The position numbers were made by a program, and so were the translations under genes. Shown in pieces: positions 1 through 64,000 of a DNA stretch of 64,000 nucleotides; position 1 is the stretch's first letter, and each line of letters starts with the position of its first letter. Origin of the DNA: Polyangium sp. 15x6 (GTDB lineage: Bacteria > Myxococcota_A > Polyangia > Polyangiales > Polyangiaceae); assembly GCF_029960785.1 (NCBI RefSeq), contig NZ_JASBQE010000025.1, positions 1-64,000 on the forward strand, given 5' to 3'. The notes below the pieces were generated by a model. That model worked only from the letters and a program-made list of their open reading frames with translations. It was not told where the DNA came from and searched no databases.

Positions 1-9
1 CCTCGGCCT

Positions 10-120
10 GTTCGATGAACTGCGCATCGCGCAGTTCATCGACCCCGGGTCCAGCGCTTGCGCTGGTCCGGGTCCAGGGGTGGACAACCCCTGGTCGGGG
101 TCCGGGGTGAAACCCCGGCG
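10..120 (+). repeat. Composite palindromic repeat, copy A (partial, right arm only)
   Basis: Right arm of a repeat found three more times (about 4110-4424, 9438-9754, 21852-22160). It opens with a 14-bp perfect hairpin: TCGATGAACTGCGC at 12-25, loop 26-28, complement at 29-42. Three smaller inverted repeats follow (around GTCCAGCGCTTGCGCTGG, CAGGGG..CCCCTG and GGGG..CCCC). The arm ends at the stop codon of the minus-strand gene at 121. The left arm lies outside the window. It encodes no real protein. Confidence 0.85.
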
Positions 121-846
121 CTACGCTCCTCTGATCCTGGCGAGCCGCGCCGCCGCCTCGCGCATGCGGCTGGGCTCGCGGACGCGCCGTGCGCGGAAGA
201 GCTGGTTGTGCGGCGTCACCGTGGGTGGGACGAAGGCCGTGATCGTCACCTCGTAGCCTGCCGCTTCGAGGCGCAACGTCCGCTCCGCATCGACGAGCGA
301 CATCACGAACCGCCGCCGCACCTCGGCTTGCCGCGGTATCCCGAGCGCGTCGGCTTTCGCCTCGGCTGCTGCGGCGAACGGCACGCTCGCCGCATAACAG
401 CACGGGACCACGTACAGCCATTTGGCGCCCGCCCGGCTCGCCGCGTCGAGGATCGCATCTGACGCCGCACCGCACGCGTGCAGCGCCACCACCACATCTG
501 GCGCCTCGGGCCAGCATGCCGCATCGCCCACGTCGCCCGCTGCGAGCCCGAGCTCGATCCTCTTGCCGAGCCGCGCGGCGGCCGCCTCGCACGCTGCGAT
601 CCGCGTCGCTTTCCGCTCGATCACGTGGATGCGGGAGAACCCGAGCAGCGCGGCGCCGACGAGCCCCACGTACGCCTTGCCTGCGGCCGCGTCCACGAGG
701 AGGGCATCTTTGCGGTGCCGCTCGATTTCGCCGAGCAACGCGGCAACCTCCACCGACTTTTTGCGGTCTTCACGCCTGAGCTTCGTGTTCGGGGTGGCGA
801 TGAACAGCTCGTGCAGCGCTCGCTCGACGGCCTCGGACGTGATCAT
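121..846 (-). CDS. SAM-dependent methyltransferase, METTL25/TRM13-like fold
   Basis: A 241-residue class I methyltransferase-like protein. What can be seen: an N-terminal segment with a DxAAGKAYVGLVGAALLG motif near residues 52-69 (motif I, SAM binding), an acidic residue after the next strand (HVIERK), and a VALHACGAASDAIL segment followed by VPCCYA. The HACG..SD....PCC pattern is typical of the methyltransferase domain shared by TRM13-, GSTCD- and METTL25-like proteins, several of which act on RNA. The substrate here cannot be read from sequence. The gene stands alone, its start is 65 bases from the divergent acyltransferase gene, and its 3' end abuts a palindromic repeat. Confidence is high for the fold and low for the substrate. 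Confidence 0.75.
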   Translation of the reverse strand: MITSEAVERALHELFIATPNTKLRREDRKKSVEVAALLGEIERHRKDALLVDAAAGKAYVGLVGAALLGFSRIHVIERKATRIAACEAAAARLGKRIELGLAAGDVGDAACWPEAPDVVVALHACGAASDAILDAASRAGAKWLYVVPCCYAASVPFAAAAEAKADALGIPRQAEVRRRFVMSLVDAERTLRLEAAGYEVTITAFVPPTVTPHNQLFRARRVREPSRMREAAARLARIRGA

Positions 847-911
847 GACGCAATCCTAACGTTGGTTCGTGGTACGGTGCGGACGTTTCCCTTTCGGAGA
901 TCCGCTTCTTC

Positions 912-1733
912 ATGTCGGACCAAGACGCCTCGTCGGGGCGAACGACCTTTGCCGCGCTCTCGTCGGCTGCTCGTTTCGTCCTTGGATTCAGCCTGGTCGC
1001 GGTGGCGTCCACCTTGACCATCGTGATCGCGCTCTTCCTCCTGCCGTTCCGGATCCTGCGCATCAAGCTCTGCAACTATTACGGCAAGATCATCGGCTAT
1101 TCGATCACGCGAATCGCCGGCGTCACGCCCGTCCTCCACAACGGCGAGCGCATCGGCAAGCATCACCCCGCCATTTACGTCGCGAATCACACCTCGACGC
1201 TCGACGCGTTCCTATCGATCTGGCTCTGCCCGGTGGGCGGGTGCGGCGTGATGAAGAAAGAGGTCCTCCGGATTCCCTTCTTCGGCCAGCTTTACCTCCT
1301 GTCGGGGCACCTCTGGCTCGATCGGGCGAACAAGGGATCGGCCATCGCGGCGATGTCCGGCATCGCGAGGACGGTGAAAAAGCACGGGCTTTCCATCTGG
1401 ATCATGCCGGAAGGCACGCGCAGCCGCGACGGCCGGCTCCGGCCGCTCAAGCTCGGGTTCGTGCACCTCGCCATCGCCACGGGCCTGCCCGTGGTGCCGG
1501 TCGTCCTCCACGGCGTGCACAAGAACTGGGTGAAGCACACGCTCTTCGTGCAGCCCACCACGGTGGACATCGAGGTCCTGCCGGCGATGGATACGTCCGG
1601 CTGGCGCGCGGAGACGGCGCGCGAGCACGCCGCCGAGGTGCACCAGGTGTTCGTGGAGAAGCTGCGCGACGATCAGAAGCCGCTGCCGGGCGTGCCCGCG
1701 GTGGCGGAGAAGAGCGAGCAGGCTGCGGCCTGA
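912..1733 (+). CDS. Lysophospholipid acyltransferase (PlsC family)
   Basis: A 273-residue membrane-associated acyltransferase. Residues 21-47 form a hydrophobic membrane segment. The acyltransferase signature NHTSTLD (NHx4D, catalytic His and Asp) is at 92-98 and the glycerophosphate-binding PEGTRS at 166-171, the usual spacing for 1-acyl-sn-glycerol-3-phosphate acyltransferases. It would add the second acyl chain to lysophosphatidate at the inner membrane. The length is normal. The genome probably has further PlsC paralogues, so the exact acceptor is not certain. Its TGA stop directly abuts the stop of the convergent gene (TGATCA at 1731-1736), so there is no intergenic space. Confidence 0.88.
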   Translation: MSDQDASSGRTTFAALSSAARFVLGFSLVAVASTLTIVIALFLLPFRILRIKLCNYYGKIIGYSITRIAGVTPVLHNGERIGKHHPAIYVANHTSTLDAFLSIWLCPVGGCGVMKKEVLRIPFFGQLYLLSGHLWLDRANKGSAIAAMSGIARTVKKHGLSIWIMPEGTRSRDGRLRPLKLGFVHLAIATGLPVVPVVLHGVHKNWVKHTLFVQPTTVDIEVLPAMDTSGWRAETAREHAAEVHQVFVEKLRDDQKPLPGVPAVAEKSEQAAA

Positions 1734-2741
1734 TCAGCCTGCCGCCTTGGTCCCCATCCGTCGCTCGAACCGGAGCCGGAGCACCTCGTCCTCGAGCTCG
1801 TTCGCGATCGCCATCGCCCGCCGCCGCGCGTCCGCGCCTTCCTCGCCGCCCACGATCCGCGCCAACATGTTGAGCGCCATCGCGCGCATCCGCATGTGCC
1901 CGCCGTCGCCCGCGTGCCTGCACGCCTCCCGCGCGAGCGCCGCGCCCTCCTCGGGAAAACCTTGCTTCCAGCGCGCGTAGGCGAGCCCGTTCGCCCGCCG
2001 CGCACGCGCGAACGCCGGCCCTTCTTCCGGGACGAGCCGGTAGAGCGCCTCCGCGGCCGCCGGATCCGGCTGCTTGCCGCCCCACGCGCGGTTCCGCTCG
2101 AACGCGCGTTGATCGATCCACCGCGCGAACAGGCAGGCGTGGTCGTAGGCGGGCATCGGCAGCTCGAAGAGCGGCTCGATCTCGTCGAGCAGGCCGGGCA
2201 CACGCGCGACGTCCTCCCGGCTCGCGACGAAGGCCTCCGTGAGCATCGCCTCGATCCGCGCCTCGGGCGGCGCTTTTCCGAGCAGCGGGCGGATGCGGGC
2301 GAGGTGCGTGCGTGCGGCGTCGCGGTCGTCGGCGCGCAGCACGCACGTGGCGTGCGCGAGGGCGAGGAAGACGTGCGAGGTCGGGTCTTCGCTCACCGGA
2401 GGCCGGTCCCAGAGGCGCAAGAGGTCCTGGGCGAGGGGCAGGGGCAGATCCGTGAAGCGCGAGTGATACGCGCCCATCCAGCGCGCCCGTTCGGTGAGCG
2501 CGTCCGGCAGCCCGAAGGCCGAGAGCGCGCGCGCCCCCCAGGTCCCGCCGTCACGCTGCCCGCGTGTGCGCAGCCGGCGCAAGGCGCGCTCGATCGAGTA
2601 GACGTCGTCCTCGTAGCCGCGCAGGGACGAGAGTCGCTCGGCCACCGCCGTGAGCGAGCCGTGCTGCGCGACGAGCCAGGCGACGTAATCCTCCCAGGAA
2701 AAGCCTGCCGGAGCTGCGTGTCCGGGTTCGTGTCCGGGCAT
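1734..2741 (-). CDS. Hypothetical protein, helical repeat-rich
   Basis: A 335-residue protein of no recognised family. The N-terminal 60 residues (WEDYVAWLVAQHG..AVAERLSS) look like a small helical domain similar to those heading other myxobacterial regulatory proteins. The rest is Ala/Arg/Leu-rich with regularly spaced helices (LALAHATCVLRADDRDAARTHLARI; GLAYARWKQG; MALNMLARI), suggesting TPR-like alpha-solenoid repeats. I placed the start at the ATG at 2741 because the frame upstream runs antisense through the divergent exonuclease gene. No Shine-Dalgarno is obvious. There is no signal peptide or membrane segment. Confidence 0.6.
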   Translation of the reverse strand: MPGHEPGHAAPAGFSWEDYVAWLVAQHGSLTAVAERLSSLRGYEDDVYSIERALRRLRTRGQRDGGTWGARALSAFGLPDALTERARWMGAYHSRFTDLPLPLAQDLLRLWDRPPVSEDPTSHVFLALAHATCVLRADDRDAARTHLARIRPLLGKAPPEARIEAMLTEAFVASREDVARVPGLLDEIEPLFELPMPAYDHACLFARWIDQRAFERNRAWGGKQPDPAAAEALYRLVPEEGPAFARARRANGLAYARWKQGFPEEGAALAREACRHAGDGGHMRMRAMALNMLARIVGGEEGADARRRAMAIANELEDEVLRLRFERRMGTKAAG

Positions 2742-2795
2742 TTTCGTCGCGGCGAGCGTATCAAGGTTCCGCAACAAGCAACAAGGAGAACGGCG

Positions 2796-3371
2796 ATGAC
2801 GAAGGATCCTGCATTTTTCCTGGTGATCGATCTGGAAGCGACTTGCGACGAGGAGGGGCGCATCCCCGAGAAGATCATGGAGATCATCGAGATCGGAGCG
2901 GTCCTCGTGGACGGCGCGACGCTCGAACCGGTAGGCGAATTCGCGACCTTCGTGCGCCCGGTCATCCGGCCGACGCTTACGGAGTTCTGCAAGAAGCTCA
3001 CGACGATCACGCAAGCGGACGTCGACGGCGCGCCCACGTTTCCGGCGGCGCTCGAGGCGCTCGGGCGCTTCGTCGGCGAAAGGGACGCGCTCTTCGGCTC
3101 GTGGGGCGATTACGACCGCAAGCAGTTCGAGATCGACGCGAACCGCTGGGGCGTGCCGCTGCCGCTTCGAGGGCACATGAACATCAAGAAGCGCTTCTCC
3201 GCGGCCCTCGGAGAGACGACGCGGTACGGGATGTCGAGCGCGCTCGAGCGCCTCGGGCTTCCGCTCCTCGGGACGCATCATCGAGGCATCGACGACGCGC
3301 GCAACATCGCGCGGATCCTGCCTTACGCGATCGGACGGGTGCCCATCCCAGAGGTGCGGCCCACAGGGTGA
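2796..3371 (+). CDS. 3'-5' exonuclease, DEDDh family (ERI1/KapD-like)
   Basis: A 191-residue RNase T/DNA polymerase III-type exonuclease. DLEATC near residues 10-15 supplies the first Asp and Glu, SWGDYD near 109-114 the second Asp, and HRGIDDARNIARI near 165-177 the catalytic His and last Asp, giving a complete DEDDh set. The spacing and length resemble the ERI1/KapD subgroup that trims structured RNA rather than the DnaQ proofreader. The start ATG follows a clear AAGGAG ribosome binding site at 2783-2788. It stands alone and is divergent from the gene at 1734. The substrate (RNA or DNA) is inferred only. Confidence 0.87.
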   Translation: MTKDPAFFLVIDLEATCDEEGRIPEKIMEIIEIGAVLVDGATLEPVGEFATFVRPVIRPTLTEFCKKLTTITQADVDGAPTFPAALEALGRFVGERDALFGSWGDYDRKQFEIDANRWGVPLPLRGHMNIKKRFSAALGETTRYGMSSALERLGLPLLGTHHRGIDDARNIARILPYAIGRVPIPEVRPTG

Positions 3372-3420
3372 GACGGGACCTTGCCCCGAGCGCGAGCTTT
3401 CTTGCCGGCGGAAGCAGGCC

Positions 3421-4086
3421 ATGAAAGCATCGCGCTCGGGGAGGATGATGTCCCAGGCGCGAACGAAGGCGATGACGGTGGCTCTGGCGCTCTCGAGCTC
3501 GCTCGGGCTCGCCGCGTGCACGAGCCAAGTCACGGTCGCGCCCGCAGAGCTGCCGGCGCTCTCCAACAGCTCGCCGGGCCCTTCCGGCCCCTTTCCCACG
3601 GTCACCACGAAGAGCGGCGCGCGGAAGGTCGTCTACGGCCACCTCGAGACCGTCACGGTCCAGCGCAAGGAGGGCGCGCCGCTCGTGTATCCCGCGCCGA
3701 TTCGCTCGTTGGTGCGCGGCGACCGGCTCGTCGTGCGCACGCGCGACGACGCGCGCGAGATCCCGCTCGCCGAGATCACCGAGATCCAGGCCTCGTACGA
3801 CGATTACCTCGTGCGCGATCGGGTCGCAGGCGGCGTGCTCCTCGGGACGGGGACGCCAATCTTCGTGAGCGGCGTGGTGACGAGCGCGCTCGGCCTGACG
3901 AAGGATCTCGACGGCGGCGCGCGCGCCGCGCTGTCGCTCGCAGGGCTCGGGATTGCCGGACTCGGCTTCTTGATGATGGTGCCCGGGATGGTGCTCGCGA
4001 AGAGCGGGCCGAAGAAACCCGCGCCGGAGCCCGGGAAGACGCTGACGGTGTCGATCGGGCCGGGCGGGATCGCGGGTTCGTTCTAG
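3421..4086 (+). CDS. Putative lipoprotein with C-terminal membrane segments
   Basis: A 221-residue protein of unknown function. The N-terminus has basic residues, a hydrophobic stretch and an LAAC lipobox near residue 33, so it is probably a lipoprotein. The centre (about 65-130) reads as a small beta-rich domain. Residues 140-195 contain two glycine-rich hydrophobic segments, GVLLGTGTPIFVSGVVTSAL and LAGLGIAGLGFLMMVPGMVL, likely to be transmembrane or surface-associated. An internal ATG at 3451 could be the true start and would give a more typical signal peptide. No operon partner is visible; a palindromic repeat follows it. Confidence 0.6.
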   Translation: MKASRSGRMMSQARTKAMTVALALSSSLGLAACTSQVTVAPAELPALSNSSPGPSGPFPTVTTKSGARKVVYGHLETVTVQRKEGAPLVYPAPIRSLVRGDRLVVRTRDDAREIPLAEITEIQASYDDYLVRDRVAGGVLLGTGTPIFVSGVVTSALGLTKDLDGGARAALSLAGLGIAGLGFLMMVPGMVLAKSGPKKPAPEPGKTLTVSIGPGGIAGSF

Positions 4087-4109
4087 CTGAGGAGGGATGT
4101 TTTTTGGGG

Positions 4110-4424
4110 GCCGCCGCGCCGGGGCGCCGCCCCGGACCCCGCGGGGGCTATCCGCCCCTCGACCCGGACCAGGGCAAGCCCTGGACTCGTGATGGAAGAA
4201 CTGCGCTCCGCGCAGTTCTTCCAACGGGCCCGTTGGAAGACCAGGGACGGCGTTGCCGGTCACGGCGGTCTTGGTTGGCAGGGTCGTGGCTGGTCTTGAC
4301 CTTGCCTGTTCGATGAACTGCGCATCGCGCAGTTCATCGACCCCGGGTCCAGCGCTTGCGCTGGTCCGGGTCCAGGGGCGGATAGCCCCTGGTGGGGCCT
4401 GGGGCAACGCCCCAGCGCGACGGC
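4110..4424. repeat. Composite palindromic repeat, copy B (complete)
   Basis: About 315 bp filling the gap between two convergent genes. The left arm runs from 4110 with small inverted repeats to a 14-bp hairpin, TGGAAGAACTGCGC at 4193-4206 with its complement at 4210-4223. An 86-bp less conserved core follows. The right arm begins with the hairpin TCGATGAACTGCGC at 4310-4323 (complement 4327-4340) and ends in the mirrored series of small hairpins. The arms are imperfect inverted repeats of each other, including a shared GGGGCTATCCGCCCCT-type motif. No transposase is present. Confidence 0.85.
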
Positions 4425-4429
4425 TCCCT

Positions 4430-5986
4430 TTACACCAGGTTCTCTGCCCACACCGACGCGAGCGCCATGATCGTGTGCTGCGGGTTCACGCCGATCGTCG
4501 TCGGGATCGCCGACGCGTCTGCGACGTAGAGCCCCTCGTAGCCGTGCACCTTGCCGCGCTCGTCGACCACGCCTTGCCGTGGATCGGCGCTCATCGGGCA
4601 GCCGCCGAAGAGGTGTGACAGGATGGCGACGTAGCAGCGTGGATCCGTCGGTCCCTCCTCGATCAGGTGAATCTGGTCCGGGCCGATCTTGTACGGCAGC
4701 CCGTAGATCCCCGGGATCACCTCGCGCGCGCCGGCCTCGAAATGCATCCGCGTCACCATCGCCAGCCCCTTGCGCAGCTTGCGCATGTCGGCCTCGTCGA
4801 GCTGGTATTTCACCACCGGGCCGCCGAACAGGCTTGGCTTCACCGTGCCCACGGACTCCGCGCGCACGGCCGCCACCCACATCGCCACGTGCCGGTACTC
4901 GCGGAACCGCCGGATGAGCTCCGTCCCGCCGCCGGGCAGCCGCCCCGCCACCATTTCTGGCGGAATGGCGAGCGTCTCGAGCTTCAAGCCCGGATCTTGC
5001 CGGAACGCCGTCGAGGCCCAGCCCTGCGTCGCGCCGATGTTCTGATCGACCGGATCGTCGTACACGCCGAACACGCCCGTGCCCGGGTGCGCTCGGAACA
5101 GCGTGCCGAGCGCGCGGCTCTTGATGCCGCTCTTCGCGAGCAGCACCGGCGTCTGCGTCGCGGACGCGGCCACGAACACCGCCTTGCGCGCGCGGACCGT
5201 GAACCGCGCTCCGAACTTGCGCGTCTCCGGATCCTGGAAGCGGCCCGTCACGCCCATCACGCGCCGCCCGTCGAAGAGCAGGTCCTTGACGGGCGCGGTC
5301 GAGAGCACGTAGCCGCCGCGCTCCAGCACCTCGGGGATGTAGTTGACGTTCGTGCTCTGCTTGCGGCCCTTGCGGCAACCCTGCAAGCACTGCCCCGAGC
5401 CTTCGCAGTCCTTCGCGTACCGCACCATGTAATGCGACGACCAGCCGAGCTTCTCCGCTGCATCCATCGCCAGCGTGTTGATCAGCCCGCGCGCGTCGGG
5501 CGGGACCACCGTCGCCGAGAGCTCGCTCTCGATCCGATCCTGGTGCTCCCAGACGCGCTTCTCGAGCGCGCGCCCGTCGATCCCGTACTCGCGCTCCCAG
5601 CGCGTGAACACGTCGCCCGGCGTGCGCACCACGATGGCGCTGTTCACCACCGTGGAGCCGCCGACGCAGGAGGCCTGCACGATCGGCCAGAGCGCGCGGC
5701 TCTGCGTGACGAGCGAGCCCCAGTCGGGGAAGAGATCGCGGATCGTGCCGTACGTGGTCCAGGGATAGTCCTCGGGCGCGCGCCACGGCCCGGCCTCGAC
5801 GACGGCGACGCGGTAGCCGCCTCGCGCGAGCACGACGGCCGCGGCCGCGCCGCCCGCGCCGCTGCCGACGACCACGAAGTCGACCTCGGCTTCGAGGCCT
5901 GGCTGCGCGAACGAGGTGAACGTCGCGTGGCGGCCCCGCGCCGTGTCCGAGAGCTGTTTCGGTGCGGTGTGAAGGGCGGTCGTCAT
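4430..5986 (-). CDS. GMC-family FAD oxidoreductase (alcohol/cholesterol oxidase-like)
   Basis: A 518-residue flavoprotein. The dinucleotide-binding motif VVGSGAGGAAAAVVLARGG is near residues 40-58, followed by an EAGPW motif that binds the ADP-ribose of FAD. The C-terminus carries HLFGGCPM and a VNPQHTIMALA segment matching the GMC C-terminal signature with the catalytic His and Asn. A CLQGCRKGRK cysteine cluster near residues 200-209 occurs in long-chain alcohol oxidase-like members. It would oxidise an alcohol to an aldehyde or ketone; the substrate is unknown. Its ATG overlaps the stop of the upstream small membrane protein gene by four bases (ATGA), so the two are translationally coupled. 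Confidence 0.85.
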   Translation of the reverse strand: MTTALHTAPKQLSDTARGRHATFTSFAQPGLEAEVDFVVVGSGAGGAAAAVVLARGGYRVAVVEAGPWRAPEDYPWTTYGTIRDLFPDWGSLVTQSRALWPIVQASCVGGSTVVNSAIVVRTPGDVFTRWEREYGIDGRALEKRVWEHQDRIESELSATVVPPDARGLINTLAMDAAEKLGWSSHYMVRYAKDCEGSGQCLQGCRKGRKQSTNVNYIPEVLERGGYVLSTAPVKDLLFDGRRVMGVTGRFQDPETRKFGARFTVRARKAVFVAASATQTPVLLAKSGIKSRALGTLFRAHPGTGVFGVYDDPVDQNIGATQGWASTAFRQDPGLKLETLAIPPEMVAGRLPGGGTELIRRFREYRHVAMWVAAVRAESVGTVKPSLFGGPVVKYQLDEADMRKLRKGLAMVTRMHFEAGAREVIPGIYGLPYKIGPDQIHLIEEGPTDPRCYVAILSHLFGGCPMSADPRQGVVDERGKVHGYEGLYVADASAIPTTIGVNPQHTIMALASVWAENLV

Positions 5987-6492
5987 GCTTGGAGTCCCTT
6001 GCCGCGGTCCTTGTCGCGCCCGCGCTCGCGCTCTTTCTTGCCGAGCGAGAGGAGTCGTTCCGGTGATCCGCCGGGCAGCGGCCCTTGCCGCGGGACGAAC
6101 GCTTCGAGGCGGCGGGTGCCGGGATCTTCGGGGTACGGGGTGAGGTCGAGGAAGGTGCGGATCTCGGGCGATTGACCCCAGAAGATGCCGCCCACGAGCT
6201 TGATCAGGAACGTCACCTGCCGGACGAGGTACGCCGGGTGCGACGCCATCTTGTGGGCGTGCTGGTCGAGGTCCTCGGCCGAGAGCCAGCTCGCGAGGAG
6301 GGGCTTTCGAATCGTGAGGAGCGGCGCGAGCTGAAAGGCCACGCTGGCGGCGACGATGCCGGTCCAGAAGAGGAGGGTGGATTCACGGCGGAGGCGCTGG
6401 ATCTTCGCGTCCAAGCCGAGCTCGGCGAGGCCGGGGAGATCGTCCACGCGTGGGTAATACGCCGTGAGCGCGAAGCGGACGAGCTCGTTCAC
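5983..6492 (-). CDS. Small membrane protein coupled to the GMC oxidoreductase
   Basis: A 169-residue protein not matched to a named family. It has one clear hydrophobic segment (LLFWTGIVAASVAFQLAPLL, near residues 40-60), a second weak one near 110-120, and a strongly basic C-terminal tail (KKERERGRDKDRGKG). It lies immediately upstream of the GMC oxidoreductase with an ATGA overlap, so it probably forms or anchors a complex with it, as small subunits do in other membrane GMC dehydrogenases. That role is inferred from coupling only. Confidence 0.65.
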   Translation of the reverse strand: MNELVRFALTAYYPRVDDLPGLAELGLDAKIQRLRRESTLLFWTGIVAASVAFQLAPLLTIRKPLLASWLSAEDLDQHAHKMASHPAYLVRQVTFLIKLVGGIFWGQSPEIRTFLDLTPYPEDPGTRRLEAFVPRQGPLPGGSPERLLSLGKKERERGRDKDRGKGLQA

Positions 6493-6708
6493 GGACCGGG
6501 AACGTAGGAGGAGCGGGGGACTTGGGCAAGCGCAGAATGTCGCCGCTCCGCCCGGCCCGGTTTCACGGGGCGATCGGCTCGCCCTCGCGATAGGAGGCGA
6601 GAGCCGCGGCGCAGGGCGACGCGCCGTTGACGGTCGAGCCCGCTCGCCTCACGGGATCGCCATTGGCGCTGCGCCGAACGCCGCCCGCGCCGATGGGAGG
6701 CGTCGTTC

Positions 6709-7578
6709 ATGGACCGCGCAGCGGCGGTGTATACCCTCGGTTCCATCGCGGGGGCCATCTCCTTCCTCGCGGGGCTCTCCGCGGCCGCGGACCCATCCAT
6801 TCCCGCGGAGAGCCTCGCCGCGTGCCCCCCGTTTCCGGAGATCCCGTTCGAGAGGCAACCGGCGTACCTCCCGAGCAATACGCTCGCATTGACCTTCGAT
6901 GACGGCCCGGATCTCGTGAATACCCCCAAAGTGCTCGACGTCCTCGCGCGAGAGAGCGTCCCGGCCACCTTCTTCATCAACGCCGAGAGCTGGACCTCCC
7001 TCCGCAGAAACGAGGCCGCGCGCGACATCGTGCGGCGCATCGTGGAGGACGGTCACATCCTGGCGAACCACACGGCACGGCACATGCGGATCTCCCGATT
7101 GTCACCGGAAAGGATCGAGGAAGAAATCGCAGGCGTCGAGATCGTCGTGCGGGAGATCCTCGGCAGCGAGGCGCCGCGCCTCACGCTCTTCCGGGCGCCT
7201 TTCGGCGATCCCTATACCGGGAATCGGTGGGGACCGACCTTCCGCAAGGTGGCCCCGATCGTCGCGCGGCACGCGGTCCATGTCGGGTGGAGCATCACGC
7301 CGACGGAGCGAGCCTGTCCTTCGGGCGCGGGCCTCTGCGTCGCCGCGTCCGCCCAGAGGCAGCTCGATCGTGGCTACTACGGCGTCGTCCTGCTCCACAG
7401 CACCCAGGCCGAGACGGCCGCGGGGCTCGCGGCCCTCATCGCCGAGGCCCGGCGGCGAGGGATGCGCTTCGTGTCGGTCGAGGACGTCGTTCGCGCGCGC
7501 TACCAGCGATCGTCGGCGGAGCTCGTGGACGATCCGCTGTGTACGGGGGCAACGCGAGTGTGTCCGGGGCGACGGTGA
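6709..7578 (+). CDS. Polysaccharide deacetylase (NodB domain), secreted
   Basis: A 289-residue carbohydrate esterase 4-type protein. An N-terminal hydrophobic signal (about residues 5-27, ending SAAADP) predicts export. The NodB motifs are complete: TFDDGPD at 62-68 (catalytic and metal Asp), HTARH at 121-125 (zinc His pair), and RAPFGDPYTG later (motif 3). It would remove N- or O-acetyl groups from a cell-wall or extracellular polysaccharide such as peptidoglycan or chitin-like chains. The gene stands alone, with about 215 bp of non-coding DNA upstream. Confidence 0.87.
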   Translation: MDRAAAVYTLGSIAGAISFLAGLSAAADPSIPAESLAACPPFPEIPFERQPAYLPSNTLALTFDDGPDLVNTPKVLDVLARESVPATFFINAESWTSLRRNEAARDIVRRIVEDGHILANHTARHMRISRLSPERIEEEIAGVEIVVREILGSEAPRLTLFRAPFGDPYTGNRWGPTFRKVAPIVARHAVHVGWSITPTERACPSGAGLCVAASAQRQLDRGYYGVVLLHSTQAETAAGLAALIAEARRRGMRFVSVEDVVRARYQRSSAELVDDPLCTGATRVCPGRR

Positions 7579-7703
7579 TGAAAGTTCGGCCCTTCCGAAC
7601 TCTCTGACTTCCCCGGGGCCTCCCCGATCGGTAGAGTCTCGCCGCCTGCCGGGCACCCAGCCGGCAAACAGTGAACCACGAGACTTCACGAGGAAACGCG
7701 ACC

Positions 7704-8285
7704 ATGGCCTTCACGCTCCCCGATCTCCCGTATGCGAAGGATGCCCTCGCGCCGCACATCAGCGCCGAGACGCTCGAATACCACCACGGCAAGCACCACA
7801 ACGCCTACGTCACGAACCTCAACAAGCTCATCGACGGCAAGCCCGAGGCGTCGCTGTCGCTGGAGGAGATCATCCTCCGCTCGGACGGCGGCGTCTTCAA
7901 CAACGCAGCCCAGGTTTGGAACCACACGTTCTACTGGCACTGCATGAAGCCGAATGGCGGCGGCGAGCCGACGGGCGATCTCGCCGACGCGATCAAGCGG
8001 GACTTCGGCTCGTTCGAGAAGTTCAAGGAGGAGTTCGCGAACGCGGCCGCGACGCAGTTCGGCTCGGGCTGGGCGTGGCTCGTCGAGAAGGACGGCAAGC
8101 TCGCCGTGACGAAGACGGGCAACGCGGACCTGCCGATGAAGCACGGCCAGAAGGCGCTCCTGACGATCGACGTGTGGGAGCACGCCTATTACATCGACTA
8201 CCGGAACCTGCGTCCCAAGTACATCGAGACGTTCATGGCGAAGCTCGTGAACTGGGATTTCGTCACGAAGAACCTGCGGGGCTGA
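7704..8285 (+). CDS. sodB: Superoxide dismutase, Fe/Mn family
   Basis: A 193-residue Fe/Mn superoxide dismutase that converts superoxide to peroxide and oxygen. HHGKHHNAYV near residues 27-36 gives the first metal His, QVWNHTFYW near 70-78 the second, and DVWEHAYYIDYRN near 158-170 the metal Asp and third His. AATQFGSGWAWL is typical of the iron-type enzymes, although metal choice cannot be proved from sequence. The ATG at 7704 is chosen because CGAGGA lies just upstream and because an upstream in-frame GTG (7671) would add 11 non-conserved residues. The gene is followed at once by a rho-independent terminator. Confidence 0.95.
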   Translation: MAFTLPDLPYAKDALAPHISAETLEYHHGKHHNAYVTNLNKLIDGKPEASLSLEEIILRSDGGVFNNAAQVWNHTFYWHCMKPNGGGEPTGDLADAIKRDFGSFEKFKEEFANAAATQFGSGWAWLVEKDGKLAVTKTGNADLPMKHGQKALLTIDVWEHAYYIDYRNLRPKYIETFMAKLVNWDFVTKNLRG

Positions 8286-8312
8286 GCGCGTCGCCCCTTT
8301 CCCCCAAAGCCA

Positions 8313-8348
8313 AGCCCCCTCTCCGCAAGCCGGCGAGGGGGCTTTTTT
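8313..8348 (+). terminator. Rho-independent terminator of sodB
   Basis: A perfect 9-bp stem, AGCCCCCTC (8313-8321) and GAGGGGGCT (8335-8343), with a 13-base loop, runs into six T residues (8343-8348). It lies 28 bases after the superoxide dismutase stop codon. Confidence 0.9.
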
Positions 8349-8349
8349 G

Positions 8350-8633
8350 TGATCAGCGCCCGTCGATGGGCGTCACGGGTCGCTGATCAAGGTTGAGAGC
8401 GACGGTTGACGAGCGTCGAGGGTCGCTGATCAGGATGGCCAGCGGTGGTTGACGTGCGTCAGGGGGCGCTGATCAAGGTTGCCAGCGGTGGTTGACGTGC
8501 GTCAGGGGGCGCTGATCAGGATTGGCCAGCGATGGCTGACGAGCGTCACGGGTCGCTGATCAAAGTTGCCAGCGATGGCTGACGAGCGTCAGGGGTCGCT
8601 GATCAAGGTTGCGAGGAACGGCCGACGCTCGTC
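8350..8633. repeat. 43-bp tandem repeat array with TGATCA and GACGnGCGTC boxes
   Basis: Six to seven imperfect tandem units. TGATCA recurs at 8350, 8384, 8427, 8470, 8513, 8557 and 8600, so apart from the first gap the spacing is 43 or 44 bp, about four helical turns. Between them, GACGaGCGTC or GACGtGCGTC half-palindromes lie at 8408, 8451, 8494, 8538 and 8581, with a reverse-orientation copy at 8624. No unit is open as a coherent protein repeat. The array ends about 95 bp before the next gene, so it may act on that gene's expression. It is not a CRISPR, since the whole unit is repeated and there are no spacers. Confidence 0.85.
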
Positions 8634-8727
8634 GAGGGCGCCTCACCACGGCGCGAAGGCGCGAGGTATTTACGGGGTGGGAAGGTTCCGTGGTAAAGGT
8701 GACGTCTTCCTTGCCGGAGACACCACC

Positions 8728-9417
8728 ATGCCGACGCAGCTTCGAACCACGCTTGCCGTTGCAGTTTCCCTCTCGGGGCTCTTCATGGCCTCGGTCGCGG
8801 CCGCGCAGACGGAACCCGAGTCCACGGGCCGGCCCGTGAACAGCGGCTTCGCGCTCCAGACGAGCCTCGTGGTCACGCCGCTCATGCTCGACGGCGCCGT
8901 CGATGGATTCCCGTCCTTCGAGGGAGGGCTGTCCTTCGGGTACAAGTACGATCGGTTCGTGTTCGGCGTCGGATTCGACTTCACGAACTGGAGCGAGTCC
9001 GAGGACTTCACGGTCACGGATCCCAGCACCGGCAACCCCGTCACGGGCGAGCGGACGAGGCGCATGTATTCGTTCATCGTGGCGCCAGAGCTCCAGGTGG
9101 CGATCGCAAGGTCCAAAGACCTCCGGGCAGAGCTCTTCGGCGCAGTGTCGGTGGGCCTCGGGACGTGGGATTCGGTGACGACGACGGACCCCGACCCGAA
9201 CCCGCTGCCGACGCCGGTCGACGACGAGCTGCGCCTGCGCGTGAGGTGGCGCGCGGCGCCAGGCGTGCGGTACTGGGTCCATCCGCACGTGGCCATGAGC
9301 CTCGTGACAGGCATTTCGGGCAACTACAGGATCCTCGACAACGGCACCGACGACGAGGGCGAAACCATCGGGCTCACGGCGCTCTACACGCAGATCGGAT
9401 TGCTCGGCGTGTTCTGA
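8728..9417 (+). CDS. Putative outer-membrane beta-barrel protein
   Basis: A 229-residue protein with a clear signal peptide (MPTQLRTTLAVAVSLSGLFM..AAAQ, cleavage near residue 26). The mature part has alternating hydrophobic and polar beta-strand segments (GGLSFGYKYDRFVFGVGFDFTNW, MYSFIVAPELQVAIA, LRAELFGAVSVGLGTW, VRWRAAPGVRYWV) and a C-terminal aromatic residue (LLGVF), as expected of an 8- or 10-stranded outer-membrane barrel. No specific family is recognised. The ATG at 8728 is preferred over in-frame codons inside the tandem array because it starts the signal peptide and follows a CGGAGA site. Confidence 0.72.
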   Translation: MPTQLRTTLAVAVSLSGLFMASVAAAQTEPESTGRPVNSGFALQTSLVVTPLMLDGAVDGFPSFEGGLSFGYKYDRFVFGVGFDFTNWSESEDFTVTDPSTGNPVTGERTRRMYSFIVAPELQVAIARSKDLRAELFGAVSVGLGTWDSVTTTDPDPNPLPTPVDDELRLRVRWRAAPGVRYWVHPHVAMSLVTGISGNYRILDNGTDDEGETIGLTALYTQIGLLGVF

Positions 9418-9437
9418 CGGGCGCCGGAGGTTCGCTT

Positions 9438-9754
9438 GGGGCCGCCGCGCCGGGGCGCTGCCCCGGACCCCGGCAGGGGCTATCCGCCCCTGCACCCGGA
9501 CCAGGCACGGCCTGGACCGAGGGTGGAAGAACTGCGCGATGCGCAGTTCTTCCAACGGGCCCGCGGGAAGGCGTTGCCGCTTGAAACGGCAGGGCTGCTG
9601 TCTTCAGTGGCAGGGGCGCTCGCCGGTCTTGCCTCGGCTGTTCGATGAACTGCGCGATGCGCAGTTCATCGACCCCGGGTCCAGCGCTTGCGCTGGTCCG
9701 GGTCCAGGGGCGGACAGCCCCTGGTGGGGCCTGGGGCAACGCCCCAGCGCGGCG
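9438..9754. repeat. Composite palindromic repeat, copy C (complete)
   Basis: Same architecture and orientation as the copy at 4110. The left hairpin TGGAAGAACTGCGC is at 9524-9537 with its complement at 9541-9554; the core is variable; the right hairpin TCGATGAACTGCGC is at 9642-9655 with its complement at 9659-9672. Small mirrored inverted repeats flank both sides. It fills the gap between the convergent genes ending at 9417 and 9771. Confidence 0.85.
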
Positions 9755-9770
9755 TCCCCAAAAAGAGACG

Positions 9771-10511
9771 CTAACCCCGCTTGATCGCTGTCACGAGCGG
9801 TCGATCCTCGTCCTCGAGGTCCGCGAGCTCCCATCGGGAGACCTCGGGCTCGAATCCGGCCTCTCGCATCGCCGCGAGCATGTCGTCGAGATGATAGAGG
9901 CCGACGCGATGGGTGTCGGTCTCGACGGTGACGCGGTTTCCCTCGCGGATCCAGAAGACGAAGGTGCTCTCGAACCAGGTGTCGGTCTCGTCGGGGTCGT
10001 GGTCGACGTACATCGTGGAGACCGTGCGATCCCCGCGGGTGTACGAGGAGCACGTGGTGCGGTTTTGCTCGAAACACGAGCGGATTTCCTCGGGGAGCGT
10101 GACCATCACGCCGCCCGGCCGGAGGTGGGCGGCGGCGGTGCGATAGGCCGCGAGGAGCTCGTCGAGCGACGTCATGTACGCGGAGGCGTCGTGCAGGAGG
10201 ACGGCGTCGAAGGTGCGGCCGAGGCGCACGTCGCGGATGTCGCCGGGGAAGTATTCGACCTCGGGGTTCAGCCGCGCCGCGTGGGCGCGCATGGGCGCGC
10301 TGAGGTCGACGCCGGTGACCTGGTAATGTTGCTTCAAGTGCACGTCGATCGAGCCCCCGCCGGAGCCGAGGTGCAGGACGGTGGCGCCGTCGGGGATGCC
10401 TTTTTGCTGGAAGCGGCGGCGGAAGGTCGCGACCTCCTCGGGGTATTCTTCGGGCGGGCTGACGAAGGGCCAGACCCACGCGAGGTCGTCGTAGAGGCGA
10501 GGGGAGGACAT
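9771..10511 (-). CDS. Class I SAM-dependent methyltransferase
   Basis: A 246-residue methyltransferase. Motif I is VLHLGSGGGSIDVHL near residues 45-59, followed by VTGVDLSAPM (acidic residue binding the SAM ribose) and FDAVLLHDAS (motif IV region). LRPGGVMVTLP is the usual post-motif strand. The C-terminal part, with a conserved-looking YVDHDPDETDTWFEST segment, probably forms the substrate pocket, but no substrate can be named. The start at 10511 is chosen because residues upstream are Arg-rich and unlike the family. It stands alone and ends at a palindromic repeat. Confidence 0.78.
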   Translation of the reverse strand: MSSPRLYDDLAWVWPFVSPPEEYPEEVATFRRRFQQKGIPDGATVLHLGSGGGSIDVHLKQHYQVTGVDLSAPMRAHAARLNPEVEYFPGDIRDVRLGRTFDAVLLHDASAYMTSLDELLAAYRTAAAHLRPGGVMVTLPEEIRSCFEQNRTTCSSYTRGDRTVSTMYVDHDPDETDTWFESTFVFWIREGNRVTVETDTHRVGLYHLDDMLAAMREAGFEPEVSRWELADLEDEDRPLVTAIKRG

Positions 10512-10556
10512 GGCGGGTATCCTCGCTCGTCTCGGCGCGGACGGGTCAACCAAAAA

Positions 10557-11027
10557 TCAGAAGTGCGCGACGCCGTAGTAACACCGCTCATCCGAAAACT
10601 GCGGGACCCAGAAGTCCATGGAGGTTCTGCCCTGGCGCACCCTGACGCCCGCCCTGGTCCAGATGCGCGCCACCATCGTGAAGGGCACGCCTAGACGTGG
10701 TCGATGCCCGGGGCGAACATGGAAGGACACGTGCTGCTCGCCCTCCTCTTCGAAGCAGCCGCTTGGAACGAGCGTGAGGTCCCCCATCTCGTAACATGCT
10801 GACTGGGGCGTGGCTGTGATCGTGCATCGTCCTCCCGACGAAAAAACCGAGACGCAGGGCTTGCCATCGAGGAGCAAATCGAATCGCTGGGGGAGAGGAC
10901 CCGAGAAATAGACGTGCATGTCATCTTGGCCGCACCCGTCGTCCGGCGCATAGGCAAGGGTATGACCGTGCGAGAGGAGCACGGCGGCGGCGGAGAGCAA
11001 CACGAGCACTGGAGCCAACGGGGACAT
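10557..11027 (-). CDS. Hypothetical secreted protein
   Basis: A 156-residue protein with a signal peptide (LAPVLVLLSAAAVLLSHG, residues 4-21). The mature part has six cysteines and a beta-rich pattern (DMHVYFSGPLPQRFDLLLDG; TMVARIWTRAGVRVRQG), suggesting a small disulphide-bonded extracellular or periplasmic domain. No family is recognised. The ATG at 11027 begins the signal peptide; longer in-frame starts run antisense through the divergent lipoprotein gene. Confidence 0.55.
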   Translation of the reverse strand: MSPLAPVLVLLSAAAVLLSHGHTLAYAPDDGCGQDDMHVYFSGPLPQRFDLLLDGKPCVSVFSSGGRCTITATPQSACYEMGDLTLVPSGCFEEEGEQHVSFHVRPGHRPRLGVPFTMVARIWTRAGVRVRQGRTSMDFWVPQFSDERCYYGVAHF

Positions 11028-11109
11028 GTCGAGGGACGATGCAATGATGAGGCCGAGAGGTTCGAGCGCTCCCAGGAATAAGCGCCGGGGCCTCGGCGTC
11101 GCGAGCGGG

Positions 11110-11964
11110 ATGCTGTTCGCGGGTTCGTGGGACACACGCGCGCTTCTTCTCGCCACGTTGCTCGTGGCCTGCACGCACGAGGACGCGTCGAGATCGACGC
11201 CTGACGACGCCGTCCCGAGCGCGCCGAGCAGCCCGCCTTCGGCGGTCGTGACGCCCGCGCCGTCCCCCGCGCCTCCGCCGAGCGCCGACCCTCCGGACGC
11301 GGGCACGGACACGGCCGAATCACACTACTGCGACCCCGAAAAACCCCCGCCGATTCCCTCGCCCGATACCCGGCTTTATGCCACCTGGCGGACGTTCCCC
11401 GTCGACCTCGGGGCGCACGGCGGCGCGGGCAAGCTGCGCGTGCTCGAGGATTCACGTCTCACGCGGCCCGGGGCCGCGCGCACCGGCACGCACCCCGTCC
11501 TGCCGCCCTGCGATTTGCTCCAGAGCCGGGTGGAGCTGATCGACGAGAAGGGCACCACGCTGCAGGTCGAGCGCTTCTGGCCGGAGCTCGACGTCGAGCT
11601 GCGAACGATGGGCCCGGGGGCGGTGCTGATCGAGACGATCGAGCGCGTTCGATGCCTCGCGAGCTGCTGGTGCGGCGACGGGCACGCCTTCTGGCGCATC
11701 CAGGACGGTCGCCTCGCGCCGCACGAGGGGCGCGTGGTGGAGCGTCGGCCCGCCGCGGGCACGCCCGGCGTCGGGGCGATGCTGAAGGTCAAGCCGGTCA
11801 CGCACGGCTGTTACGAGAGCTCGCAGATCGAGACCCCGCCGGGCCGTCCTCCCGTGCTCGTCGTGAATCGCTCGGCCATGGGAACCTTCGTGACGGCAAA
11901 GGAGCGGCACTGGTTCGAGGACGGCACGTGGAAAGCGAGCATCGTCGAGCACAAGTGGCAGTAG
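11110..11964 (+). CDS. Putative lipoprotein of unknown function
   Basis: About 284 residues. The N-terminus has a hydrophobic segment ending in an LVAC lipobox near residue 21, then a Pro/Ser/Ala-rich linker (about 30-60) typical of myxobacterial lipoproteins, then a globular region with a CLASCWCGDGHAFW cysteine cluster. The function is not recognised. An upstream in-frame ATG pair (11044/11047) preceded by GAGGGA is an alternative start that would add about 20 basic residues. The choice is uncertain because the divergent secreted-protein gene begins at 11027. Confidence 0.55.
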   Translation: MLFAGSWDTRALLLATLLVACTHEDASRSTPDDAVPSAPSSPPSAVVTPAPSPAPPPSADPPDAGTDTAESHYCDPEKPPPIPSPDTRLYATWRTFPVDLGAHGGAGKLRVLEDSRLTRPGAARTGTHPVLPPCDLLQSRVELIDEKGTTLQVERFWPELDVELRTMGPGAVLIETIERVRCLASCWCGDGHAFWRIQDGRLAPHEGRVVERRPAAGTPGVGAMLKVKPVTHGCYESSQIETPPGRPPVLVVNRSAMGTFVTAKERHWFEDGTWKASIVEHKWQ

Positions 11965-12018
11965 CGCGCGGTTGACGCTGGCCGGCCGGGCCCCAGGAAA
12001 TTCGAGGGGAGGTGCACG

Positions 12019-12342
12019 ATGAGAATGGGTCCGTGGTTGCTGGCCTGCGTGATGGGAGCGATGGTGGTCGGCGCGGGGAGCGAGGCTCGCGCGGAGGATG
12101 CGGAAGACGTCGATGCGGAGGGCGAGGTGCTCGACGAGGCGTCGGATGCGCTCTTCACGCAGGGGATTTGCGAGCTGTGCAGGCGGACGTGCGCGCGGGG
12201 ACGGTGTTTGCCGATCTGCCTGCGGATCCGGTGCGCGGCGCCGGATTGGTGGGACCGGGTGTATCCGCCGGACTTGTGGCGGCGGGGGGAGCCGCGGCGG
12301 GGGGTGGGGGTGCCAGGGGTGCGGGGGCCGGGCGGGCGCTGA
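12019..12342 (+). CDS. Small secreted cysteine-rich protein
   Basis: A 107-residue protein. A signal peptide (residues 1-25, ending GSEARA) is followed by an acidic stretch (EDAEDVDAEGEVLDEASD), then a compact cluster of six cysteines in 21 residues spaced C-x2-C-x3-C-x4-C-x3-C-x4-C, and a Pro/Arg/Gly-rich tail. The acidic propeptide-like stretch followed by a basic, cysteine-dense core resembles exported disulphide peptides, but no family is recognised. A strong Shine-Dalgarno (GGGAGG) precedes the ATG. It is convergent with the DUF4276 gene. Confidence 0.6.
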   Translation: MRMGPWLLACVMGAMVVGAGSEARAEDAEDVDAEGEVLDEASDALFTQGICELCRRTCARGRCLPICLRIRCAAPDWWDRVYPPDLWRRGEPRRGVGVPGVRGPGGR

Positions 12343-12363
12343 GGTGCTGGGGGCGCGGCGCGA

Positions 12364-13131
12364 TCAGGCGGGGCGGCTGTAGAGGGGGAGGATTTCGCGG
12401 CGGAGCTCGTTCAGGAAGTCGGCGAGGCCGGCGTCCTTGCCGCGGGTCGCGAGGGTTTCGAGCGGGGGTTCTTCGAGGCAGCGGTCTTCGCGGGTGGGGT
12501 CGTCGTTCGTGAGCTGCTCGATGACCTTGTGGGGGTCTCCGGCTTCGCGGATTCGGTGGGGTTCGTCGGGGAGCGAGAAGGCGAGCTTTTTGCGTAGCTC
12601 GTCGAGCGCCTTGCGTTCCTCCGGCCTGGTGGGGACGAATCCTGCGAGGATCCAGGCTTCGCGGTTCGGATTGGGGCAGCCGATGGCGATGCGAAACGGT
12701 TTGCTGACGAAGGTTGCGGACCGGGCTTTGTCCATGCCCTCTCGGCCTCCTGCGCCATGCTTGTCCATGTCGACGACGATGAGCAGCGCGTCGACGCGTT
12801 CGATTTTCGAGAGAGCGCGGGCCAGGTACAGGATGGTGTACACCTGCATGGCCTTGGGCAAGCGTCGACCATCGAAGCTCGCGTGAGGGACGAGGACCTT
12901 TTTGCCCGTGTCTTTTTCGAGCTTGGCGAAGTGCCTCGGCACGTCGTGAACGTCGTAAAAGGGTCGATCGCCGGACTCGCCTTTGAAGGTGCGGAACGCT
13001 TCGCGTTCCTTCATCGTGTCGTAGTTGTCCGCCAGCCAGTCGGGGCCCTCTTCGCGCAGCACTCGATCCACGAGGATCTCGATGGCGCGAAAGTCCGCCG
13101 AAGCTTCGCAAAACGTGACGAGGACGGTCAC
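12364..13131 (-). CDS. DUF4276 family protein, TOPRIM-like, paired with AAA ATPase
   Basis: A 255-residue protein of the DUF4276 type. Glu9 (TFCEASAD) ends the first beta-strand, VVDMD at 119-123 supplies a DxD, and NREAWIL at 156-162 is a conserved family motif. Glu plus DxD is the metal-binding layout of TOPRIM nucleases in OLD-like systems, so a nuclease role is plausible but unproved. The start is placed at the GTG at 13131 because it overlaps the ATPase stop codon by four bases (GTGA) and has GAGGAG directly upstream; a GTG at 13155 would extend it by eight residues. Second gene of a two-gene operon. Confidence 0.78.
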   Translation of the reverse strand: MTVLVTFCEASADFRAIEILVDRVLREEGPDWLADNYDTMKEREAFRTFKGESGDRPFYDVHDVPRHFAKLEKDTGKKVLVPHASFDGRRLPKAMQVYTILYLARALSKIERVDALLIVVDMDKHGAGGREGMDKARSATFVSKPFRIAIGCPNPNREAWILAGFVPTRPEERKALDELRKKLAFSLPDEPHRIREAGDPHKVIEQLTNDDPTREDRCLEEPPLETLATRGKDAGLADFLNELRREILPLYSRPA

Positions 13132-14207
13132 GCCTTCTCCTCGGATGCGACCCACTCCTCCTCGGGATCGAGGCTCCAGATCTGGCCAGAGGTCAGGACC
13201 CCCGAAGCAGCCTCTTGATGGTCGGAGAGGCGCTTGTGGGCGACGGTCCCGTCGTTCTTGAGGGCGAAGACGTGGACGTCCTTCGGGTCGAGCTCGTCGA
13301 GGATGTACGGCGAATGCGTGGTCGCGACGATCTGGAGATCGGGCATCTCGTCGAGAAGGCGTTTGATCTGGCGGACAAGCTCGATTTGGGCACGAGGGTG
13401 CAGGGATTGATCGATGTCGTCGAGCAAAACCAGGCGAGGGCGGTTGGGGCTGTGCAGTACCGTTAAAAGGGCCAGGGTGATGAGGGTTCCTTCGCTGGCG
13501 GCGTGTGCCGGGACGCTCGGAGCTCCGCGGAAATCAAGATAGATCTTGTGCCCCATGACGTTGTTTCCGGTGAACTCGTCAACAACCACTGCGCGGCGGA
13601 CACGGATGCGCTCGACGTTGGGAACGACGCGCCGTAGCGCGTCCTGTATGCGCTCGAAGATCTCATCCTGGTCGAGCTTCATCGCGGCAAGGACCTCCGC
13701 GGTGTTCGAGCCGTCGGCTGCCACGCTTGGCCGTTCGGACGCAGAGTGAGCGGCTGAGGCAATCCTATCAGCGTCAAAATGATAGAGTGCCGCTGTGCCG
13801 ATGATGCTGCTGGACACTGCTGCTTCAACAAGGTCGATGTATCTGTTCCACGCATTTTCTGATTTCTCGACACGACCATCGATTGACCAGAGCAGCGTCG
13901 CCGCCCACTTCTCAGGCACGCGATCCGGTTCCCGGCGGAACTCGACATTTATTTCAAAGCGGGGTCCACTGATGTCTACTATGATCGACGCGTCCCGATC
14001 TCGTTGGCTCACAATGTCCGCCGGATCGTACGGCCCATAAAAGACACTTTGGACCGCTGTGTACTGAAGTGCGAGCGTGCGCTGCAGGGCCTGCAGCACA
14101 CTCGTCTTCCCGCTCCCATTCGGTCCCACCAGCACGGTAAACCGTCCCAGCTCGACCGTCGTGTCCCGGTGGGCCTTGAAGTTCTGGAGGCGAACGGAGG
14201 TGATCAT
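13128..14207 (-). CDS. AAA/ABC-type ATPase (OLD/AAA_21-like), probable defence sensor
   Basis: A 359-residue SMC/OLD-like ATPase. The N-terminus is MITSVRLQNFKAH, typical of the RecF/OLD group. Walker A GPNGSGKT is at 28-35, a signature-like SEGTLITLALL near 238-248, Walker B LVLLDDID at 259-266, and the switch His in TTHSPYIL at 296-303. There is no TOPRIM domain in this protein; the partner DUF4276 gene follows with a GTGA overlap. Such ATPase plus TOPRIM pairs (compare the two-gene PARIS system and single-chain OLD and Gabija GajA) often give phage resistance. The middle of the gene (about 13550-14050) is visibly richer in A/T than its neighbours, which hints at horizontal transfer. Confidence 0.85.
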   Translation of the reverse strand: MITSVRLQNFKAHRDTTVELGRFTVLVGPNGSGKTSVLQALQRTLALQYTAVQSVFYGPYDPADIVSQRDRDASIIVDISGPRFEINVEFRREPDRVPEKWAATLLWSIDGRVEKSENAWNRYIDLVEAAVSSSIIGTAALYHFDADRIASAAHSASERPSVAADGSNTAEVLAAMKLDQDEIFERIQDALRRVVPNVERIRVRRAVVVDEFTGNNVMGHKIYLDFRGAPSVPAHAASEGTLITLALLTVLHSPNRPRLVLLDDIDQSLHPRAQIELVRQIKRLLDEMPDLQIVATTHSPYILDELDPKDVHVFALKNDGTVAHKRLSDHQEAASGVLTSGQIWSLDPEEEWVASEEKA

Positions 14208-14303
14208 CGGCGTCCCGGATGATGGCCCACGGAGCCCGCCGCGGGCAACCTTCGTCCACTCCCGCTTGCCGGGCCTGCCCCCTCTGCGCTACGCCTCCCG
14301 CCC

Positions 14304-15281
14304 ATGTCCTCCCTCGTCTCGCCCTGGACCCGCCCGCGTGACCCGTCGGAAAAACCCCTGCTCGCCGTCGGCACCATGAACTTCGGCAAGCGTACGCCCG
14401 AAGACGAGAGCATCCGGCTCGTGCATCACGCGCTCGATCGCGGCCTCATTCTCTTCGATACGGCGAACGCCTACGTCGATGGGAACTCCGAGCGGATCCT
14501 GGGCAAGGCGCTCGCCGGGCGGCGCGACCAGGCCCTCGTCGCGACGAAGGTCGGGTTCGGGCGGACCGCCGGCAAGCCCGAGGGGCTCTCCCGAGCGCGG
14601 GTGCTCGCCGCCGTCGACGAGAGCCTCGCGCGGCTCGGGATGGAGTTCGTCGACGTGTATTACCTCCACGTCCCGGATCCCGCGACGCCCATCGAGGAGA
14701 CGCTCGACGCCGTGCAGACGCTGCTCGCGTCCGGGAAGATCCGAGCGTGGGCCGTGTCGAATTACGCCTCCTGGCAGGTGCTCGAGATGTTCCACCTCGC
14801 CGAGCAGCGCGGCATGCCGAGGCCCGTGATGTCGCAGGTGCTCTACAACGTGCTCATCCGGCAGCTCGATATCGAGTATTTCCGGTTCACGAAGAAGTAC
14901 GGGCTGCACTCGACCGTGTACAATCCGCTCGCGGGCGGCTTGCTCTCGGGCAAGCACGCGCCCTCGACCGAGCCGACGAAGGGGTCGCGCTTCGAGAAGA
15001 ACCCGCTGTATCAGCGAAGGTACTGGACCGATCGGTTTTTCGAGCTCGCCTCCGCGTATCGTGACGTCGCCGAGAGCCACGGGATGACGCTCGTCGAGCT
15101 CGCCTACGCTTACGTCGCGGGGACGCCGGGCGTCGATTCGATCCTCGTCGGGCCCGGGTCGATCGCGCACCTCGACGCCGCGATCGACGCCTGCGCGAAG
15201 GAGCTGCCCGCCGAGGCGCGGCAGCGCGTCGATCAGCTCTACCGCGATTTCCAGGGCACCGACGCGAGCTACGCGCGATGA
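14304..15281 (+). CDS. Aldo/keto reductase
   Basis: A 325-residue NAD(P)H-dependent reductase of the AKR TIM-barrel fold. The catalytic tetrad can be traced: Asp52 and Tyr57 in FDTANAY, a Lys in VATKVGF near 84, and a His in YYLHVPDP near 116. The cofactor-binding end (SILVGPGSIAHLDAAI) is intact. The substrate is unknown. Its stop codon overlaps the start of the PhyH-type dioxygenase gene by four bases (ATGA), so the two are one transcription unit and may act on the same small molecule. Confidence 0.88.
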   Translation: MSSLVSPWTRPRDPSEKPLLAVGTMNFGKRTPEDESIRLVHHALDRGLILFDTANAYVDGNSERILGKALAGRRDQALVATKVGFGRTAGKPEGLSRARVLAAVDESLARLGMEFVDVYYLHVPDPATPIEETLDAVQTLLASGKIRAWAVSNYASWQVLEMFHLAEQRGMPRPVMSQVLYNVLIRQLDIEYFRFTKKYGLHSTVYNPLAGGLLSGKHAPSTEPTKGSRFEKNPLYQRRYWTDRFFELASAYRDVAESHGMTLVELAYAYVAGTPGVDSILVGPGSIAHLDAAIDACAKELPAEARQRVDQLYRDFQGTDASYAR

Positions 15282-16081
15282 ATTTCCTCGCGCCGGAAGC
15301 CTCGGCGGCCTCTGTGGACGCGGCCCTCGCCGAGCTCGCGGAGGTCGGGTTCGCGCGGCTCGGGCGCGTGCTCTCGGACGAAGGCATCACCTCGCTCGCC
15401 GCGCGGGCCGATGACCTCATGCTCGGGCGCGTCGTGCACGAAGGGCTGTTTTTCCAGCACGACGCGGAGAGCGGGCGGTACGAGGATCTCCAGCATGGGA
15501 AAGGGTGGATCGGGCCCTCGATCCATTATCGGAAGCTCGAAAAGCTGGAGAAGGATCCCATCTTTCGAGCTTTCCTCGGCAATACGCTCTTCGAGCGGAT
15601 CACGCGGGCCATGACCGACGGGTCTGTCACGCTGTATCGCGCCGTTCTTTTCAACAAGGCGGCGCGGGCGGGGACGGCGCTGCCGTGGCACCAGGATGGC
15701 GGGAGCTTCTGGGGGCTCGATCGGGCGCCGCTCGTGCAGATCTGGACCGCGCTCGACGACGCGCCGGCCGAGGCGGGGTGTGTGGAGATCGTGCCGAGGT
15801 CGCATCGCGGCGGACTCGCGACGCCGCTCGGCGGGGTGATCCCGGCGGAGGTGACGCGCGGGGCCGACGCCGAGGCGCGCTCCGTGCTCGTGCCCGCGCG
15901 CGCCGGGGAGTCGATGCTCATCCACAATGACGTCTGGCACCGGTCGGGGACGAACACGACGGACCGCCCGCGGCGCGCCGTGACCGTGTGTTTTTTGCGC
16001 GGCGAGACGCGGTGCGTGCGCAAGCGGCGGGCGCCGCGGACGTTCGAAACGATCTTCGAGGCCGGTCAGCCGATTCCCTGA
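15278..16081 (+). CDS. Phytanoyl-CoA dioxygenase (PhyH) family oxygenase
   Basis: A 267-residue Fe(II)/2-oxoglutarate-dependent oxygenase. WHQDGG gives the iron ligands His138 and Asp140, IHNDVWHRSG provides the distal His221, and the Arg near 230 (TDRPR) would hold 2-oxoglutarate. The family hydroxylates varied small molecules, including acyl-CoAs and natural-product intermediates; the substrate here is not predictable. It is coupled to the upstream aldo/keto reductase by an ATGA overlap. Its 3' end overlaps the convergent gene by 16 bases. Confidence 0.86.
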   Translation: MNFLAPEASAASVDAALAELAEVGFARLGRVLSDEGITSLAARADDLMLGRVVHEGLFFQHDAESGRYEDLQHGKGWIGPSIHYRKLEKLEKDPIFRAFLGNTLFERITRAMTDGSVTLYRAVLFNKAARAGTALPWHQDGGSFWGLDRAPLVQIWTALDDAPAEAGCVEIVPRSHRGGLATPLGGVIPAEVTRGADAEARSVLVPARAGESMLIHNDVWHRSGTNTTDRPRRAVTVCFLRGETRCVRKRRAPRTFETIFEAGQPIP

Positions 16082-16503
16082 CGGAACGAGCCGGCCCAGC
16101 GGAAGGCGTCCGCGGGGATGACGAAGACGCGGCCGAACTTCGGCGCGTGCGCCTTGAGCAGCCTCTGGAGGCTCATCATCTGGAGGGCGTCGTCCGCGGA
16201 GACCACCGCGATCCGCCGCGAGGCCCCTTCGAGCGCGCCGAACATCTCCCCGAGCGCGGCATCCGTGGTGGGGCCCCAGGCGATCGTGACCTCGCGCAGG
16301 TCCATGACGGCGCCGCGCACGCGCGCGGTGGGCTCGCGGGCGACGCGCTGGAACACGCCGACCATCTCGCGCGCATAAGCCGCGCCGACCTCGCGGCTGA
16401 CGTCGGTCCGGCGCCAGACGCGGCACGCGGCCACGCCGTCCCCGAGGGTCATGCTGTAGTTGCCGCCCTCCGCGTATACCTCTCGATCCGGCTCCGACGA
16501 CAC
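16066..16503 (-). CDS. Hypothetical protein, STAS/SpoIIAA-like
   Basis: About 145 residues. The segments RGAVMDLREVTIAWGPTTDAALGEMF and RRIAVVSADDALQMMSLQRLL alternate beta-strands and helices as in STAS/SpoIIAA-like single-domain proteins common in myxobacteria. This is a fold impression, not a firm match. A GTG at 16503 is preferred because the residues it adds (EVYAEGGNY) look like part of the first strands; the ATG at 16452 gives 128 residues. It overlaps the convergent dioxygenase gene by 16 bases. The function is unknown. Confidence 0.5.
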   Translation of the reverse strand: MSSEPDREVYAEGGNYSMTLGDGVAACRVWRRTDVSREVGAAYAREMVGVFQRVAREPTARVRGAVMDLREVTIAWGPTTDAALGEMFGALEGASRRIAVVSADDALQMMSLQRLLKAHAPKFGRVFVIPADAFRWAGSFRQGIG

Positions 16504-16534
16504 GCGTCGAGGCAAACGGGAAATCCGGGGGTTG

Positions 16535-17428
16535 TCAAGGACGGAGCAGGCAACGGCCGTCCGACCAGCGCCCGCCCGCGTCGCCGCAGATCTGCGCCTG
16601 GGTGCGGGCCTCGCGCCACCAGAGGATTTCGTCCATCGTGCCGGCGAACGGGAAGATGCCCTGCGCGCGGCGGCCGATGAAGAGGTCGGACTGGAGCGGG
16701 CCAAGGAAGCCGCCTTTGTACGTCGCGGTGAGGGCGCCGTTGATGTAGAGCGCGAGGGTGCGGCCGTCGTTCACGTAGGCGACGTGGGTCCACGCGCAGA
16801 CGGGGAGCACTCCACAATCGCTGCCCACGTTCGTCGTGCCTGTGGACGCTCGCGAGAAGATGAGCTGAATGCCGCCGCAGGACGCCTGCATGGTGACGTT
16901 GTCGTCGCTCTCGCCGGTCCCGCGGCTGACGGTCGAGCCCACGGTGAGGCGCTCGTTGAGCTCCGGGGCGATACGGACCCAGAGCTCGATGGTCGCGGCG
17001 GTCGTGAAGTCGAGGCCGGGAGACGAAGGGACGCGGACATGGCCGCCGGAAAACGAGAGCCCGCGTCCCACGCGTCCAGGCGCCCCGCGAACGAGGCCCG
17101 AGCTCGTGGCGGCGCCGTGATGGCCATGGCCGGAGCTGTCGAGCACGGGGCCGTCGGTCTCCTCGAAGCGATACCAGGCCGCAAGTCCTGGCGGCGCAGG
17201 GCCGAGGAAAGGAGCGGGCAAGGGCGCGGAGGCGGCGCTGCAATCGGCCGCGGCGATCTGTTTGGTGTGGGCCTGCGGAGGTGATGGGGCGTCTCCGGCG
17301 ATTTCGAGCGGCGCCTTGGAGGGGGTCGGGGAGGTGGGATCCAGCGGCGGCGGTGGTGGGGCGGTGCCGCATCCGAAGAGCGGGGCGGCGAGGAGCAGGG
17401 GCGAAAGGAGGCGCGGCGCAAAGGACAT
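16535..17428 (-). CDS. Lipoprotein with LamG/concanavalin-like domain
   Basis: A 297-residue protein with a lipobox (LFGC, Cys near residue 20), a Pro/Ser-rich linker to about residue 80, and a LamG-like jelly-roll domain from about 80 to 275. The domain shows the usual marks: LAAWYRFEE at the start, SSGHGHHG, GLSFSGGHVRVPSS, ATIELWVRI, WTHVAYVNDG, LALYINGALTAT and a closing GTMDEILWW. LamG domains bind carbohydrates or calcium; the ligand is not predictable. It is probably on the outer membrane or surface. It is divergent from the lipoprotein gene at 17505. Confidence 0.78.
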   Translation of the reverse strand: MSFAPRLLSPLLLAAPLFGCGTAPPPPPLDPTSPTPSKAPLEIAGDAPSPPQAHTKQIAAADCSAASAPLPAPFLGPAPPGLAAWYRFEETDGPVLDSSGHGHHGAATSSGLVRGAPGRVGRGLSFSGGHVRVPSSPGLDFTTAATIELWVRIAPELNERLTVGSTVSRGTGESDDNVTMQASCGGIQLIFSRASTGTTNVGSDCGVLPVCAWTHVAYVNDGRTLALYINGALTATYKGGFLGPLQSDLFIGRRAQGIFPFAGTMDEILWWREARTQAQICGDAGGRWSDGRCLLRP

Positions 17429-17504
17429 CGCGGATCGAGCTTCCGTCGAAGGAGCGAGGTTGGTCAAGCCACGGGGATGGAAATCGAGAGCGCACTGCCG
17501 CATC

Positions 17505-18074
17505 ATGCGGCGCATGCATCGAGCGCTTCTTTTGCTTGTGGGGTGTCTGCTTTTCGGGGGCTGCGGTAGCGAGATCGTGGGGGCCGAAAACGGAAGCGGG
17601 GGCGGCGGCGGAAGCGGAGGCGCTGGCGGGAGCGGAAGCGGCGGCGGCGGGAGCGGAAGCGGCGGCGGAATGTGCGTGCCGGGGCCGGAGGAGCCTTCGC
17701 CCGTGCAGCCGAGCTGCGCGGACATCGCGGGGCTCGCGCTCGGGCAGGCCACGGTGAAGGACGCGGACGGCGACGGCCTCGTGAAGGCGGGCGAAGCGGC
17801 GACAATCTCGACGAGCCTCATCGAGACCGCCGGCAAGAGCTTTTTCGGTTATCCGGGCGTGGTCTTCACCAGCACGACCCCCGGCGTCGAGGTCGGTGAC
17901 GCATTCTGGTTTTATGGCATCTTCGCCTGCGACGCGATGTCCGCGGATGGGTACGTGAAGATCGGGGGCGACGTCGCGCCGGGGACGGTCGTCACGGTCA
18001 CGGCGCGCGTGGGCATCCTGCACGAGGATTGCCCGGACGCGTATGCCATCCAGATGCCGATCGAGGTGCACTGA
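17505..18074 (+). CDS. Gly/Ser-rich lipoprotein
   Basis: A 189-residue lipoprotein. A signal of about 18 residues ends in a GGC lipobox; then a 35-residue Gly/Ser repeat linker (GSGGGGGSGG type), a hallmark of Sorangium/Polyangium surface lipoproteins; then a C-terminal domain of about 120 residues containing DADGDGLVKAGE (calcium-loop-like) and beta-strands resembling an immunoglobulin- or invasin-like fold. The function is unknown. Its TGA overlaps the ATG of the next gene by one base (TGATG). Confidence 0.7.
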   Translation: MRRMHRALLLLVGCLLFGGCGSEIVGAENGSGGGGGSGGAGGSGSGGGGSGSGGGMCVPGPEEPSPVQPSCADIAGLALGQATVKDADGDGLVKAGEAATISTSLIETAGKSFFGYPGVVFTSTTPGVEVGDAFWFYGIFACDAMSADGYVKIGGDVAPGTVVTVTARVGILHEDCPDAYAIQMPIEVH

Positions 18075-18586
18075 TGTCGCGGTCCTCGCCGGGAATCGCC
18101 ATCATGATCACCGTGATCGGCAGCATTCTCCTCGTATTGCCGTGGGTCCTCCGGAGCCAGGCAGAGGCGCGGGCGGAGCGGCTCGCGCGCATGCGTACGT
18201 TCTCCGAAGCGACGTGCACGCTCGAGGACATCGTCTGGGGCGATCCGAATCCGAAGTCCGGGAAGACGCGGGTCTCGGTCGACTATCGGGTGCACGTCCC
18301 GGGGCAAGCCGGGACGTTCGTGGCGAGCGGGTTCTCCTGGGAAGGGATGGAGGTCGACAACGCCGTGGCGGCGGCGAAGAAGCTCGAACTGCTCCCGGGC
18401 AAGCGGGTGCCATGCTGGTACGATCCAGCCGAGCCGACGGACGCCTTGCTCGTCCAAGCGCGGGCCGAGAGGCCGCCGTCGGTGAGCCTCGGGCTCATGC
18501 TGGGGCTCTCGGCCGTGGGGCTCCTGTTCGCCGGGGCTGGGATCGGGACGTTGCGCACGAAAAAACGCGGCGCGGGCGACGGTTGA
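18074..18586 (+). CDS. DUF3592-type membrane protein
   Basis: A 170-residue protein. Hydrophobic segments at about 8-26 (IAIMITVIGSILLVLPWVL) and 138-158 (LGLMLGLSAVGLLFAGAGI) flank a soluble domain with a TCTLEDIVWGD..GKTRVSVDYRVHV pattern and a closing VPCWYDPAEPTDALL motif. This arrangement, two membrane helices around a beta domain ending in C-x-YDP, is typical of the DUF3592 family, whose role is unknown. It is translationally coupled to the upstream lipoprotein gene. Confidence 0.75.
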   Translation: MSRSSPGIAIMITVIGSILLVLPWVLRSQAEARAERLARMRTFSEATCTLEDIVWGDPNPKSGKTRVSVDYRVHVPGQAGTFVASGFSWEGMEVDNAVAAAKKLELLPGKRVPCWYDPAEPTDALLVQARAERPPSVSLGLMLGLSAVGLLFAGAGIGTLRTKKRGAGDG

Positions 18587-18600
18587 GAGGGGTTTCTCAG

Positions 18601-18639
18601 CCCCCGGAAGCCGTCCGCAGCCCCTCCGGGGGGGTTTTT
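18601..18639 (+). terminator. Likely rho-independent terminator
   Basis: CCCCCGGA (18601-18608) pairs with TCCGGGGG (18625-18632) around a 16-base loop and is followed by GG and five T residues (18635-18639). It lies 15 bases after the DUF3592 gene stop, in the gap before the convergent lipoprotein gene. Confidence 0.7.
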
Positions 18640-18718
18640 CAGCCTCCGGCGGGTCCTGCCGGGGCCGGTTCGGGCTTCTTCTTAGCGGATCACGCTGTAC
18701 AAGGAGGGGAGCTGCGCC

Positions 18719-19606
18719 TCAGCCGGGCGGGGGCTGGCGATCGAAGGAGCGCAGCTTCCTGTTCTCGAACTTCGTGCTGTCGGCGAACGTCACCGTCGGC
18801 ACCGTGCCCGCCACGATCTTGGCCTCGGGCGGGACCTTGAAGTCCTCGACGTCGAGCGTGAAATCTCGGGTTTCGCCCGGCTTGAGGCCCACATCGTCGA
18901 GGCCCGCCGATATGAAGTCGAGTTTGCGCTTGTTCTTGTCGTCCCAGTAAAAGAGCATGACCTCGCACCGCTTCACCTCTTTATCGGACTCGTTCTTGAG
19001 CCGCACCTTGAACGAATCGAGGGCGTAGACGTCGACCGTGACCTTCTCGCCCGTGTGCGCTTTGAGCTCGTCCGCGGGCACGCCGCCCTTGGGGCGCGAG
19101 GGCGAGTTGGGGACGAGGTCGTCGTTGTACCAGTTCGAGCCGTCGTCGAAGTCGATGCGCGAGAGCTCGACCTCGTAGGTCGTGGCTTCCTTGTTGATCT
19201 CCTTCTTCTTGCGGCCGAGCGGCACTTCGGCCGTATCGCCGTCCTTCAGGTCCCTTATGATCGAGTGCGGATAGCGGTCGAGGTGCTTGCCATCCTTGTC
19301 GTAGTAGAAGATCCAGGTCTGGGCGCTCTTCATCCGCTTGCCGGACTTGTTCGTGATGGCGAAAACGGGCATGGAGTCGTCGCCGGTTCCCTCCATCTTC
19401 ACGAACTTCGTCTCGACCTTGCGGCCGGCTTCGTCATCGATGGGATCCTTCTTGTGCACGAACTTCGGCGTCCCCGTCGGCCCCGCCGTCTTCGTGCTGG
19501 GCGCCGCCGCTGCCGAGTTGCTCGCGGCCGCGCCGCCCTCGGACTTTTCTCCCTGACAGGCAACGAGCGACAGCCCGAGCCCGAGAACCCCGATCATCCG
19601 ATGCAT
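18719..19606 (-). CDS. Putative lipoprotein of unknown function
   Basis: A 295-residue protein with a short signal ending in a LVAC lipobox (Cys near residue 17), an Ala/Ser-rich linker, and a globular region that appears to contain two related beta-sandwich halves. Each half has a pattern of conserved residues around a FYYDKDGKHLD or FYWDDKNKRKLD segment (near 100 and 225), suggesting an internal duplication. Each half resembles FxLyD-like or CARDB-like domains that sit on the outside of the cell, but no family is certain. It stands alone. Confidence 0.6.
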   Translation of the reverse strand: MHRMIGVLGLGLSLVACQGEKSEGGAAASNSAAAAPSTKTAGPTGTPKFVHKKDPIDDEAGRKVETKFVKMEGTGDDSMPVFAITNKSGKRMKSAQTWIFYYDKDGKHLDRYPHSIIRDLKDGDTAEVPLGRKKKEINKEATTYEVELSRIDFDDGSNWYNDDLVPNSPSRPKGGVPADELKAHTGEKVTVDVYALDSFKVRLKNESDKEVKRCEVMLFYWDDKNKRKLDFISAGLDDVGLKPGETRDFTLDVEDFKVPPEAKIVAGTVPTVTFADSTKFENRKLRSFDRQPPPG

Positions 19607-19695
19607 GAAACCTCCGTGCGCGCCCGAACCGAGCGGGCGGACGCCTCATACACCGGATTCCCGAGGTCCGGCAAGCCCACGACAGACGCGCAAGA

Positions 19696-20613
19696 TCAGC
19701 CGCGCTTCTGCGTCTTGGAGGGACCCGTCGCGTAGCGAACGTGGCTCACCAGCGCGCGGAGCTTCGGCGCCAGGTTTCTTCGATCAGGAAAATACAGATA
19801 GAACCCGGCAAACGGCGGGCAGTAGCGTTCCAGGAGCGGCAAAAGCTCGCCGCGCTGGATATAGGGCCGAAACGTCTCCTCCATGCCGAACGTGAGCCCG
19901 CCGCCGGCAACGGCCGTGCGAATCATCACCCACATGTCGTTCGTCGTGACGCGCGGATTCACCGCCACGTCGAACGCCCGCCCGTCTTCTTCGAACTCCC
20001 AGCGATAAGGCTCGACGCGCGGCGAGGGGCGCCAGCCGATGCAGCAGTGCCGAGACAACTCGGTCGGGTGTTTCGGCGCGCGATGGCGCGCGAGGTAGGA
20101 GGGCGCCCCCACGACGAGCTGGCGCTGATGGTCTGAAACCGGCACGGCGATCATGTCGTGCTCGATGACTTCTCCGAGGCGAACGCCTGCGTCGTAGCCC
20201 TCCGCCACGATGTCGAACTCCTCGTCCGTGATGGTGATGTCGAGCTGAATGCCGGGATGGCTCTCGACGAAGCTCGCAAGCAGGGCACCCGAGATGAAGC
20301 GCTCTGCGATAGAGGACACCGCGAGCCGCAGAAGGCCCGAAGGGGCAGCGTCGCGATCGCGCGTGGCATCGAGCGCGAGGCCGACTTCGCTGACGGCGGG
20401 CGCGACCCGCCGGTAGAGCTCTTCGCCGGCCTCCGTGAGGCTCACGCTGCGCGTCGTGCGCTGGACCAATGCGATACCGAGGCGGTCTTCCATCCGCCGG
20501 ATCGCCTGGCTGACGGCGGAGCGGGTGACGCCAAGGTGCCGAGAGGCGGTGGTGAAGCTCTTCGCCTCGGCGACTGCCAGGAACACCGCGACACCATTCA
20601 AATCGACGGCCAT
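19696..20613 (-). CDS. LysR-family transcriptional regulator
   Basis: A 305-residue LysR-type regulator. A winged helix-turn-helix occupies residues 1-60 (FLAVAEAKSFTTASRHLGVTRSAVSQAIRRMEDRLG is the expected pattern), followed by a linker helix and a two-lobed effector domain from about 90. It is divergent from an aldo/keto reductase gene with a 115-bp gap holding an inverted repeat. By the usual logic of the family it should control that reductase and itself in response to a small ligand. The start ATG is the first residue of a typical LysR N-terminus. Confidence 0.92.
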   Translation of the reverse strand: MAVDLNGVAVFLAVAEAKSFTTASRHLGVTRSAVSQAIRRMEDRLGIALVQRTTRSVSLTEAGEELYRRVAPAVSEVGLALDATRDRDAAPSGLLRLAVSSIAERFISGALLASFVESHPGIQLDITITDEEFDIVAEGYDAGVRLGEVIEHDMIAVPVSDHQRQLVVGAPSYLARHRAPKHPTELSRHCCIGWRPSPRVEPYRWEFEEDGRAFDVAVNPRVTTNDMWVMIRTAVAGGGLTFGMEETFRPYIQRGELLPLLERYCPPFAGFYLYFPDRRNLAPKLRALVSHVRYATGPSKTQKRG

Positions 20614-20618
20614 TGGTT

Positions 20619-20659
20619 AGAGGAACTTACCGGGGCGTCCAGAACGCGGCAAGTTCTCT
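20619..20659. promoter_or_regulatory. Candidate LysR operator in the divergent promoter
   Basis: An imperfect inverted repeat: AGAGGAACTTACCG (20619-20632) mirrors CGGCAAGTTCTCT (20647-20659) around a centre near 20639. A third AACTTG half-site lies at about 20678. It sits between the divergent LysR regulator and the aldo/keto reductase genes, where LysR proteins normally bind. Confidence 0.5.
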
Positions 20660-20728
20660 TTCCGGCGCGCGTGATCCAACTTGTTCGCACACAGGGCGGG
20701 GCGACCCCGCTCATCGGAGGACCACACG

Positions 20729-21790
20729 ATGACTTCGCTCGATCAATACCGCCTGCTGGGCCGCTCCGGGTTGCGCGTCTCACCGCTCGCATTGGGAACC
20801 ATGACATTCGGTCAGGACTGGGGCTGGGGCGCGGACGCGACGGAGTCGCGCCGCATCTTCGACCTCTACGTCGACCGCGGCGGCAACTTCGTGGACACCG
20901 CCGTAAACTACACGGACGGCGCCTCCGAGCGCCTGCTCGGCGAGTTCCTGCGCGACAAGCGCGAGCGCGTGGTGCTCGCCACCAAGTTCACGATGGCGCG
21001 CGAACCGGGCAACCCCAACTCGGGCGGTAACCATCGGCTCAACATGCAGCGCTCGGTGGAGCAGAGCCTGCAAAAGCTCGGCACCGACCGCATCGATCTC
21101 TTCTATTTGCATTCCTGGGACTTCACCACCCAGCCGGAAGAAGTGATGCGCGGACTCGACGATCTCGTGCGGGCGGGCAAGATCGTCTACGCCGGCATCT
21201 GCAACACGCCCGCCTGGCGCATCGCGCAGATGCAGACGCTCGCGGATCGGTTCGGCTGGGCGCCCTTCGTCGCGCTCCAGATCGAATACAGCCTCGTCGA
21301 GCGCACGGTGGAGCACGAGCTCATTCCGATGGCCGCGGCGCTGGGCATGGGCGTGCTGCCGTGGTCGCCGCTCGGCGGTGGCGTGCTCACGGGCAAGTAC
21401 ACGCGTGCGGACGTCGCGGACTCGCGCGAAGCGGGGGTGGCGGCGACGCGCAAAGGCGTCATGGCTTCCGCGGGTCAGCTGAGCGATCGTGCGCTGGGCA
21501 TCGCCGACGTCGTGCGCTCGGTGGCGCAGGAGATCGGCGCAACAGCTTCGCAGGTGGCGCTCGCATGGACGCTCTCGAACCCGGTAGTGACCGCGCCGGT
21601 GATGGGTGCGCGCACGCTCGCGCAGGCAGAGGACAATCTTGGCGCGCTCGGCGTGGTGCTCTCCGACGAGCAGCGCGCGCGGCTCGACGCGGCGAGCGCA
21701 CCCGAGCCTATCTTTCCCGCCCGTTTCATCGCGCGGCCGCTGGTCCAGCAACTCATCTTCGGCGGTTCGAACGTCGCGCGCCGCATCTGA
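20729..21790 (+). CDS. Aldo/keto reductase, divergent from LysR regulator
   Basis: A 353-residue reductase of the AKR family related to the YajO/Tas-type group. Active-site residues: Asp and Tyr in FVDTAVNYTDG near residues 50-60, Lys in ATKFTM near 85, and His in FYLHSWD near 126. The cofactor-binding SxxxxGxRTxxQ-like segment reads VMGARTLAQAEDN. The ATG at 20729 follows CGGAGG at 20715-20720. It is divergently transcribed from a LysR regulator that probably controls it. A palindromic repeat follows the gene. Confidence 0.9.
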   Translation: MTSLDQYRLLGRSGLRVSPLALGTMTFGQDWGWGADATESRRIFDLYVDRGGNFVDTAVNYTDGASERLLGEFLRDKRERVVLATKFTMAREPGNPNSGGNHRLNMQRSVEQSLQKLGTDRIDLFYLHSWDFTTQPEEVMRGLDDLVRAGKIVYAGICNTPAWRIAQMQTLADRFGWAPFVALQIEYSLVERTVEHELIPMAAALGMGVLPWSPLGGGVLTGKYTRADVADSREAGVAATRKGVMASAGQLSDRALGIADVVRSVAQEIGATASQVALAWTLSNPVVTAPVMGARTLAQAEDNLGALGVVLSDEQRARLDAASAPEPIFPARFIARPLVQQLIFGGSNVARRI

Positions 21791-21851
21791 TACGACACGT
21801 CCGAGGGGGTTCTCTGCCCCCCGGCGCTTGCCATTGGTTTCATCTGGGAGC

Positions 21852-22160
21852 CGTTTCGCTGGGACGTTGCCCCAGGCCCCACCGGGGCTATCCGCCCCTG
21901 GACCCGGACCAGCGCAAGCGCTGGACCTTTGGTCGATGAACTGCGCGATGCGCAGTTCATCGAACAGGCCGAGGCAAGACTGGCGAGCAACGCTGCCCAT
22001 CAAGACAGCCGCGCTGCCCATTCGACTGGCAATACGGTCCAACTGGCCCGTTGGAAGAACTGCGCGGAGCGCAGTTCTTCCACCTTCGGTCCAGGCCGTG
22101 CCTGGTCCGGGTCGAGGGGCGGATAGCCCCCGCGGGGTCCGGGGCAGCGCCCCGGCGCGG
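21852..22160. repeat. Composite palindromic repeat, copy D (inverted orientation)
   Basis: Same element as at 4110 and 9438 but reversed. The TCGATGAACTGCGC hairpin comes first (21933-21946, complement 21950-21963) and the TGGAAGAACTGCGC hairpin second (22052-22065, complement 22069-22082). The small flanking hairpins match the other copies after inversion. It fills the gap between the convergent aldo/keto reductase and histidine kinase genes. Confidence 0.85.
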
Positions 22161-22196
22161 CGGCCTCGGGCGAGAGTTTTTCAGCCTCGGCTCGCC

Positions 22197-24296
22197 CTAT
22201 GCCGCCTGCGCAGATTGCTCCGCCGGAAACCACAGCCGGAAGAGCGAGCCCTGGCCCGGCGTGCTTTCTACGGCGATGGTGCCGCCGTGCGCCTCCATCA
22301 GCCCCTTGGCGATGTAGAGGCCCAGGCCGAGCCCCGTGTTCTTCTCGCGCGCCCGCGGGGCCTGAAAGAAGCGATCGAATAGCCTGCCCAGATCCGCCGC
22401 CGAGATGCCCGCGCCGTGATCCTCGACCGTCAGCGCCGCGCCTCCCGCCTCCGGACGGATGGTCACCAGGATCGGCGAGCCCGCACGGGAGTACTTGGCG
22501 GCGTTATCGAGCAGGTTCGTGAGGATCTGCGCCAGCCGGGCCGGATCGACGAAGACCTCGGGCACAGGGCCCTCCACATGGAGGGTCACCGGGTGCTGTC
22601 CGAGGGTCGGCTCGATTTCGGCGAGCAGCGAGCGCGTTGCCTCCTCCAGCGATACGGGCACGCGATCGAGCGATAGGCGCCCGAGCTCGATGCGGGAGAC
22701 GTCGAGCAGGTCCTGCGTCATGCGCGAGATTCGGCAGCCGAGTCGGCGCAAGCGTTGGAGTTGCTGCACCGGCACCACGACCGAATCACCCTCGGGTTTT
22801 GCGAGCAGCTTGTCCAAAATCAACATCATGGCCGCGACGGGGTTGCGGAGATCATGAGCGATGACGGCCGCGAAATCGTCTCGCAGGCGGTCCATCTCGC
22901 GGTGGGCCTCCTGCGTGCTCTCGACTTGCTGGGCGTAGGCGATGGCCAGCGCTGATTGCGCGGCGAAGAGCCGGACCAGACGCTCGTCCTCCTCCGTGAA
23001 CTCGGCTCCACCGTCCTTGTCGCAAAGGTAGAAATTCCCGAATACCTTCTGCCCGATGAGCAGCGGGACGCCCAGGAAGGACGTCATCGCGGGGTGGTGC
23101 GCGGGAAAGCCGACCGATCGCGGATCGGCGTGGATGTTCGCGACCCGGCTGGGCTGCGGGTCGTGGATGAGCGCGCCCAAGAGCCCTCGGCCCTGTGGTA
23201 AGTGGCCGATGTCGCGGACGACCTTTTCGGAGACGCCTATGTAGATGAAGTCGGAAAGGCCGGTGCCCTCGGCGTCGAGCACACCCAGGGCGCCATAACG
23301 GGCCCGGGTCAGCTCGCAGGCCTGCTCCACCAGGCGGCGCAGCAGCTCGTGCAGGGGCATGGCGGCCTCGATGGCCATGGCCACGTCGCGGAGCAAGCGC
23401 AGCCTTCGGGCCTCGCGGCGCTCGGCGTCGCGCTGCCGGGCTTGCCGCAGCCCGAGAGCACAGGCGCCCGCGACGCCCCGGAGCAGGCGGCGCTCGAGCC
23501 GGCTGAGCTTCCCCGGTTGCCGCCGCGCAAGCGCTAGCACCCCGACAAGCTCGCCCCCTGCGCTCAGGGGGAACGCCACCACCGCGTGGAGCCCCAGCTC
23601 GAGCAGGCGCAGGGTGCCGCGGAAGGCGCCCTGCGGCAGCTCCTCGATGCGCGCGATCTCCTGGATGTCGCCGGTCTCGGCTGCCAGCGCTGCGACAGTG
23701 TTCGCCAAATTCGTATTCAAAACTTGCGCGAATGCCTCGGGAACCCCGACCGAGGCGACCAGCCTGAGACGTTCACTGCCCTCGGTGGCGATGAGAAACA
23801 CCGCGTCGGCGCGAATGGCGGTGGTCACCTCGTCGAGCAGTCCATGGGCCAGGGTCGAGGGCTCGTCCGTGCTGAGAAGCGCGGCGCCGACGCTGGCCAC
23901 GAGGTCGGCGAGCCGGATCGCGAAGGGCTCGTCGGCGACGTTTTCGAACGCGAGCAGCGCCTCGCCAGCCGACGCGCGGCAGCGCACCAGGAGCAGGAGG
24001 CGGCGGGCGGTCTGTTGATCGTACCAGACCTCCTCGTCGCTGAAGGACTCGCCGCGAAGGGCGCGCCGCCACGGCAACTCTTTCTCGGCAAGGACCGCCT
24101 GGTTGCCGAGCCGCGATATCTCGAAGCGCTCCGACATCCGTTCCGGGGTCGGTGACTCCATCTCCAGGAGCTCGCTCAAGGACGCGCTCGCCAAGACCTC
24201 ACCCGTGCTGGTCAGCCTCATCACTGGCCAGGGGAGCAAGGACTCCACGATCATGCAGAAGGTATTGGTACGCCCGAGGGCAACCGTCGAGGTCAC
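22197..24296 (-). CDS. Soluble sensor histidine kinase with GAF domains
   Basis: A 699-residue kinase without membrane segments. Approximate layout: N-terminal PAS-like region 15-120, GAF domain 140-285, second GAF 310-460, HisKA with phospho-acceptor His481 (AHDLRNP), and HATPase with N box (TNLLDNAAKYS), G1 (DHGAGIS) and G2 (GLGLGLYIAKGL). The second GAF (GLLGALIHDP.., then GFPAHHPAM.SFLGVPL) closely resembles the first GAF of mycobacterial DevS/DosT, where a His in this area binds haem; that ligand role is inferred here (His400 or His401). A GTG at 24296 is used; the ATG at 24254 is an alternative. No response regulator lies next to it. Confidence 0.88.
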   Translation of the reverse strand: MTSTVALGRTNTFCMIVESLLPWPVMRLTSTGEVLASASLSELLEMESPTPERMSERFEISRLGNQAVLAEKELPWRRALRGESFSDEEVWYDQQTARRLLLLVRCRASAGEALLAFENVADEPFAIRLADLVASVGAALLSTDEPSTLAHGLLDEVTTAIRADAVFLIATEGSERLRLVASVGVPEAFAQVLNTNLANTVAALAAETGDIQEIARIEELPQGAFRGTLRLLELGLHAVVAFPLSAGGELVGVLALARRQPGKLSRLERRLLRGVAGACALGLRQARQRDAERREARRLRLLRDVAMAIEAAMPLHELLRRLVEQACELTRARYGALGVLDAEGTGLSDFIYIGVSEKVVRDIGHLPQGRGLLGALIHDPQPSRVANIHADPRSVGFPAHHPAMTSFLGVPLLIGQKVFGNFYLCDKDGGAEFTEEDERLVRLFAAQSALAIAYAQQVESTQEAHREMDRLRDDFAAVIAHDLRNPVAAMMLILDKLLAKPEGDSVVVPVQQLQRLRRLGCRISRMTQDLLDVSRIELGRLSLDRVPVSLEEATRSLLAEIEPTLGQHPVTLHVEGPVPEVFVDPARLAQILTNLLDNAAKYSRAGSPILVTIRPEAGGAALTVEDHGAGISAADLGRLFDRFFQAPRAREKNTGLGLGLYIAKGLMEAHGGTIAVESTPGQGSLFRLWFPAEQSAQAA

Positions 24297-24599
24297 CCCG
24301 GCTGCAAGCGATTGAGCGCATCGAGATCGATAACGCGAGGTCGAGCGGCGGCTCCACTGGGTCGCGCTCGGCAGAAATTTTCGTCGGCTCGGACGAAGCT
24401 CGCCAGGCCGCGTTGGTCATTCTTATCCTCGTCTGTCGGTCGCGTGAGCGGTGCAACCAGGACATCACAGAAGCGGCTGCCCCCCTCCTGCGCAGGTCTG
24501 CGGCGTGTCGTACGGTGGTTGAGGGTCCAGATCCGGGGACATTCGATAGCTTGATGGCGCTTCGCTCGTCCTTGCCCCTCGCTTGGGCCTTGCGACGGC
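24297..24599. other. Intergenic region without recognised feature
   Basis: About 300 bp between two minus-strand genes. Short open frames exist on both strands, but none has a plausible start, ribosome site or recognisable domain. No hairpin terminator, repeat or tRNA is visible. Base composition is slightly less GC-rich than the flanking genes, so it could be decayed coding sequence. Confidence 0.5.
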
Positions 24600-25706
24600 C
24601 TATTCCCCCAGGCTCCACCGTGCCTGGCGCAATACGGCGAAAGGACGGTCCGCGGGTTTCTCGTACCACACGGTCAGCAAACGGCCGTCCCCCAGCTCCA
24701 CGGTGGACGGGTAGCCCAGGTCGCCGCTCGTACCGTCATCACTCAGCGTCATGGGGGTCGACCAGGTCCGACCGCCGTCGCCGCTGACGCGGGCATGATT
24801 GCCATACGGTTGGCGCCGGTATCCGTAGGTCATCACCAACCGGCCGTCCCCCCGACGCATCAGGTGCGACGGTAATCCCCACACGCCGATCGACCGCGGC
24901 GCGATCCACGTCCGCCCCCCGTCCTCCGATTCGGACTGGATGATTTCGCCGGCGTACGGCCGGCCATGGTTCCGGATGTGCAGCACGAGCCGGCCGCCCC
25001 CGGCGTCCACGAGGTGCGGTTCGTGGTAATCGCCTGCCTCGTGGCCGTCCGCGTACGGGACCGCGCCGACGATGTGCCAAGTCCTGCCGTCATCCGTCGA
25101 TTCCGCCACGGCGATGTCGCCCTTACCATGCGGAGCTCCGTTTTCCCATTTCTCGGGCGGCTGCATTCGGTTGCCGGCGTATAACAGCCGAGCGCTCGTG
25201 GTCTCGATGGGACCGTGAGGGCTGTTCACCGGGGTCGTGTACCGCTCGGACCAGGTGCGACCGTCGTCTTCAGACCGGATCATCCACGTGCCCATTTCAC
25301 GGCGCACGGCATGGCTCGTGACGACCCGCTCCCGTTCCAGCTGCCACCGCGCCTGATCGGCCGGAGTCAGCCAGTCCGTGATTCCCATCTCCTGGCGGTG
25401 AAGCTGCTCCATCCACGAAAGCGACGTGAACCAGGTGACGAGGGTCGTTCCGGACCGGGTCTGGAGCACCCCGGCGTCGCGGTCGTCGAGCGGTCCATCG
25501 AGCAGGATCTGTGCGGCCGACCATGTGTCACCATCGTCGCGGCTGCTGATCATGTGGACCTGACCGAAGGGACAGACGTGTCGTTCGCGCCCCGCCGATG
25601 ACACGACCAGGAGCTCGCCGTCGCGCTTCCGCGCCACCGTAGGCCACCCGTGGTAGGACGGGTGCGAGCTGATGACGTTCACGTCGAGAATGATTGCTTC
25701 CAGCAT
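24600..25706 (-). CDS. Sialidase-like protein with Asp-box repeats
   Basis: A 368-residue six-bladed beta-propeller candidate. Five Asp-boxes (S-x-D-x-G-x-T-W) can be read: SRDDGDTW, SEDDGRTW, STDDGRTW, SEDGGRTW and SGDGGRTW, at intervals fitting the blades of exo-sialidase (GH33-like) or related BNR-repeat proteins. No signal peptide is seen, so it may be cytoplasmic or exported by another route. The complete set of sialidase arginines cannot be confirmed by eye, so another propeller hydrolase is possible. It is divergent from a secreted beta-helix protein. Confidence 0.78.
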   Translation of the reverse strand: MLEAIILDVNVISSHPSYHGWPTVARKRDGELLVVSSAGRERHVCPFGQVHMISSRDDGDTWSAAQILLDGPLDDRDAGVLQTRSGTTLVTWFTSLSWMEQLHRQEMGITDWLTPADQARWQLERERVVTSHAVRREMGTWMIRSEDDGRTWSERYTTPVNSPHGPIETTSARLLYAGNRMQPPEKWENGAPHGKGDIAVAESTDDGRTWHIVGAVPYADGHEAGDYHEPHLVDAGGGRLVLHIRNHGRPYAGEIIQSESEDGGRTWIAPRSIGVWGLPSHLMRRGDGRLVMTYGYRRQPYGNHARVSGDGGRTWSTPMTLSDDGTSGDLGYPSTVELGDGRLLTVWYEKPADRPFAVLRQARWSLGE

Positions 25707-25867
25707 GACTTCGACCCGAAGATCGAATAAGTAACGGGCCCTCGAATCGTCACCCCCGCCATCCCCTACGCCGTCCCCCTACCAAAAAACATTGCCCCTT
25801 GTCGGCTTGCCAGCCACGACGTCCGATCCTCATGGTCGGCTGGGGCACCTTGCGAAGGGGGCACATC

Positions 25868-27229
25868 ATGAAGGAGCGCGGCACGATCACGATGGCGGCT
25901 GGTCTCGCAATGCTCCTCGGGAGGAGCACCGCCCTGGCCGCCACCTATCACGTCGCGCCAGGCGGTGACGACGCGGCCGTCGGATCGGCGGCACGGCCCT
26001 TTCGTACGCTCCAGCGCGCCGCGAACCAAGTAAAGGCTGGAGACACGGTGCGCGTCGCCCCCGGTGATTACGATGGGTTCAGCCTGGAAAACAAGGCAGG
26101 GACGCGTGAGCGGCCCATCGTCTTTCTCGCAGCTCCCGGAGCCCGGGTGGTACGTCCCGGCCCGCTCCCCGAGAACCTCCCCCTCAACGTCACACACACC
26201 ACTTCCTGGCCGAAATGGCCTCACGGGCTGTACGTCTGGGGCTCGTCCCACGTGCGTATCGAGGGGTTCGAGGTCGTCGGAATGCCGCCTGCCGAGCTCG
26301 ACGCGAAGCTGGGGCCCGTTCATCGCGGCGGGGCCGGCATTTTCGTGCAGGTCTCGGACCACATCACGCTCCGGCGGAACCGCGCTGACGACAATGGGCG
26401 CTGGGGCATCTTCACGAGTTTCACGGACGACCTCCTGGTCGAGGACAACGAGTGCTCCCGCTCCCGCTCCGAGCACGGCATTTACGTGTCGAACAGCGCC
26501 GATCGGCCGATCATCCGGCGCAACCACGTGTGGGGCAACCAGCGCTCCGGCATCCAGATCAACGCGGACAACAATTTCGACAGCCCCGCGTACCGCGTGC
26601 GCGGCGGTGTGGTCGACGGGATCGTCACGGGCGCCGTCATCGAGGACAACCTGATCCACGACAATGGGGCCGGCGGGGGCGCGGCCATCAACCTCGACGG
26701 GGTGCAGGACTCGCTGATCCGCCGCAACATCCTCCTCGACAACCACGCCTGGGGGGTGGCGCTCTACCAAATCGACGGGGCGGAGGGATCACGCCGCAAT
26801 CGAGTCCTCGACAATACCATCCTGATGGCGGACGATGCGCGTCATGCGGTCCAGATCGCGAGCTGCGAAGCTCCCGTGTCCTCGACTTGCCCCACTGGAA
26901 ACAGGCCCCCGATTCCGGAGTGGATACGGCCGCCGAGCCGCGTGACGGGCAGCACGGGGAACGTGATCCTGCGCAATACACTCCTCAACGCGAACGCCGA
27001 GAGGGGCAGCATCCGCATAGATGCCGTGAGCCTCGCCGCCGACGGAGGGAACGGCGCGCGGTTCTGGAGCGACTTCAACCGGGTGGTCGACCGCTTCGCC
27101 ATCAGCACCACGCCGGGGTTCGAGGGCGACCGGGTGCTGTCGCTCGACGAATGGCGCCTGGTCACGGGCCAGGATCGGTGCTCCCACCGCAGCGACGTGC
27201 CTGGCCTTCCTGGCGTCCGGAGGCGATAG
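25868..27229 (+). CDS. Secreted right-handed parallel beta-helix protein
   Basis: A 453-residue exported protein. The signal runs to about residue 24 (AMLLGRSTALA). The segment YHVAPGGDDAAVGSAARPFRTLQRAAN right after it is the usual DUF1565/pectate-lyase-like cap. PbH1-type repeats follow, with N-rich ladders (LRRNRADDNGRWGI, VEDNECSRSRSEHGIYVS, IRRNHVWGNQRSGIQIN, IEDNLIHDNGAGGGA, IRRNILLDNHAWGVALY). Such helices belong to polysaccharide lyases, epimerases or surface adhesins; the catalytic type cannot be assigned. The ATG at 25868 is chosen because it starts the signal and follows an AAGGGGG site. Its partner may be the divergent sialidase-like gene. Confidence 0.8.
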   Translation: MKERGTITMAAGLAMLLGRSTALAATYHVAPGGDDAAVGSAARPFRTLQRAANQVKAGDTVRVAPGDYDGFSLENKAGTRERPIVFLAAPGARVVRPGPLPENLPLNVTHTTSWPKWPHGLYVWGSSHVRIEGFEVVGMPPAELDAKLGPVHRGGAGIFVQVSDHITLRRNRADDNGRWGIFTSFTDDLLVEDNECSRSRSEHGIYVSNSADRPIIRRNHVWGNQRSGIQINADNNFDSPAYRVRGGVVDGIVTGAVIEDNLIHDNGAGGGAAINLDGVQDSLIRRNILLDNHAWGVALYQIDGAEGSRRNRVLDNTILMADDARHAVQIASCEAPVSSTCPTGNRPPIPEWIRPPSRVTGSTGNVILRNTLLNANAERGSIRIDAVSLAADGGNGARFWSDFNRVVDRFAISTTPGFEGDRVLSLDEWRLVTGQDRCSHRSDVPGLPGVRRR

Positions 27230-27567
27230 CATAGGCACCTGGCGAGCGCATCGATCCCCTCCCTCGTGGTGTAAAGCTTTATCGACGCGCGCGTCGTGCT
27301 GGGGAGCCCCAAGCGGACCATCATGCAAGGATGCCCCGCCCGCACCGCGATTCCGTTCCTGCCAAGGGCGGCGCCGATCTTCTGCGGGTCCGTCCCATCG
27401 ATGACGAATGCCAGGATGCTCGACTTCTCCCGCGTCGTGCCGATCAACCGGAGCCCCGGGATCTCCCGGAGCAGCTCGGTGCCGGAGGCGAGCAACGTCG
27501 ACTCGTGGGCGTGGATATCCGCGAGGCCGAGCGAGGACACGTAATCGATCGCTGCGCCGAGGCCGTG
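27217..27567 (-). pseudogene. Remnant of a SufS-type cysteine desulfurase (C-terminal part)
   Basis: The minus strand encodes about 115 residues matching the C-terminal third of SufS/CsdA-type cysteine desulfurases: LGAAIDYVSSLGL, then IPGLRLIGTTREKSSILAF, GTDPQKIGAALGRNGIAVRAGHPC (read in pieces), and ARASIKLYTTREGIDALA. The catalytic loop Cys is present, but the Gln-Pro that normally follow are replaced. The N-terminal two thirds, including the PLP lysine, are missing, and no start codon or ribosome site precedes the match. It is a 5'-truncated gene relic wedged between two intact plus-strand genes. Confidence 0.75.
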
Positions 27568-27621
27568 CCAGGGAACGCTGCTCGGCCTCGCTGGGTACGG
27601 CACGTGCAATCGCTCAGGGCC

Positions 27622-28953
27622 ATGCGAACGAGTCATGCGCCGATGTACGATTTCCGCAGGCGATGGGCGTCCCTCGGCATCGCCGCGGCCACAGCCGCGT
27701 CGTTGCTGCTCGGCGGACATCTCTCGCGCGCGGAGCCCGCAGGCGTCGACGCGCACTGGTACGAGGCCGCCCAGATCCTGGTGCACAGGCCCGGAGAGGA
27801 GGTGTTTTTAGGGCTCCTCCACCCTGCCGCGGCCCTGTTCGAGGATACCTTCAGCCTCGAGGGCGCGGCTGCAGAGCATCGGCAATTCGTGGCGACGCTG
27901 GAGAACCAAGGCGTGGAAAAGGTGACCCACGTGGTCGACGTGCTCCTCGCCGGCACCGAGGATCCGGATGGGGAAGCTCGCCGGGCGCTCGTGGGCCTGG
28001 CGAAACGAATGACGACCCTGGACGTCTCGAGCCTCGGCCCCGCGGATCAAGAAGCGCAGCGGGCCTATTTCGACGAGACCCTCGCGAAGATGGCCCCCAC
28101 GACGCTGGTACGGATGGTCCTCGAGCGCCCCACCGTGGTGTTGCGGTACGGCCAATGCGGCGCCTCCGAGCAGCGCTCCTGCATGCTGGCCGAGTACCGC
28201 CTGAACCCCTTGATGAACCTCTATTTCGCGCGGGATCAGATGGTGACCACGGCCCGCGGCGTGGTGCTCGGCCGGATGGCAAACCCGCAGCGGGCTGCGG
28301 AGCGCGAGGTCATGAAATTCGTCCTCGCCAAGATGGGCATCGAGACCATCTACGAGATCAGCCCGGACGCACGCCTGGAGGGAGGTGATTTCTTCCCAGC
28401 CGGTGAGCGCGCGTTCATCGGCCAGGGGCTGCGGACCAACGCGGCGGCGATCCGAGAAATGCTGGATCACGACGTATTCGGCACGCGCGAGGTGATCGTC
28501 GTGAAGGACGCTTGGCAAGATCCCCGTGAAATGCACCTTGACACGTATTTCAACCTCCTCGACGTCGATCTCGCCTTGCTCGTGGCGGATCGCGACATGC
28601 CCGACTGCGACGTGCGCCGGAGCGTGAAGTGCCTGAAGGCCGACGTGTGGACCCGCAACGCGCAGGGCACCTACGACCTTGCGCGCAAGGATGTGGATTT
28701 CGTGCGGTTCCTCCTGGAAAAAGGGGTCCGCGTACTACCTGTGTCCGTGGAGGACCAAGGGGCTTATGGGATCAACGTCCTCACCATTGGCCCGCGGCGT
28801 ATCATCGGCGCGGAAGGCGTCAGCGAGGCGTACAAGCGTGCCCTCGCCGCGTCCTCCGTGCATGCGACTTGGGTGCGCTTCGACAACCTTCGGCGTGGCT
28901 ATGGCTCCGCAGATTGCATCACCCAGGTCCTCCGTCGGCGACCGCCGAAGTGA
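27622..28953 (+). CDS. Exported arginine deiminase-like enzyme
   Basis: A 443-residue member of the arginine deiminase/amidinotransferase superfamily. The catalytic set is present: FARD at 202-205 (Asp), EGGD at 253-256 (Glu), HLDT at 305-308 (His) and the nucleophile Cys432 in GSADCIT. It would hydrolyse arginine or a guanidino compound to citrulline and ammonia. Unusually, the N-terminus has a basic run and a hydrophobic stretch (WASLGIAAATAASLLLGG, 15-32), so it is predicted to be exported; ordinary arginine deiminases are cytoplasmic. The start is either ATG 27622 or ATG 27643. No other arginine deiminase pathway genes (ornithine carbamoyltransferase, carbamate kinase) are adjacent. Confidence 0.8.
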   Translation: MRTSHAPMYDFRRRWASLGIAAATAASLLLGGHLSRAEPAGVDAHWYEAAQILVHRPGEEVFLGLLHPAAALFEDTFSLEGAAAEHRQFVATLENQGVEKVTHVVDVLLAGTEDPDGEARRALVGLAKRMTTLDVSSLGPADQEAQRAYFDETLAKMAPTTLVRMVLERPTVVLRYGQCGASEQRSCMLAEYRLNPLMNLYFARDQMVTTARGVVLGRMANPQRAAEREVMKFVLAKMGIETIYEISPDARLEGGDFFPAGERAFIGQGLRTNAAAIREMLDHDVFGTREVIVVKDAWQDPREMHLDTYFNLLDVDLALLVADRDMPDCDVRRSVKCLKADVWTRNAQGTYDLARKDVDFVRFLLEKGVRVLPVSVEDQGAYGINVLTIGPRRIIGAEGVSEAYKRALAASSVHATWVRFDNLRRGYGSADCITQVLRRRPPK

Positions 28954-29033
28954 AGGGCCAACTGCTGCGCGTGCGGCTGCGGCCAGCGGGTTCGAGTCTC
29001 GCTGGGCCGTCAGCCGCCACAGAGGGACGTCCC

Positions 29034-31109
29034 CTACGTGGGCTCACCCGGCTGAGGCGGCCCGATCCGGTACGGCCGCATCATCTCGTTGTCCTCGTGC
29101 TCGACGATGTGGCAATGCCAGACGAATTGCCCGGGCGTCTTGAACTGCGCCCGGATGCGGGTGACTTGGCCCGGATAGGCGATGACGGTGTCCTTGAAGC
29201 CGGTCTCCCACGCCTCGGGTAGGGTTGGCGGAGAGCCGATGACGACCTGGACTTGCTGGGTGTCCTCGTTGACGATGATCGCCTGGCGGTTGACCACCTC
29301 GAAGGCAACCTCGTGCACGTGCATCGGGTGGGCGTCTGCGGTCGCGTTGTAGAACTCCCACAGCTCCGTGGCACCGACGGCAGGGTTCTCGGTGACGTCG
29401 TCGTCCCAGTGGAGCTCGGTCCAGGTGCCCAAGCCCGTATTGGGATCGCCGCCTACGGTGCCCAGCAAGGCTTCCGCTGGCGCGTCGGGGAAGAACTCCG
29501 ACAACTTCTCGAGTAGCGCAAGAGGCCGTGTGACCGTCGCCGCTGGAAGCGGCGTGATCGCCGGCAACTGCAAGAATTGCGGGGGCGTGGTTGGATCGAG
29601 AGCGACCGCCGGCACCACGCGGAATTGCATCACCTGGCCCGTGGTCACCGGGTCCGCGACCGGGAAATCGACCCCTGGCACGCCGCCGCCGAATGGCTCG
29701 TCCGGACCGAGGTTGCCGAGCACGTGATTGCCGACCGGAACGTTGGTGAAATCGACGATGAGGTCGGCCCGCTCGGCCGGGCTCATGAGCAGCTGATTGC
29801 CGTTCGTCACGGTGAGGTTCACCGGTTCGGCCAGGAAGCCGCCCTCATTGCCGATCGCCCAGACCTCGACGCCGGGGATGTTGCTGAAGTCGAGGATCAA
29901 GAAGCGCGACTGGCAGCCATTGAGGAAGCGGAACCGGTAGCGCCGTCGCTCGACGGTCTGGAAGGGCCAGGTGTTTCCATTGACCATCATCATGTTGCCG
30001 AAAAACTCGGGGTTCCAGATCGGCGAGATGTCGGTATCCGGGATGTAGGGCCCGATGATGCCGTCGAAAAACTCCCGCGTGTCGGGGTAGAAGAGCGACC
30101 CGTCCGTGTTGAACGAGCGATCCTGGATGGCCATGGGGATCTCGTAATAGGTTTTGTTGGGCGGGAACTTGTCGTTCTCCTTGGGGGCGGGCCCCGGCAG
30201 CACGGCCGGCTTGCCGGATCGGGTGTCGATCACGGCGCCATCGCCATCGGGCCCGCCGCGAATGATGTAAAAGCCGGCCGGGCCCGCGTACACGTTCACG
30301 CGGGTCATGCCCAGCGTATGGTCGTGATACCAAACGGTCGCTGCGCGCTGGTCGTTCGGGTACTGGAAGGTGGCGAATCCGGGACCCCACGTGACTCCGA
30401 ACTTCGCTGCGGCCTTGCTCGCGAAAAAGTCGTACCAGGTGCCTTTCGTGGCGTAGCTCGCTGGAATATTACCGGCCGCCGGCAGGTACCATGCCTCGGC
30501 GTAGCCGTCGCTCTCGTCGCCGACGCCAACCGCGCCATGAACGTGCGTGACGATGGGCACCGGTCCGGTGTATGGACCGGGGGTGGATGCGAAGGTCGGC
30601 CGCGTGTCACGTTCCGCATCACCGCCGGGCGGGTTGGCCCAGTGCAGCGTCTGGTCCACGGGCAAGATGTGGGGCCGGAAATTCCCGTTCGTGTCGAGGA
30701 GCTCGTTGATCCATTTGACGCGGACGGGGCGCTTCCAGTCCGCCTCGATCGTGAGCGACGGCGCGTTGTGTATCAGTAAACCTCTCCCGCTCCTGCTTGC
30801 TGAAGTAACAGCGCCGTATCCCCACACCGTCGTCGGCGGGAAAAAATCAGCCGGCAGGATCTGCTGGGCGAACTGACGCACCGAGATCTCGTAGTAGTCA
30901 GCCTGCTTGCCCCCCTGCATCTTGATCGTTCCGGCCTTGGGCATCACAGGCGGGATCAGCAAGGGGATTAAATACTTCGGTACGATCGTGGGATCCAGCG
31001 TGCCGCCCGGAATCTGCGCGAGTGCCCTGCGAACTCCGAGTTTGTCGTAGGTGAAGAGCGTCAGCGCCGTCGCCCCAGTGTATTTCAAGAATGCCCGTCG
31101 TGAAAGCAT
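29034..31109 (-). CDS. Multicopper oxidase, CotA/bilirubin oxidase-like, Tat-exported
   Basis: A 691-residue multicopper oxidase. The Tat signal SRRAFLKYTGATALTLF is at residues 3-19. Copper motifs: HVHG near 190, WYHDHTLG near 262, HPMHVHE near 610, and the type-1/type-3 site HCHIVEHEDNEMM near 670, whose final Met is the axial ligand. The large size and motif spacing resemble spore-coat laccase CotA and bilirubin oxidases rather than small laccases. It would oxidise phenols, bilirubin-like compounds or metals with oxygen reduced to water, in the periplasm or outside. It stands alone and is convergent with the deiminase gene. Confidence 0.9.
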   Translation of the reverse strand: MLSRRAFLKYTGATALTLFTYDKLGVRRALAQIPGGTLDPTIVPKYLIPLLIPPVMPKAGTIKMQGGKQADYYEISVRQFAQQILPADFFPPTTVWGYGAVTSASRSGRGLLIHNAPSLTIEADWKRPVRVKWINELLDTNGNFRPHILPVDQTLHWANPPGGDAERDTRPTFASTPGPYTGPVPIVTHVHGAVGVGDESDGYAEAWYLPAAGNIPASYATKGTWYDFFASKAAAKFGVTWGPGFATFQYPNDQRAATVWYHDHTLGMTRVNVYAGPAGFYIIRGGPDGDGAVIDTRSGKPAVLPGPAPKENDKFPPNKTYYEIPMAIQDRSFNTDGSLFYPDTREFFDGIIGPYIPDTDISPIWNPEFFGNMMMVNGNTWPFQTVERRRYRFRFLNGCQSRFLILDFSNIPGVEVWAIGNEGGFLAEPVNLTVTNGNQLLMSPAERADLIVDFTNVPVGNHVLGNLGPDEPFGGGVPGVDFPVADPVTTGQVMQFRVVPAVALDPTTPPQFLQLPAITPLPAATVTRPLALLEKLSEFFPDAPAEALLGTVGGDPNTGLGTWTELHWDDDVTENPAVGATELWEFYNATADAHPMHVHEVAFEVVNRQAIIVNEDTQQVQVVIGSPPTLPEAWETGFKDTVIAYPGQVTRIRAQFKTPGQFVWHCHIVEHEDNEMMRPYRIGPPQPGEPT

Positions 31110-31627
31110 CGCGCCCCCTTCTTCATTCGTGGTTCTGGATCGCGGACCCGATCGACTGTGAGCGCGTCACCGAAAGGTGGAAGGACCGTCGCTGCACACA
31201 TTCGTCGGATCGGTACCTGCGCGATCGAATGCCCGTGTAAAACTTTCGGGGGCAGGGACGAATTCGCATCCCACCCCGCGTCGGCGGGCCCGAGTGTGCC
31301 TCACAACGCGCTCGCTAGCAACAACGAGCCATGGGGGCGGATAATGGCTCTCGGAGGTGCGGCGCAGGCTGCGCACTCGGGGAGACCGGGGGGCTCGGCG
31401 ACAGAAGCCAGCCCCTCAGCGTGCGGCAACCGAACCCCACGCTGTGGGCGCTCGGGGACTGGTGCGTGGCCTGACCAGGTGGTCACGAACCTGCTCACGA
31501 ACGCCGCTGCCGCGCGGCCAAATGGATGTAGAGCTTTACGGCGAGGACAGCCTGGGCGACGGCTCGCGGCGGGGATCACACGGCGGGCCAGCCGCACGTG
31601 ACCGTGGGCATGGGTCCCGAGGGGCTA
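31110..31627. other. Long intergenic region, possibly decayed DNA
   Basis: About 520 bp with no intact gene. It separates the start of the multicopper oxidase gene from the 3' end of the decarboxylase gene. A short histidine-kinase-like relic is visible at its right end (see 31470-31620). Otherwise I see no repeat, tRNA or terminator. Confidence 0.5.
31470..31620 (+). pseudogene. Possible relic of a histidine kinase ATPase domain
   Basis: At 31473-31505 the plus strand encodes DQVVTNLLTNA, a near-perfect HATPase N box. After an apparent frame change, VELYGED and then RDRGHG (about 31597-31614, G1-box-like) appear in other frames at about the spacing of a kinase ATP-binding domain. There are no flanking HisKA or G2 motifs and no continuous frame. 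This is suggestive only; chance resemblance cannot be excluded. Confidence 0.3.
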
Positions 31628-33352
31628 TCACCCGCGGAAGCTGCGCCCCGTATGCGGCACGTGCACGAGCCGGCCCTCGCGCCCAGCAATGTGGCTCTCA
31701 TGGGCCGGCGCGGTCGGCGTGACCTCCTGCGCCGGGAACGCGCCGGGCGCCGCGAGGTCGTCGATGAATGCGTCGATTCGCTCGCGCGTGACGTGCTCCA
31801 TCATGTACGCGTGATGATATTGTCGTTTTTCCCCGTCCACGTAGAGCGTCTCGCCCGCCAGCGTGTACTTGAAGGCCAGCGCGGGGTTCACGGCTCGGAA
31901 GCGGATGGTGAGCGAGAGCGGGGCTCGCTCTACCCACAGATCGTGCCCGAGCCGATCGCCGAGCGCACGCAGCCTCCGCTCGGCGTACGCCGAGAGCTCC
32001 TCCGTGTAGAGGGCCTTTTTGATCTGATCCTCGTAGGAGCGCCTGGCGAGGTGTTCCCAGAGGACGAGGGCGGACAGCCCATTGCGTGATCCGGCGAACG
32101 TGGTATCGGGGGAGCCGATGTACTCGGGCCGGCTGGGCGGCCGGAGCAAGAGCTTCGTCCGCGTCATGTACACACCGCAAGGAAAGGGCGCGCCGATCCA
32201 TTTGTGCCCGCTCATCACCAGGGAGCTCACGAACGGGAGGCGGAAATCGAAGTTTGGCCCGCGCGTCGCAATCCGCCCCGCTGCGTGAGCCATCTCCAGG
32301 AAGGGCATGTACGCGGCACCCAGCGCGCCGTCGACGTGGAACCAGTAACCCGTGCGGACGTCGTGCTTCCGCGGGTCTCTCGGATCATAATGGACCTTCC
32401 GCTCGTCGAGGCCGTACCGGCGCAGGATGGGCAGGAGCGCGGCCCCGGCCCCCTCCACGTCGTCGTAGGCTCCCTTGAACGTCGTCCCGTAGTTGAAATT
32501 GACGAGGATCGGGTGGCCCTTCGAGGCGAAGAACTCTACGAGCGTGGCCAGCGCCTCGATGTCGATCACCCCGATGCCGTTCGTCCCGCCGACCGAGGGC
32601 ACCTCGTGCGGCCATGCATTGCCAGGTGAAAGCGGATTATCGCGGGGGTAGCGCTCGGTGCCGATCTCGTAGAACGTGCGGATGTCGAGCACCCGCATCG
32701 CCTTGATGATGGAATAGTGAGTATCCTGCGAATAGAACGCGACGGGGACACGGGCGTTCGGCTGGCCCTCGGGAGCAGGCGCCTGCTGATAGACGAGGCG
32801 CGGCGGCACGACGCGCCTGCCCCTGTTCGAGGCCGCTTCCCTCGCTTCCTCCGCCGACTCGGGATCGATGAGGAGGAACCTCCCGGCGAGGTAGTCCCTT
32901 GCATTCCAGAGCCCGTAGAGGTTCCCTTCGGTCGAGCCCATGGTGAGCATGTAGCCCCAGTACGATTCGCCATCGTCGGGATCGTGCGGGAGTTTTGCGT
33001 GCCAGAGCGAGGCGAAGTAGTCGAGCACGGCGCGCTCGACCCACTTGGTGTTGAAGGTGGCGGATCCGCTCTGGAACGGATCGCCGATGTTGTTGACGTG
33101 CCTACCGAGGTATCGGCCCAGGATCTCCGAGGAATCGATTCGCTCGTTGCACTGGTATCCGAGCATGAGGTCCGTCTGCTGGGACTCGTAACGCCATAAC
33201 GCGTCCATGACCGCCGCGCGCTGTTCGGGTGAGAGGCCCTCCGCCCGCAAGCGAAAGAGCTCGCAATCGAGGCCGGGCACGGGCGTGTATTCGGCGCACG
33301 GCTCCCCGGCACCAGCACGCGTTCGTGTCGCCCATCGTTTTTTGGTGTCCAC
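31628..33352 (-). CDS. PLP-dependent group II amino acid decarboxylase
   Basis: A 574-residue decarboxylase of the group II/histidine decarboxylase type. GDPFQSGSATFNTKWVERAV near 90-108 and YWGYMLTMGSTEGNLYGLW near 131-149 (PLP-phosphate region) resemble bacterial histidine decarboxylases. Asp341 in FHVDGALG contacts the PLP nitrogen and Lys384 in SGHKWIG binds PLP. It is longer than bacterial HDC (about 380 residues), with extra segments near 160-200 and at the C-terminus, so the substrate (His, Glu, aromatic or another amino acid) is open. It is divergent from the M20 amidohydrolase operon in an amino-acid-processing neighbourhood. Confidence 0.85.
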   Translation of the reverse strand: MDTKKRWATRTRAGAGEPCAEYTPVPGLDCELFRLRAEGLSPEQRAAVMDALWRYESQQTDLMLGYQCNERIDSSEILGRYLGRHVNNIGDPFQSGSATFNTKWVERAVLDYFASLWHAKLPHDPDDGESYWGYMLTMGSTEGNLYGLWNARDYLAGRFLLIDPESAEEAREAASNRGRRVVPPRLVYQQAPAPEGQPNARVPVAFYSQDTHYSIIKAMRVLDIRTFYEIGTERYPRDNPLSPGNAWPHEVPSVGGTNGIGVIDIEALATLVEFFASKGHPILVNFNYGTTFKGAYDDVEGAGAALLPILRRYGLDERKVHYDPRDPRKHDVRTGYWFHVDGALGAAYMPFLEMAHAAGRIATRGPNFDFRLPFVSSLVMSGHKWIGAPFPCGVYMTRTKLLLRPPSRPEYIGSPDTTFAGSRNGLSALVLWEHLARRSYEDQIKKALYTEELSAYAERRLRALGDRLGHDLWVERAPLSLTIRFRAVNPALAFKYTLAGETLYVDGEKRQYHHAYMMEHVTRERIDAFIDDLAAPGAFPAQEVTPTAPAHESHIAGREGRLVHVPHTGRSFRG

Positions 33353-33577
33353 GTCCTGTCCCTCCTCCAGCGCGGCGTGTGAGATACCCCTTGGGTCATC
33401 GGCACCCAGGTCAAGCGCTGCTGTATTCGAGGTCGAGCGCCCGATCGAGCACCCGAGGGGACGTCCGCGGGCGAGACCTCGGGAATCGGGGGCCGCCGCT
33501 TCCCTTCACGAAGTCCGGCTCTACGTGGCCTCGAGAGCGCGCGCAGCGTGCATACCGAGCCGGCGGGGGCGGGTCTG

Positions 33578-34756
33578 ATGGACATCCCGAACACACAGGT
33601 TTTCCTCGACGATCTCGTCGCCCTCCGGCGCGGCCTGCACCGCATCCCCGAGCTCGCCTTCGTGGAGGAGAAGACGGCTGATTTCATCCAGCGGGAGCTC
33701 TTCCGCCTCGGGATCGCCGCGACCTACGGTGGGCGCGGGATGGGCGTGGTCGGCCGGATCGAGGGCCGAGACCCGGCGGCCCCCGTCATTGCGCTCCGCG
33801 CGGAGATGGATGGATTGCCGGGCGACGAGTCCACGGGGCTGCCCTTCGCCTCGCAGCACCCGGGACGCGTGCACGCCTGCGGCCACGACGCGCACATGGC
33901 CATGGTGCTCGGGGCGGCGCGGCTGCTCTCGCGAGGCGAGAGGCCCGCGGGGGACGTGGTGCTCGTCTTTCAACCCGCCGAGGAGCACGGCGGCGGGGCG
34001 CGCGTCATGATGCAGGCCGGCACGCTCGCCGGGGTCTCCGCCATCTTCGGCGGCCACGTCACCCACCATTACCTCACGGGGCAGATCATGGTCACCGAGG
34101 GCGTCGTCACGGCGCAGTCGGACCGGTTCGTCCTGCGCGTCCGCGGCAAGGGCGGGCACGGCGCGCGCCCGCACGAGGCCGTGGATGCGGTCATCGTCGC
34201 GGGGTTCTTGATCTCGGCGCTGCAAACCCTGGTCTCGCGCGAGGCCGATCCGATTCACCCCACGGTGGTCACCATCGGCCGCGTGCAGGCGGGGACAGCG
34301 GCGAATGTCATCGCCGAGGAGGCGGTGCTCGAGGGGAGCATCCGCACGACCGTCGAGGCGGCTCGAGATCGCGTTCTCCGCGGCATTCGCCGCATGGCCG
34401 GCGCCGTCGGCGCTTTGCACGGCGCCGCCGTCGTCGTCGAGCTCGTCGAGGGATACCCTCCCGTGGTGAACACGGCGCGCGAGGCTTCGATCTGCCGCCG
34501 CGCCGCCGAGCGCGTCTTCGGCGTGCGCCACGTGTTGCCTCAGGAGCACCCCAGCATGGGCTCGGAGGATTTTGCCTATTACCTGCACGCGACGCCCGGC
34601 TGTTTCGTCCGCCTGGGCGCCCGCAGGGAGGGCTGGGACTATGTCCCCTTGCACAGCCCCGCATTCACCGTGGACGAAGACGTCTTGCTGCTCGGCGCGT
34701 CCTACTTCGCCGAGGTCGTGCGGGAGGCGCAACGCGCCTTGCCAAGGTGCCCATGA
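33578..34756 (+). CDS. M20-family amidohydrolase (hippurate/N-acyl-amino acid hydrolase-like)
   Basis: A 392-residue zinc amidohydrolase of the M20D type (a GTG at 33548 would add ten residues). Metal and catalytic residues: Cys and His in HACGHDAHMA near 102-111, the Glu pair and His in QPAEEHGGGA near 134-143, and MGSEDFAYY near 338-346. The dimerisation domain lies between. The family cleaves N-acyl amino acids, indole-acetyl amino acids or small peptides. Its stop overlaps the start of the carboxylate-amine ligase gene (ATGA at 34753-34756), so a hydrolase and an amide-forming enzyme are co-translated, which suggests processing of one gamma-glutamyl- or acyl-type compound. Confidence 0.87.
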   Translation: MDIPNTQVFLDDLVALRRGLHRIPELAFVEEKTADFIQRELFRLGIAATYGGRGMGVVGRIEGRDPAAPVIALRAEMDGLPGDESTGLPFASQHPGRVHACGHDAHMAMVLGAARLLSRGERPAGDVVLVFQPAEEHGGGARVMMQAGTLAGVSAIFGGHVTHHYLTGQIMVTEGVVTAQSDRFVLRVRGKGGHGARPHEAVDAVIVAGFLISALQTLVSREADPIHPTVVTIGRVQAGTAANVIAEEAVLEGSIRTTVEAARDRVLRGIRRMAGAVGALHGAAVVVELVEGYPPVVNTAREASICRRAAERVFGVRHVLPQEHPSMGSEDFAYYLHATPGCFVRLGARREGWDYVPLHSPAFTVDEDVLLLGASYFAEVVREAQRALPRCP

Positions 34757-35883
34757 TGACCCGCGATTTCCACCCGAGCCCTCCCACCGTCGGCCTCGAG
34801 CTCGAATGGCAGCTCGTCCATCGAGAGACGCTCGATCTGCACGATGGCATCCTCCCGCTGATCGGGCTCCTCCCTCCCGATCCCCTCGTCAAACCCGAAG
34901 CAATCGAGCCCTGCGTGGAGGTCGTCACGGACCCGATGGCGTCCACGGCGCTCCTACGCGGCGCCCTGGTCGATAGAGTTTCCCGTGTTTCGAACGCCGC
35001 GGCGCAGCTCGGCATGGCCCTCGTCGGCGCTGGGACGCACCCCTTCTGCGAGCGGCTCGTCCCCATCACGCCGCTGCCGCGGTATCTCGCCATGCAGCGC
35101 ACGAACGGGTATCTGGCGACTATGCAGATCGTCTATGCGCTGCATGTCCACGTGGGCATGCCCTCGGGGGAGGTCGCGATACGCGTGATGGCTCGGGTCC
35201 GCGCCGTCTTGCCCGTCCTGCTCGCGCTCTCGGCCTCGTCGCCCGCGTATCGCGGCAGGGACACCTCGTTCGCCGCGTTCCGGCGCTGCCTGCTCGCGCC
35301 CACGCGGAGCGCTGGGATTGCCCCCACATTCGACGACTGGGCGGCTTTCTTGCATTTCGTGGACGTGGCCGAGCGGGCCGCGATGTTCGAATCGTACCGG
35401 GACATGCACTGGGACCTGCGCCCGCGGCCCGATCTCGGCACGATCGAGGTGCGTATCATGGATGCACAGCCCACCGTCGCGGACGCGCTCTCGCTCGGCG
35501 CGCTCGTGCATTCATTGCTCGTGACCGTAATGGCCGACGGGGTGCCGGATTCGCGGCTGCCGCGGGCCGTACCCTGGTGGATCGAGAAGGAGAATTGTCA
35601 TCGCGCCTGCCGGGACGGGCTCGAGGCCGAGCTCGTCGTGGACGCGGAGGGCCATTCGCGACCCCTCCGCGGGGTCGCCGAGGATCTGTTCGCGCTCGTC
35701 TCGCCCCAGGCGCGTGTGCTGGGCGAGGCGGCGGATCTCGCGCACGCCGAGGGCTTCCTCTCGCGGGGTAATTCGAGCGCGCGGCAGCTCGAGCTGCTCC
35801 GGCGGACCGGATCGATGAAGGCCGTCACGCGAGCGCTCGCGGACGAGCTCCTCGGGGAGCTCGCACATCAGGCGGGTGCGTAG
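34753..35883 (+). CDS. Carboxylate-amine ligase, YbdK/glutamate-cysteine ligase 2 family
   Basis: A 376-residue ATP-dependent ligase of the GCS2/YbdK family. VGLELEWQLVHRE near 14-26 is the N-terminal ATP/Mg motif, AIEPCVEVVTDPM near 46-58 the second conserved block, LHVHVGMPSGE near 131-141 the central motif, and DLRPRPDLGTIEVRIMDAQPT near 218-238 the late motif. The family forms a gamma-glutamyl or related amide bond; YbdK itself is a weak glutamate-cysteine ligase. Coupled by ATGA overlap to the M20 amidohydrolase. A proline racemase 5' relic follows its stop codon directly. Confidence 0.85.
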   Translation: MMTRDFHPSPPTVGLELEWQLVHRETLDLHDGILPLIGLLPPDPLVKPEAIEPCVEVVTDPMASTALLRGALVDRVSRVSNAAAQLGMALVGAGTHPFCERLVPITPLPRYLAMQRTNGYLATMQIVYALHVHVGMPSGEVAIRVMARVRAVLPVLLALSASSPAYRGRDTSFAAFRRCLLAPTRSAGIAPTFDDWAAFLHFVDVAERAAMFESYRDMHWDLRPRPDLGTIEVRIMDAQPTVADALSLGALVHSLLVTVMADGVPDSRLPRAVPWWIEKENCHRACRDGLEAELVVDAEGHSRPLRGVAEDLFALVSPQARVLGEAADLAHAEGFLSRGNSSARQLELLRRTGSMKAVTRALADELLGELAHQAGA

Positions 35884-35946
35884 GTGAGGTTTGTACACGT
35901 GATATCGGCGATCGATTCGCACACGGGAGGAGAGCCCACTCGCATT
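35884..35946 (+). pseudogene. 5' remnant of a proline racemase gene
   Basis: Starting at a GTG right after the ligase stop codon, 21 codons read as the N-terminus of proline racemase (HVISAIDSHTGGEPTRI), the same as the intact gene at 39006. Homology ends abruptly near 35946 and the frame then runs into sequence antisense to an amino acid permease. It is a truncated copy, formerly the third gene of the M20-ligase operon. Confidence 0.8.
35895..35930 (+). repeat. 36-bp direct repeat (other copy at 39020-39055)
   Basis: The 36 bases from 35895 are identical, in the same orientation, to 39020-39055 at the start of the intact proline racemase gene. Both copies encode VISAIDSHTGG in racemase frame. 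The repeats bracket a block of about 3.1 kb containing the two minus-strand APC permease genes. Confidence 0.9.
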
Positions 35947-36003
35947 GAAAATCGATATGCCTGTTGCCGAAGCCCTCGGTCAATGGACATGCGCCCTTCT
36001 CGT

Positions 36004-37356
36004 TTAGTCCACCGGTTGGACGTCGAGTTTGCCGCGGATGCGCTGTACGGCGTAGACGACGAGCGCAACGAGCCCGAGCGTGGCCGCGGCGCGCAGTGCG
36101 GTCGTGTCTTGTCTCATGAGCAGGCCTGCGCAGGACAAGAATCCGAGTACGGGAATGGCCAGCGGCACGGGAAAGGCGGCGGGCGGAGCAGTTGGGTTGC
36201 GTTTGACGCGAATCAACGCGAGGTGCAACAGAATGAACACCACGAGCAGGAACGTCGAGGTGCCGGATGCCAGGGTCTTGATGTCGCGGAAACACAGCAG
36301 CAAGACGATGACGACCGTGACCGCGACCCCCACGCCGACGATGGGCGTGCGCCATGTGGGATGTATGTACGAAAAGAGCGGTGGCAAATACCCCGATCCT
36401 TTCCGTGACATGCCATAGAGGAGACGCGACGTCATCAGCAGATTGAGCAGCGCGGTGTTGAACGCGGCAAACACCGGAACCACGGTGTAAATCCACAGCG
36501 GGAATCCGGGGGCGGCTTTGCGCACGACGTCGATCAGAGGTGATTGGGATTCGGCGAGGGCTGCCGGCGTCACCACGGACACGGCCACCAGCGCGACGAG
36601 ACAGTAGATCAGGATCGTGCCGGCGACGGAAAGACCGATGGCGAGGGGGACGTTGCGCTCGGGATGGATGACTTCCTCGCTGAGGTTGGCGAGATCCTCG
36701 AATCCGATGAAGGCGTAGAACGCCAGGGATGCCCCCGACACGGCGAGCAGCGCGGCGGGCGTGCCCTGGTGTGGTGCTGCGGCCGCGGCGAAATCGAGGT
36801 AACTCACGGAGCCGAGGAACCGCGCGCCGAGGAGGATGACCAAGAGAAGCCCAGAAAATTCGATGACGGTGCAGACGGCATTGGCGGCGGATGACAGCAC
36901 GATTCCGCGCATGGCGATGGCGCCGAGCAGGAACACGAACACGAACGGCACCAGATAATCTCGCGCCACGGGCGGGGCGCCGGGGAGCAATGCCAGCGCA
37001 TAGTTGCCAATGATACGAGCGCCGGTCGCCGTCGAAAAGACCCCCGATAGCCCCACGAAGAAGATTGTGAAAAATGTCACGAACGTATTGCGGTGAATCA
37101 CGTGACAGAAATGGGCGGCGCCGCCGGCCTTGGGATAACGCGAGGTGAGCTCGGCGTAGGTGAGACCGGTGAGGCCCGCGGTGATTCCAGCAATGACGCA
37201 CGACACCCAGGCTGCCGTGCCGGTCATACCAGCGATGCGGCCGACGAGCCCATAAACGCCGGTGCCCAGGATATCGCCGATACCGAAGATGGTGATGGAG
37301 GCGAGGCCGAGCGCGCGCCTGAGCCCCTGCGGTTCTTGGTCGGGTGACGTGGTCAG
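36004..37356 (-). CDS. APC-family amino acid permease, probable CTG start
   Basis: A membrane permease of about 450 residues with 12 predicted helices. The family's first helix (LASITIFGIGDILGTGVYGL) lies upstream of the first ATG (37227), so the true N-terminus must be further out. No in-frame ATG, GTG or TTG exists before the upstream stop; the only sensible start is a CTG at 37356 preceded at the right distance by GAAGGAG. The FIGFEDLANLSEEV segment near the middle is the typical APC helix 6 region. The substrate is unknown; proline or another catabolised amino acid would suit the context. It may instead be a gene with a recently mutated start codon. Confidence 0.8.
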   Translation of the reverse strand: MTTSPDQEPQGLRRALGLASITIFGIGDILGTGVYGLVGRIAGMTGTAAWVSCVIAGITAGLTGLTYAELTSRYPKAGGAAHFCHVIHRNTFVTFFTIFFVGLSGVFSTATGARIIGNYALALLPGAPPVARDYLVPFVFVFLLGAIAMRGIVLSSAANAVCTVIEFSGLLLVILLGARFLGSVSYLDFAAAAAPHQGTPAALLAVSGASLAFYAFIGFEDLANLSEEVIHPERNVPLAIGLSVAGTILIYCLVALVAVSVVTPAALAESQSPLIDVVRKAAPGFPLWIYTVVPVFAAFNTALLNLLMTSRLLYGMSRKGSGYLPPLFSYIHPTWRTPIVGVGVAVTVVIVLLLCFRDIKTLASGTSTFLLVVFILLHLALIRVKRNPTAPPAAFPVPLAIPVLGFLSCAGLLMRQDTTALRAAATLGLVALVVYAVQRIRGKLDVQPVD

Positions 37357-37496
37357 AGCTGCTCCTTCGGATATCCGGGCCGGTGAGCGTCACGCGGAGT
37401 TTCCCCTCCGTACGTCCACGCAGTGGCACGAGGAGAACGCGGCTCGGTCCAGACGCAGGGATAGCATATCGAACGAGCCTCGGCGCGCATCCCGCG

Positions 37497-38912
37497 TCAT
37501 TTCGCCGCGACGGCCCTCCAGGCGAAGTACACGGGCACGCCGAGCGCGACGATCACGAGTCCTGGCCACGTGTATCCCGGCTTCTCGAGCAGCAGATCCA
37601 CGCAGATCAGGGCCGTGAGCAGGACGTGAAGCGCGGGCAGCCAGGGATACCCCACGACCTTCACGGGCCGATCGACGTGGGGCCGCTTGATCCGGAGGGC
37701 GAAGAGGCCCACCGTGGTGAGCATGTAAAAGAGCAGCGTGGCAAAGATGACGTAATCGAGGAGCTGCGAATACGTCCCCGACAGGCAGAGCACGCTGGTC
37801 CAGACGGCCTGGACGACGAGCGCCACGGCCGGGGTACGATGACGCGGGTGGAGGACGCCGGCGGCCTTGAAGAAGAGCTCGTCGTGGGCCATCGCGTAGT
37901 AGACCCGCGCCCCCGCGAGGATCATTCCATTGGCGCAGCCGAGGGTGGAAATCATGATCCCGGCAGCCATGACCGAGGCCCCGACCGCGCCGAGGATCGC
38001 ATCGAACACCGCCGTACCCACGCGATCCTGGGGAGCGTGGGCGATCGCCTCCCCGGGCAGGACGGATAGATAAGCCAGGTTCGCGGCCAGATACAGGATC
38101 GTCACCACGACGACGCCGGAGGCCATTGCGAAGGGGAGATCGCGCTTCGGGTTCGTGAGCTCGTCGGCCGCGAAGCCCACGTTGTTCCAGGCGTCCATCG
38201 AAAACAAGGCGCCCACCATCGCGGCCCCGAGGACCGGCAGATGCGCGAGCGCGAGCCCACCCTCCGGCCAGAACGCCTCGCCGAAGTTGGCCCCGATGGC
38301 CTCGGCATTCCGCCCGATGCCGATCCCCACCCCGATGAGGCCGACGAGCAGCGCGATTTTGATGAGGGTGAGCGAGCTCTGGAGGAACGCCGCGATCTTC
38401 ACGCCGCGCACGTTGATCCAGGTGAGTATCGCCACGACGACGATTGCGAGCGCGCGCTGGGGAGAGAGCCCGATCTCGACGGGACCGCTCGGGAGCACGA
38501 GGGTGAGCCCGAAGGACACGTCGGGGGAGAGCGCAGGCACGAACACGGCGGAGAAGCGGGCGAACGCCACCGCGACGGCGGCGATCGTGCCCGTCTGGAT
38601 GATCATGAACAGCGTCCACCCATAGAGATAACCGAAGAGCGGGGAGATCCCTTCGCGCAGATAGACATACTGCCCGCCCGCCCGCGAAAACATGGCCGCG
38701 AGCTCGCCTTGCGTGAGCGCGCCGAAGATGGTGACGAGGCCGGCGGAGATCCAGACGAGCAGGAGCAGGCCGGGGGCGCGCACCAGGCGAAGGATGTCGG
38801 CAGAGACGATGAAGATGCCCGAGCCAATCATCGAGCCAGCGACGAGCGCCGCGGCGTCGAACCGCGAGAGCGCCTTCACGAACCCGATCTCGGCCCTTTG
38901 TGTCGCCGGCAT
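37497..38912 (-). CDS. APC-family amino acid permease
   Basis: A 471-residue permease with 12 predicted transmembrane helices. Helix 1 holds GSMIGSGIFIVSADI, the unwound substrate-binding G-S/A-G motif of APC transporters; helix 6 contains FSMDAWNNVGFAADEL. It resembles the LAT-like/YfnA group that imports neutral or cationic amino acids, with exchange or proton symport. It is divergent from the proline racemase gene (93-bp gap), so import of a racemase substrate such as proline or hydroxyproline is an attractive but unproved guess. The permease genes lie in tandem with a 140-bp gap. Confidence 0.87.
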   Translation of the reverse strand: MPATQRAEIGFVKALSRFDAAALVAGSMIGSGIFIVSADILRLVRAPGLLLLVWISAGLVTIFGALTQGELAAMFSRAGGQYVYLREGISPLFGYLYGWTLFMIIQTGTIAAVAVAFARFSAVFVPALSPDVSFGLTLVLPSGPVEIGLSPQRALAIVVVAILTWINVRGVKIAAFLQSSLTLIKIALLVGLIGVGIGIGRNAEAIGANFGEAFWPEGGLALAHLPVLGAAMVGALFSMDAWNNVGFAADELTNPKRDLPFAMASGVVVVTILYLAANLAYLSVLPGEAIAHAPQDRVGTAVFDAILGAVGASVMAAGIMISTLGCANGMILAGARVYYAMAHDELFFKAAGVLHPRHRTPAVALVVQAVWTSVLCLSGTYSQLLDYVIFATLLFYMLTTVGLFALRIKRPHVDRPVKVVGYPWLPALHVLLTALICVDLLLEKPGYTWPGLVIVALGVPVYFAWRAVAAK

Positions 38913-39005
38913 TCGTGGAGACCTCCGAGCAAGCCGGAGAGGCGATCTTCGGGAGGGTCGCCCGGCTCTTGCAAGAAGTGGAGGCGTCGAGGAGCCGACC
39001 GACGA

Positions 39006-40019
39006 ATGGCGAGATTTTCACACGTGATATCGGCGATCGATTCGCACACGGGAGGCGAGCCCACCCGGATTGTCCTGAGCGGCCTGCCGCATCTCCCCGG
39101 GGGCACGATGGCCGCGAAGAAGCGGCACATGGAGGAGCACCTGGACCACTTCCGCACGCTGCTCATGCGCGAACCCAGGGGGCATCACGACATGTTCGGG
39201 GCCATCCTCACGCCGCCCGTTGGCGAGCACAGCCATCATGGCCTCCTGTTCATGGATCACGCGGGCTACCTCGACATGTGTGGTCACGGCGTGATCGGCG
39301 TTGCTACGGTCCTCATCGAGCTTGGCATGATCGCGGCCACGGAGCCGGAGACCGTGGTGGTTTTCGACACGCCTGCCGGCGTGGTCGAAGGTCACGCCAG
39401 GGTCGAGGCGGGGCGCGTGGTCGAGGTCGCCGTCGCCAATGTCCCCTCGTTCGTCTACGAAAGGCAGGTCGAGCTCACCTTGCCCGGCGTGGGCGTCATC
39501 GACGTCGACGTCTCCTTCGGGGGGAACTTCTTTGCCATGGTCGACGCGAGCAAGCTCGGCGTGCCGATCCACCGCGACCACATCCCTCGGCTCATCGAGC
39601 TCGGGATGATGGTGAAGGACGCCGTCAACGAGAAAGTGAAGGTCCAGCACCCCGCGAAGCCAGACATCGACCGCGTCGAGCTGACCGAGATCTACGAACG
39701 ACCCGAGCCGACCACCCCATTCTCCAGGAGCATGGTGGTGTTCGGACGAGGTCAACTGGATCGTTGCCCGTGCGGCACCGGCCTCTCGGCGCTCATGGCC
39801 ACCCTGCATGATCGCGGGGAGCTGCCGCTCGGGGTCGAGCTCGTCGACGAGGGCATCATCGGCACTCGCTTCAAGGGAAGGCTCACCCGAGAGCTCCAGG
39901 TGGGCGGCTCCCGCGCGGTCCGGCCGATCCTCGTCGGAAGGGCCTACGTGACGGGCATCCAGCAGTTCGTGGTCGATCCGGATGATCCCCTGAAATACGG
40001 GTTCGTCGTCGGGCGATGA
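39006..40019 (+). CDS. Proline racemase / hydroxyproline epimerase family
   Basis: A 337-residue cofactor-independent racemase. The two catalytic thiols are present: Cys92 in MCGHGVIG and Cys256 in PCGTGLSA, which separates true racemases/epimerases from the dehydratase branch that has Thr or Ser in place of a cysteine. The N-terminal HVISAIDSHTGGEPTRI is typical. It would interconvert L- and D-proline (or 4-hydroxyproline epimers) in the cytoplasm. The neighbouring D-proline reductase-like gene favours proline, since PrdF-type racemases supply D-proline to that enzyme. Its 3' end faces the nitrilase-family gene 21 bases away. The start region is duplicated at 35884. Confidence 0.9.
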   Translation: MARFSHVISAIDSHTGGEPTRIVLSGLPHLPGGTMAAKKRHMEEHLDHFRTLLMREPRGHHDMFGAILTPPVGEHSHHGLLFMDHAGYLDMCGHGVIGVATVLIELGMIAATEPETVVVFDTPAGVVEGHARVEAGRVVEVAVANVPSFVYERQVELTLPGVGVIDVDVSFGGNFFAMVDASKLGVPIHRDHIPRLIELGMMVKDAVNEKVKVQHPAKPDIDRVELTEIYERPEPTTPFSRSMVVFGRGQLDRCPCGTGLSALMATLHDRGELPLGVELVDEGIIGTRFKGRLTRELQVGGSRAVRPILVGRAYVTGIQQFVVDPDDPLKYGFVVGR

Positions 40020-40040
40020 GCGCGGCGACGCGGCGAACGG

Positions 40041-41105
40041 TCACTCAGGCTCTTCCGGATACACTCTCTCCTCCCCGGACGTCTGGTCCACGTACGTCCG
40101 CGCCGTGAGCTGGCCATAGAGATTCCAGCGGCGGTCGCGCATGTAGTGCGTGGCCGCCATCTTGTCCCCGATCATGGTCTCCGGGTGCGTGGGGCCATAA
40201 AAACCGGGCACACAGTCGGCGATCATCAGCATTTGATCATTCCAGCCGCAACAAGCCTCGTCGGGCCTTCCTTTCGGCAGGCAGATCTCGGGAAGCAGGT
40301 AATGACCATGAGGGTCGACCAGGCAACTGTTGCCGAGATAGCAACCCACGATCCGACCGTCCTGGGTCTCGAGCCCCTTCCGGTTGCTGTAGGCACAAAA
40401 AATCTCGTTCTGGTATGCGTTGGCGCGAATCAAGAAGTCGATATTGGGATAAGCCGTCCTGGTCCTCTCTCCGGTCCGCAGCATGGTAAACTCATCGGCC
40501 GCCGTGGGGATGACCACGAGCTGGGCGCCCTTCAGAGCCAGGATGCGGCAAAGTTCGGGAAACTCCGCCTCGTAGCAGTTCAGAACGCCGACGCCGATAC
40601 CATGGACCCTGAATACCGTGAAAGCCTCGCCTTCCTCGGGATGAACATGGCCAAAGGACCAGCTATTGCGCTCGTCCCCACCCCAGAGGTGGGTCTTGCG
40701 ATAGTTCTTGAGCAGCCCGCCATCCGGTCCATGTACCACGATGCTGTCGTAGTATCGCCGCTCGCCGGCCACGGTGGCCGCTTCGGGATAGGGACAGATG
40801 ATGGCGAGCCCGTTCTCCTTGGCCGTGGCAGCCACCCGGTCCAGGATGCCTTCCCTCTGGATCGACTCGGCCATCTCGTGGGTCGCGGCTGCATCCGTCA
40901 CGTCGTACCCGGTCAGGAACAACTCGGGGAAGCTCAACAGATGGACACCGTATGTCCGAGCTCTCGCCGCGGCTTCGCGCAAGACCTCCAGGTTGCGCAT
41001 CACGGCTGCCATGTCGCCGGCCGTGCCATGCCCCTGATAGAGCCCCAGCCGCAGGTGGGGCACCTCGGGCGGTATGTTGTCGCTGATGAAGCTTTGAATG
41101 ATCAT
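40041..41105 (-). CDS. Carbon-nitrogen hydrolase (nitrilase superfamily)
   Basis: A 354-residue amidase/nitrilase-fold enzyme. The Glu-Lys-Cys triad is complete: Glu61 in SFPELFLTGY, Lys137 in RKTHLWG and Cys177 in LNCYEAEFPE. It is longer than usual at the C-terminus (RVYPEEPE tail). The family hydrolyses amides, nitriles or carbamoyl groups. It is the last gene of the gcvPA-gcvPB-prdAB operon (27-base gap from prdAB), so it may act on a metabolite of proline or glycine breakdown, for example a 5-aminovalerate derivative; that substrate is a guess. Confidence 0.85.
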   Translation of the reverse strand: MIIQSFISDNIPPEVPHLRLGLYQGHGTAGDMAAVMRNLEVLREAAARARTYGVHLLSFPELFLTGYDVTDAAATHEMAESIQREGILDRVAATAKENGLAIICPYPEAATVAGERRYYDSIVVHGPDGGLLKNYRKTHLWGGDERNSWSFGHVHPEEGEAFTVFRVHGIGVGVLNCYEAEFPELCRILALKGAQLVVIPTAADEFTMLRTGERTRTAYPNIDFLIRANAYQNEIFCAYSNRKGLETQDGRIVGCYLGNSCLVDPHGHYLLPEICLPKGRPDEACCGWNDQMLMIADCVPGFYGPTHPETMIGDKMAATHYMRDRRWNLYGQLTARTYVDQTSGEERVYPEEPE

Positions 41106-41132
41106 GCGGGTGCTCCTGGTTCGTCAGCCGGC

Positions 41133-43445
41133 TCATGCGCTGCGCCGGTACTCGTACGGCAGCACCTTGGTCTGCCCGAAATGGGTCATCACCTCGACCG
41201 CGCGCAGCGTATCCTTGAGAATCGCCGTTTGCATCTCCACATTGCGGGGCTCGCCGGCGTTCGAGCCGATGGGGACGTGGGGCGCGGTGATGCGGGGCGC
41301 GCCCTGCTGCCTGGCAATCGGAGGCAACGCAGCAATGAGGATCGTGGAGATGCCCGCGGCCTCCACGGCGCGCTGTACGATGACCGCCGAGCGGTGGCAG
41401 GTGCCGCACCCGCCCGTGAAGACCGCGACGTCCACGCCCTCGTCCTTCAGGATCTTCGCAATGGTGGGTCCGCTCTCGTCGCGGAACCTGTCCACGTCGC
41501 CGCCGCCCCCCATGAATCCGATCAGCGTCGGCGCGACCTTGCCGATGAAGCCCTCGGCCTCGAGCTCGCGCAGGCGGTCGATCGGGAACATCGCGTTGAT
41601 GTCCCGGTTCACGTCGCTGTTGTCGAAGCCGCCATGGCTGACCATCAGCTCGGAGGACGGTGTCGTTCTCGCGATTTCGCGAAACGTGGGATCGCCGGAC
41701 AGGACGAACGGCTTCTGGGATTTCAGATGGACGCCGCCCGCCGTGCAAAGGGCCACGACGCACGCGGAAAGCGGCTTCATGAGGGGCGTCCAGACCGCAG
41801 GCGGCGTGATGGGAACGTAAATTTCGCTCCTCAGCCCTGTCGCTGTCGTGGGCTTCGTGGTTTCTCCTCGGTCGACGAGCCTCTGGTTTGCGTCGATGAC
41901 CGCCTGGGTCCACCTGGGGCTCGCAGGCTCGATCGGGATACCCGCCATCTTCGTCTTGAGCATCGACAAGGCGCGCCGCGCGTCTTCGGGGCACAAGGTG
42001 CATTCGCCGAGGGTCTCGCTCTCACGGCCCTCCGGATTCTTGTTGAGCTCGATCATCGCGTCCATGTATCGGTTGCCGACGACGAGCTGGCCCTGATGGG
42101 CAGAGAACGATGCGCCGACCACGCTGATTCCGCGCGCGCCGATTTGCTCGATGCTTTCGGCGAAATCGATATGGTTGTTGCCGAAGCCCTCGGTCGTGAG
42201 GATCACGCCGTCCACGCTGAGCGCTTCCACGAGCGCGCCGAGGCGCGCCGAGACGAATGTCTTTTCATCGTCGACCTGCGGGCTGCCGATGAAGACGACG
42301 CCCACGAGGTCGATCGCCCCGTCCTCCGCCATCAGGCGCAGCAGCGGCTCGCGAAAATAGTGGCGTGTGGTCTCCTTGGTCGCGGGGCCGACGCAGGTCA
42401 GCGCGTGGATGCCCCCATCGCGCACCTCGTTGGGGGAGAGCACGACCGGCACGTTGCCGAGGTCGACGTCCAGGCGGCCCCCCCTGGCGCCCGCGGGCTC
42501 GGCCGGCAGCAGCAATTTCTCGTGCATTGCGCCCTGGCCCATGATCTCCTTGACGAGCACGACGCGCGGCCTGCCGGGCTTCTTCATGTCGTGATGGGTC
42601 TTCACTCCAATGCAGCCCCTCGCGGGGGCTCTTTTTAGGGATTCGCGGATTTCTTGCATGATGACGTCGCACGCCTTGTGCGCCGCTTGAGGGCCACGGC
42701 GCTCCATGCCGATGCCGGCCTGGAGGACGACGTTGACGCGCACCATGAGGTCGCCGAAGTCCGGGCAGCCCGGGCGGCCAAAGCAGATCGTTTCGTCCAG
42801 ATATCCTTCGCAGGAGCCGAACTCGTGGAGCTGCATGCCATTTTCGTCCACGCCCGTGAGAATGAACACCAGGCCTTCCATCACGTGCGTCACGCCCTCG
42901 CCAAGCTTGCCCTCCACCTTCGTGGCGACCGGAATGACATCCATGATGGTATTGGTGAAGATGTGCCGACTGTCGGGCGTGACCACATCCATCTCCACCT
43001 TCTTGACGAGGAGATCGGCCATAGACGACTCCTCGCGCAGCGATTCGCGGATGGTCAGCTTCCCGTCCTCGAAGGAGGTCTTGCCCGCAATCTGTACCTG
43101 GCGGACGTCGTATATCCTGTGCCTGAGCGTGCGCAGGACCCGCTCCGACGGCGCGGTGGGCTCGAGGGGCGCCACGTGACACGCGGCGGAGGCGGGGGCG
43201 TCTTCGACGAGGGCCGGGGTCAGCGGAGTGAGGGCGTCCGTGGTCTCCTTGAGCGTCGCGCCGAGGACCTGGCCGATGGTCAGCGCGCCCGCGGGAATCG
43301 AAAGGAGGCCCGAGCCCTCGAGCTCGGGGAACATGGAGGGATCCTCCAGGTGTACGGCGCCGATGACTGCTCCCTTGGGCGTCCGACAGCAGAGGACGGC
43401 AGGGGCGTCCCTGTGGAGGTTCGCGGTTTTCATCGAAATGGACAT
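41133..43445 (-). CDS. Fused D-proline reductase PrdA-PrdB, Cys instead of Sec
   Basis: A 770-residue protein. Residues 1 to about 535 match the PrdA proprotein of D-proline reductase. Blocks FTNTIMDVIPVATKV (163-177), GEGVTH, VVLSPNE and RHYFREPL are present, and ALTCVGPATKE holds Cys351, the residue that in PrdA becomes the active-site pyruvoyl group when the chain is cut. Residues from about 538 match PrdB: SEIYVPITPPAVWTP, MVSHGGFDNSDVNRDIN and FTGGCGTCHRS. In clostridial PrdB the residue here (Cys680) is selenocysteine; in this gene it is a TGC codon (41406-41408). The known enzyme reduces D-proline to 5-aminovalerate in Stickland fermentation. No stop or frame change separates the halves. 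An electron-delivery PrdC is not in the window. Confidence 0.88.
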   Translation of the reverse strand: MSISMKTANLHRDAPAVLCCRTPKGAVIGAVHLEDPSMFPELEGSGLLSIPAGALTIGQVLGATLKETTDALTPLTPALVEDAPASAACHVAPLEPTAPSERVLRTLRHRIYDVRQVQIAGKTSFEDGKLTIRESLREESSMADLLVKKVEMDVVTPDSRHIFTNTIMDVIPVATKVEGKLGEGVTHVMEGLVFILTGVDENGMQLHEFGSCEGYLDETICFGRPGCPDFGDLMVRVNVVLQAGIGMERRGPQAAHKACDVIMQEIRESLKRAPARGCIGVKTHHDMKKPGRPRVVLVKEIMGQGAMHEKLLLPAEPAGARGGRLDVDLGNVPVVLSPNEVRDGGIHALTCVGPATKETTRHYFREPLLRLMAEDGAIDLVGVVFIGSPQVDDEKTFVSARLGALVEALSVDGVILTTEGFGNNHIDFAESIEQIGARGISVVGASFSAHQGQLVVGNRYMDAMIELNKNPEGRESETLGECTLCPEDARRALSMLKTKMAGIPIEPASPRWTQAVIDANQRLVDRGETTKPTTATGLRSEIYVPITPPAVWTPLMKPLSACVVALCTAGGVHLKSQKPFVLSGDPTFREIARTTPSSELMVSHGGFDNSDVNRDINAMFPIDRLRELEAEGFIGKVAPTLIGFMGGGGDVDRFRDESGPTIAKILKDEGVDVAVFTGGCGTCHRSAVIVQRAVEAAGISTILIAALPPIARQQGAPRITAPHVPIGSNAGEPRNVEMQTAILKDTLRAVEVMTHFGQTKVLPYEYRRSA

Positions 43446-43470
43446 GCGCCATTCTCTACTTTCTCGGGTA

Positions 43471-44994
43471 TCACCGGCCGATGGCGGCGGGAGGGCTTTC
43501 GGCACCGGCGGCAGCGGTGCCGGTAGGCGGCTCCGACGCTGGGCGCTTCTGTTCGTGCGCCCGCTCTGGGCCGCGGGAGCCCGGCGGAAGAATCTTCCCG
43601 ACCTCGCGGGTATGGGGCGCCGTCCGGACCAGGTCCGGGTCCTCCAGGGCCTCACGCGCGACACGGAGGAACTTCTCGATCATCCGATCCAAAGACTCCC
43701 GCGTCTCCGTCTCCGTCGGCTCGATCAGCATCGCGTCGCGCAGGTGGCCGGGAAAGTACACGCAGCCGGCGCCCACCAGCGTCGGGGGATGCACCCCGTA
43801 GTCAATGAGCCGCTTGGCGAAGTCGAAGGCGCTCACTTGGAGCTCTGCAGTGCTCAGCAGACACTCGTGCATGCACCGGCCGCCGAAGACCGGGGGCAGG
43901 CAGGGTGACAAGCGGGCCTGGACGTAGTTCGCGTTGAGCACAGCGTTCTCGGACACCGTGCGCAGGCCCCGGGGACCAGAGGTCAGGATGTAGCAATAGG
44001 CCCGGATCAAGACACTGACGTGGCCGTAGAACGACTTCATCCGGCCGATCGATTGCGGCCGGTCTTCATCCGGAAAGTATCCGCGCGCATCCCGGCGGAT
44101 CACTGGAATCGGCAGGAAGGGTTCCAGAAACGCCTTGACGCCGCACGGCCCCGAGCCCGGTCCTCCGGACAGGTGCGGGGTCGAGAACGTCTTGTGGGTG
44201 TTGAGCTGGAGGACGTCGAATCCCATGTCGCCGGGCCGGACGATCCCCATCAGCGAGTTCATGTTGGCGCCGTCGTAGACGAGGAGCGAGCCATTTGCAT
44301 GGACGCGCTCCGCGATCTCCCGAATGTTCTTCTCGAAGAGGCCGAAGGTCGAGGGGTTGGTCAGCATCACCGCTGCGACCGAGTCGTCGAGCACGGCCTC
44401 GAGCGCGTCGAGGTCGGTCCATCCCTCCGGGGTGGTCCGGATCATCTTGCAGCGATAGCCCGCCATGGACGCGGACGCGGGATTGGTGCCATGGGCCGAA
44501 TCCTGAATGAGGACCACGTCTCGCTTCATGCCCCGGGACTCGAACCAGGCGCGGACGAGCATGAGCCCCGTGAGCTCGCCGTGCGCTCCGGCCGCGGGCT
44601 GCAGGGTGAAATGGTCCATCCCCGTGAGCTCCGCGAAGTGTTCGGCGAGGTGGAAGAAGAGCTCCCAGAGGCCGGACAGCGTGCTTTCGGGTTGCCTCGG
44701 GTGAGCATGAGCGAAACCCGAAAGGTTTGCCAGGGGCTCGTGGCGCTTGGGGTTGTACTTCATCGTGCAGCTCCCGAGCGGATAGGTGCCATCGTCTACG
44801 CCATAGGCGCGGTGGCCGAGCGCAGTGTAATGGCGGACGAGCTCGACCTCGCTCACCTCGGGCAGCCCGATGGGCTCGGTCCGGAGCGACGCCGCGTCGA
44901 ACCACTGGGAAGGATCGAGCTCCCCGAAATCGGGATCCGAGAGGCCCGCTCCGCTCACGCCCGGGCGGGAAATGTCGAAGATCGTCTGCTTCAT
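43471..44994 (-). CDS. gcvPB: Glycine dehydrogenase (decarboxylating) subunit 2
   Basis: A 507-residue PLP-binding subunit of the two-subunit glycine cleavage P-protein. The PLP lysine is Lys268 in LNTHKTFSTPHLSGGPGSGP. DGTYPLGSCTMKYNPK (68-83) and HGTNPASASMAGY are family hallmarks. With subunit 1 it decarboxylates glycine and passes the aminomethyl group to GcvH. A Pro/Ala/Glu-rich tail of about 40 residues (from about 465) is extra compared with the family. It overlaps gcvPA by four bases (ATGA) and is followed 25 bases later by prdAB. No gcvH, gcvT or lpd gene is in this operon. Confidence 0.92.
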   Translation of the reverse strand: MKQTIFDISRPGVSGAGLSDPDFGELDPSQWFDAASLRTEPIGLPEVSEVELVRHYTALGHRAYGVDDGTYPLGSCTMKYNPKRHEPLANLSGFAHAHPRQPESTLSGLWELFFHLAEHFAELTGMDHFTLQPAAGAHGELTGLMLVRAWFESRGMKRDVVLIQDSAHGTNPASASMAGYRCKMIRTTPEGWTDLDALEAVLDDSVAAVMLTNPSTFGLFEKNIREIAERVHANGSLLVYDGANMNSLMGIVRPGDMGFDVLQLNTHKTFSTPHLSGGPGSGPCGVKAFLEPFLPIPVIRRDARGYFPDEDRPQSIGRMKSFYGHVSVLIRAYCYILTSGPRGLRTVSENAVLNANYVQARLSPCLPPVFGGRCMHECLLSTAELQVSAFDFAKRLIDYGVHPPTLVGAGCVYFPGHLRDAMLIEPTETETRESLDRMIEKFLRVAREALEDPDLVRTAPHTREVGKILPPGSRGPERAHEQKRPASEPPTGTAAAGAESPPAAIGR

Positions 44995-46358
44995 TGCCTC
45001 AGCGCTCCGATCGTCTCCGCGAACATGGCCGCGGCCTCGTCCAGTTCGGCGCGCGCTCTCACCTCGGTGACCGCGACGAGGAGGTTGCCATCCACCTCCC
45101 ATCCGGCGAAAACGCGCCGCTCCAGCATTCGCTCCAGGAACACTTGCACGGGGCAGGGGAGCCGGAGCGCGAATTCGTTGAAGAACGGACCGGTCGCCGC
45201 AGGCTCGACGCCGGCAATGGCGAGCAGCTTCTCGTGAAAGTAACGGGCCTTGGCAGCGCATTGCGCGGCGACCTCCCGGAAGCCCCGCTCGCCGAGGGCT
45301 GCCAGGTAGATGGCGGCGCGCATCGCCTGGTGCGCCTGGTTCGAGCAGATGTTGCTCGTGGCCTTCTCGCGGCTCACCTGCTGCTCGCGCTGCTGCATGA
45401 TGAGCGCGAGGGCTGGCTTGCCATGAATGTCCCGCACCTCCCCGACGAGGCGCCCCGGCATGAATTCGCGCAGGCGCTTCGTGCAGGCGAGCACCCCGAG
45501 CGAGGGGCCTCCGGCCGACAGCGGCAGGCCGAGGGGCTGGCCCTCGCACGTCACGATGTCCGCTCCGAGCTCGCCCGGTGGCTTCAGGAGCGCCAGCATC
45601 ATCGGGTAACACGAGACATTGAGGAGGGCCTCGTGCTGCCGGCAGAGGGCCGCGGCGGCGGGGATCTCCTCCAGGATGCCGAGGGAATTGGGGGTCTGCA
45701 GGAGGAAGGTGGCCGCGGGGCGGCAGAACGACTCCTTCAGCGAGCGCAGATCGAACCGACCCGAGACGGGATCCGCGGCGACGTAGGCCACCTCGACTCC
45801 GCGCCCGCGCATGTAGAGCTCGAGGACCGCCTTCCATTCGGACCAGATGCGCGAGGATGCGAGGACACGCCGCCGGCCCGTGGCTGCGCAGGCCATCCAG
45901 GCTGCCTCGGCCATTGCCGTGGCGCCATCGTAGAGCGAGGAATTGACGACCCGCAGACCCGTGAGCAGCGAGAGCATGCGCTGGTACTCGAAGAGGATCT
46001 GGAGCAGGCCCTGGCTCAGCTCCGGCTGGTACGGGGTGTAAGCCGTGAGCAGTGCCTCGCTGGAGGTGAGGCTGTCGACGACCGCGGGGATGTGGTGCTC
46101 GTAGACTCCGCCGCCAAGGAAGCTCAGGTGGGTCCGGGTCGATGCGTTCCTTCCCGCGAGCTGCCGCAAATGCCTGCCGAGCGCCCATTCGTTATGGGGA
46201 GCAGGCAGGCGAAGCTCTCTGCCGAGGCGCACTTCCTGGGGAATGGCGGAAAAGAGCTCCGCGATGCTCGTGAGCCCGAGGGCCTCCAGCATGGCCTTTC
46301 GGTCGGCCTCTCGGTGGACGTTGTAGCCACAGATGAGCGGCTCGGGATGACTCTCCAT
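44991..46358 (-). CDS. gcvPA: Glycine dehydrogenase (decarboxylating) subunit 1
   Basis: A 455-residue subunit, the N-terminal half of P-protein. [15 protein letters not shown] near 69-83, [38 protein letters not shown] and [15 protein letters not shown] near 340-355 are typical motifs. The start is the ATG at 46358, preceded by CTGGAG. It heads a minus-strand operon gcvPA-gcvPB-prdAB-nitrilase and is divergent from an amino acid ABC transporter operon, with a 266-bp gap containing no obvious repeat or operator. The split P-protein with prdAB downstream suggests glycine oxidation paired with proline reduction. Confidence 0.92.
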
Positions 46359-46624
46359 CGTGACGAGCTCCAGAGAGAAGGACGCACTCCGGCTCGAAGC
46401 TGGGGTGGGCCTCCGCGGACCGCAAGACCACGAAGAAGGTCGATGGTTCGCGCGTGCGTTCGCGCTCCCGCTCCGGGGGTCCTGTCGGCTCGGCGCCAAG
46501 GAAGCCTGCGCCCGCCTGGACAACCTGTGCAGCCTCTTCGATCGCCAGCGCGACGAATGGATGGGTTGGGCGAGCCGGCGTCTGGTCCGGTTCGTGCCCG
46601 GATTCATGCCGAGAGAGGACAAGA

Positions 46625-47503
46625 ATGCAGAAGCGATTCGCCTGGACGCTGGCGTTGCTCGCCGCGACGGTGTTGGCCGCTGCAGCGTGCGACAAGAGGG
46701 CTCCGCCCTCGCCCCCCACCCACCCGATCACGAGCGTGAGCGACCTCATGCCCGGGGCGAGGGTTGGCGTGCAGCGGGGCACGACCGGCGCTTTTTATGC
46801 GGAGAACTTGCTCGCGTCGAGGGGCGTCCAGATCGTGACCTTCATCAAGGCTCCCGACATGTACAACGCGCTCGAGGCGGGGCAGATCCAAGCCATCATC
46901 AACGACCTTCCAATCTCCGAAGACGTGGTCGAGAGGAAGCCCGAGCTGAAGATCGTCCAGCGGATCGACAATGGCGAGAAATACGCATTCGCCGTCAACA
47001 AGGAAAACCCCGCGCTCCTCCACGGCATCGACCAGGCGCTCGAGAACCTCTTCGCCGATGGCACCTACAAGGCGATCTTCACCAAGTATTTCCCCGGGCA
47101 GTCGCTCCCGTCTCATGTGGAGGAGGCGACGGCCGTGCCCTTCTCCGCCTGCCCCTCGCTGTCGACGGTCCAGCCGAGGACGCTGACGGTCGGATCGGAC
47201 ATCCCCTATCCGCCCTTCGAGTTTTTCACCGAGAACGGCGAAACGACGGGATTCGATGTCGAGCTCATCGAAGCCATCGCCAAGGAGCTATGCCTTACCC
47301 CGAAGTGGGTCAACTCGAACTTCGACACCATTTTCACGAGCCTCTCGGCGGGCAGGTTCGACGTGGTCGCCGCGGCCGTGACCGGGTACGCCCCGGAGGG
47401 GTCTCCCTCGTACGCCACGGTGAAGGCCCGGCAGAAGATCGTGTCGTTCACGAAGCCCTATTATTCGGCCCTGCAGTCGCTGACGGTGAAGGCGAGTGGT
47501 TGA
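46625..47503 (+). CDS. Amino acid ABC transporter substrate-binding lipoprotein, apparently circularly permuted
   Basis: A 292-residue lipoprotein (lipobox Cys22) of the SBP_bac_3 family. Its domain order is reversed. Residues 37-158 ([18 protein letters not shown].. to ..[17 protein letters not shown]) match what is normally the second half, ending at the usual C-terminus. Residues 186-290 ([19 protein letters not shown].., SFTKPYY) match what is normally the first half. A linker of about 27 residues joins them. The protein should still fold into two lobes and bind a polar amino acid. Alternatively it is the middle of a decayed tandem duplication. It is followed directly by its permease gene. 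Confidence 0.85.
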
Positions 47504-48583
47504 GTGCGCATGAACCGGATACCAGCGCCGCGTCCGATTCGAGGGTTCGTCGCGCTCCGCGAGGGGAGCCGGCCCCTCGGGGTGGTGAGCGCCGTCGTCG
47601 GGGGGCTCGCGCTCGCGGTCGTGCTGGGCGGCACCACGTCCGTGCTGGCCGAATACGGGATCCGCCGCGAGGACCGGATCGCGGCGGCGCTGCAATCGCG
47701 CGAGCTTTTCACGCTCCTCGTGTTCGGGAGCCTGCTCGGCGCGGGCGCCACGGCGCTCGGCTTCGGGACCTACCGGCGAATGCCGACCCGGGTGTCGCGG
47801 GAGGAGGCGATCGCCGGGGCGGTGCTTGGCCTTCAGGCCGCCATTGGCGGCCTCGCCCTGCTCTGGTTCATCCAGGGCGACATGGAGAGGTTCGCCAGGA
47901 ACTTCTTGAGCTTCGAGCAGATCGTGCCGCAATACGAGGCCTTCCTGAACGGAGCCAGAAACACGCTCGTCCTGGCCGGCGCGGGCGAGTTCTTCGGGGT
48001 GATCCTCGGCCTTGTCCTCTCGGTGTTCACGATTTCAAAACGAGCGGTCGTACGGGCCCCGGTGCGCGTGTACATCAACCTCTTTCGAGGGACGCCGCTC
48101 CTGCTCCAGCTCTCTCTGATCTATTTCGGCCTGGCCCTCGGGCTCGGCGTGAACATGTCCGCCTACACGGCCGCCATCCTGGCCTTCTCCCTCAACACCG
48201 GCGCATACTCCGCGGAGGTGTTCCGGGCGGGGATCCAGTCGATCGAGCGCGGCCAGATGGAAGCGGCCCGGGGGCTCGGGCTCGGCTACATGCAATCGAT
48301 GCGGTACGTCATCGTGCCCCAGGCCGTGCGGCGGGTCATCCCGCCCCTCATGAACGAGTTCGTCATCTTGATCAAAGACACCTCGCTCATCGCCTTTCTG
48401 GGGCTCTCGTACGCGCAGCGCGACCTGTTCACCGTCGGCTCGCAGGGCTACTCGCAGTTCTTCAACGCGACGTTTTATGTTGCCTCCGGGCTCGGCTATC
48501 TCGTTGTCACGCTGCCCCTGATCAGGCTGGTGACCTGGGTCGAGAAGCGGCTGCGGAGCGGTCTTTTGGGGGCCGTGGCATGA
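47504..48583 (+). CDS. Amino acid ABC transporter permease (HisM/GlnP type)
   Basis: A 359-residue permease. An unusual N-terminal region of about 150 residues contains two or three hydrophobic segments ([54 protein letters not shown]) before the canonical domain. The domain then starts at [15 protein letters not shown], includes [13 protein letters not shown], and has the ATPase-contacting EAA loop ([26 protein letters not shown], read in pieces). A GTG at 47504 follows the binding protein's stop codon directly; an ATG at 47510 is an alternative start. Its stop overlaps the ATPase start (ATGA). Confidence 0.9.
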
Positions 48584-49362
48584 GCCGCGAAGCCAATGCG
48601 CTTGGGTGGCCGGCGGGCCCGGTCCCGGCGGGCGCGCCGCTCATCCGGCTGGAGGCCATTCACAAGTGGTTTGGCAATCTGCACGTGCTCAAGGGAATCG
48701 ATCTCGACCTTGCGTCCGGCCATGTCTTGGTGGTGATTGGCACCTCGGGTTCGGGCAAATCCACGCTGCTGCGCTGCATCGACATGCTCGAAGAGCCGAC
48801 GTCCGGGCACGTCTGGTTCAAGGGCCGTGACATCACCGACGTTCGGGTGAACCTGAACGAGGTGCGAACGCACATGGGAATCGTGTTCCAGGCGTTCAAC
48901 CTCTTTCCTCACAAGACCGCGCTGGGGAACATCACCCTTGCCCTGGAAAAGGTGCTGCACATGCCCAGGGACCAGGCCAGGGAGCGGGCCAGGGCGGAGC
49001 TCGAGCACGTGGGGCTCGGCCAGAAGGCCCTGAGCCATCCAGGGCAGCTCTCCGGGGGCGAGCAGCAGCGGGTGGCGATCGCACGAGCCCTGGCCATGCG
49101 CCCGGACCTGATTCTGTTCGACGAGGTCACCTCGGCGCTCGATCCGAAGCTGGTGGCCGAGGTGCTCGCCGTGATGCAGCGGCTCGCATCGGAGGGGACG
49201 ACCATGGTCGTGGTGACCCACGAAATGGGGTTCGCGCGGGAGGTCGGGACCCACCTCGTGTTCATGGACGAGGGCGTCATCGTGGAGCAGGGTGAGCCGA
49301 AAGCCGTCTTCGACAATCCCCAGCACGAGCAGACGCGGCGGTTTCTCTCTTCGGTGCTCTGA
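48580..49362 (+). CDS. Amino acid ABC transporter ATP-binding protein
   Basis: A 260-residue ATPase of the polar amino acid uptake family (GlnQ/HisP type). Walker A is GTSGSGKST, the Q-loop is in [12 protein letters not shown], the signature motif [16 protein letters not shown], Walker [14 protein letters not shown] and the switch His in VVTHEMGFA. An N-terminal extension of about 20 residues precedes the domain. It completes a binding protein-permease-ATPase operon that is divergent from gcvPA, so its cargo is likely an amino acid used by the glycine/proline operon. Confidence 0.94.
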
Positions 49363-49409
49363 CGCCGTGACGGCTGTCGATCGGCGGAAGGCAACCCCAT
49401 TCGAGCTCC

Positions 49410-49775
49410 GTGACTCCCGAGACACGCCGCCTCACGACCCAAGTCGATGTCTTCTCCAGCGTCCTCAGCCACGTGACGCAGCCAATCCCTGCGGCGGACG
49501 AGCTCCTCGTGGTCCCCGTTCACTACTGGTACGCGGCCTCTTTCACGCGGAAACGTGGACTTCGCCTCTGGAAGGCGCCGTGGGGACGGCTCTCGGGGCT
49601 CATCTGGGGCGGTGCGGGCGCGCGCCTCGTGGCGAATCTCCTCCTTGGCTTCGTCCCGGGTGTCGGCGTTTTTTCCAATGCGATCACCGCCGTGGTCATG
49701 ACCGAAGCACTGGGCCGTTACCTCGACAGGAAGCTCGACGCCGCGGAGGCCAAGGTCCAGCGCCGAGCGTCATGA
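49410..49775 (+). CDS. Small DUF697-like membrane protein
   Basis: A 121-residue protein. IPAADELLVVPVHYWYAASFTRKRG matches the P-x-x-D...P-x-x...M region of DUF697-type proteins, and LIWGGAGARLVANLLLGFVPGVGVFSNAITAVVMTEALGRYLD (read in pieces) is the glycine-rich hydrophobic hairpin of that family. It starts at a GTG. No GTPase partner is adjacent. The function is unknown. It is convergent with the PEP synthase gene, 13 bases away. Confidence 0.65.
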   Translation: MTPETRRLTTQVDVFSSVLSHVTQPIPAADELLVVPVHYWYAASFTRKRGLRLWKAPWGRLSGLIWGGAGARLVANLLLGFVPGVGVFSNAITAVVMTEALGRYLDRKLDAAEAKVQRRAS

Positions 49776-49788
49776 CGAGGCTCGAGGC

Positions 49789-52065
49789 TCAAGGCCGCCG
49801 CGCCGCCTCGAGCAGCAGGCGCCGCTCGGCCGCGGCAATCGCCCGCCGTGCAGCCGGCTCCGCGTCGGGGTTGACCGAGATCGATGTGATACCGAGCCGC
49901 ACCAGGTGCTCGGCAAACTCGGGCCGATTCGACGGTGCCTGGCCGCACAACGAGGAGGTGATTCCGACCTTCTGGCACGCGCGGACGATCCGCTTGATCG
50001 CGTCGAGCACGGCTGCGTCGGATTCGTCGAAGAGCTCGGCGCACAACCCGGAATCCCGATCCACGCCCAGCATGAGCTGGGTCAGGTCGTTCGAACCAAT
50101 GGATACACCGTCGATGCCCATGCGCGCATACGTAGGGATCCAGTACGCCACCGAGGGGACCTCGGCCATGACCCATCGCCAAAGACCTCGCTGGCGGCCG
50201 AGCGCGCTTCGATCGACCATCTCGAGGCACGCTTCCAGTTCCCAGCGCGTCCGCACGAACGGGATCATCAGGTGCAAGTTCGGCGTCTCCTCACGGACCC
50301 GGGCGAGAACGTCGAGCTCGAGGGTGAACAGCTCGGGCTCTCGCACGTAGCGATAGCAGCCGCGATATCCGATCATCGGATTTTCCTCGATGGGCTCGAA
50401 CCGCTCGCCTCCTTTCAGCCCGCGGAACTCGTTCGTCCGGAAATCGTAGGTCCGATAGATGACCGGTCGGGGGTGAAAGGCGCGGGTGATGCGGAGCAGC
50501 GAGGCCGACATGCGCTGGATGAAGTCGTCGCGGCCGCCGGACGCGAGCAGCTCTTTCGGGTGCACCCCGGCGAGCGCGTCGAGCAGCATGAACTCGGCCC
50601 GGAGCAGCCCCACGCCGTCCACCGGCAGCGCGGCGACCTCTTCGGCGCGGTCTGCAATCGCCAGGTTGACGTAAAGGCGCGTGCCGAGAACGGCCGGCGA
50701 AGGCGCACCCGACGGCCCAGCAGAGGGGGCCGCCCCAGGCCCTGGAGTGGCCGCCCTGGGCTTTTCGACCGCGGGGGCGGGGCCAGCGAGCACCTGGCCG
50801 CGCGCCCCGTCCACGGTGACGAGCTCGCCGTCCCGGAGCTGGTGGGTCGCCGAGCGTGCGCCGACCACGCATGGGATACGCAACTCGCGGCTGACGATCG
50901 CGGCATGGCAGGTCATTCCGCCGCTGTCGGTCACGAGCGCCGCCGCGCGTCGGATCGTAGGCACCCAGTCAGGTGAAGTCATCGGCGCCACGAGCACTTC
51001 GCCCGCCTCGAGCCTCTGCCCTTCGCCCGGCGAGCGCAGTACGCGCACTCGACCCGACGCAACGCCCGGCGAGGCGCCGAGGCCGGAGACGAGCACCGCT
51101 CCTCGCTCCGGCGGCGCGCCGATCGTCGTGATGGGGCGGCTCTGTACGAGATAGAAGGCGCCGCCCTGCTCGGCCCATTCGATGTCCTGGGGCGCACCGT
51201 AATGATCCTCGACCTGCATTGCCAGGCGCACCAGCGCGAGGATTTCCTCGTCTCGGAGCACTCTGCGGCCCCCCTCCTCCTCCGAGAGGTCCACGCGTCG
51301 CTCCACGCCGTCTGGGCCGCGGATCACCTTGAACGCCTTGTGCCCCACGCGGGCCTCGAGCAGCCGGGGGCCGCGCTTCGACACGGTGTACGTGTCCGGC
51401 TCGACCTGACCACCGACCACGACTTCTCCGAGGCCAAACGCCGCTTCTACGACGATGCGCGAGGTATCCGCCGTCGCCGGGTCCGCGGTGAAGATCACGC
51501 CCGAGCGATCGGAGCTCACCATTCGTTGCACGACGACCGCCAAAGCGGGCTCGTCTCCGAGTTGCTCGGTCTTCCGATAAGCAACCACGCGCTCGCCGTA
51601 CGCGGACGCCCAGCAGTCGCGCACGCGTTCGAGCAGCGCCTGCTGCCCAACGACGTGCGTGTACGTTTCGTGCATTCCGGCAAACGAGGTCGTGGCCGTG
51701 TCCTCCGCGGTGGCGGACGAGCGCACCGCCACAGCGGGGGAGGGGCCGAGCTTTTGGTAGGCATCGACGATCTCCGCCTCTATGTCGGCCGGGATCGCTG
51801 CTGCGCGGACGAGGCGCTTCATCTCGGCGCTCGTCGCGCGCAGAGCGGCCGCGTTGTCCGGGTCGAGCCCCGCCAAACGCTCGGCGAGCTGCTGCCGTAT
51901 GCCCGCGGCGTCCATCGAGGAGAGGAACGCGTCCGCAGTAATGACGAAGCCGGGAGGCACAGGCAGACCCGCGCGCGTGAGCTCACCCAGGTTTGCCCCT
52001 TTTCCACCAGCCGACGCGATGTCCCCGCGCGACAGTTTTTCGAACCAGATCACGTGCGCGACCAT
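49789..52065 (-). CDS. ppsA: Phosphoenolpyruvate synthase (pyruvate, water dikinase)
   Basis: A 758-residue PEP synthase converting pyruvate and ATP to PEP, AMP and phosphate. The N-terminal nucleotide-binding domain includes [10 protein letters not shown] (20-29) and [18 protein letters not shown] (113-130). The swivelling phosphohistidine is His387 in [11 protein letters not shown]. The C-terminal PEP/pyruvate barrel has [15 protein letters not shown] and the catalytic Cys in SLCGQAPS. An Ala/Pro/Gly-rich linker of about 30 residues near 432-460 is an insertion. A strong GGGGAGG site precedes the ATG. It is divergent from the hydrogenase operon, suggesting shared control. Confidence 0.93.
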
Positions 52066-52092
52066 GGTCACCTCCCCCTGGGCTCGCGGCGC

Positions 52093-52110
52093 TTGCCGGC
52101 GTGCCGGCAA
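52093..52110. promoter_or_regulatory. Perfect palindrome between ppsA and hydrogenase operon
   Basis: TTGCCGGC-GT-GCCGGCAA is a perfect 8-bp inverted repeat with a 2-bp spacer, 28 bases upstream of ppsA and 82 bases upstream of the hydrogenase operon. Its position in a 126-bp divergent promoter region fits an operator for one regulator of both units. The regulator is not identified; it does not match the FNR consensus. Confidence 0.5.
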
Positions 52111-52191
52111 AATCCACGCCTCCCCTAGTCTAGCAACGCGAGGCATCCCCCTTGCCGCTGTCGGTCTTACGCCTTTTGAAACCACTGCTGT

Positions 52192-53367
52192 ATGCCAACG
52201 CCCCATGCCGCCCCCGCACCCCTTGCGCCTGACCCCGCAAGATCGGCTGCACGCTTGCCCGTCGTCCTCGCAGCAGCCGATCTGGACGCCCTGGTCCAGG
52301 CGCTCGCTGGGCGCGGCTACCGCGTGCTCGGGCCCGTAGCGCGTGACGGCGCAATCGTGATCGACGATGTGCGGCGCGCCGCGGACCTGCCGATCGGCCT
52401 CGAAGACGTCCAGGGACCAGGCCGCTATCGCCTCGAGCGCCGCGAGCATGGCGCCTTTTTTGCGTTCACCGTCGGTCCGCATTCCTGGAAGCAAACCTTC
52501 CATGTACCGGTCGAGCGCTTGTTCCAGATTCGTCGGCACAAGGAGGGGTTTTCCGTCATCCCGGACGAGGCGCCGCGCCAGCGCATCGCCCTGCTCGGCG
52601 CCCGCGCCTGCGAGATCCACGCGATCGCAATCCAGGACCGGATCCTCATCCACGGCGAGCACCCCGATCCCCGTTATGCTGCACGTAGAAGCGACGTCTT
52701 CGTGGTCGCGGTGAACTGCATGCGCGCAGGAGGTACATGTTTTTGCGCCTCCATGGGGACCGGCCCGCGTGCCGAGCGGGGGTTCGATCTCGCTCTCACC
52801 GAGCTCGTCGAGCCGGGCGACCACCGCTTTCTCGTCGAAATCGGAAGCGACGACGGGGCCGCCGTCGCCGCGGAGTTGCCCGTTCGTCCGGCCAATCCAG
52901 AAGAGATCGGTGCAGCAGCCTCCGTCTCCGAGCGTACTGCCGCGGCCATGGGTCGCCGTCTCGACACGAGCGGGCTCAAGGAGCGTCTCCAGAAAAACCT
53001 GGAGCACCCGCGCTGGGACGACGTCGCGACGCGCTGCCTGGCCTGCGGCAATTGCACGATGGTCTGCCCCACCTGCTTCTGTACAGAATTCGAGGACACG
53101 ACCGATCTCGCGGGCGAGACCGCCGAGCGCACGAAGCGCTGGGAGTCGTGCTTCACGCTCGGCTTTTCCCATGTGCACGGCGGATCCGTGCGCAGCTCGA
53201 TCAAAGCGCGTTATCGTCAATGGCTGACCCATAAGCTCGCCGGTTGGCATGACCAGTTCGGAACCTCCGGCTGCGTAGGCTGCGGGCGCTGTATCACCTG
53301 GTGTCCCGTGGGGATCGACATTACGGAAGAGGCTGCCGCCGTCGGGCTGCCGGAAAAGGACGGCTGA
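52192..53367 (+). CDS. hydB: Hydrogenase beta subunit, 4Fe-4S protein (group 3b type)
   Basis: A 391-residue iron-sulphur subunit that carries electrons between the [NiFe] dimer and the flavin subunit in NAD(P)-linked sulfhydrogenase-type enzymes. Two ferredoxin-like clusters are visible: [16 protein letters not shown] near 284-299 and [16 protein letters not shown] near 362-377. The middle of the protein has [13 protein letters not shown] and a [19 protein letters not shown] block typical of this subunit. No clear Shine-Dalgarno precedes the ATG. It is the first gene of an operon running to the right edge of the window. Confidence 0.9.
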
Positions 53368-53376
53368 ACGAGGAGC

Positions 53377-53844
53377 ATGGAGAAGGAATCCCTCGCCCGA
53401 TCGATCGCGCAGCATTCCCTCGTCGCCGGCATGTCCGATGAGCACGTCGACTTCCTGAGCGGCTGCGTCAGGAACGTCCGCCTCGACGAGGGCCAGTTAC
53501 TCTTCCGCGAGGGCCAGCGCGCCGATGAGCTTTACCTCATTCGCTCCGGAAAAATCGCCCTCGAGATCCACGATGGCGCCCGTGGAACCATCGTGGTCGA
53601 GACCGTCGGCGGGGGTGACGCGCTCGGCTGGTCGACGCTCTTTCCACCCTATCGGTGGGGGCTCGATGCGCGCGGAATCCATCTGGCGCACCTCTTCGCG
53701 ATCGATGGCGCCTGCCTGCGCGCCAAGCTCGAGGCCGACCACGGCTTCGGGTACGCCTTCACCCGACGGCTTTTGAACGAGGTCCACAGCCGCCTGCAGC
53801 GGGCGCGGCTGCAAACGCTCGACGTCTATCGGGCCAGGCCATGA
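53377..53844 (+). CDS. Cyclic nucleotide-binding domain protein in hydrogenase operon
   Basis: A 155-residue single cNMP-binding domain of the Crp/Fnr fold without a DNA-binding domain. LRADEGQLLF-type strands, [19 protein letters not shown] and a [17 protein letters not shown] hinge are seen. The arginine of the cAMP phosphate-binding cassette is not obvious, so it may bind another ligand or none. It lies between the beta and gamma subunit genes, 9 bases after the first and overlapping the second by four bases, so it probably associates with or regulates the hydrogenase. Confidence 0.85.
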
Positions 53845-54680
53845 ACGTCTCCTCCGCCCCCGACCCCATGCTCCCCGAGCCGCTCCGCATCACACGAGCG
53901 AAACGGGAGATGCACGGTGTGTTCACGTTCGAGCTCGACGTCTCTGCCCGCGGCGGTTTTCCGTTCCTGCCGGGGCAATTCAACATGCTGTACCCGTTCG
54001 GTGCCGGTGAATCGGCCATTTCGATCAGCGGTGATCCCCACCAGCCCGATCGGCTCGAACACACGATCCGCGCCGTGGGCGCGGTGACGCGTGCCCTCGA
54101 GCGCCTCGGCCGTGGTGACGTCGTGGGCGTGCGCGGGCCGTTCGGCAGCGCCTGGCCGATCCGTGAGGCGGAGGGAAGCGATCTCGTGGTGATCGCTGGC
54201 GGCATCGGCCTCGCCCCGCTGCGCCCCGTCGTCTACCACGCGCTCCGCCGTCGCGAAGCGTTCGGCAAGGTCGCTTTGCTCTATGGCACCCGCACCCCCG
54301 ACGACATCCTCTACCGCAAGGAGATCGAGCGCTGGCGCGGCAGGCTCGACGTCGAGGTCGAGGTCACGGTCGACACGGCCGGGAGCGACTGGCGAGGAAA
54401 TACGGGCGTCGTCACCAAGCTCATCAGCCGGGCCGCATTCGATCCAGGAAGAGCGTTCGCCATGATTTGCGGCCCCGAGATCATGATGCGCTTCTGCGCC
54501 CGCGAGCTCGAGCGGCTCGGCGTCTCGCTGGACAGGATATGGATCACCATGGAGCGCAACATGCGCTGCGGCATCGGCCTCTGCGGTCATTGCCAGTTCG
54601 GTCCCTCCTTCGTGTGCAAAGACGGCCCCGTGTACCGCTACGACCGGGTGCAGGACCTGCTCCTGGTGAGGGAGGTGTAA
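53841..54680 (+). CDS. hydG: Hydrogenase gamma subunit, FAD/NAD(P)-binding
   Basis: A 279-residue ferredoxin-reductase-like subunit. FAD-binding strands are in [20 protein letters not shown]; the NAD(P)-binding part starts at [16 protein letters not shown]; a C-terminal 2Fe-2S site is in [19 protein letters not shown], like dihydroorotate dehydrogenase electron-transfer subunits. It accepts or donates hydride from NAD(P)H for the hydrogenase. The ATG overlaps the upstream stop (ATGA). Confidence 0.9.
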
Positions 54681-54681
54681 C

Positions 54682-55494
54682 GTGCCTACACGGAAGAAGA
54701 GACCCAAGCTGGCCGTCTTCAAGTTCGCCTCCTGCGACGGCTGCCAGCTCAGCCTCCTCGATTGCGAGGACGAGCTGCTCCTCTTGGCCGACGCTGTTCG
54801 GATCGCGAGCTTCGCCGAGGCATCGAGCAGGGTCCTTCGGGGCCCGTACGACATCAGCCTGGTCGAGGGGTCGATCACCACACCGCACGACGCCGAGCGG
54901 ATCCGCGAGGTCCGCGCCCAGTCGCGCGTCCTCGTCACCATTGGCGCGTGCGCCACGTCTGGCGGCGTCCAGGCGCTCCGCAACTTCCGTGACGTGAAGG
55001 AATTCGCGCGTGTCGTCTATGCGCGACCGGAGTACATCGACACGCTCGCGACCTCGACGCCCATCGCGGACCACGTGAAGGTCGATTACGAGCTCCGCGG
55101 TTGCCCCATCGACAAGCGCCAGCTCCTCGCGGTGCTCTCGGCGCTGCTCTCCGGCCGAACGCCATCGATCGCGAGCCACTCGGTGTGCATGCAATGCAAG
55201 CTGCGCGGAAATGTCTGTGTCATGGTCGCGCACGGGACGCCCTGCCTCGGCCCGGTCACGCACGCGGGCTGTGGCGCCCTCTGCCCGACGTACCACCGCG
55301 GTTGTTATGGCTGCTTCGGCCCGGCCGAGACGACGAATACGGGCGGGCTCGAATGGGCGCTCGTCGCCGCAGGCGCGAGCCAAGAGGACATCGCGCGGAC
55401 CTACGCCACGTTCAACACGGCCGCGCCACCGTTCCGGAGGGCGCAGGAAGAGCAACTCGTGCAGATCCGGTTGAAGGAGGGGCGCCGTGGCTAG
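54682..55494 (+). CDS. hydD: [NiFe] hydrogenase delta (small) subunit
   Basis: A 270-residue small subunit of the NADH:ubiquinone oxidoreductase 20-kDa family. The proximal 4Fe-4S ligands are in [19 protein letters not shown] and ELRGCPID; a further cysteine-rich stretch ([32 protein letters not shown]) lies in the C-terminal half, typical of 3b enzymes. It relays electrons from the active site to the beta subunit. The GTG start is supported by GGGAGG at 54670-54675. It overlaps the large-subunit gene by 8 bases. There is no Tat signal, so the enzyme is cytoplasmic. Confidence 0.92.
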
Positions 55495-56776
55495 GACGAT
55501 CAAGGTCGATTACCTCGCGCGCGTCGAGGGCGAGGGGGCGCTCACCATCCGGTTCAAGGGTGACAAACCCTCGGCGGTCGAGCTGCGTATCTTCGAGCCG
55601 CCTCGCTTCTTCGAGGCTTTCCTGCGCGGCAGGGCATACCAGGAAGTCCCCGATATCGTCGCGCGCATCTGCGGCATCTGCCCCGTCGCTTACCAGATGA
55701 GCGCCTGCCACGCGATCGAGGACGCGCTCGGCATCCGGACGGACGGCACGCTCCGCGCGCTTCGGCGTCTGCTCTACTGCGGCGAGTGGATCGAGAGCCA
55801 CGGGCTGCACGTGTTCATGCTGCACGCGCCCGATTTCCTGGGCTACGAGGACGCGATCGCGATGGCGAAGGACCACCGCGAATGGGTCGTGCGAGGCCTC
55901 GGCATCAAGAAGGCTGGAAATGCAATCGTGGCCGCCCTCGGCGGCCGGGAGATCCATCCGATCAACGTCAAGGTCGGCGGGTTCTACCGGGTGCCGACTC
56001 GAGCTGAGCTATCAGCGCTCTTGCCCGCGCTGGAAACTGCGCTCGGTGATGCGGAGATGTGCCTCGCCTGGGCGGCGCGGTTCGATTTCCCGGCGTTCGA
56101 GCGTGATTACGAGTACGTCGCGCTGCGCCATGCGGACGAATACCCGTTCTGCGAGGGTCGCATCGTCTCGAACAAGGGCCTCGACATCGACCTGCACGCG
56201 TACGAGGAGCACTTCGCCGAGCTGCAAGTGCCGCACTCGACAGCGCTGCACTCGGTCGTTCGCGGCCGAGGCGACTATCAGTGCGGGCCGCTCGCCCGGT
56301 TCAACCTGAACTTCGATCGGCTCGGCGAACGGGCCCGTGACGCCGCAGAGCGCGTGGAGTTCGTCCCGCCCTGCCACAACACATACAAGAGCCTACTCGC
56401 GCGTATGGTTGAGATCATCCAGGCGCTCGACGAGGCGATCCGAATCATCCACGGGTACGCGCCGCCCGACGCGCCCGCGATCGCGGCCGCCCCGCGCAGG
56501 GCCACGGGATATGGCTGCACGGAGGCGCCGCGCGGCATGCTCTGGCACAAATACACGCTGGACGAGGCTGGGCTCGTCGAGGACGCCCGCATCGTCCCGC
56601 CCACCTCCCAGAACCAGAAATGCATCGAGCAGGATCTCTGGCAGCTCGCCCCGACGCTCGCCGCGATGCCCCACGCGGCGGCCACGCGGCGGGCCGAGCA
56701 GGCCGTGCGCAATTTCGATCCCTGCATCTCCTGCTCGACCCACTTTTTACGCCTTGCAATCGAACGGGAGGATTGA
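55487..56776 (+). CDS. hydA: [NiFe] hydrogenase alpha (large) subunit
   Basis: A 429-residue catalytic subunit. The four nickel-binding cysteines are present: RICGICP near residues 60-66 (L1 motif) and DPCISCSTH near 414-422 (L2 motif). After the L2 His a 10-residue tail remains, which the operon's protease should remove after nickel insertion. The length and motif form ([14 protein letters not shown]) place it with group 3b cytoplasmic NADP-reducing hydrogenases. It interconverts H2 and protons using NAD(P). The protease gene begins one base after its stop codon. Confidence 0.95.
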
Positions 56777-56777
56777 T

Positions 56778-57239
56778 GTGGTCGTTCGCGTGATTGGCAT
56801 AGGCCAGCGTGCGGCTGGCGATGATGGCGTAGGGCCGGCCGTGCTCGATGCATTGCGGGCGCAGGGGACAGGCGAGGGTGTCGACCTCTGCGAGGTTCCC
56901 GAGCCTTCCGCGCTCCTGCCCCTTCTGGAGGGCGCGCGCCGCGTGATCCTCGTGGACGCGGCCCTGGGTGGCGGCGGCGCTGGCACGGTGCACGTGCTCG
57001 CGGAGGAGGCGCTCGACGCGCGCGATATCGCACCCATTTCGACGCACGGGCTGACCGTGGGACAGGTCCTCGGGCTCGCCCGCGCGCTCGCACCCGACAA
57101 GGTCTGTCGCGACATCTCGATCGTCGCGATCTCCGTCGAGCGCCCGGCTTGCCTTGCGTACGGCCTGTCGCCCGAGGCGCTCGCCGCCGTCCCGCGCGCG
57201 ACCGAGGCCGTACGAAACCTCGTTGCGGAAGCGAGCTGA
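56778..57239 (+). CDS. Hydrogenase maturation protease
   Basis: A 153-residue protease of the HycI/HyaD family, which trims the large-subunit C-terminus after nickel is inserted. RVIGIGQRAAGDDGVGPAVL near residues 4-23 is the family's N-terminal motif, with Asp15 or Asp16 as nickel ligand (the usual Glu position is Gln-Arg here), and a central VDAALGGGGAGT follows. The start is a GTG at 56778, one base after the large-subunit stop, preceded by GGGAGG at 56766-56771. Confidence 0.85.
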   Translation: MVVRVIGIGQRAAGDDGVGPAVLDALRAQGTGEGVDLCEVPEPSALLPLLEGARRVILVDAALGGGGAGTVHVLAEEALDARDIAPISTHGLTVGQVLGLARALAPDKVCRDISIVAISVERPACLAYGLSPEALAAVPRATEAVRNLVAEAS

Positions 57240-57256
57240 AGAGGAGCCGACGATCT

Positions 57257-57598
57257 ATGCACGAGTCCTCGCTGGGCAAAGAGGTTCTTCGTTTGGCGCT
57301 CGCGCGAGCGAACGACGAGGGCGCGGCACGCGTACGCGCGGTGCGAGGCTGGGTTGCCGAAACGGAGCAGCTCGATCCGGGGGCGATTGCGTTTCATTTC
57401 GCCGCGCACGCCCGCGGAACCAAGGCCGAGGGGGCGCGGCTGGATCTCGTGCTCCTCCGGGTCGAGGCCGAGTGCCGCGCCTGCCGGAAGACCTACCGGC
57501 CCGAGCAGCACCTGCTCCTTTGCCCTCGATGCGGCTCCACCGAGGCCACGCTCCTCGGGCCGACGGGTCTCGGCATCGATTGTATGGAGGTTGATTAG
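57257..57598 (+). CDS. hypA: Hydrogenase nickel incorporation protein HypA
   Basis: A 113-residue nickel chaperone. It begins Met-His-Glu, whose His2 binds nickel in the family, and carries the zinc-ribbon cysteines in CRACRKTYRPEQHLLLCPRCG (two CxxC pairs, read in pieces) near 75-95. It passes nickel to the large subunit together with HypB; no hypB gene is present between 52 and 62 kb. It is the first of the hyp genes in the operon. Confidence 0.9.
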   Translation: MHESSLGKEVLRLALARANDEGAARVRAVRGWVAETEQLDPGAIAFHFAAHARGTKAEGARLDLVLLRVEAECRACRKTYRPEQHLLLCPRCGSTEATLLGPTGLGIDCMEVD

Positions 57599-57607
57599 GA
57601 GGACGCT

Positions 57608-59896
57608 ATGGTGCGCGTGTCCTTGCACGTGGAGGGGATCGTTCAGGGCGTGGGCTTCCGCCCGTTCGTCTATTGCAAGGCCATGGCGCTCGGTTTGTCG
57701 GGCTGGGTCAAGAATGGATGTAGCACCGTGGAAATCGAGGCCGAGGGGTCCCCCGAGGGGATCGAGGAGTTCGTCCGCGCGCTCGCGTTCGACTTGCCGA
57801 AGCCAGGCGCCGTCACGCGAATCGAGCGCCGCGAGCTCCCCGCGCGCACCGGCGCGGCTCCACCTTCTTCCGGGTTCTCGATCCTGCCGAGCGAGGAGGG
57901 CGCGCGGCCCGCGCCGCTGCTGCCCGCAGATCTCGCAACCTGCGCCGATTGCATGGCCGAGACCCTCGCCCCGGAGGGCCGGCGCCGCGGGTATCCCTTC
58001 ACCACGTGCGCCCGCTGCGGGCCGCGCTATTCCGTCATCTCATCGCTGCCCTACGATCGCGACCGCACTTCGATGCGGGCCTTCGCGCTCTGCGACGAAT
58101 GCCGGCACGAATACGAGGACCCGAGCAACCGTCGCTTCCACGCCGAGACGATCGCCTGCCCGCGCTGCGGCCCCCGCCTTTCCCTGCTGTCGCCTGCGGG
58201 TGAGGAGATCGCCGAGGCGGATCTCGCGCTCCGAGCCGCCGCGTCGGCGCTGCGCGCGGGCCGTGTCGTCGCGCTGCGGGGCGTGGGGGGATTCCAGCTC
58301 CTCGTGGACGCGACCGATAGCGATGCGGTGAGGGTACTGCGCCGCCGGAAGCGGCGTGATGAGAAGCCTTTCGCCGTGCTCTTCGCGGACGCGCACGCCG
58401 CAGCCTCATCGGCCGTGCTCTCTGCCGAGGAGATGCGCGTGCTCGTGGGCCCGGAGGCGCCCATCGTGCTCGTGCGCCGCCGAGTGCCCTCCATCCTCGC
58501 CCCCGAGGTGGCGCCGCGGAGTCCGCTCGTGGGCGCGATGCTGCCGGCCTCACCACTGCACCGATTGATGGCCGAGGCCGCCGGCTGCCCGCTCGTTTGC
58601 ACGAGCGGCAATCTCTCGGGGGAGCCCCTCGCCGTGGACGTGCCGGAGGCCCTCACACGTCTCGCGGGCATCGCCGATCTGTTTCTCGTTCATGACCGCC
58701 CCATTGTGCGGGCCATTGACGACTCCGTGGTGCGCGCGGGTCCCGACGGCATTTCCGTGATCCGGCGCGCCCGCGGGTTCGCGCCCCTCTCCGTCGCGCG
58801 ATGGGTCGCCGATGCATCCGTTCTCGGCGTGGGCGCGCACCTGAAAAGCACGATCACCCTAGCCGCGGGGGGCGAGCTTTTGACGAGCCAGCATCTCGGC
58901 GATCTGGATGGCCCCGCCGCCGTGGATCTGCTCGAGCGCACGGCAAGGGACATGACCCGCTTCTTCGACGTGCGCCCGTCCGTCGTTGCATGCGATCTGC
59001 ACCCGGATTACGCGTCGAGCCGCCTTGCCGAGCGACTTGCACGCGAATGGGGGGCAGAGCTCGTGCGCGTGCAGCACCACCACGCCCACGTGGTATCCGT
59101 GGTAGCCGAGCACGGCTTGGACGAAGGCGAGGTGCTCGGCCTCGCGTGGGATGGTGTGGGGCTCGGGGCAGACGGCACCGCGTGGGGCGGCGAGGCGCTT
59201 GTCGCGGACGCCTCCGGCTTCCGCCGCGTCGCGCACCTTTTGCCATTCCACCTACCGGGCGGTGATCGCGCCGCCCGCGAGCCGCGTCGGAGCGCGCTCG
59301 GCCTGCTTTACGCGACGCTCGGCCCGGACACCCTCGCGGCGGCGCGCGGGCTATGGGATGAGTCCGCCGCGTCCTGTCTGCTCACAGCGATGACCCGTCG
59401 GTTTGCGGCACCGCTCTCGACCAGCGTGGGGCGGCTCTTCGACGCGGTCGCGGCGCTTCTCGGCCTGCGGAATACATGCTCGTTCGAAGGGCAGGCGGCC
59501 ATGGAACTGGAATGGTACGCCGCGACGCACCCAGATCCGCGCCCGGTGCCTTATCCGTTGCCACTCCTGAACGGGGCCCCCGCGGTCGCCGATACGGGGC
59601 CACTGGTACGGGCCGTGCTGACGGATCGAGCCGCCGGTCGGCCACTCGCCGAGATTGCGGCTCGGTTCCACGCGAGCCTGGTCGAGTTTGGCGCCCGTGT
59701 TGCGGAGCGAGTGAAGCTGCCCCGCGTAGTGCTCGCGGGCGGCTGCTTCCAGAATGATCTGCTCACGCGCGCGCTCACCTCGCGGCTGCGCGCCGACGGA
59801 TTCGACGTGCGCCTGCCGAGGCGCGTCCCGACGAACGACGGTGGGATCTCCGTGGGCCAGGCGGCGATTGCCGCGTATCGAACTGGAGGACGGTGA
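57608..59896 (+). CDS. hypF: Carbamoyltransferase HypF
   Basis: A 762-residue enzyme that starts synthesis of the cyanide ligands of the [NiFe] centre from carbamoyl phosphate. Domains in order: acylphosphatase-like (EGIVQGVGFRPFVY, residues 9-22), two zinc fingers (CADCMAETL..CARCG and CDECRHEYED..CPRCG), a YrdC-like domain (from about 210, KRRDEKPFAVLF), and a Kae1-like carbamoyltransferase domain with HHHAHV near 495. The length is normal. AGGAGG lies just before the ATG. It overlaps the hypC start by one base. Confidence 0.95.
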   Translation: MVRVSLHVEGIVQGVGFRPFVYCKAMALGLSGWVKNGCSTVEIEAEGSPEGIEEFVRALAFDLPKPGAVTRIERRELPARTGAAPPSSGFSILPSEEGARPAPLLPADLATCADCMAETLAPEGRRRGYPFTTCARCGPRYSVISSLPYDRDRTSMRAFALCDECRHEYEDPSNRRFHAETIACPRCGPRLSLLSPAGEEIAEADLALRAAASALRAGRVVALRGVGGFQLLVDATDSDAVRVLRRRKRRDEKPFAVLFADAHAAASSAVLSAEEMRVLVGPEAPIVLVRRRVPSILAPEVAPRSPLVGAMLPASPLHRLMAEAAGCPLVCTSGNLSGEPLAVDVPEALTRLAGIADLFLVHDRPIVRAIDDSVVRAGPDGISVIRRARGFAPLSVARWVADASVLGVGAHLKSTITLAAGGELLTSQHLGDLDGPAAVDLLERTARDMTRFFDVRPSVVACDLHPDYASSRLAERLAREWGAELVRVQHHHAHVVSVVAEHGLDEGEVLGLAWDGVGLGADGTAWGGEALVADASGFRRVAHLLPFHLPGGDRAAREPRRSALGLLYATLGPDTLAAARGLWDESAASCLLTAMTRRFAAPLSTSVGRLFDAVAALLGLRNTCSFEGQAAMELEWYAATHPDPRPVPYPLPLLNGAPAVADTGPLVRAVLTDRAAGRPLAEIAARFHASLVEFGARVAERVKLPRVVLAGGCFQNDLLTRALTSRLRADGFDVRLPRRVPTNDGGISVGQAAIAAYRTGGR

Positions 59897-60156
59897 TGTG
59901 TCTCGGAGTGCCGGGCCGGATCCTGGATGTGCGAGAGGGCGATCTCCGGTATGGGCACGTCGCATTCGGCGGCGTCGTGCGGGACGTGTGCCTCGAATAC
60001 GTGCCCGAGGCGGGCGAGGGTGACTGGGTGATCGTGCACGTGGGATTCGCGATCTCCCGCATCGATGAGGCCGAGGCGGCTCGCGTCTTCTCCTATCTGG
60101 AGGAGATCGGCGACCTCGGCGAGCTCGGGCGCAGACCGGACGGGAGGACCGAATGA
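59896..60156 (+). CDS. hypC: Hydrogenase assembly chaperone HypC
   Basis: An 86-residue chaperone. It starts MCLGVPGRI, with the essential Cys2 that contacts HypD and the large-subunit precursor. The fold-typical [29 protein letters not shown] (read in pieces) follows. The ATG at 59896 overlaps the hypF stop by one base (TGATG). It overlaps hypD by four bases. Confidence 0.93.
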
Positions 60157-61244
60157 GGTACGTGGATGAGTACCGCGACGCCGATGTCTGCCGCCGCTAC
60201 GCCGCGGCCATCACCGCGAGGGCCACGCGCGCGTGGCGTATCATGGAGGTCTGCGGCGGCCAGACGCACTCCATCGTACGCTTCGGCATCGACGCGCTGC
60301 TCCCCCCAGGGCTCGAGCTCTTGCACGGCCCCGGCTGTCCCGTATGCGTGACGCCGCTGGAGATGATCGACCGCGCCCTCGCCATTGCGGCAAAGCCCGG
60401 GGTGATCTTCTGCTCGTTCGGGGACATGCTACGCGTGCCGGGGACGCGCTCGGACCTCTTCTGTGCGAAGAGCGAGGGTGCCGACGTGCGCATCGTCTAT
60501 TCGCCGCTCGACGCTCTCGAGATTGCCCGCCAGAACCCGGGCAGGGAGGTCGTGTTTTTCGGGGTGGGCTTCGAGACCACGGCACCAGCGAATGCCATGG
60601 CCGTGCGCGAGGCGCGGCGGCACGGCATATGCAACTTCTCGATGCTCGTCTCCCACGTGCTCGTGCCCCCGGCGCTCTCCGCGATCCTCTCCGCGCCGCA
60701 TTGTCGGATCGACGCCTTCCTCGCGGCGGGCCACGTGTGCACGGTGATGGGCATGGACGAGTATCGGCCCATCGCCGCGCGTCATCACACGCCCATCGTG
60801 GTCACGGGCTTCGAGCCGGCGGACCTTTTACAGGGCATCCATATGTGCGTCGTGCAGCTCGAGGAGGGGCGGGCGGAGGTCGAGAACCAGTATGCGCGAT
60901 CGGCGCGCCCGAAGGGCAACCGCGAGGCCATGCGCGTCGTCGCGGAGGTGTTCAGGGTAGTTCCGCGGAAATGGCGGGGAATCGGCGATATCCCGGAGAG
61001 TGGGCTCGGACTCCGCCCCGAGTATGCAGAGCACGACGCGGAGGCGCGTTTCAACGTGGGGACCATCTCGACCGAGGAGCCATCGGTGTGCATCAGCGGC
61101 CTGGTGCTGCAAGGGATCGAGAAACCCTCGGCCTGCCCGGCATTCGGCACACGCTGCACGCCCGAGACACCGCTCGGAGCGACGATGGTGTCCTCCGAGG
61201 GCGCCTGCGCGGCCTATTATCGTTACCGGAGGGCTGGGTCGTGA
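60153..61244 (+). CDS. hypD: Fe-(CN)2CO assembly protein HypD
   Basis: A 363-residue iron-sulphur scaffold for Fe-(CN)2CO. Conserved motifs: [11 protein letters not shown] near 31-41, [11 protein letters not shown] near 59-69 (thiol redox pair), [15 protein letters not shown], and C-terminal cysteines in [20 protein letters not shown]-like form (here ending TMVSSEGAC) that ligate the 4Fe-4S cluster. Its ATG overlaps hypC and its stop overlaps hypE, so the three are translationally coupled. Confidence 0.94.
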
Positions 61245-62302
61245 CTACGCGCGATTTCGATCTCGCATGCCCGGTGCCGCTCCGGCACCGGACCGTGCAG
61301 CTCGCGCACGGCGGCGGAGGTCGCCTGTCACGCGAGCTCGTCGAGCAGATTTTCATGCCGGCGTTCGGAGGCGCCGCGCTCTCTGCGCGGCACGACAGCG
61401 CGGTCGTGGAGGCTCCCAAGGGCCGCATCGCGATGACCACCGATGGCTACGTGGTGCGGCCGCTGTTCTTTCCCGGCGGAGACATTGGCAAGCTCGCCGT
61501 TTGCGGCACGATCAACGACCTCGCCATGGCCGGTGCGACGCCCCGCTGGCTCACGGTCGCCTTCGTGCTGGAAGAGGGACTTCCCATGGCCGACCTCATC
61601 CGCGTGGTCGCCTCGATGCGCGACGCCGCCCGCGCGTCGGGGATGGAGATCGTCACGGGTGACACGAAGGTCGTGGATCGCGGCAAGGGCGACGGGATGT
61701 TTGTCACGACGACCGGTGTGGGCATCGTGCCGGAGGGGATCACGATCGAGCCTCGCGCGGTTCGGCCGGGTGACGAGGTTCTCGTGAGCGGCGACCTCGG
61801 GCGCCATGGGATCGCGGTGCTCTCGATGCGCGAAGGGCTCACGATTTCGGGTGCGCTCGAGAGCGATTGCGCGCCGCTCGACGGGCTCGTCGCCGCGCTG
61901 TTCTCGGCGGGGGTCGTGCCGCATTGCCTTCGCGATCCGACGCGCGGCGGGCTCGCCTCGGCACTCAATGAGATCGCCCTGGATGCGGGCGTCGACATCG
62001 AGATCGACGAGCGCGCGGTTCCCGTGAACGAGACGGTGGCCGGCGCGTGCGAGCTCTTCGGACTTGATCCGCTCTACGTCGCGTGCGAGGGCCGGCTCGT
62101 CGCGTTCGTGCCGGAGGAGCACGCGGCGGCGGCCATCGAGGTGATGCGCGCCCATCCGGCGGCTCCGGAGCCAGCGCGGATCGGGACAGTCCTCGACAAC
62201 GCGGCGCCTGGTCGGGCCGGCCGGGTCACGCTCCGGAGCCGTCTCGGCACGAACCGATTGCTCGACATCCCTGCGGGCGAGCAGCTCCCGAGGATTTGCT
62301 GA
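61241..62302 (+). CDS. hypE: Carbamoyl dehydratase HypE
   Basis: A 353-residue enzyme that dehydrates the carbamoyl group to thiocyanate on its C-terminal cysteine. The C-terminus is PRIC, the conserved tail. N-terminal [17 protein letters not shown] and [22 protein letters not shown] (read in pieces) are the PurM-like ATP-binding motifs. It starts at a GTG that overlaps the hypD stop by four bases, with CCGGAGG upstream. Confidence 0.94.
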
Positions 62303-62320
62303 GCCTGACGGAGGTTTCCC

Positions 62321-64000
62321 GTGGATCCCACACCCTGGCTACAGCGCTTCTCCCACAAGATCACGACTCCCGAAGGCGCAGCGCGCGCCATCCCGCGCGG
62401 TCGCCGCATCCTCATCGGCTCGGGTGCGGCCGAACCTGCGCGGCTCGTCGAGGCCATGGTCGAGCATGGCCATCACCTCGAAGGCAATGATATCGTCCAC
62501 CTGCTCACCCTGGGCCCCGCCCCCTACGTCAAAGCTGGGCTCGAGTGCCGCTTCCGTCATACGGCGTTTTTCATAGGGCCGAACGTGCGAGACGCGGTGG
62601 CCGAGGGGCGCGCCGACTTCATGCCGGTCTTCCTCTCGGACATCCCCGAGCTCATCCGCTCGCGACGCGTGCGCATCGACGTCGCGCTCATCCAGGTGTC
62701 GCCGCCCGACGCGCACGGCTACGTGAGCCTCGGCGTTTCCGTGGACATCGTGCGGGCTGCAATCGACGCCGCCGATCTCATTCTAGCCGAGGTCAATCCA
62801 CGCATGCCACGCACGCATGGCGATTCGTTCTTGAACGTCGATCGCATCCAGCACCTCGTGCCCGTCGACGCGCCCCTGCCGACGCGCGCTGCCGAGCCGC
62901 TCGACGAGGTCGACCGCGCCATCGGCCGCCATATCGCCAGCCTCATCCCGAACGGTGCCACATTGCAGACCGGCATTGGCAGGATACCCGATGCTGCCCT
63001 TGCCGCGCTCGGAGAGCACCACGACCTCGGCGTGCATACCGAGATGTTTTCCGACGGCGTGATGCGCCTTGCGCTTCGCGGTGTGATCAACGGTCGCAGA
63101 AAAACGCTCCTGCCAGGCAAGCTCGTCACGTCGTTCGTGATGGGCAGCCAGGCGCTCTACGACTGGGTGCACGACAATCCCGCCGTGGAGATGCGCCCCT
63201 CGGGCTTCACGAATGACCCATTCATCATTGCCCAGAACGACATGATGATTGCGATAAACGCGGCCCTCGCGGTCGATCTGACGGGCCAGGTGGCAGCGGA
63301 CACGCTGATGGGCCGCTTCTTCTCGGGCATCGGGGGCCAGGTCGACTTCATTCGCGGTTCGGCGCGCAGCCGTGGCGGCAAGCCCATCATCGCGCTGCGT
63401 TCGACGGCCAAGGAGGGGCAAGTGAGCCGCATCGTGCCCGGGCTCGAGCAGGGCGCCGGCGTCGTCACGAGCCGGGGCGACGTGCACTACGTGGTCACGG
63501 AGCACGGCATCGCCGATCTTTGGGGCAAGAACATTCGCCAGCGCGCGCTCGCGCTCATCGATATAGCTCACCCCGATCACCGCGTTGACCTGCTCGCGGC
63601 GGCCAAGCAGCGCCACTACGTCTTCGGCGACCAGGCCTGCGCGCGCTTGGCGTACCCGTGGGAGGAGGCGCGGCGCGATACGCTACCGGGCGGGCATGAA
63701 GTGCTCGTGCGCCCGCTGCGGATATCGGACGAGGACGCGCTGAAGGATCTCTTCTACCGCCTCTCCGACGAGAGCACCTACCAGCGTTTCATGAAGTTCA
63801 AACGCTCTCACCCGCACGAGGAGTTACTGCAACTCGTGTGCCTCGATTACGAGCAGAACATGGGCCTCGTGGTGATTCACAGCGACAACGGCTGTGAGGA
63901 GATCATCGGCCTCGCCCGCTACGACGTGGCCCCGGCGACGCGGAGGGCGGACATCGCTTTCGTGGTGCGCGACGAATGGCAGGGGCGCGGGGTTGGCACG
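62321..64000 (+). CDS. Acetyl-CoA hydrolase/transferase fused to GNAT domain (partial)
   Basis: At least 560 residues; the 3' end lies outside the window. Residues 1 to about 450 form a class I CoA-transferase of the 4-hydroxybutyrate/acetyl-CoA hydrolase type; the catalytic Glu is near 240 in GVHTEMFSDGV, and GSQALYDWVHDNP and GGQVDFIRGSARS are family motifs. From about residue 460 a GNAT acetyltransferase domain follows (VLVRPLRISDEDALKDLF; the acetyl-CoA loop WQGRGVGT sits at the window edge). It starts at a GTG with CGGAGG upstream, 18 bases after hypE, so it is in the hydrogenase operon. It may link acetyl-CoA turnover or protein acylation to redox state. Confidence 0.85.
   Translation, partial: MDPTPWLQRFSHKITTPEGAARAIPRGRRILIGSGAAEPARLVEAMVEHGHHLEGNDIVHLLTLGPAPYVKAGLECRFRHTAFFIGPNVRDAVAEGRADFMPVFLSDIPELIRSRRVRIDVALIQVSPPDAHGYVSLGVSVDIVRAAIDAADLILAEVNPRMPRTHGDSFLNVDRIQHLVPVDAPLPTRAAEPLDEVDRAIGRHIASLIPNGATLQTGIGRIPDAALAALGEHHDLGVHTEMFSDGVMRLALRGVINGRRKTLLPGKLVTSFVMGSQALYDWVHDNPAVEMRPSGFTNDPFIIAQNDMMIAINAALAVDLTGQVAADTLMGRFFSGIGGQVDFIRGSARSRGGKPIIALRSTAKEGQVSRIVPGLEQGAGVVTSRGDVHYVVTEHGIADLWGKNIRQRALALIDIAHPDHRVDLLAAAKQRHYVFGDQACARLAYPWEEARRDTLPGGHEVLVRPLRISDEDALKDLFYRLSDESTYQRFMKFKRSHPHEELLQLVCLDYEQNMGLVVIHSDNGCEEIIGLARYDVAPATRRADIAFVVRDEWQGRGVGT

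Follow-up and report, generated by a model that had tools for sequence, protein, structure and literature searches.

A fused, cysteine-type PrdA–PrdB protein in Polyangium, a probable D-proline reductase of clostridial origin

D-proline reductase is described as a selenoenzyme of anaerobic Bacillota (PMC3091704, PMC13188914). These sources state that the pyruvoyl group of PrdA arises by processing (PMC3091704) and list a UxxC motif for PrdB (PMC13188914), and broad-sense Cys homologues of PrdB have already been published in tables (PMC1088965, PMC2398784). A search of open-licence papers returned no D-proline reductase in myxobacteria among the matches listed, and no fused PrdA–PrdB, which may therefore have been published elsewhere. 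Here we analyse a 64,000-nucleotide stretch of DNA (the window) from Polyangium sp. 15x6, a soil myxobacterium; a sequence-only reading had surmised a myxobacterial host. That reading had placed a PrdA and a PrdB module in one uninterrupted frame, with a pyruvoyl-forming Cys351 and a Cys680 in place of selenocysteine (Sec).

A single frame carrying PrdA and PrdB

The gene and its parts are as follows.
41133–43445, (−): fused PrdA–PrdB, predicted D-proline reductase, 770 aa, stop included (translation and profile scores)
41862–43445, (−): PrdA part, residues 1–528, with an N-terminal domain (about 1–82) and a core (TIGR04480, 779.7 bits; aligned homologues)
41850–41873, (−): junction, residues 525–532, with the prdA stop lost and the prdB leader read through (locus alignment)
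41136–41849, (−): PrdB part, residues 533–770 (TIGR04483, 439.3 bits)
42393–42395, (−): Cys351 (TGC), predicted pyruvoyl-forming residue after Thr350 (ALT/C; alignment)
41406–41408, (−): Cys680 (TGC) at the PrdB Sec position (codon alignment)

The frame holds 770 codons and zero internal stops. Its product exceeds NCBI's curated equivalog thresholds for both families, PrdA (TIGR04480, cut-off 700) and PrdB (TIGR04483, cut-off 300). The TIGR04480 match falls into two stretches, the better covering residues 99–524 on profile positions 162–587 of 587, and the TIGR04483 match covers residues 533–768 on positions 1–236 of 238. The profile search that the earlier reading had proposed thus upholds both modules, although their join lies nearer residues 525–532 than the suggested 535–545. 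Membership in Grd protein B was rejected, with scores far below the individual cut-offs (GrdF, 83.4 versus 800 bits; GrdH, 73.9 versus 775; GrdB, 64.5 versus 602.2; GrdG, 58 versus 780). The protein does pass TIGR01918, the broad 'glycine/betaine/sarcosine/D-proline family' subfamily model (69.3 versus 65.45), and matches PF09338 and PF07355, which are shared with the Grd superfamily.

Both active-site residues are where they had been predicted. The Thr-Cys pair of the pyruvoyl site is kept in all 38 aligned rows (36 without two duplicates). Of 36 distinct rows, 30 have TGA at the codon aligned with Cys680 and six have a Cys codon. Together with Cys683 (41397–41399), Cys680 forms a CxxC motif (C680-G-T-C683) in place of UxxC, preserving the PrdB arrangement in which a nucleophilic Sec or Cys has a Cys three positions after it. 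The fused gene is under purifying selection, with a dN/dS of 0.207 over the whole frame and 0.133 in the PrdB part.

A structure model built from 26 sequences reached a pLDDT of 86.3 and a pTM of 0.78 (single-sequence model, pLDDT 34.3); it was weak just past the cleavage site (mean pLDDT 63, residues 351–360) and fell below 50 at junction residues 529–532. No related solved structure was found in the PDB by sequence or fold. The best sequence match to the fused protein was a dehydratase (E = 0.005; alignment A2, best E = 0.23), and Foldseek with the 26-sequence model gave one match at E = 5.2e-4 (8wzu_B, probability 0.47), with TM-scores by query length of 0.07–0.14 among the 50 matches listed.

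Origin of the fusion and of the cysteine

The same in-frame fusion occurs in a second Polyangium genome (locus L001; 92% protein identity). In Sorangium cellulosum So0157-2, prdA and prdB are two genes, the prdA stop being followed by 94 bases before the prdB ATG. Since Sorangium keeps the enzyme split, a deletion of the prdA stop and spacer probably created the fusion. In the window, a GAGGAG is left over at 41864–41869 ahead of the former prdB start, which now reads ACG (41856–41858) and is still ATG in L001.

The stop and 94-base gap that Sorangium has at this place might suggest that the join is an assembly or sequencing artefact, a reading we give next to no weight: two Polyangium genomes whose proteins differ by 8% carry the identical join, which rules it out, and the whole-frame dN/dS likewise argues against a sequencing slip. 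Another possibility is that translation still yields separate PrdA and PrdB chains through internal initiation at the former prdB start, as the GAGGAG in the window and the ATG in L001 would allow. We consider this very unlikely, as the window codon is ACG and the next in-frame ATG (Met556) lies 26 codons on, beyond the conserved PrdB start.

Fusion is not confined to Polyangium. A survey of fused homologues, also proposed by the sequence-only reading, found the second Polyangium (Cys) and single-frame PrdA–PrdB genes in four of 33 loci from Bacillota (L065, Peptoclostridium acidaminophilum; L091; L092; L097), so that its statement that clostridial enzymes use two separate genes does not hold generally. 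These four keep TGA at the Sec site and are without the N-terminal domain. A common origin with the Polyangium fusions was rejected (six fused rows constrained to a single clade, p-AU = 2.6e-79).

Nor is Cys at the Sec position a myxobacterial novelty, as had been implied: 3 of the 33 Bacillota loci have TGT there (L066, Paraclostridium bifermentans plasmid CP124691.1; L067, Enterococcus gilvus plasmid pCR1A; L080). A joint tree places the myxobacterial genes in one group together with L066 and L067 (support 100/100). L066 is the nearest relative outside the myxobacteria in separate PrdA and PrdB trees; L067 has a long branch and drops out of the group in the PrdA-only tree. Given this grouping with plasmid-borne Cys-PrdB, the Cys was probably inherited from the donor lineage. 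The enzyme is probably of clostridial origin, and its nested tree position points to transfer from Bacillota into Polyangiaceae.

A host without Sec does not explain the Cys. tRNA-Sec (71.3 bits) and SelB were over cut-off in Polyangium genomes G000, G368 and G433, side by side in the first two, and the label 'selenium-free' therefore fits the enzyme and not the cell. Neither was over cut-off in the Sorangium genome. The search comprised tRNA-Sec and SelB; among 14 control genomes, five passed the tRNA-Sec cut-off and two the SelB cut-off.

Between the window and Sorangium, dS was 0.22–0.37 for Prd and 0.23–0.24 for the second glycine decarboxylase P-protein genes (gcvP-2, below), versus 0.61–1.07 for five other window genes. 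Across Myxococcota, 79 of 377 genomes matched; 77 of these gave only distant matches (identity of 41% at most), almost all of which carry a TGA within the frame of the PrdB part. In the order of genome G532, 8 of 22 genomes had close matches, each with a separate prdB match; one genome of that order, G899, has prdA and prdB in one wide frame divided by a TAA stop. Of six Polyangium genomes, three had no match and G433 only three fragments, a patchy spread, so Prd is dispensable. Two further Polyangium genomes show the same neighbours, which rules out contamination. Sampling covered Myxococcota and Bacillota and, beyond these, an exact-peptide contig scan (12 loci) and a plasmid collection (25 records matched, 5 inspected).

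Neighbouring genes

Six genes around the fused gene are as follows.
36004–37227, (−): APC-type amino-acid permease B (PF13520)
37497–38912, (−): APC-type amino-acid permease A (PF13520)
39006–40019, (+): proline racemase family protein, within a longer frame (PF05544)
40041–41105, (−): CN-hydrolase (nitrilase superfamily), the next gene on the same strand (PF00795, 134.2 bits)
43471–44985, (−): gcvPB-2, second glycine decarboxylase P-protein subunit 2 (NF003346, 615.5 bits, cut-off 441)
44991–46622, (−): gcvPA-2, glycine decarboxylase P-protein subunit 1 (NF001696, 490.4 bits, cut-off 364)

In each of the three intact loci, at most one gene separates the racemase from the enzyme, and the racemase also adjoins the G433 remnant; the Sorangium protein is only 56% identical to that of the window. 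It contains the motifs CGHG (Cys92) and PCGTG (Cys256), whose cysteines we take to be the catalytic pair. Its best NCBIfam model is the proline racemase PRK13969 (434.5 bits, cut-off 556), ahead of trans-3-hydroxyproline dehydratase (331.3) and 4-hydroxyproline epimerase (295.2), and its nearest solved structure is the proline racemase AsProR (7pb3, E = 1.3e-107). It is below the curated cut-off in each of six matching models; family membership is clear and proline racemase activity is predicted.

gcvPB-2 precedes the fused gene by 25 bases. Because homology of gcvPA-2 to other genomes starts at codon 84, its true start is probably near 46373. gcvPB-2 is present in 4 of 108 genomes of the family, including all three with intact Prd (Fisher, P = 2e-5, with genomes that are not independent), and the pairing is weakened by genome G339, where gcvP-2 is present without Prd. 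Permease A also stands beside the G433 remnant, and in L001 gcvPB-2 is separated from the fused gene by permease B. The CN-hydrolase reached no NCBIfam cut-off; its gene also adjoins prdB in Sorangium.

PrdC (TIGR04481, cut-off 490) was over cut-off in none of four myxobacterial genomes (best, 45.2 bits) and in 5 of 6 Bacillota genomes or records; sub-cut-off matches also occurred in 8 of 14 control genomes. PrdD and PrdE are paralogous to halves of PrdA. A search for them with the fused protein as query, which does recover both in Bacillota loci, returned nothing but the query itself from its own genome among 33 candidates scored.

Proposed function and comparison with known systems

We consider it likely that the fused gene encodes a working D-proline reductase derived from Bacillota, which entered Polyangiaceae as a split prdA and an already Cys-type prdB, a state kept in Sorangium, and was fused in Polyangium after transfer, when the prdA stop and spacer were lost. 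This account draws on the fusion, profile scores, conserved residues, purifying selection, tree position and neighbours observed here, with PrdC, PrdD and PrdE undetected; its cleavage and chemistry follow the literature on the clostridial enzyme. The racemase would convert L-proline to D-proline. By analogy, the chain would be cut between Thr350 and Cys351 into a 350-residue alpha chain and a 420-residue pyruvoyl-beta-PrdB chain, which would hold carbonyl and thiol nucleophile 1:1. D-proline would bind the pyruvoyl group, the Cys680 thiolate would attack the alpha carbon and the ring C–N bond would break; Cys683 would then resolve the thioether to a 680–683 disulfide, and hydrolysis would release 5-aminovalerate. 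A cellular dithiol, perhaps thioredoxin-like and replacing the missing PrdC, may reduce the disulfide, and the reaction may be coupled to the oxidation of glycine by the second P-protein encoded alongside. In enzymes with native Sec, replacement by Cys usually slows the reaction.

Two other readings concern what the enzyme does now. It might be a PrdAB-type reductase for another cyclic D-amino acid, such as hydroxy-D-proline, with the racemase acting as an epimerase; the racemase's sub-cut-off scores in all six models, among them the hydroxyproline enzymes, leave room for this, but the fused protein passes the D-proline reductase equivalog cut-offs and the racemase is structurally nearest to AsProR, and we regard another substrate as unlikely. 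Somewhat less probable still is a fading import with little or no expression, heading for loss as in G433. The patchiness within the genus, the three-fragment remnant, a CN-hydrolase match limited to 29 residues at L120 (in the same genome as L001) and the failure to find PrdC, PrdD or PrdE would fit such decay, but dN/dS is low and both the frame and the two active-site cysteines are kept in two species.

If the preferred reading of a working D-proline reductase is right, the order of events would be Cys for Sec in the donor, transfer to Sorangium (no Sec machinery over cut-off) and Polyangium (which has it), and then fusion. Myxobacteria are aerobes, and the locus raises the question of a Stickland-type electron acceptor in an aerobic predator, which the fused enzyme may allow to dump electrons on proline. 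More speculatively, and with considerable doubt, the locus could be a portable, selenium-free Stickland couple: the second P-protein would oxidize glycine, the racemase-fed single-chain reductase would take the electrons through a general thioredoxin and not PrdC, the couple would serve as a redox outlet where swarms or fruiting bodies are short of oxygen, and the reductase and P-protein genes would move between genera. A D-proline reductase encoded by one gene in standard codons is an ordinary protein for expression, which makes PrdA processing and the fit of the pyruvoyl and nucleophile subunits directly testable.

The window shares with Clostridium (Acetoanaerobium) sticklandii-type PrdA/PrdB the families over cut-off, the pyruvoyl-site Thr-Cys and the UxxC/CxxC site, and a nearby racemase is common to it and the clostridial prd cluster, as far as described in PMC3091704. 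It differs from the canonical selenium operon in having one chain in place of separate genes, Cys for Sec (TGA), a shorter stretch between the PrdA N-terminal domain and core, and a second glycine decarboxylase P-protein with no PrdC, PrdD or PrdE detected. GrdB, GrdF, GrdG and GrdH belong to the same superfamily through PF09338 and PF07355, at scores far below the individual equivalog or exception cut-offs. The fusions of P. acidaminophilum (EAL2_808p), L091, L092 and L097 similarly join a PrdA core to PrdB in one frame, but of separate origin, with Sec and without the N-terminal domain. The plasmid loci L066 and L067, which the joint tree places closest outside the myxobacteria, share the PrdB Cys, but have separate prdA and prdB with a small CBO2463/CBO2479-type gene between them, and PrdC. 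Sorangium cellulosum So0157-2 has two genes where Polyangium has one, and its proteins are 84% (prdA) and 88% (prdB) identical, with Cys at the Sec position.

Identity of the fused PrdA–PrdB frame

41133-43445, minus strand: fused PrdA–PrdB frame, 770 codons in a single frame

Scores of 779.7 bits for PrdA (cut-off 700) and 439.3 bits for PrdB (cut-off 300) put this frame above both curated NCBI equivalog thresholds, while the separate protein models for glycine, sarcosine and betaine reductase scored far below their own cut-offs. By these family tests, the fused protein is a D-proline reductase, outside the canonical selenium operon. The sequence-only reading, that PrdA and PrdB share one frame, is thus borne out, and its reservation that the halves might fit an unrelated reductase better falls away. 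Cys351 (after Thr350) and Cys680 (codon TGC) had been placed correctly; the join, put at residues 535–545, moves to about 525–532, because PrdA homology stops at residue 524 and PrdB homology starts at 533.

PrdC exceeded its cut-off in five of the six Bacillota genomes or records searched and in none of four myxobacterial genomes (best 45.2 bits), with sub-cut-off matches in 8 of 14 control genomes too. A homology search with the fused protein found no PrdD/PrdE paralogue in its host genome; a second prd set without prdD/prdE is reported for Clostridium botulinum (PMC3091704). At two other loci (L009:12577-13784, L099:2452-3659), PrdD and PrdE jointly match PrdA, yet are two genes, separated at the position of the PrdA cut; both of the PrdE chains that were read start MG(I/V)GPSTKE, without the Cys. 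Enterococcus gilvus pCR1A carries a 411-aa PrdA paralogue with swapped halves, PrdE-like then PrdD-like (L067:3372-4607), and a second segment matching the N-terminal domain of PrdA (40% against residues 1–90) lies just upstream of prdA in Anaerococcus (L007:10001-10270).

In a published proposal, the PrdA pyruvoyl group binds D-proline and the PrdB selenol attacks the alpha carbon; a PrdB Cys then resolves, PrdC and NADH reduce, and hydrolysis gives 5-aminovalerate (PMC3091704). With CxxC replacing UxxC, the same steps would yield a simple disulfide that might be reduced by a dithiol of the thioredoxin type; no electron-donor gene was recognised adjoining the enzyme. If the protein is cut at 350/351, pyruvoyl-beta and PrdB would stay joined as a single chain of 420 residues. 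An AlphaFold2 model (26 sequences; pLDDT 86.3, pTM 0.78) had pLDDT below 50 at residues 83–97, 304–307 and 529–532 and a mean of 63 at residues 351–360, directly past the cleavage site. Sequence and fold searches of the PDB found no related solved structure. Myxobacteria are described as aerobic in habit (PMC4765838).

Distribution and neighbouring genes

The fused gene is single-copy in its 13.4-Mb host genome. It recurs, 92% identical, in Polyangium sp. y55x31 (L001 and G368, the same genome judged by coordinates), and Sorangium cellulosum So0157-2 holds two genes, 84% and 88% identical to its parts. Any match was found in 7 of 108 family genomes: two fused, one split, one remnant and three distant (26–31% identity). 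At order level, an E threshold of 1e-45 gave 4 matching genomes out of 183, which are the family's fused, split and remnant cases; the six genomes listed for the genus comprised two fused, one remnant and three without a match. Racemase and permease A adjoin the remnant, whose genome (G433) lacks a second gcvPB.

L119:11015-11600 (G433): reductase remnant in a third Polyangium, three pieces corresponding to residues 364-476, 549-607 and 748-770

Distant matches only, up to 41% identity, occurred in 77 of 377 Myxococcota genomes (L015–L042 and others). Nearly all are to the PrdB part with in-frame TGA, and many are GrdB-like selenoprotein candidates, mostly outside Polyangiaceae.

25 bases upstream of the fused gene, same strand: gcvPB, curated cut-off passed
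Upstream of gcvPB, same strand: gcvPA, curated cut-off passed
Directly downstream of the fused gene: CN-hydrolase gene
Beyond the CN-hydrolase, convergent: proline racemase family gene
Beyond the racemase: two APC permease genes

The racemase matched six NCBIfam models, all below cut-off, with proline racemase scoring best; its nearest solved structure is AsProR. In L001 and Sorangium, too, a racemase gene lies at most one gene from the enzyme. The P-protein beside the fused gene is a second copy, the other being 48–49% identical (G000, the host genome, and G368). A second gcvPB was present in 4 of 108 family genomes, three with intact Prd plus G339, which has no Prd (Fisher's test against intact Prd, 2e-5); as these genomes share ancestry and the cassette is mobile, the association speaks for linkage more than for function. 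In Sorangium, gcvPB-2 sits about 23 kb from prdAB. Between the window and Sorangium, dS was 0.22 for PrdA, 0.37 for PrdB, 0.23–0.24 for gcvPA/PB-2 and 0.54 for the CN-hydrolase, against 0.61–1.07 for five yardsticks (racemase, two hydrogenase subunits, HypF, PPDK), which are presumed orthologues from the window rather than chosen housekeeping genes. The lower dS suggests that the reductase and P-protein genes moved recently between genera, the racemase having a different history.

The window also holds a [NiFe] hydrogenase set beside a PPDK-like gene (53655-61244; NAD-binding/Fe-S subunit, small subunit, large subunit, HypF, HypD), and four of these genes have relatives near gcvP-2 in Sorangium. 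Two further amino-acid metabolism genes (27331-28953 and 31628-33352) encode arginine deiminase and a member of a PLP-dependent decarboxylase family.

Cysteine, selenocysteine and ancestry

We compared 36 distinct loci: the window, L001–L012, the five plasmid loci L065–L069, L074–L092 minus L083 and L090 (duplicates of L003 and L007, respectively), and L097. The pyruvoyl-site TC was present in all 36, and the codon aligned to Cys680 was TGA in 30 and Cys in six (three myxobacteria, L066, L067 and L080). In a joint tree built with that column removed, the myxobacteria formed one group (100/100) and joined L066, on a Paraclostridium bifermentans plasmid, and L067, on E. gilvus pCR1A (100/100); this tree requires two Cys/Sec and three fused/split changes. 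L066 was the nearest row outside the myxobacteria in both the PrdA-only and PrdB-only trees, and L067, on a long branch, fell outside the myxobacteria–L066 group in the PrdA tree. A tree holding the six Cys rows together as a clade was not rejected (p-AU 0.453). Given this result and the grouping with Cys-type L066 and L067, Cys was probably already present in the donor and inherited; nesting in the tree points to a donor in Bacillota.

The host genome has a tRNA-Sec (71.3 bits, cut-off 47) adjoined by SelB (best piece 289.5 bits, cut-off 242.25).

G000:C66:162981-165061: selB next to tRNA-Sec, profile scores over cut-off

G368 and G433 also carry both, about 3 kb apart in G433, and neither passed its cut-off in Sorangium; among 14 control genomes, five passed the tRNA-Sec cut-off and two that for SelB. 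As selB adjoins tRNA-Sec, the host Polyangium of the window probably makes selenoproteins.

Fusion in Polyangium and in Bacillota

Sorangium prdA ends in TGA, and 94 bases separate this stop from the prdB ATG, which is preceded by GAGGAG; so short a spacer leaves no room for the small CBO2463/CBO2479-type gene that lies between prdA and prdB in all three annotated split Bacillota loci. In L001 the frames are joined and the old prdB ATG survives, now coding for a Met inside the chain; the window has ACG at this codon, with GAGGAG still ahead of it. The fusion reads as a deletion that took out the prdA stop and most of the spacer. Comparison of the two fused genes gave dN/dS of 0.207 for the whole frame, 0.227 for the PrdA core and 0.133 for PrdB; the 21-codon junction was relaxed at 1.48, with too few codons to weigh.

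Four of 33 Bacillota loci were also fused (L065, L091, L092, L097), so the two-gene arrangement does not hold as the general clostridial rule the earlier reading had assumed. That reading was mostly right overall: its observation is confirmed, while the fusion also occurs elsewhere with Sec, and the Cys probably came from Bacillota by inheritance.

L065:5962-7986: Peptoclostridium acidaminophilum plasmid EAL2_808p fusion, PrdA-core/PrdB in a single frame, one in-frame TGA

The EAL2_808p gene table, incomplete by design, enters prdB alone (7273-7986). A single clade of all six fused rows was rejected (log-likelihood 173 lower, p-AU 2.6e-79), making the Polyangium fusion a separate event. The survey of fused homologues that had been proposed found Cys at the 680 position in the two Polyangium fusions and TGA in the four from Bacillota. 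Unlike the Polyangium fusion, those in Bacillota are without the N-terminal domain and retain the Sec-site TGA.
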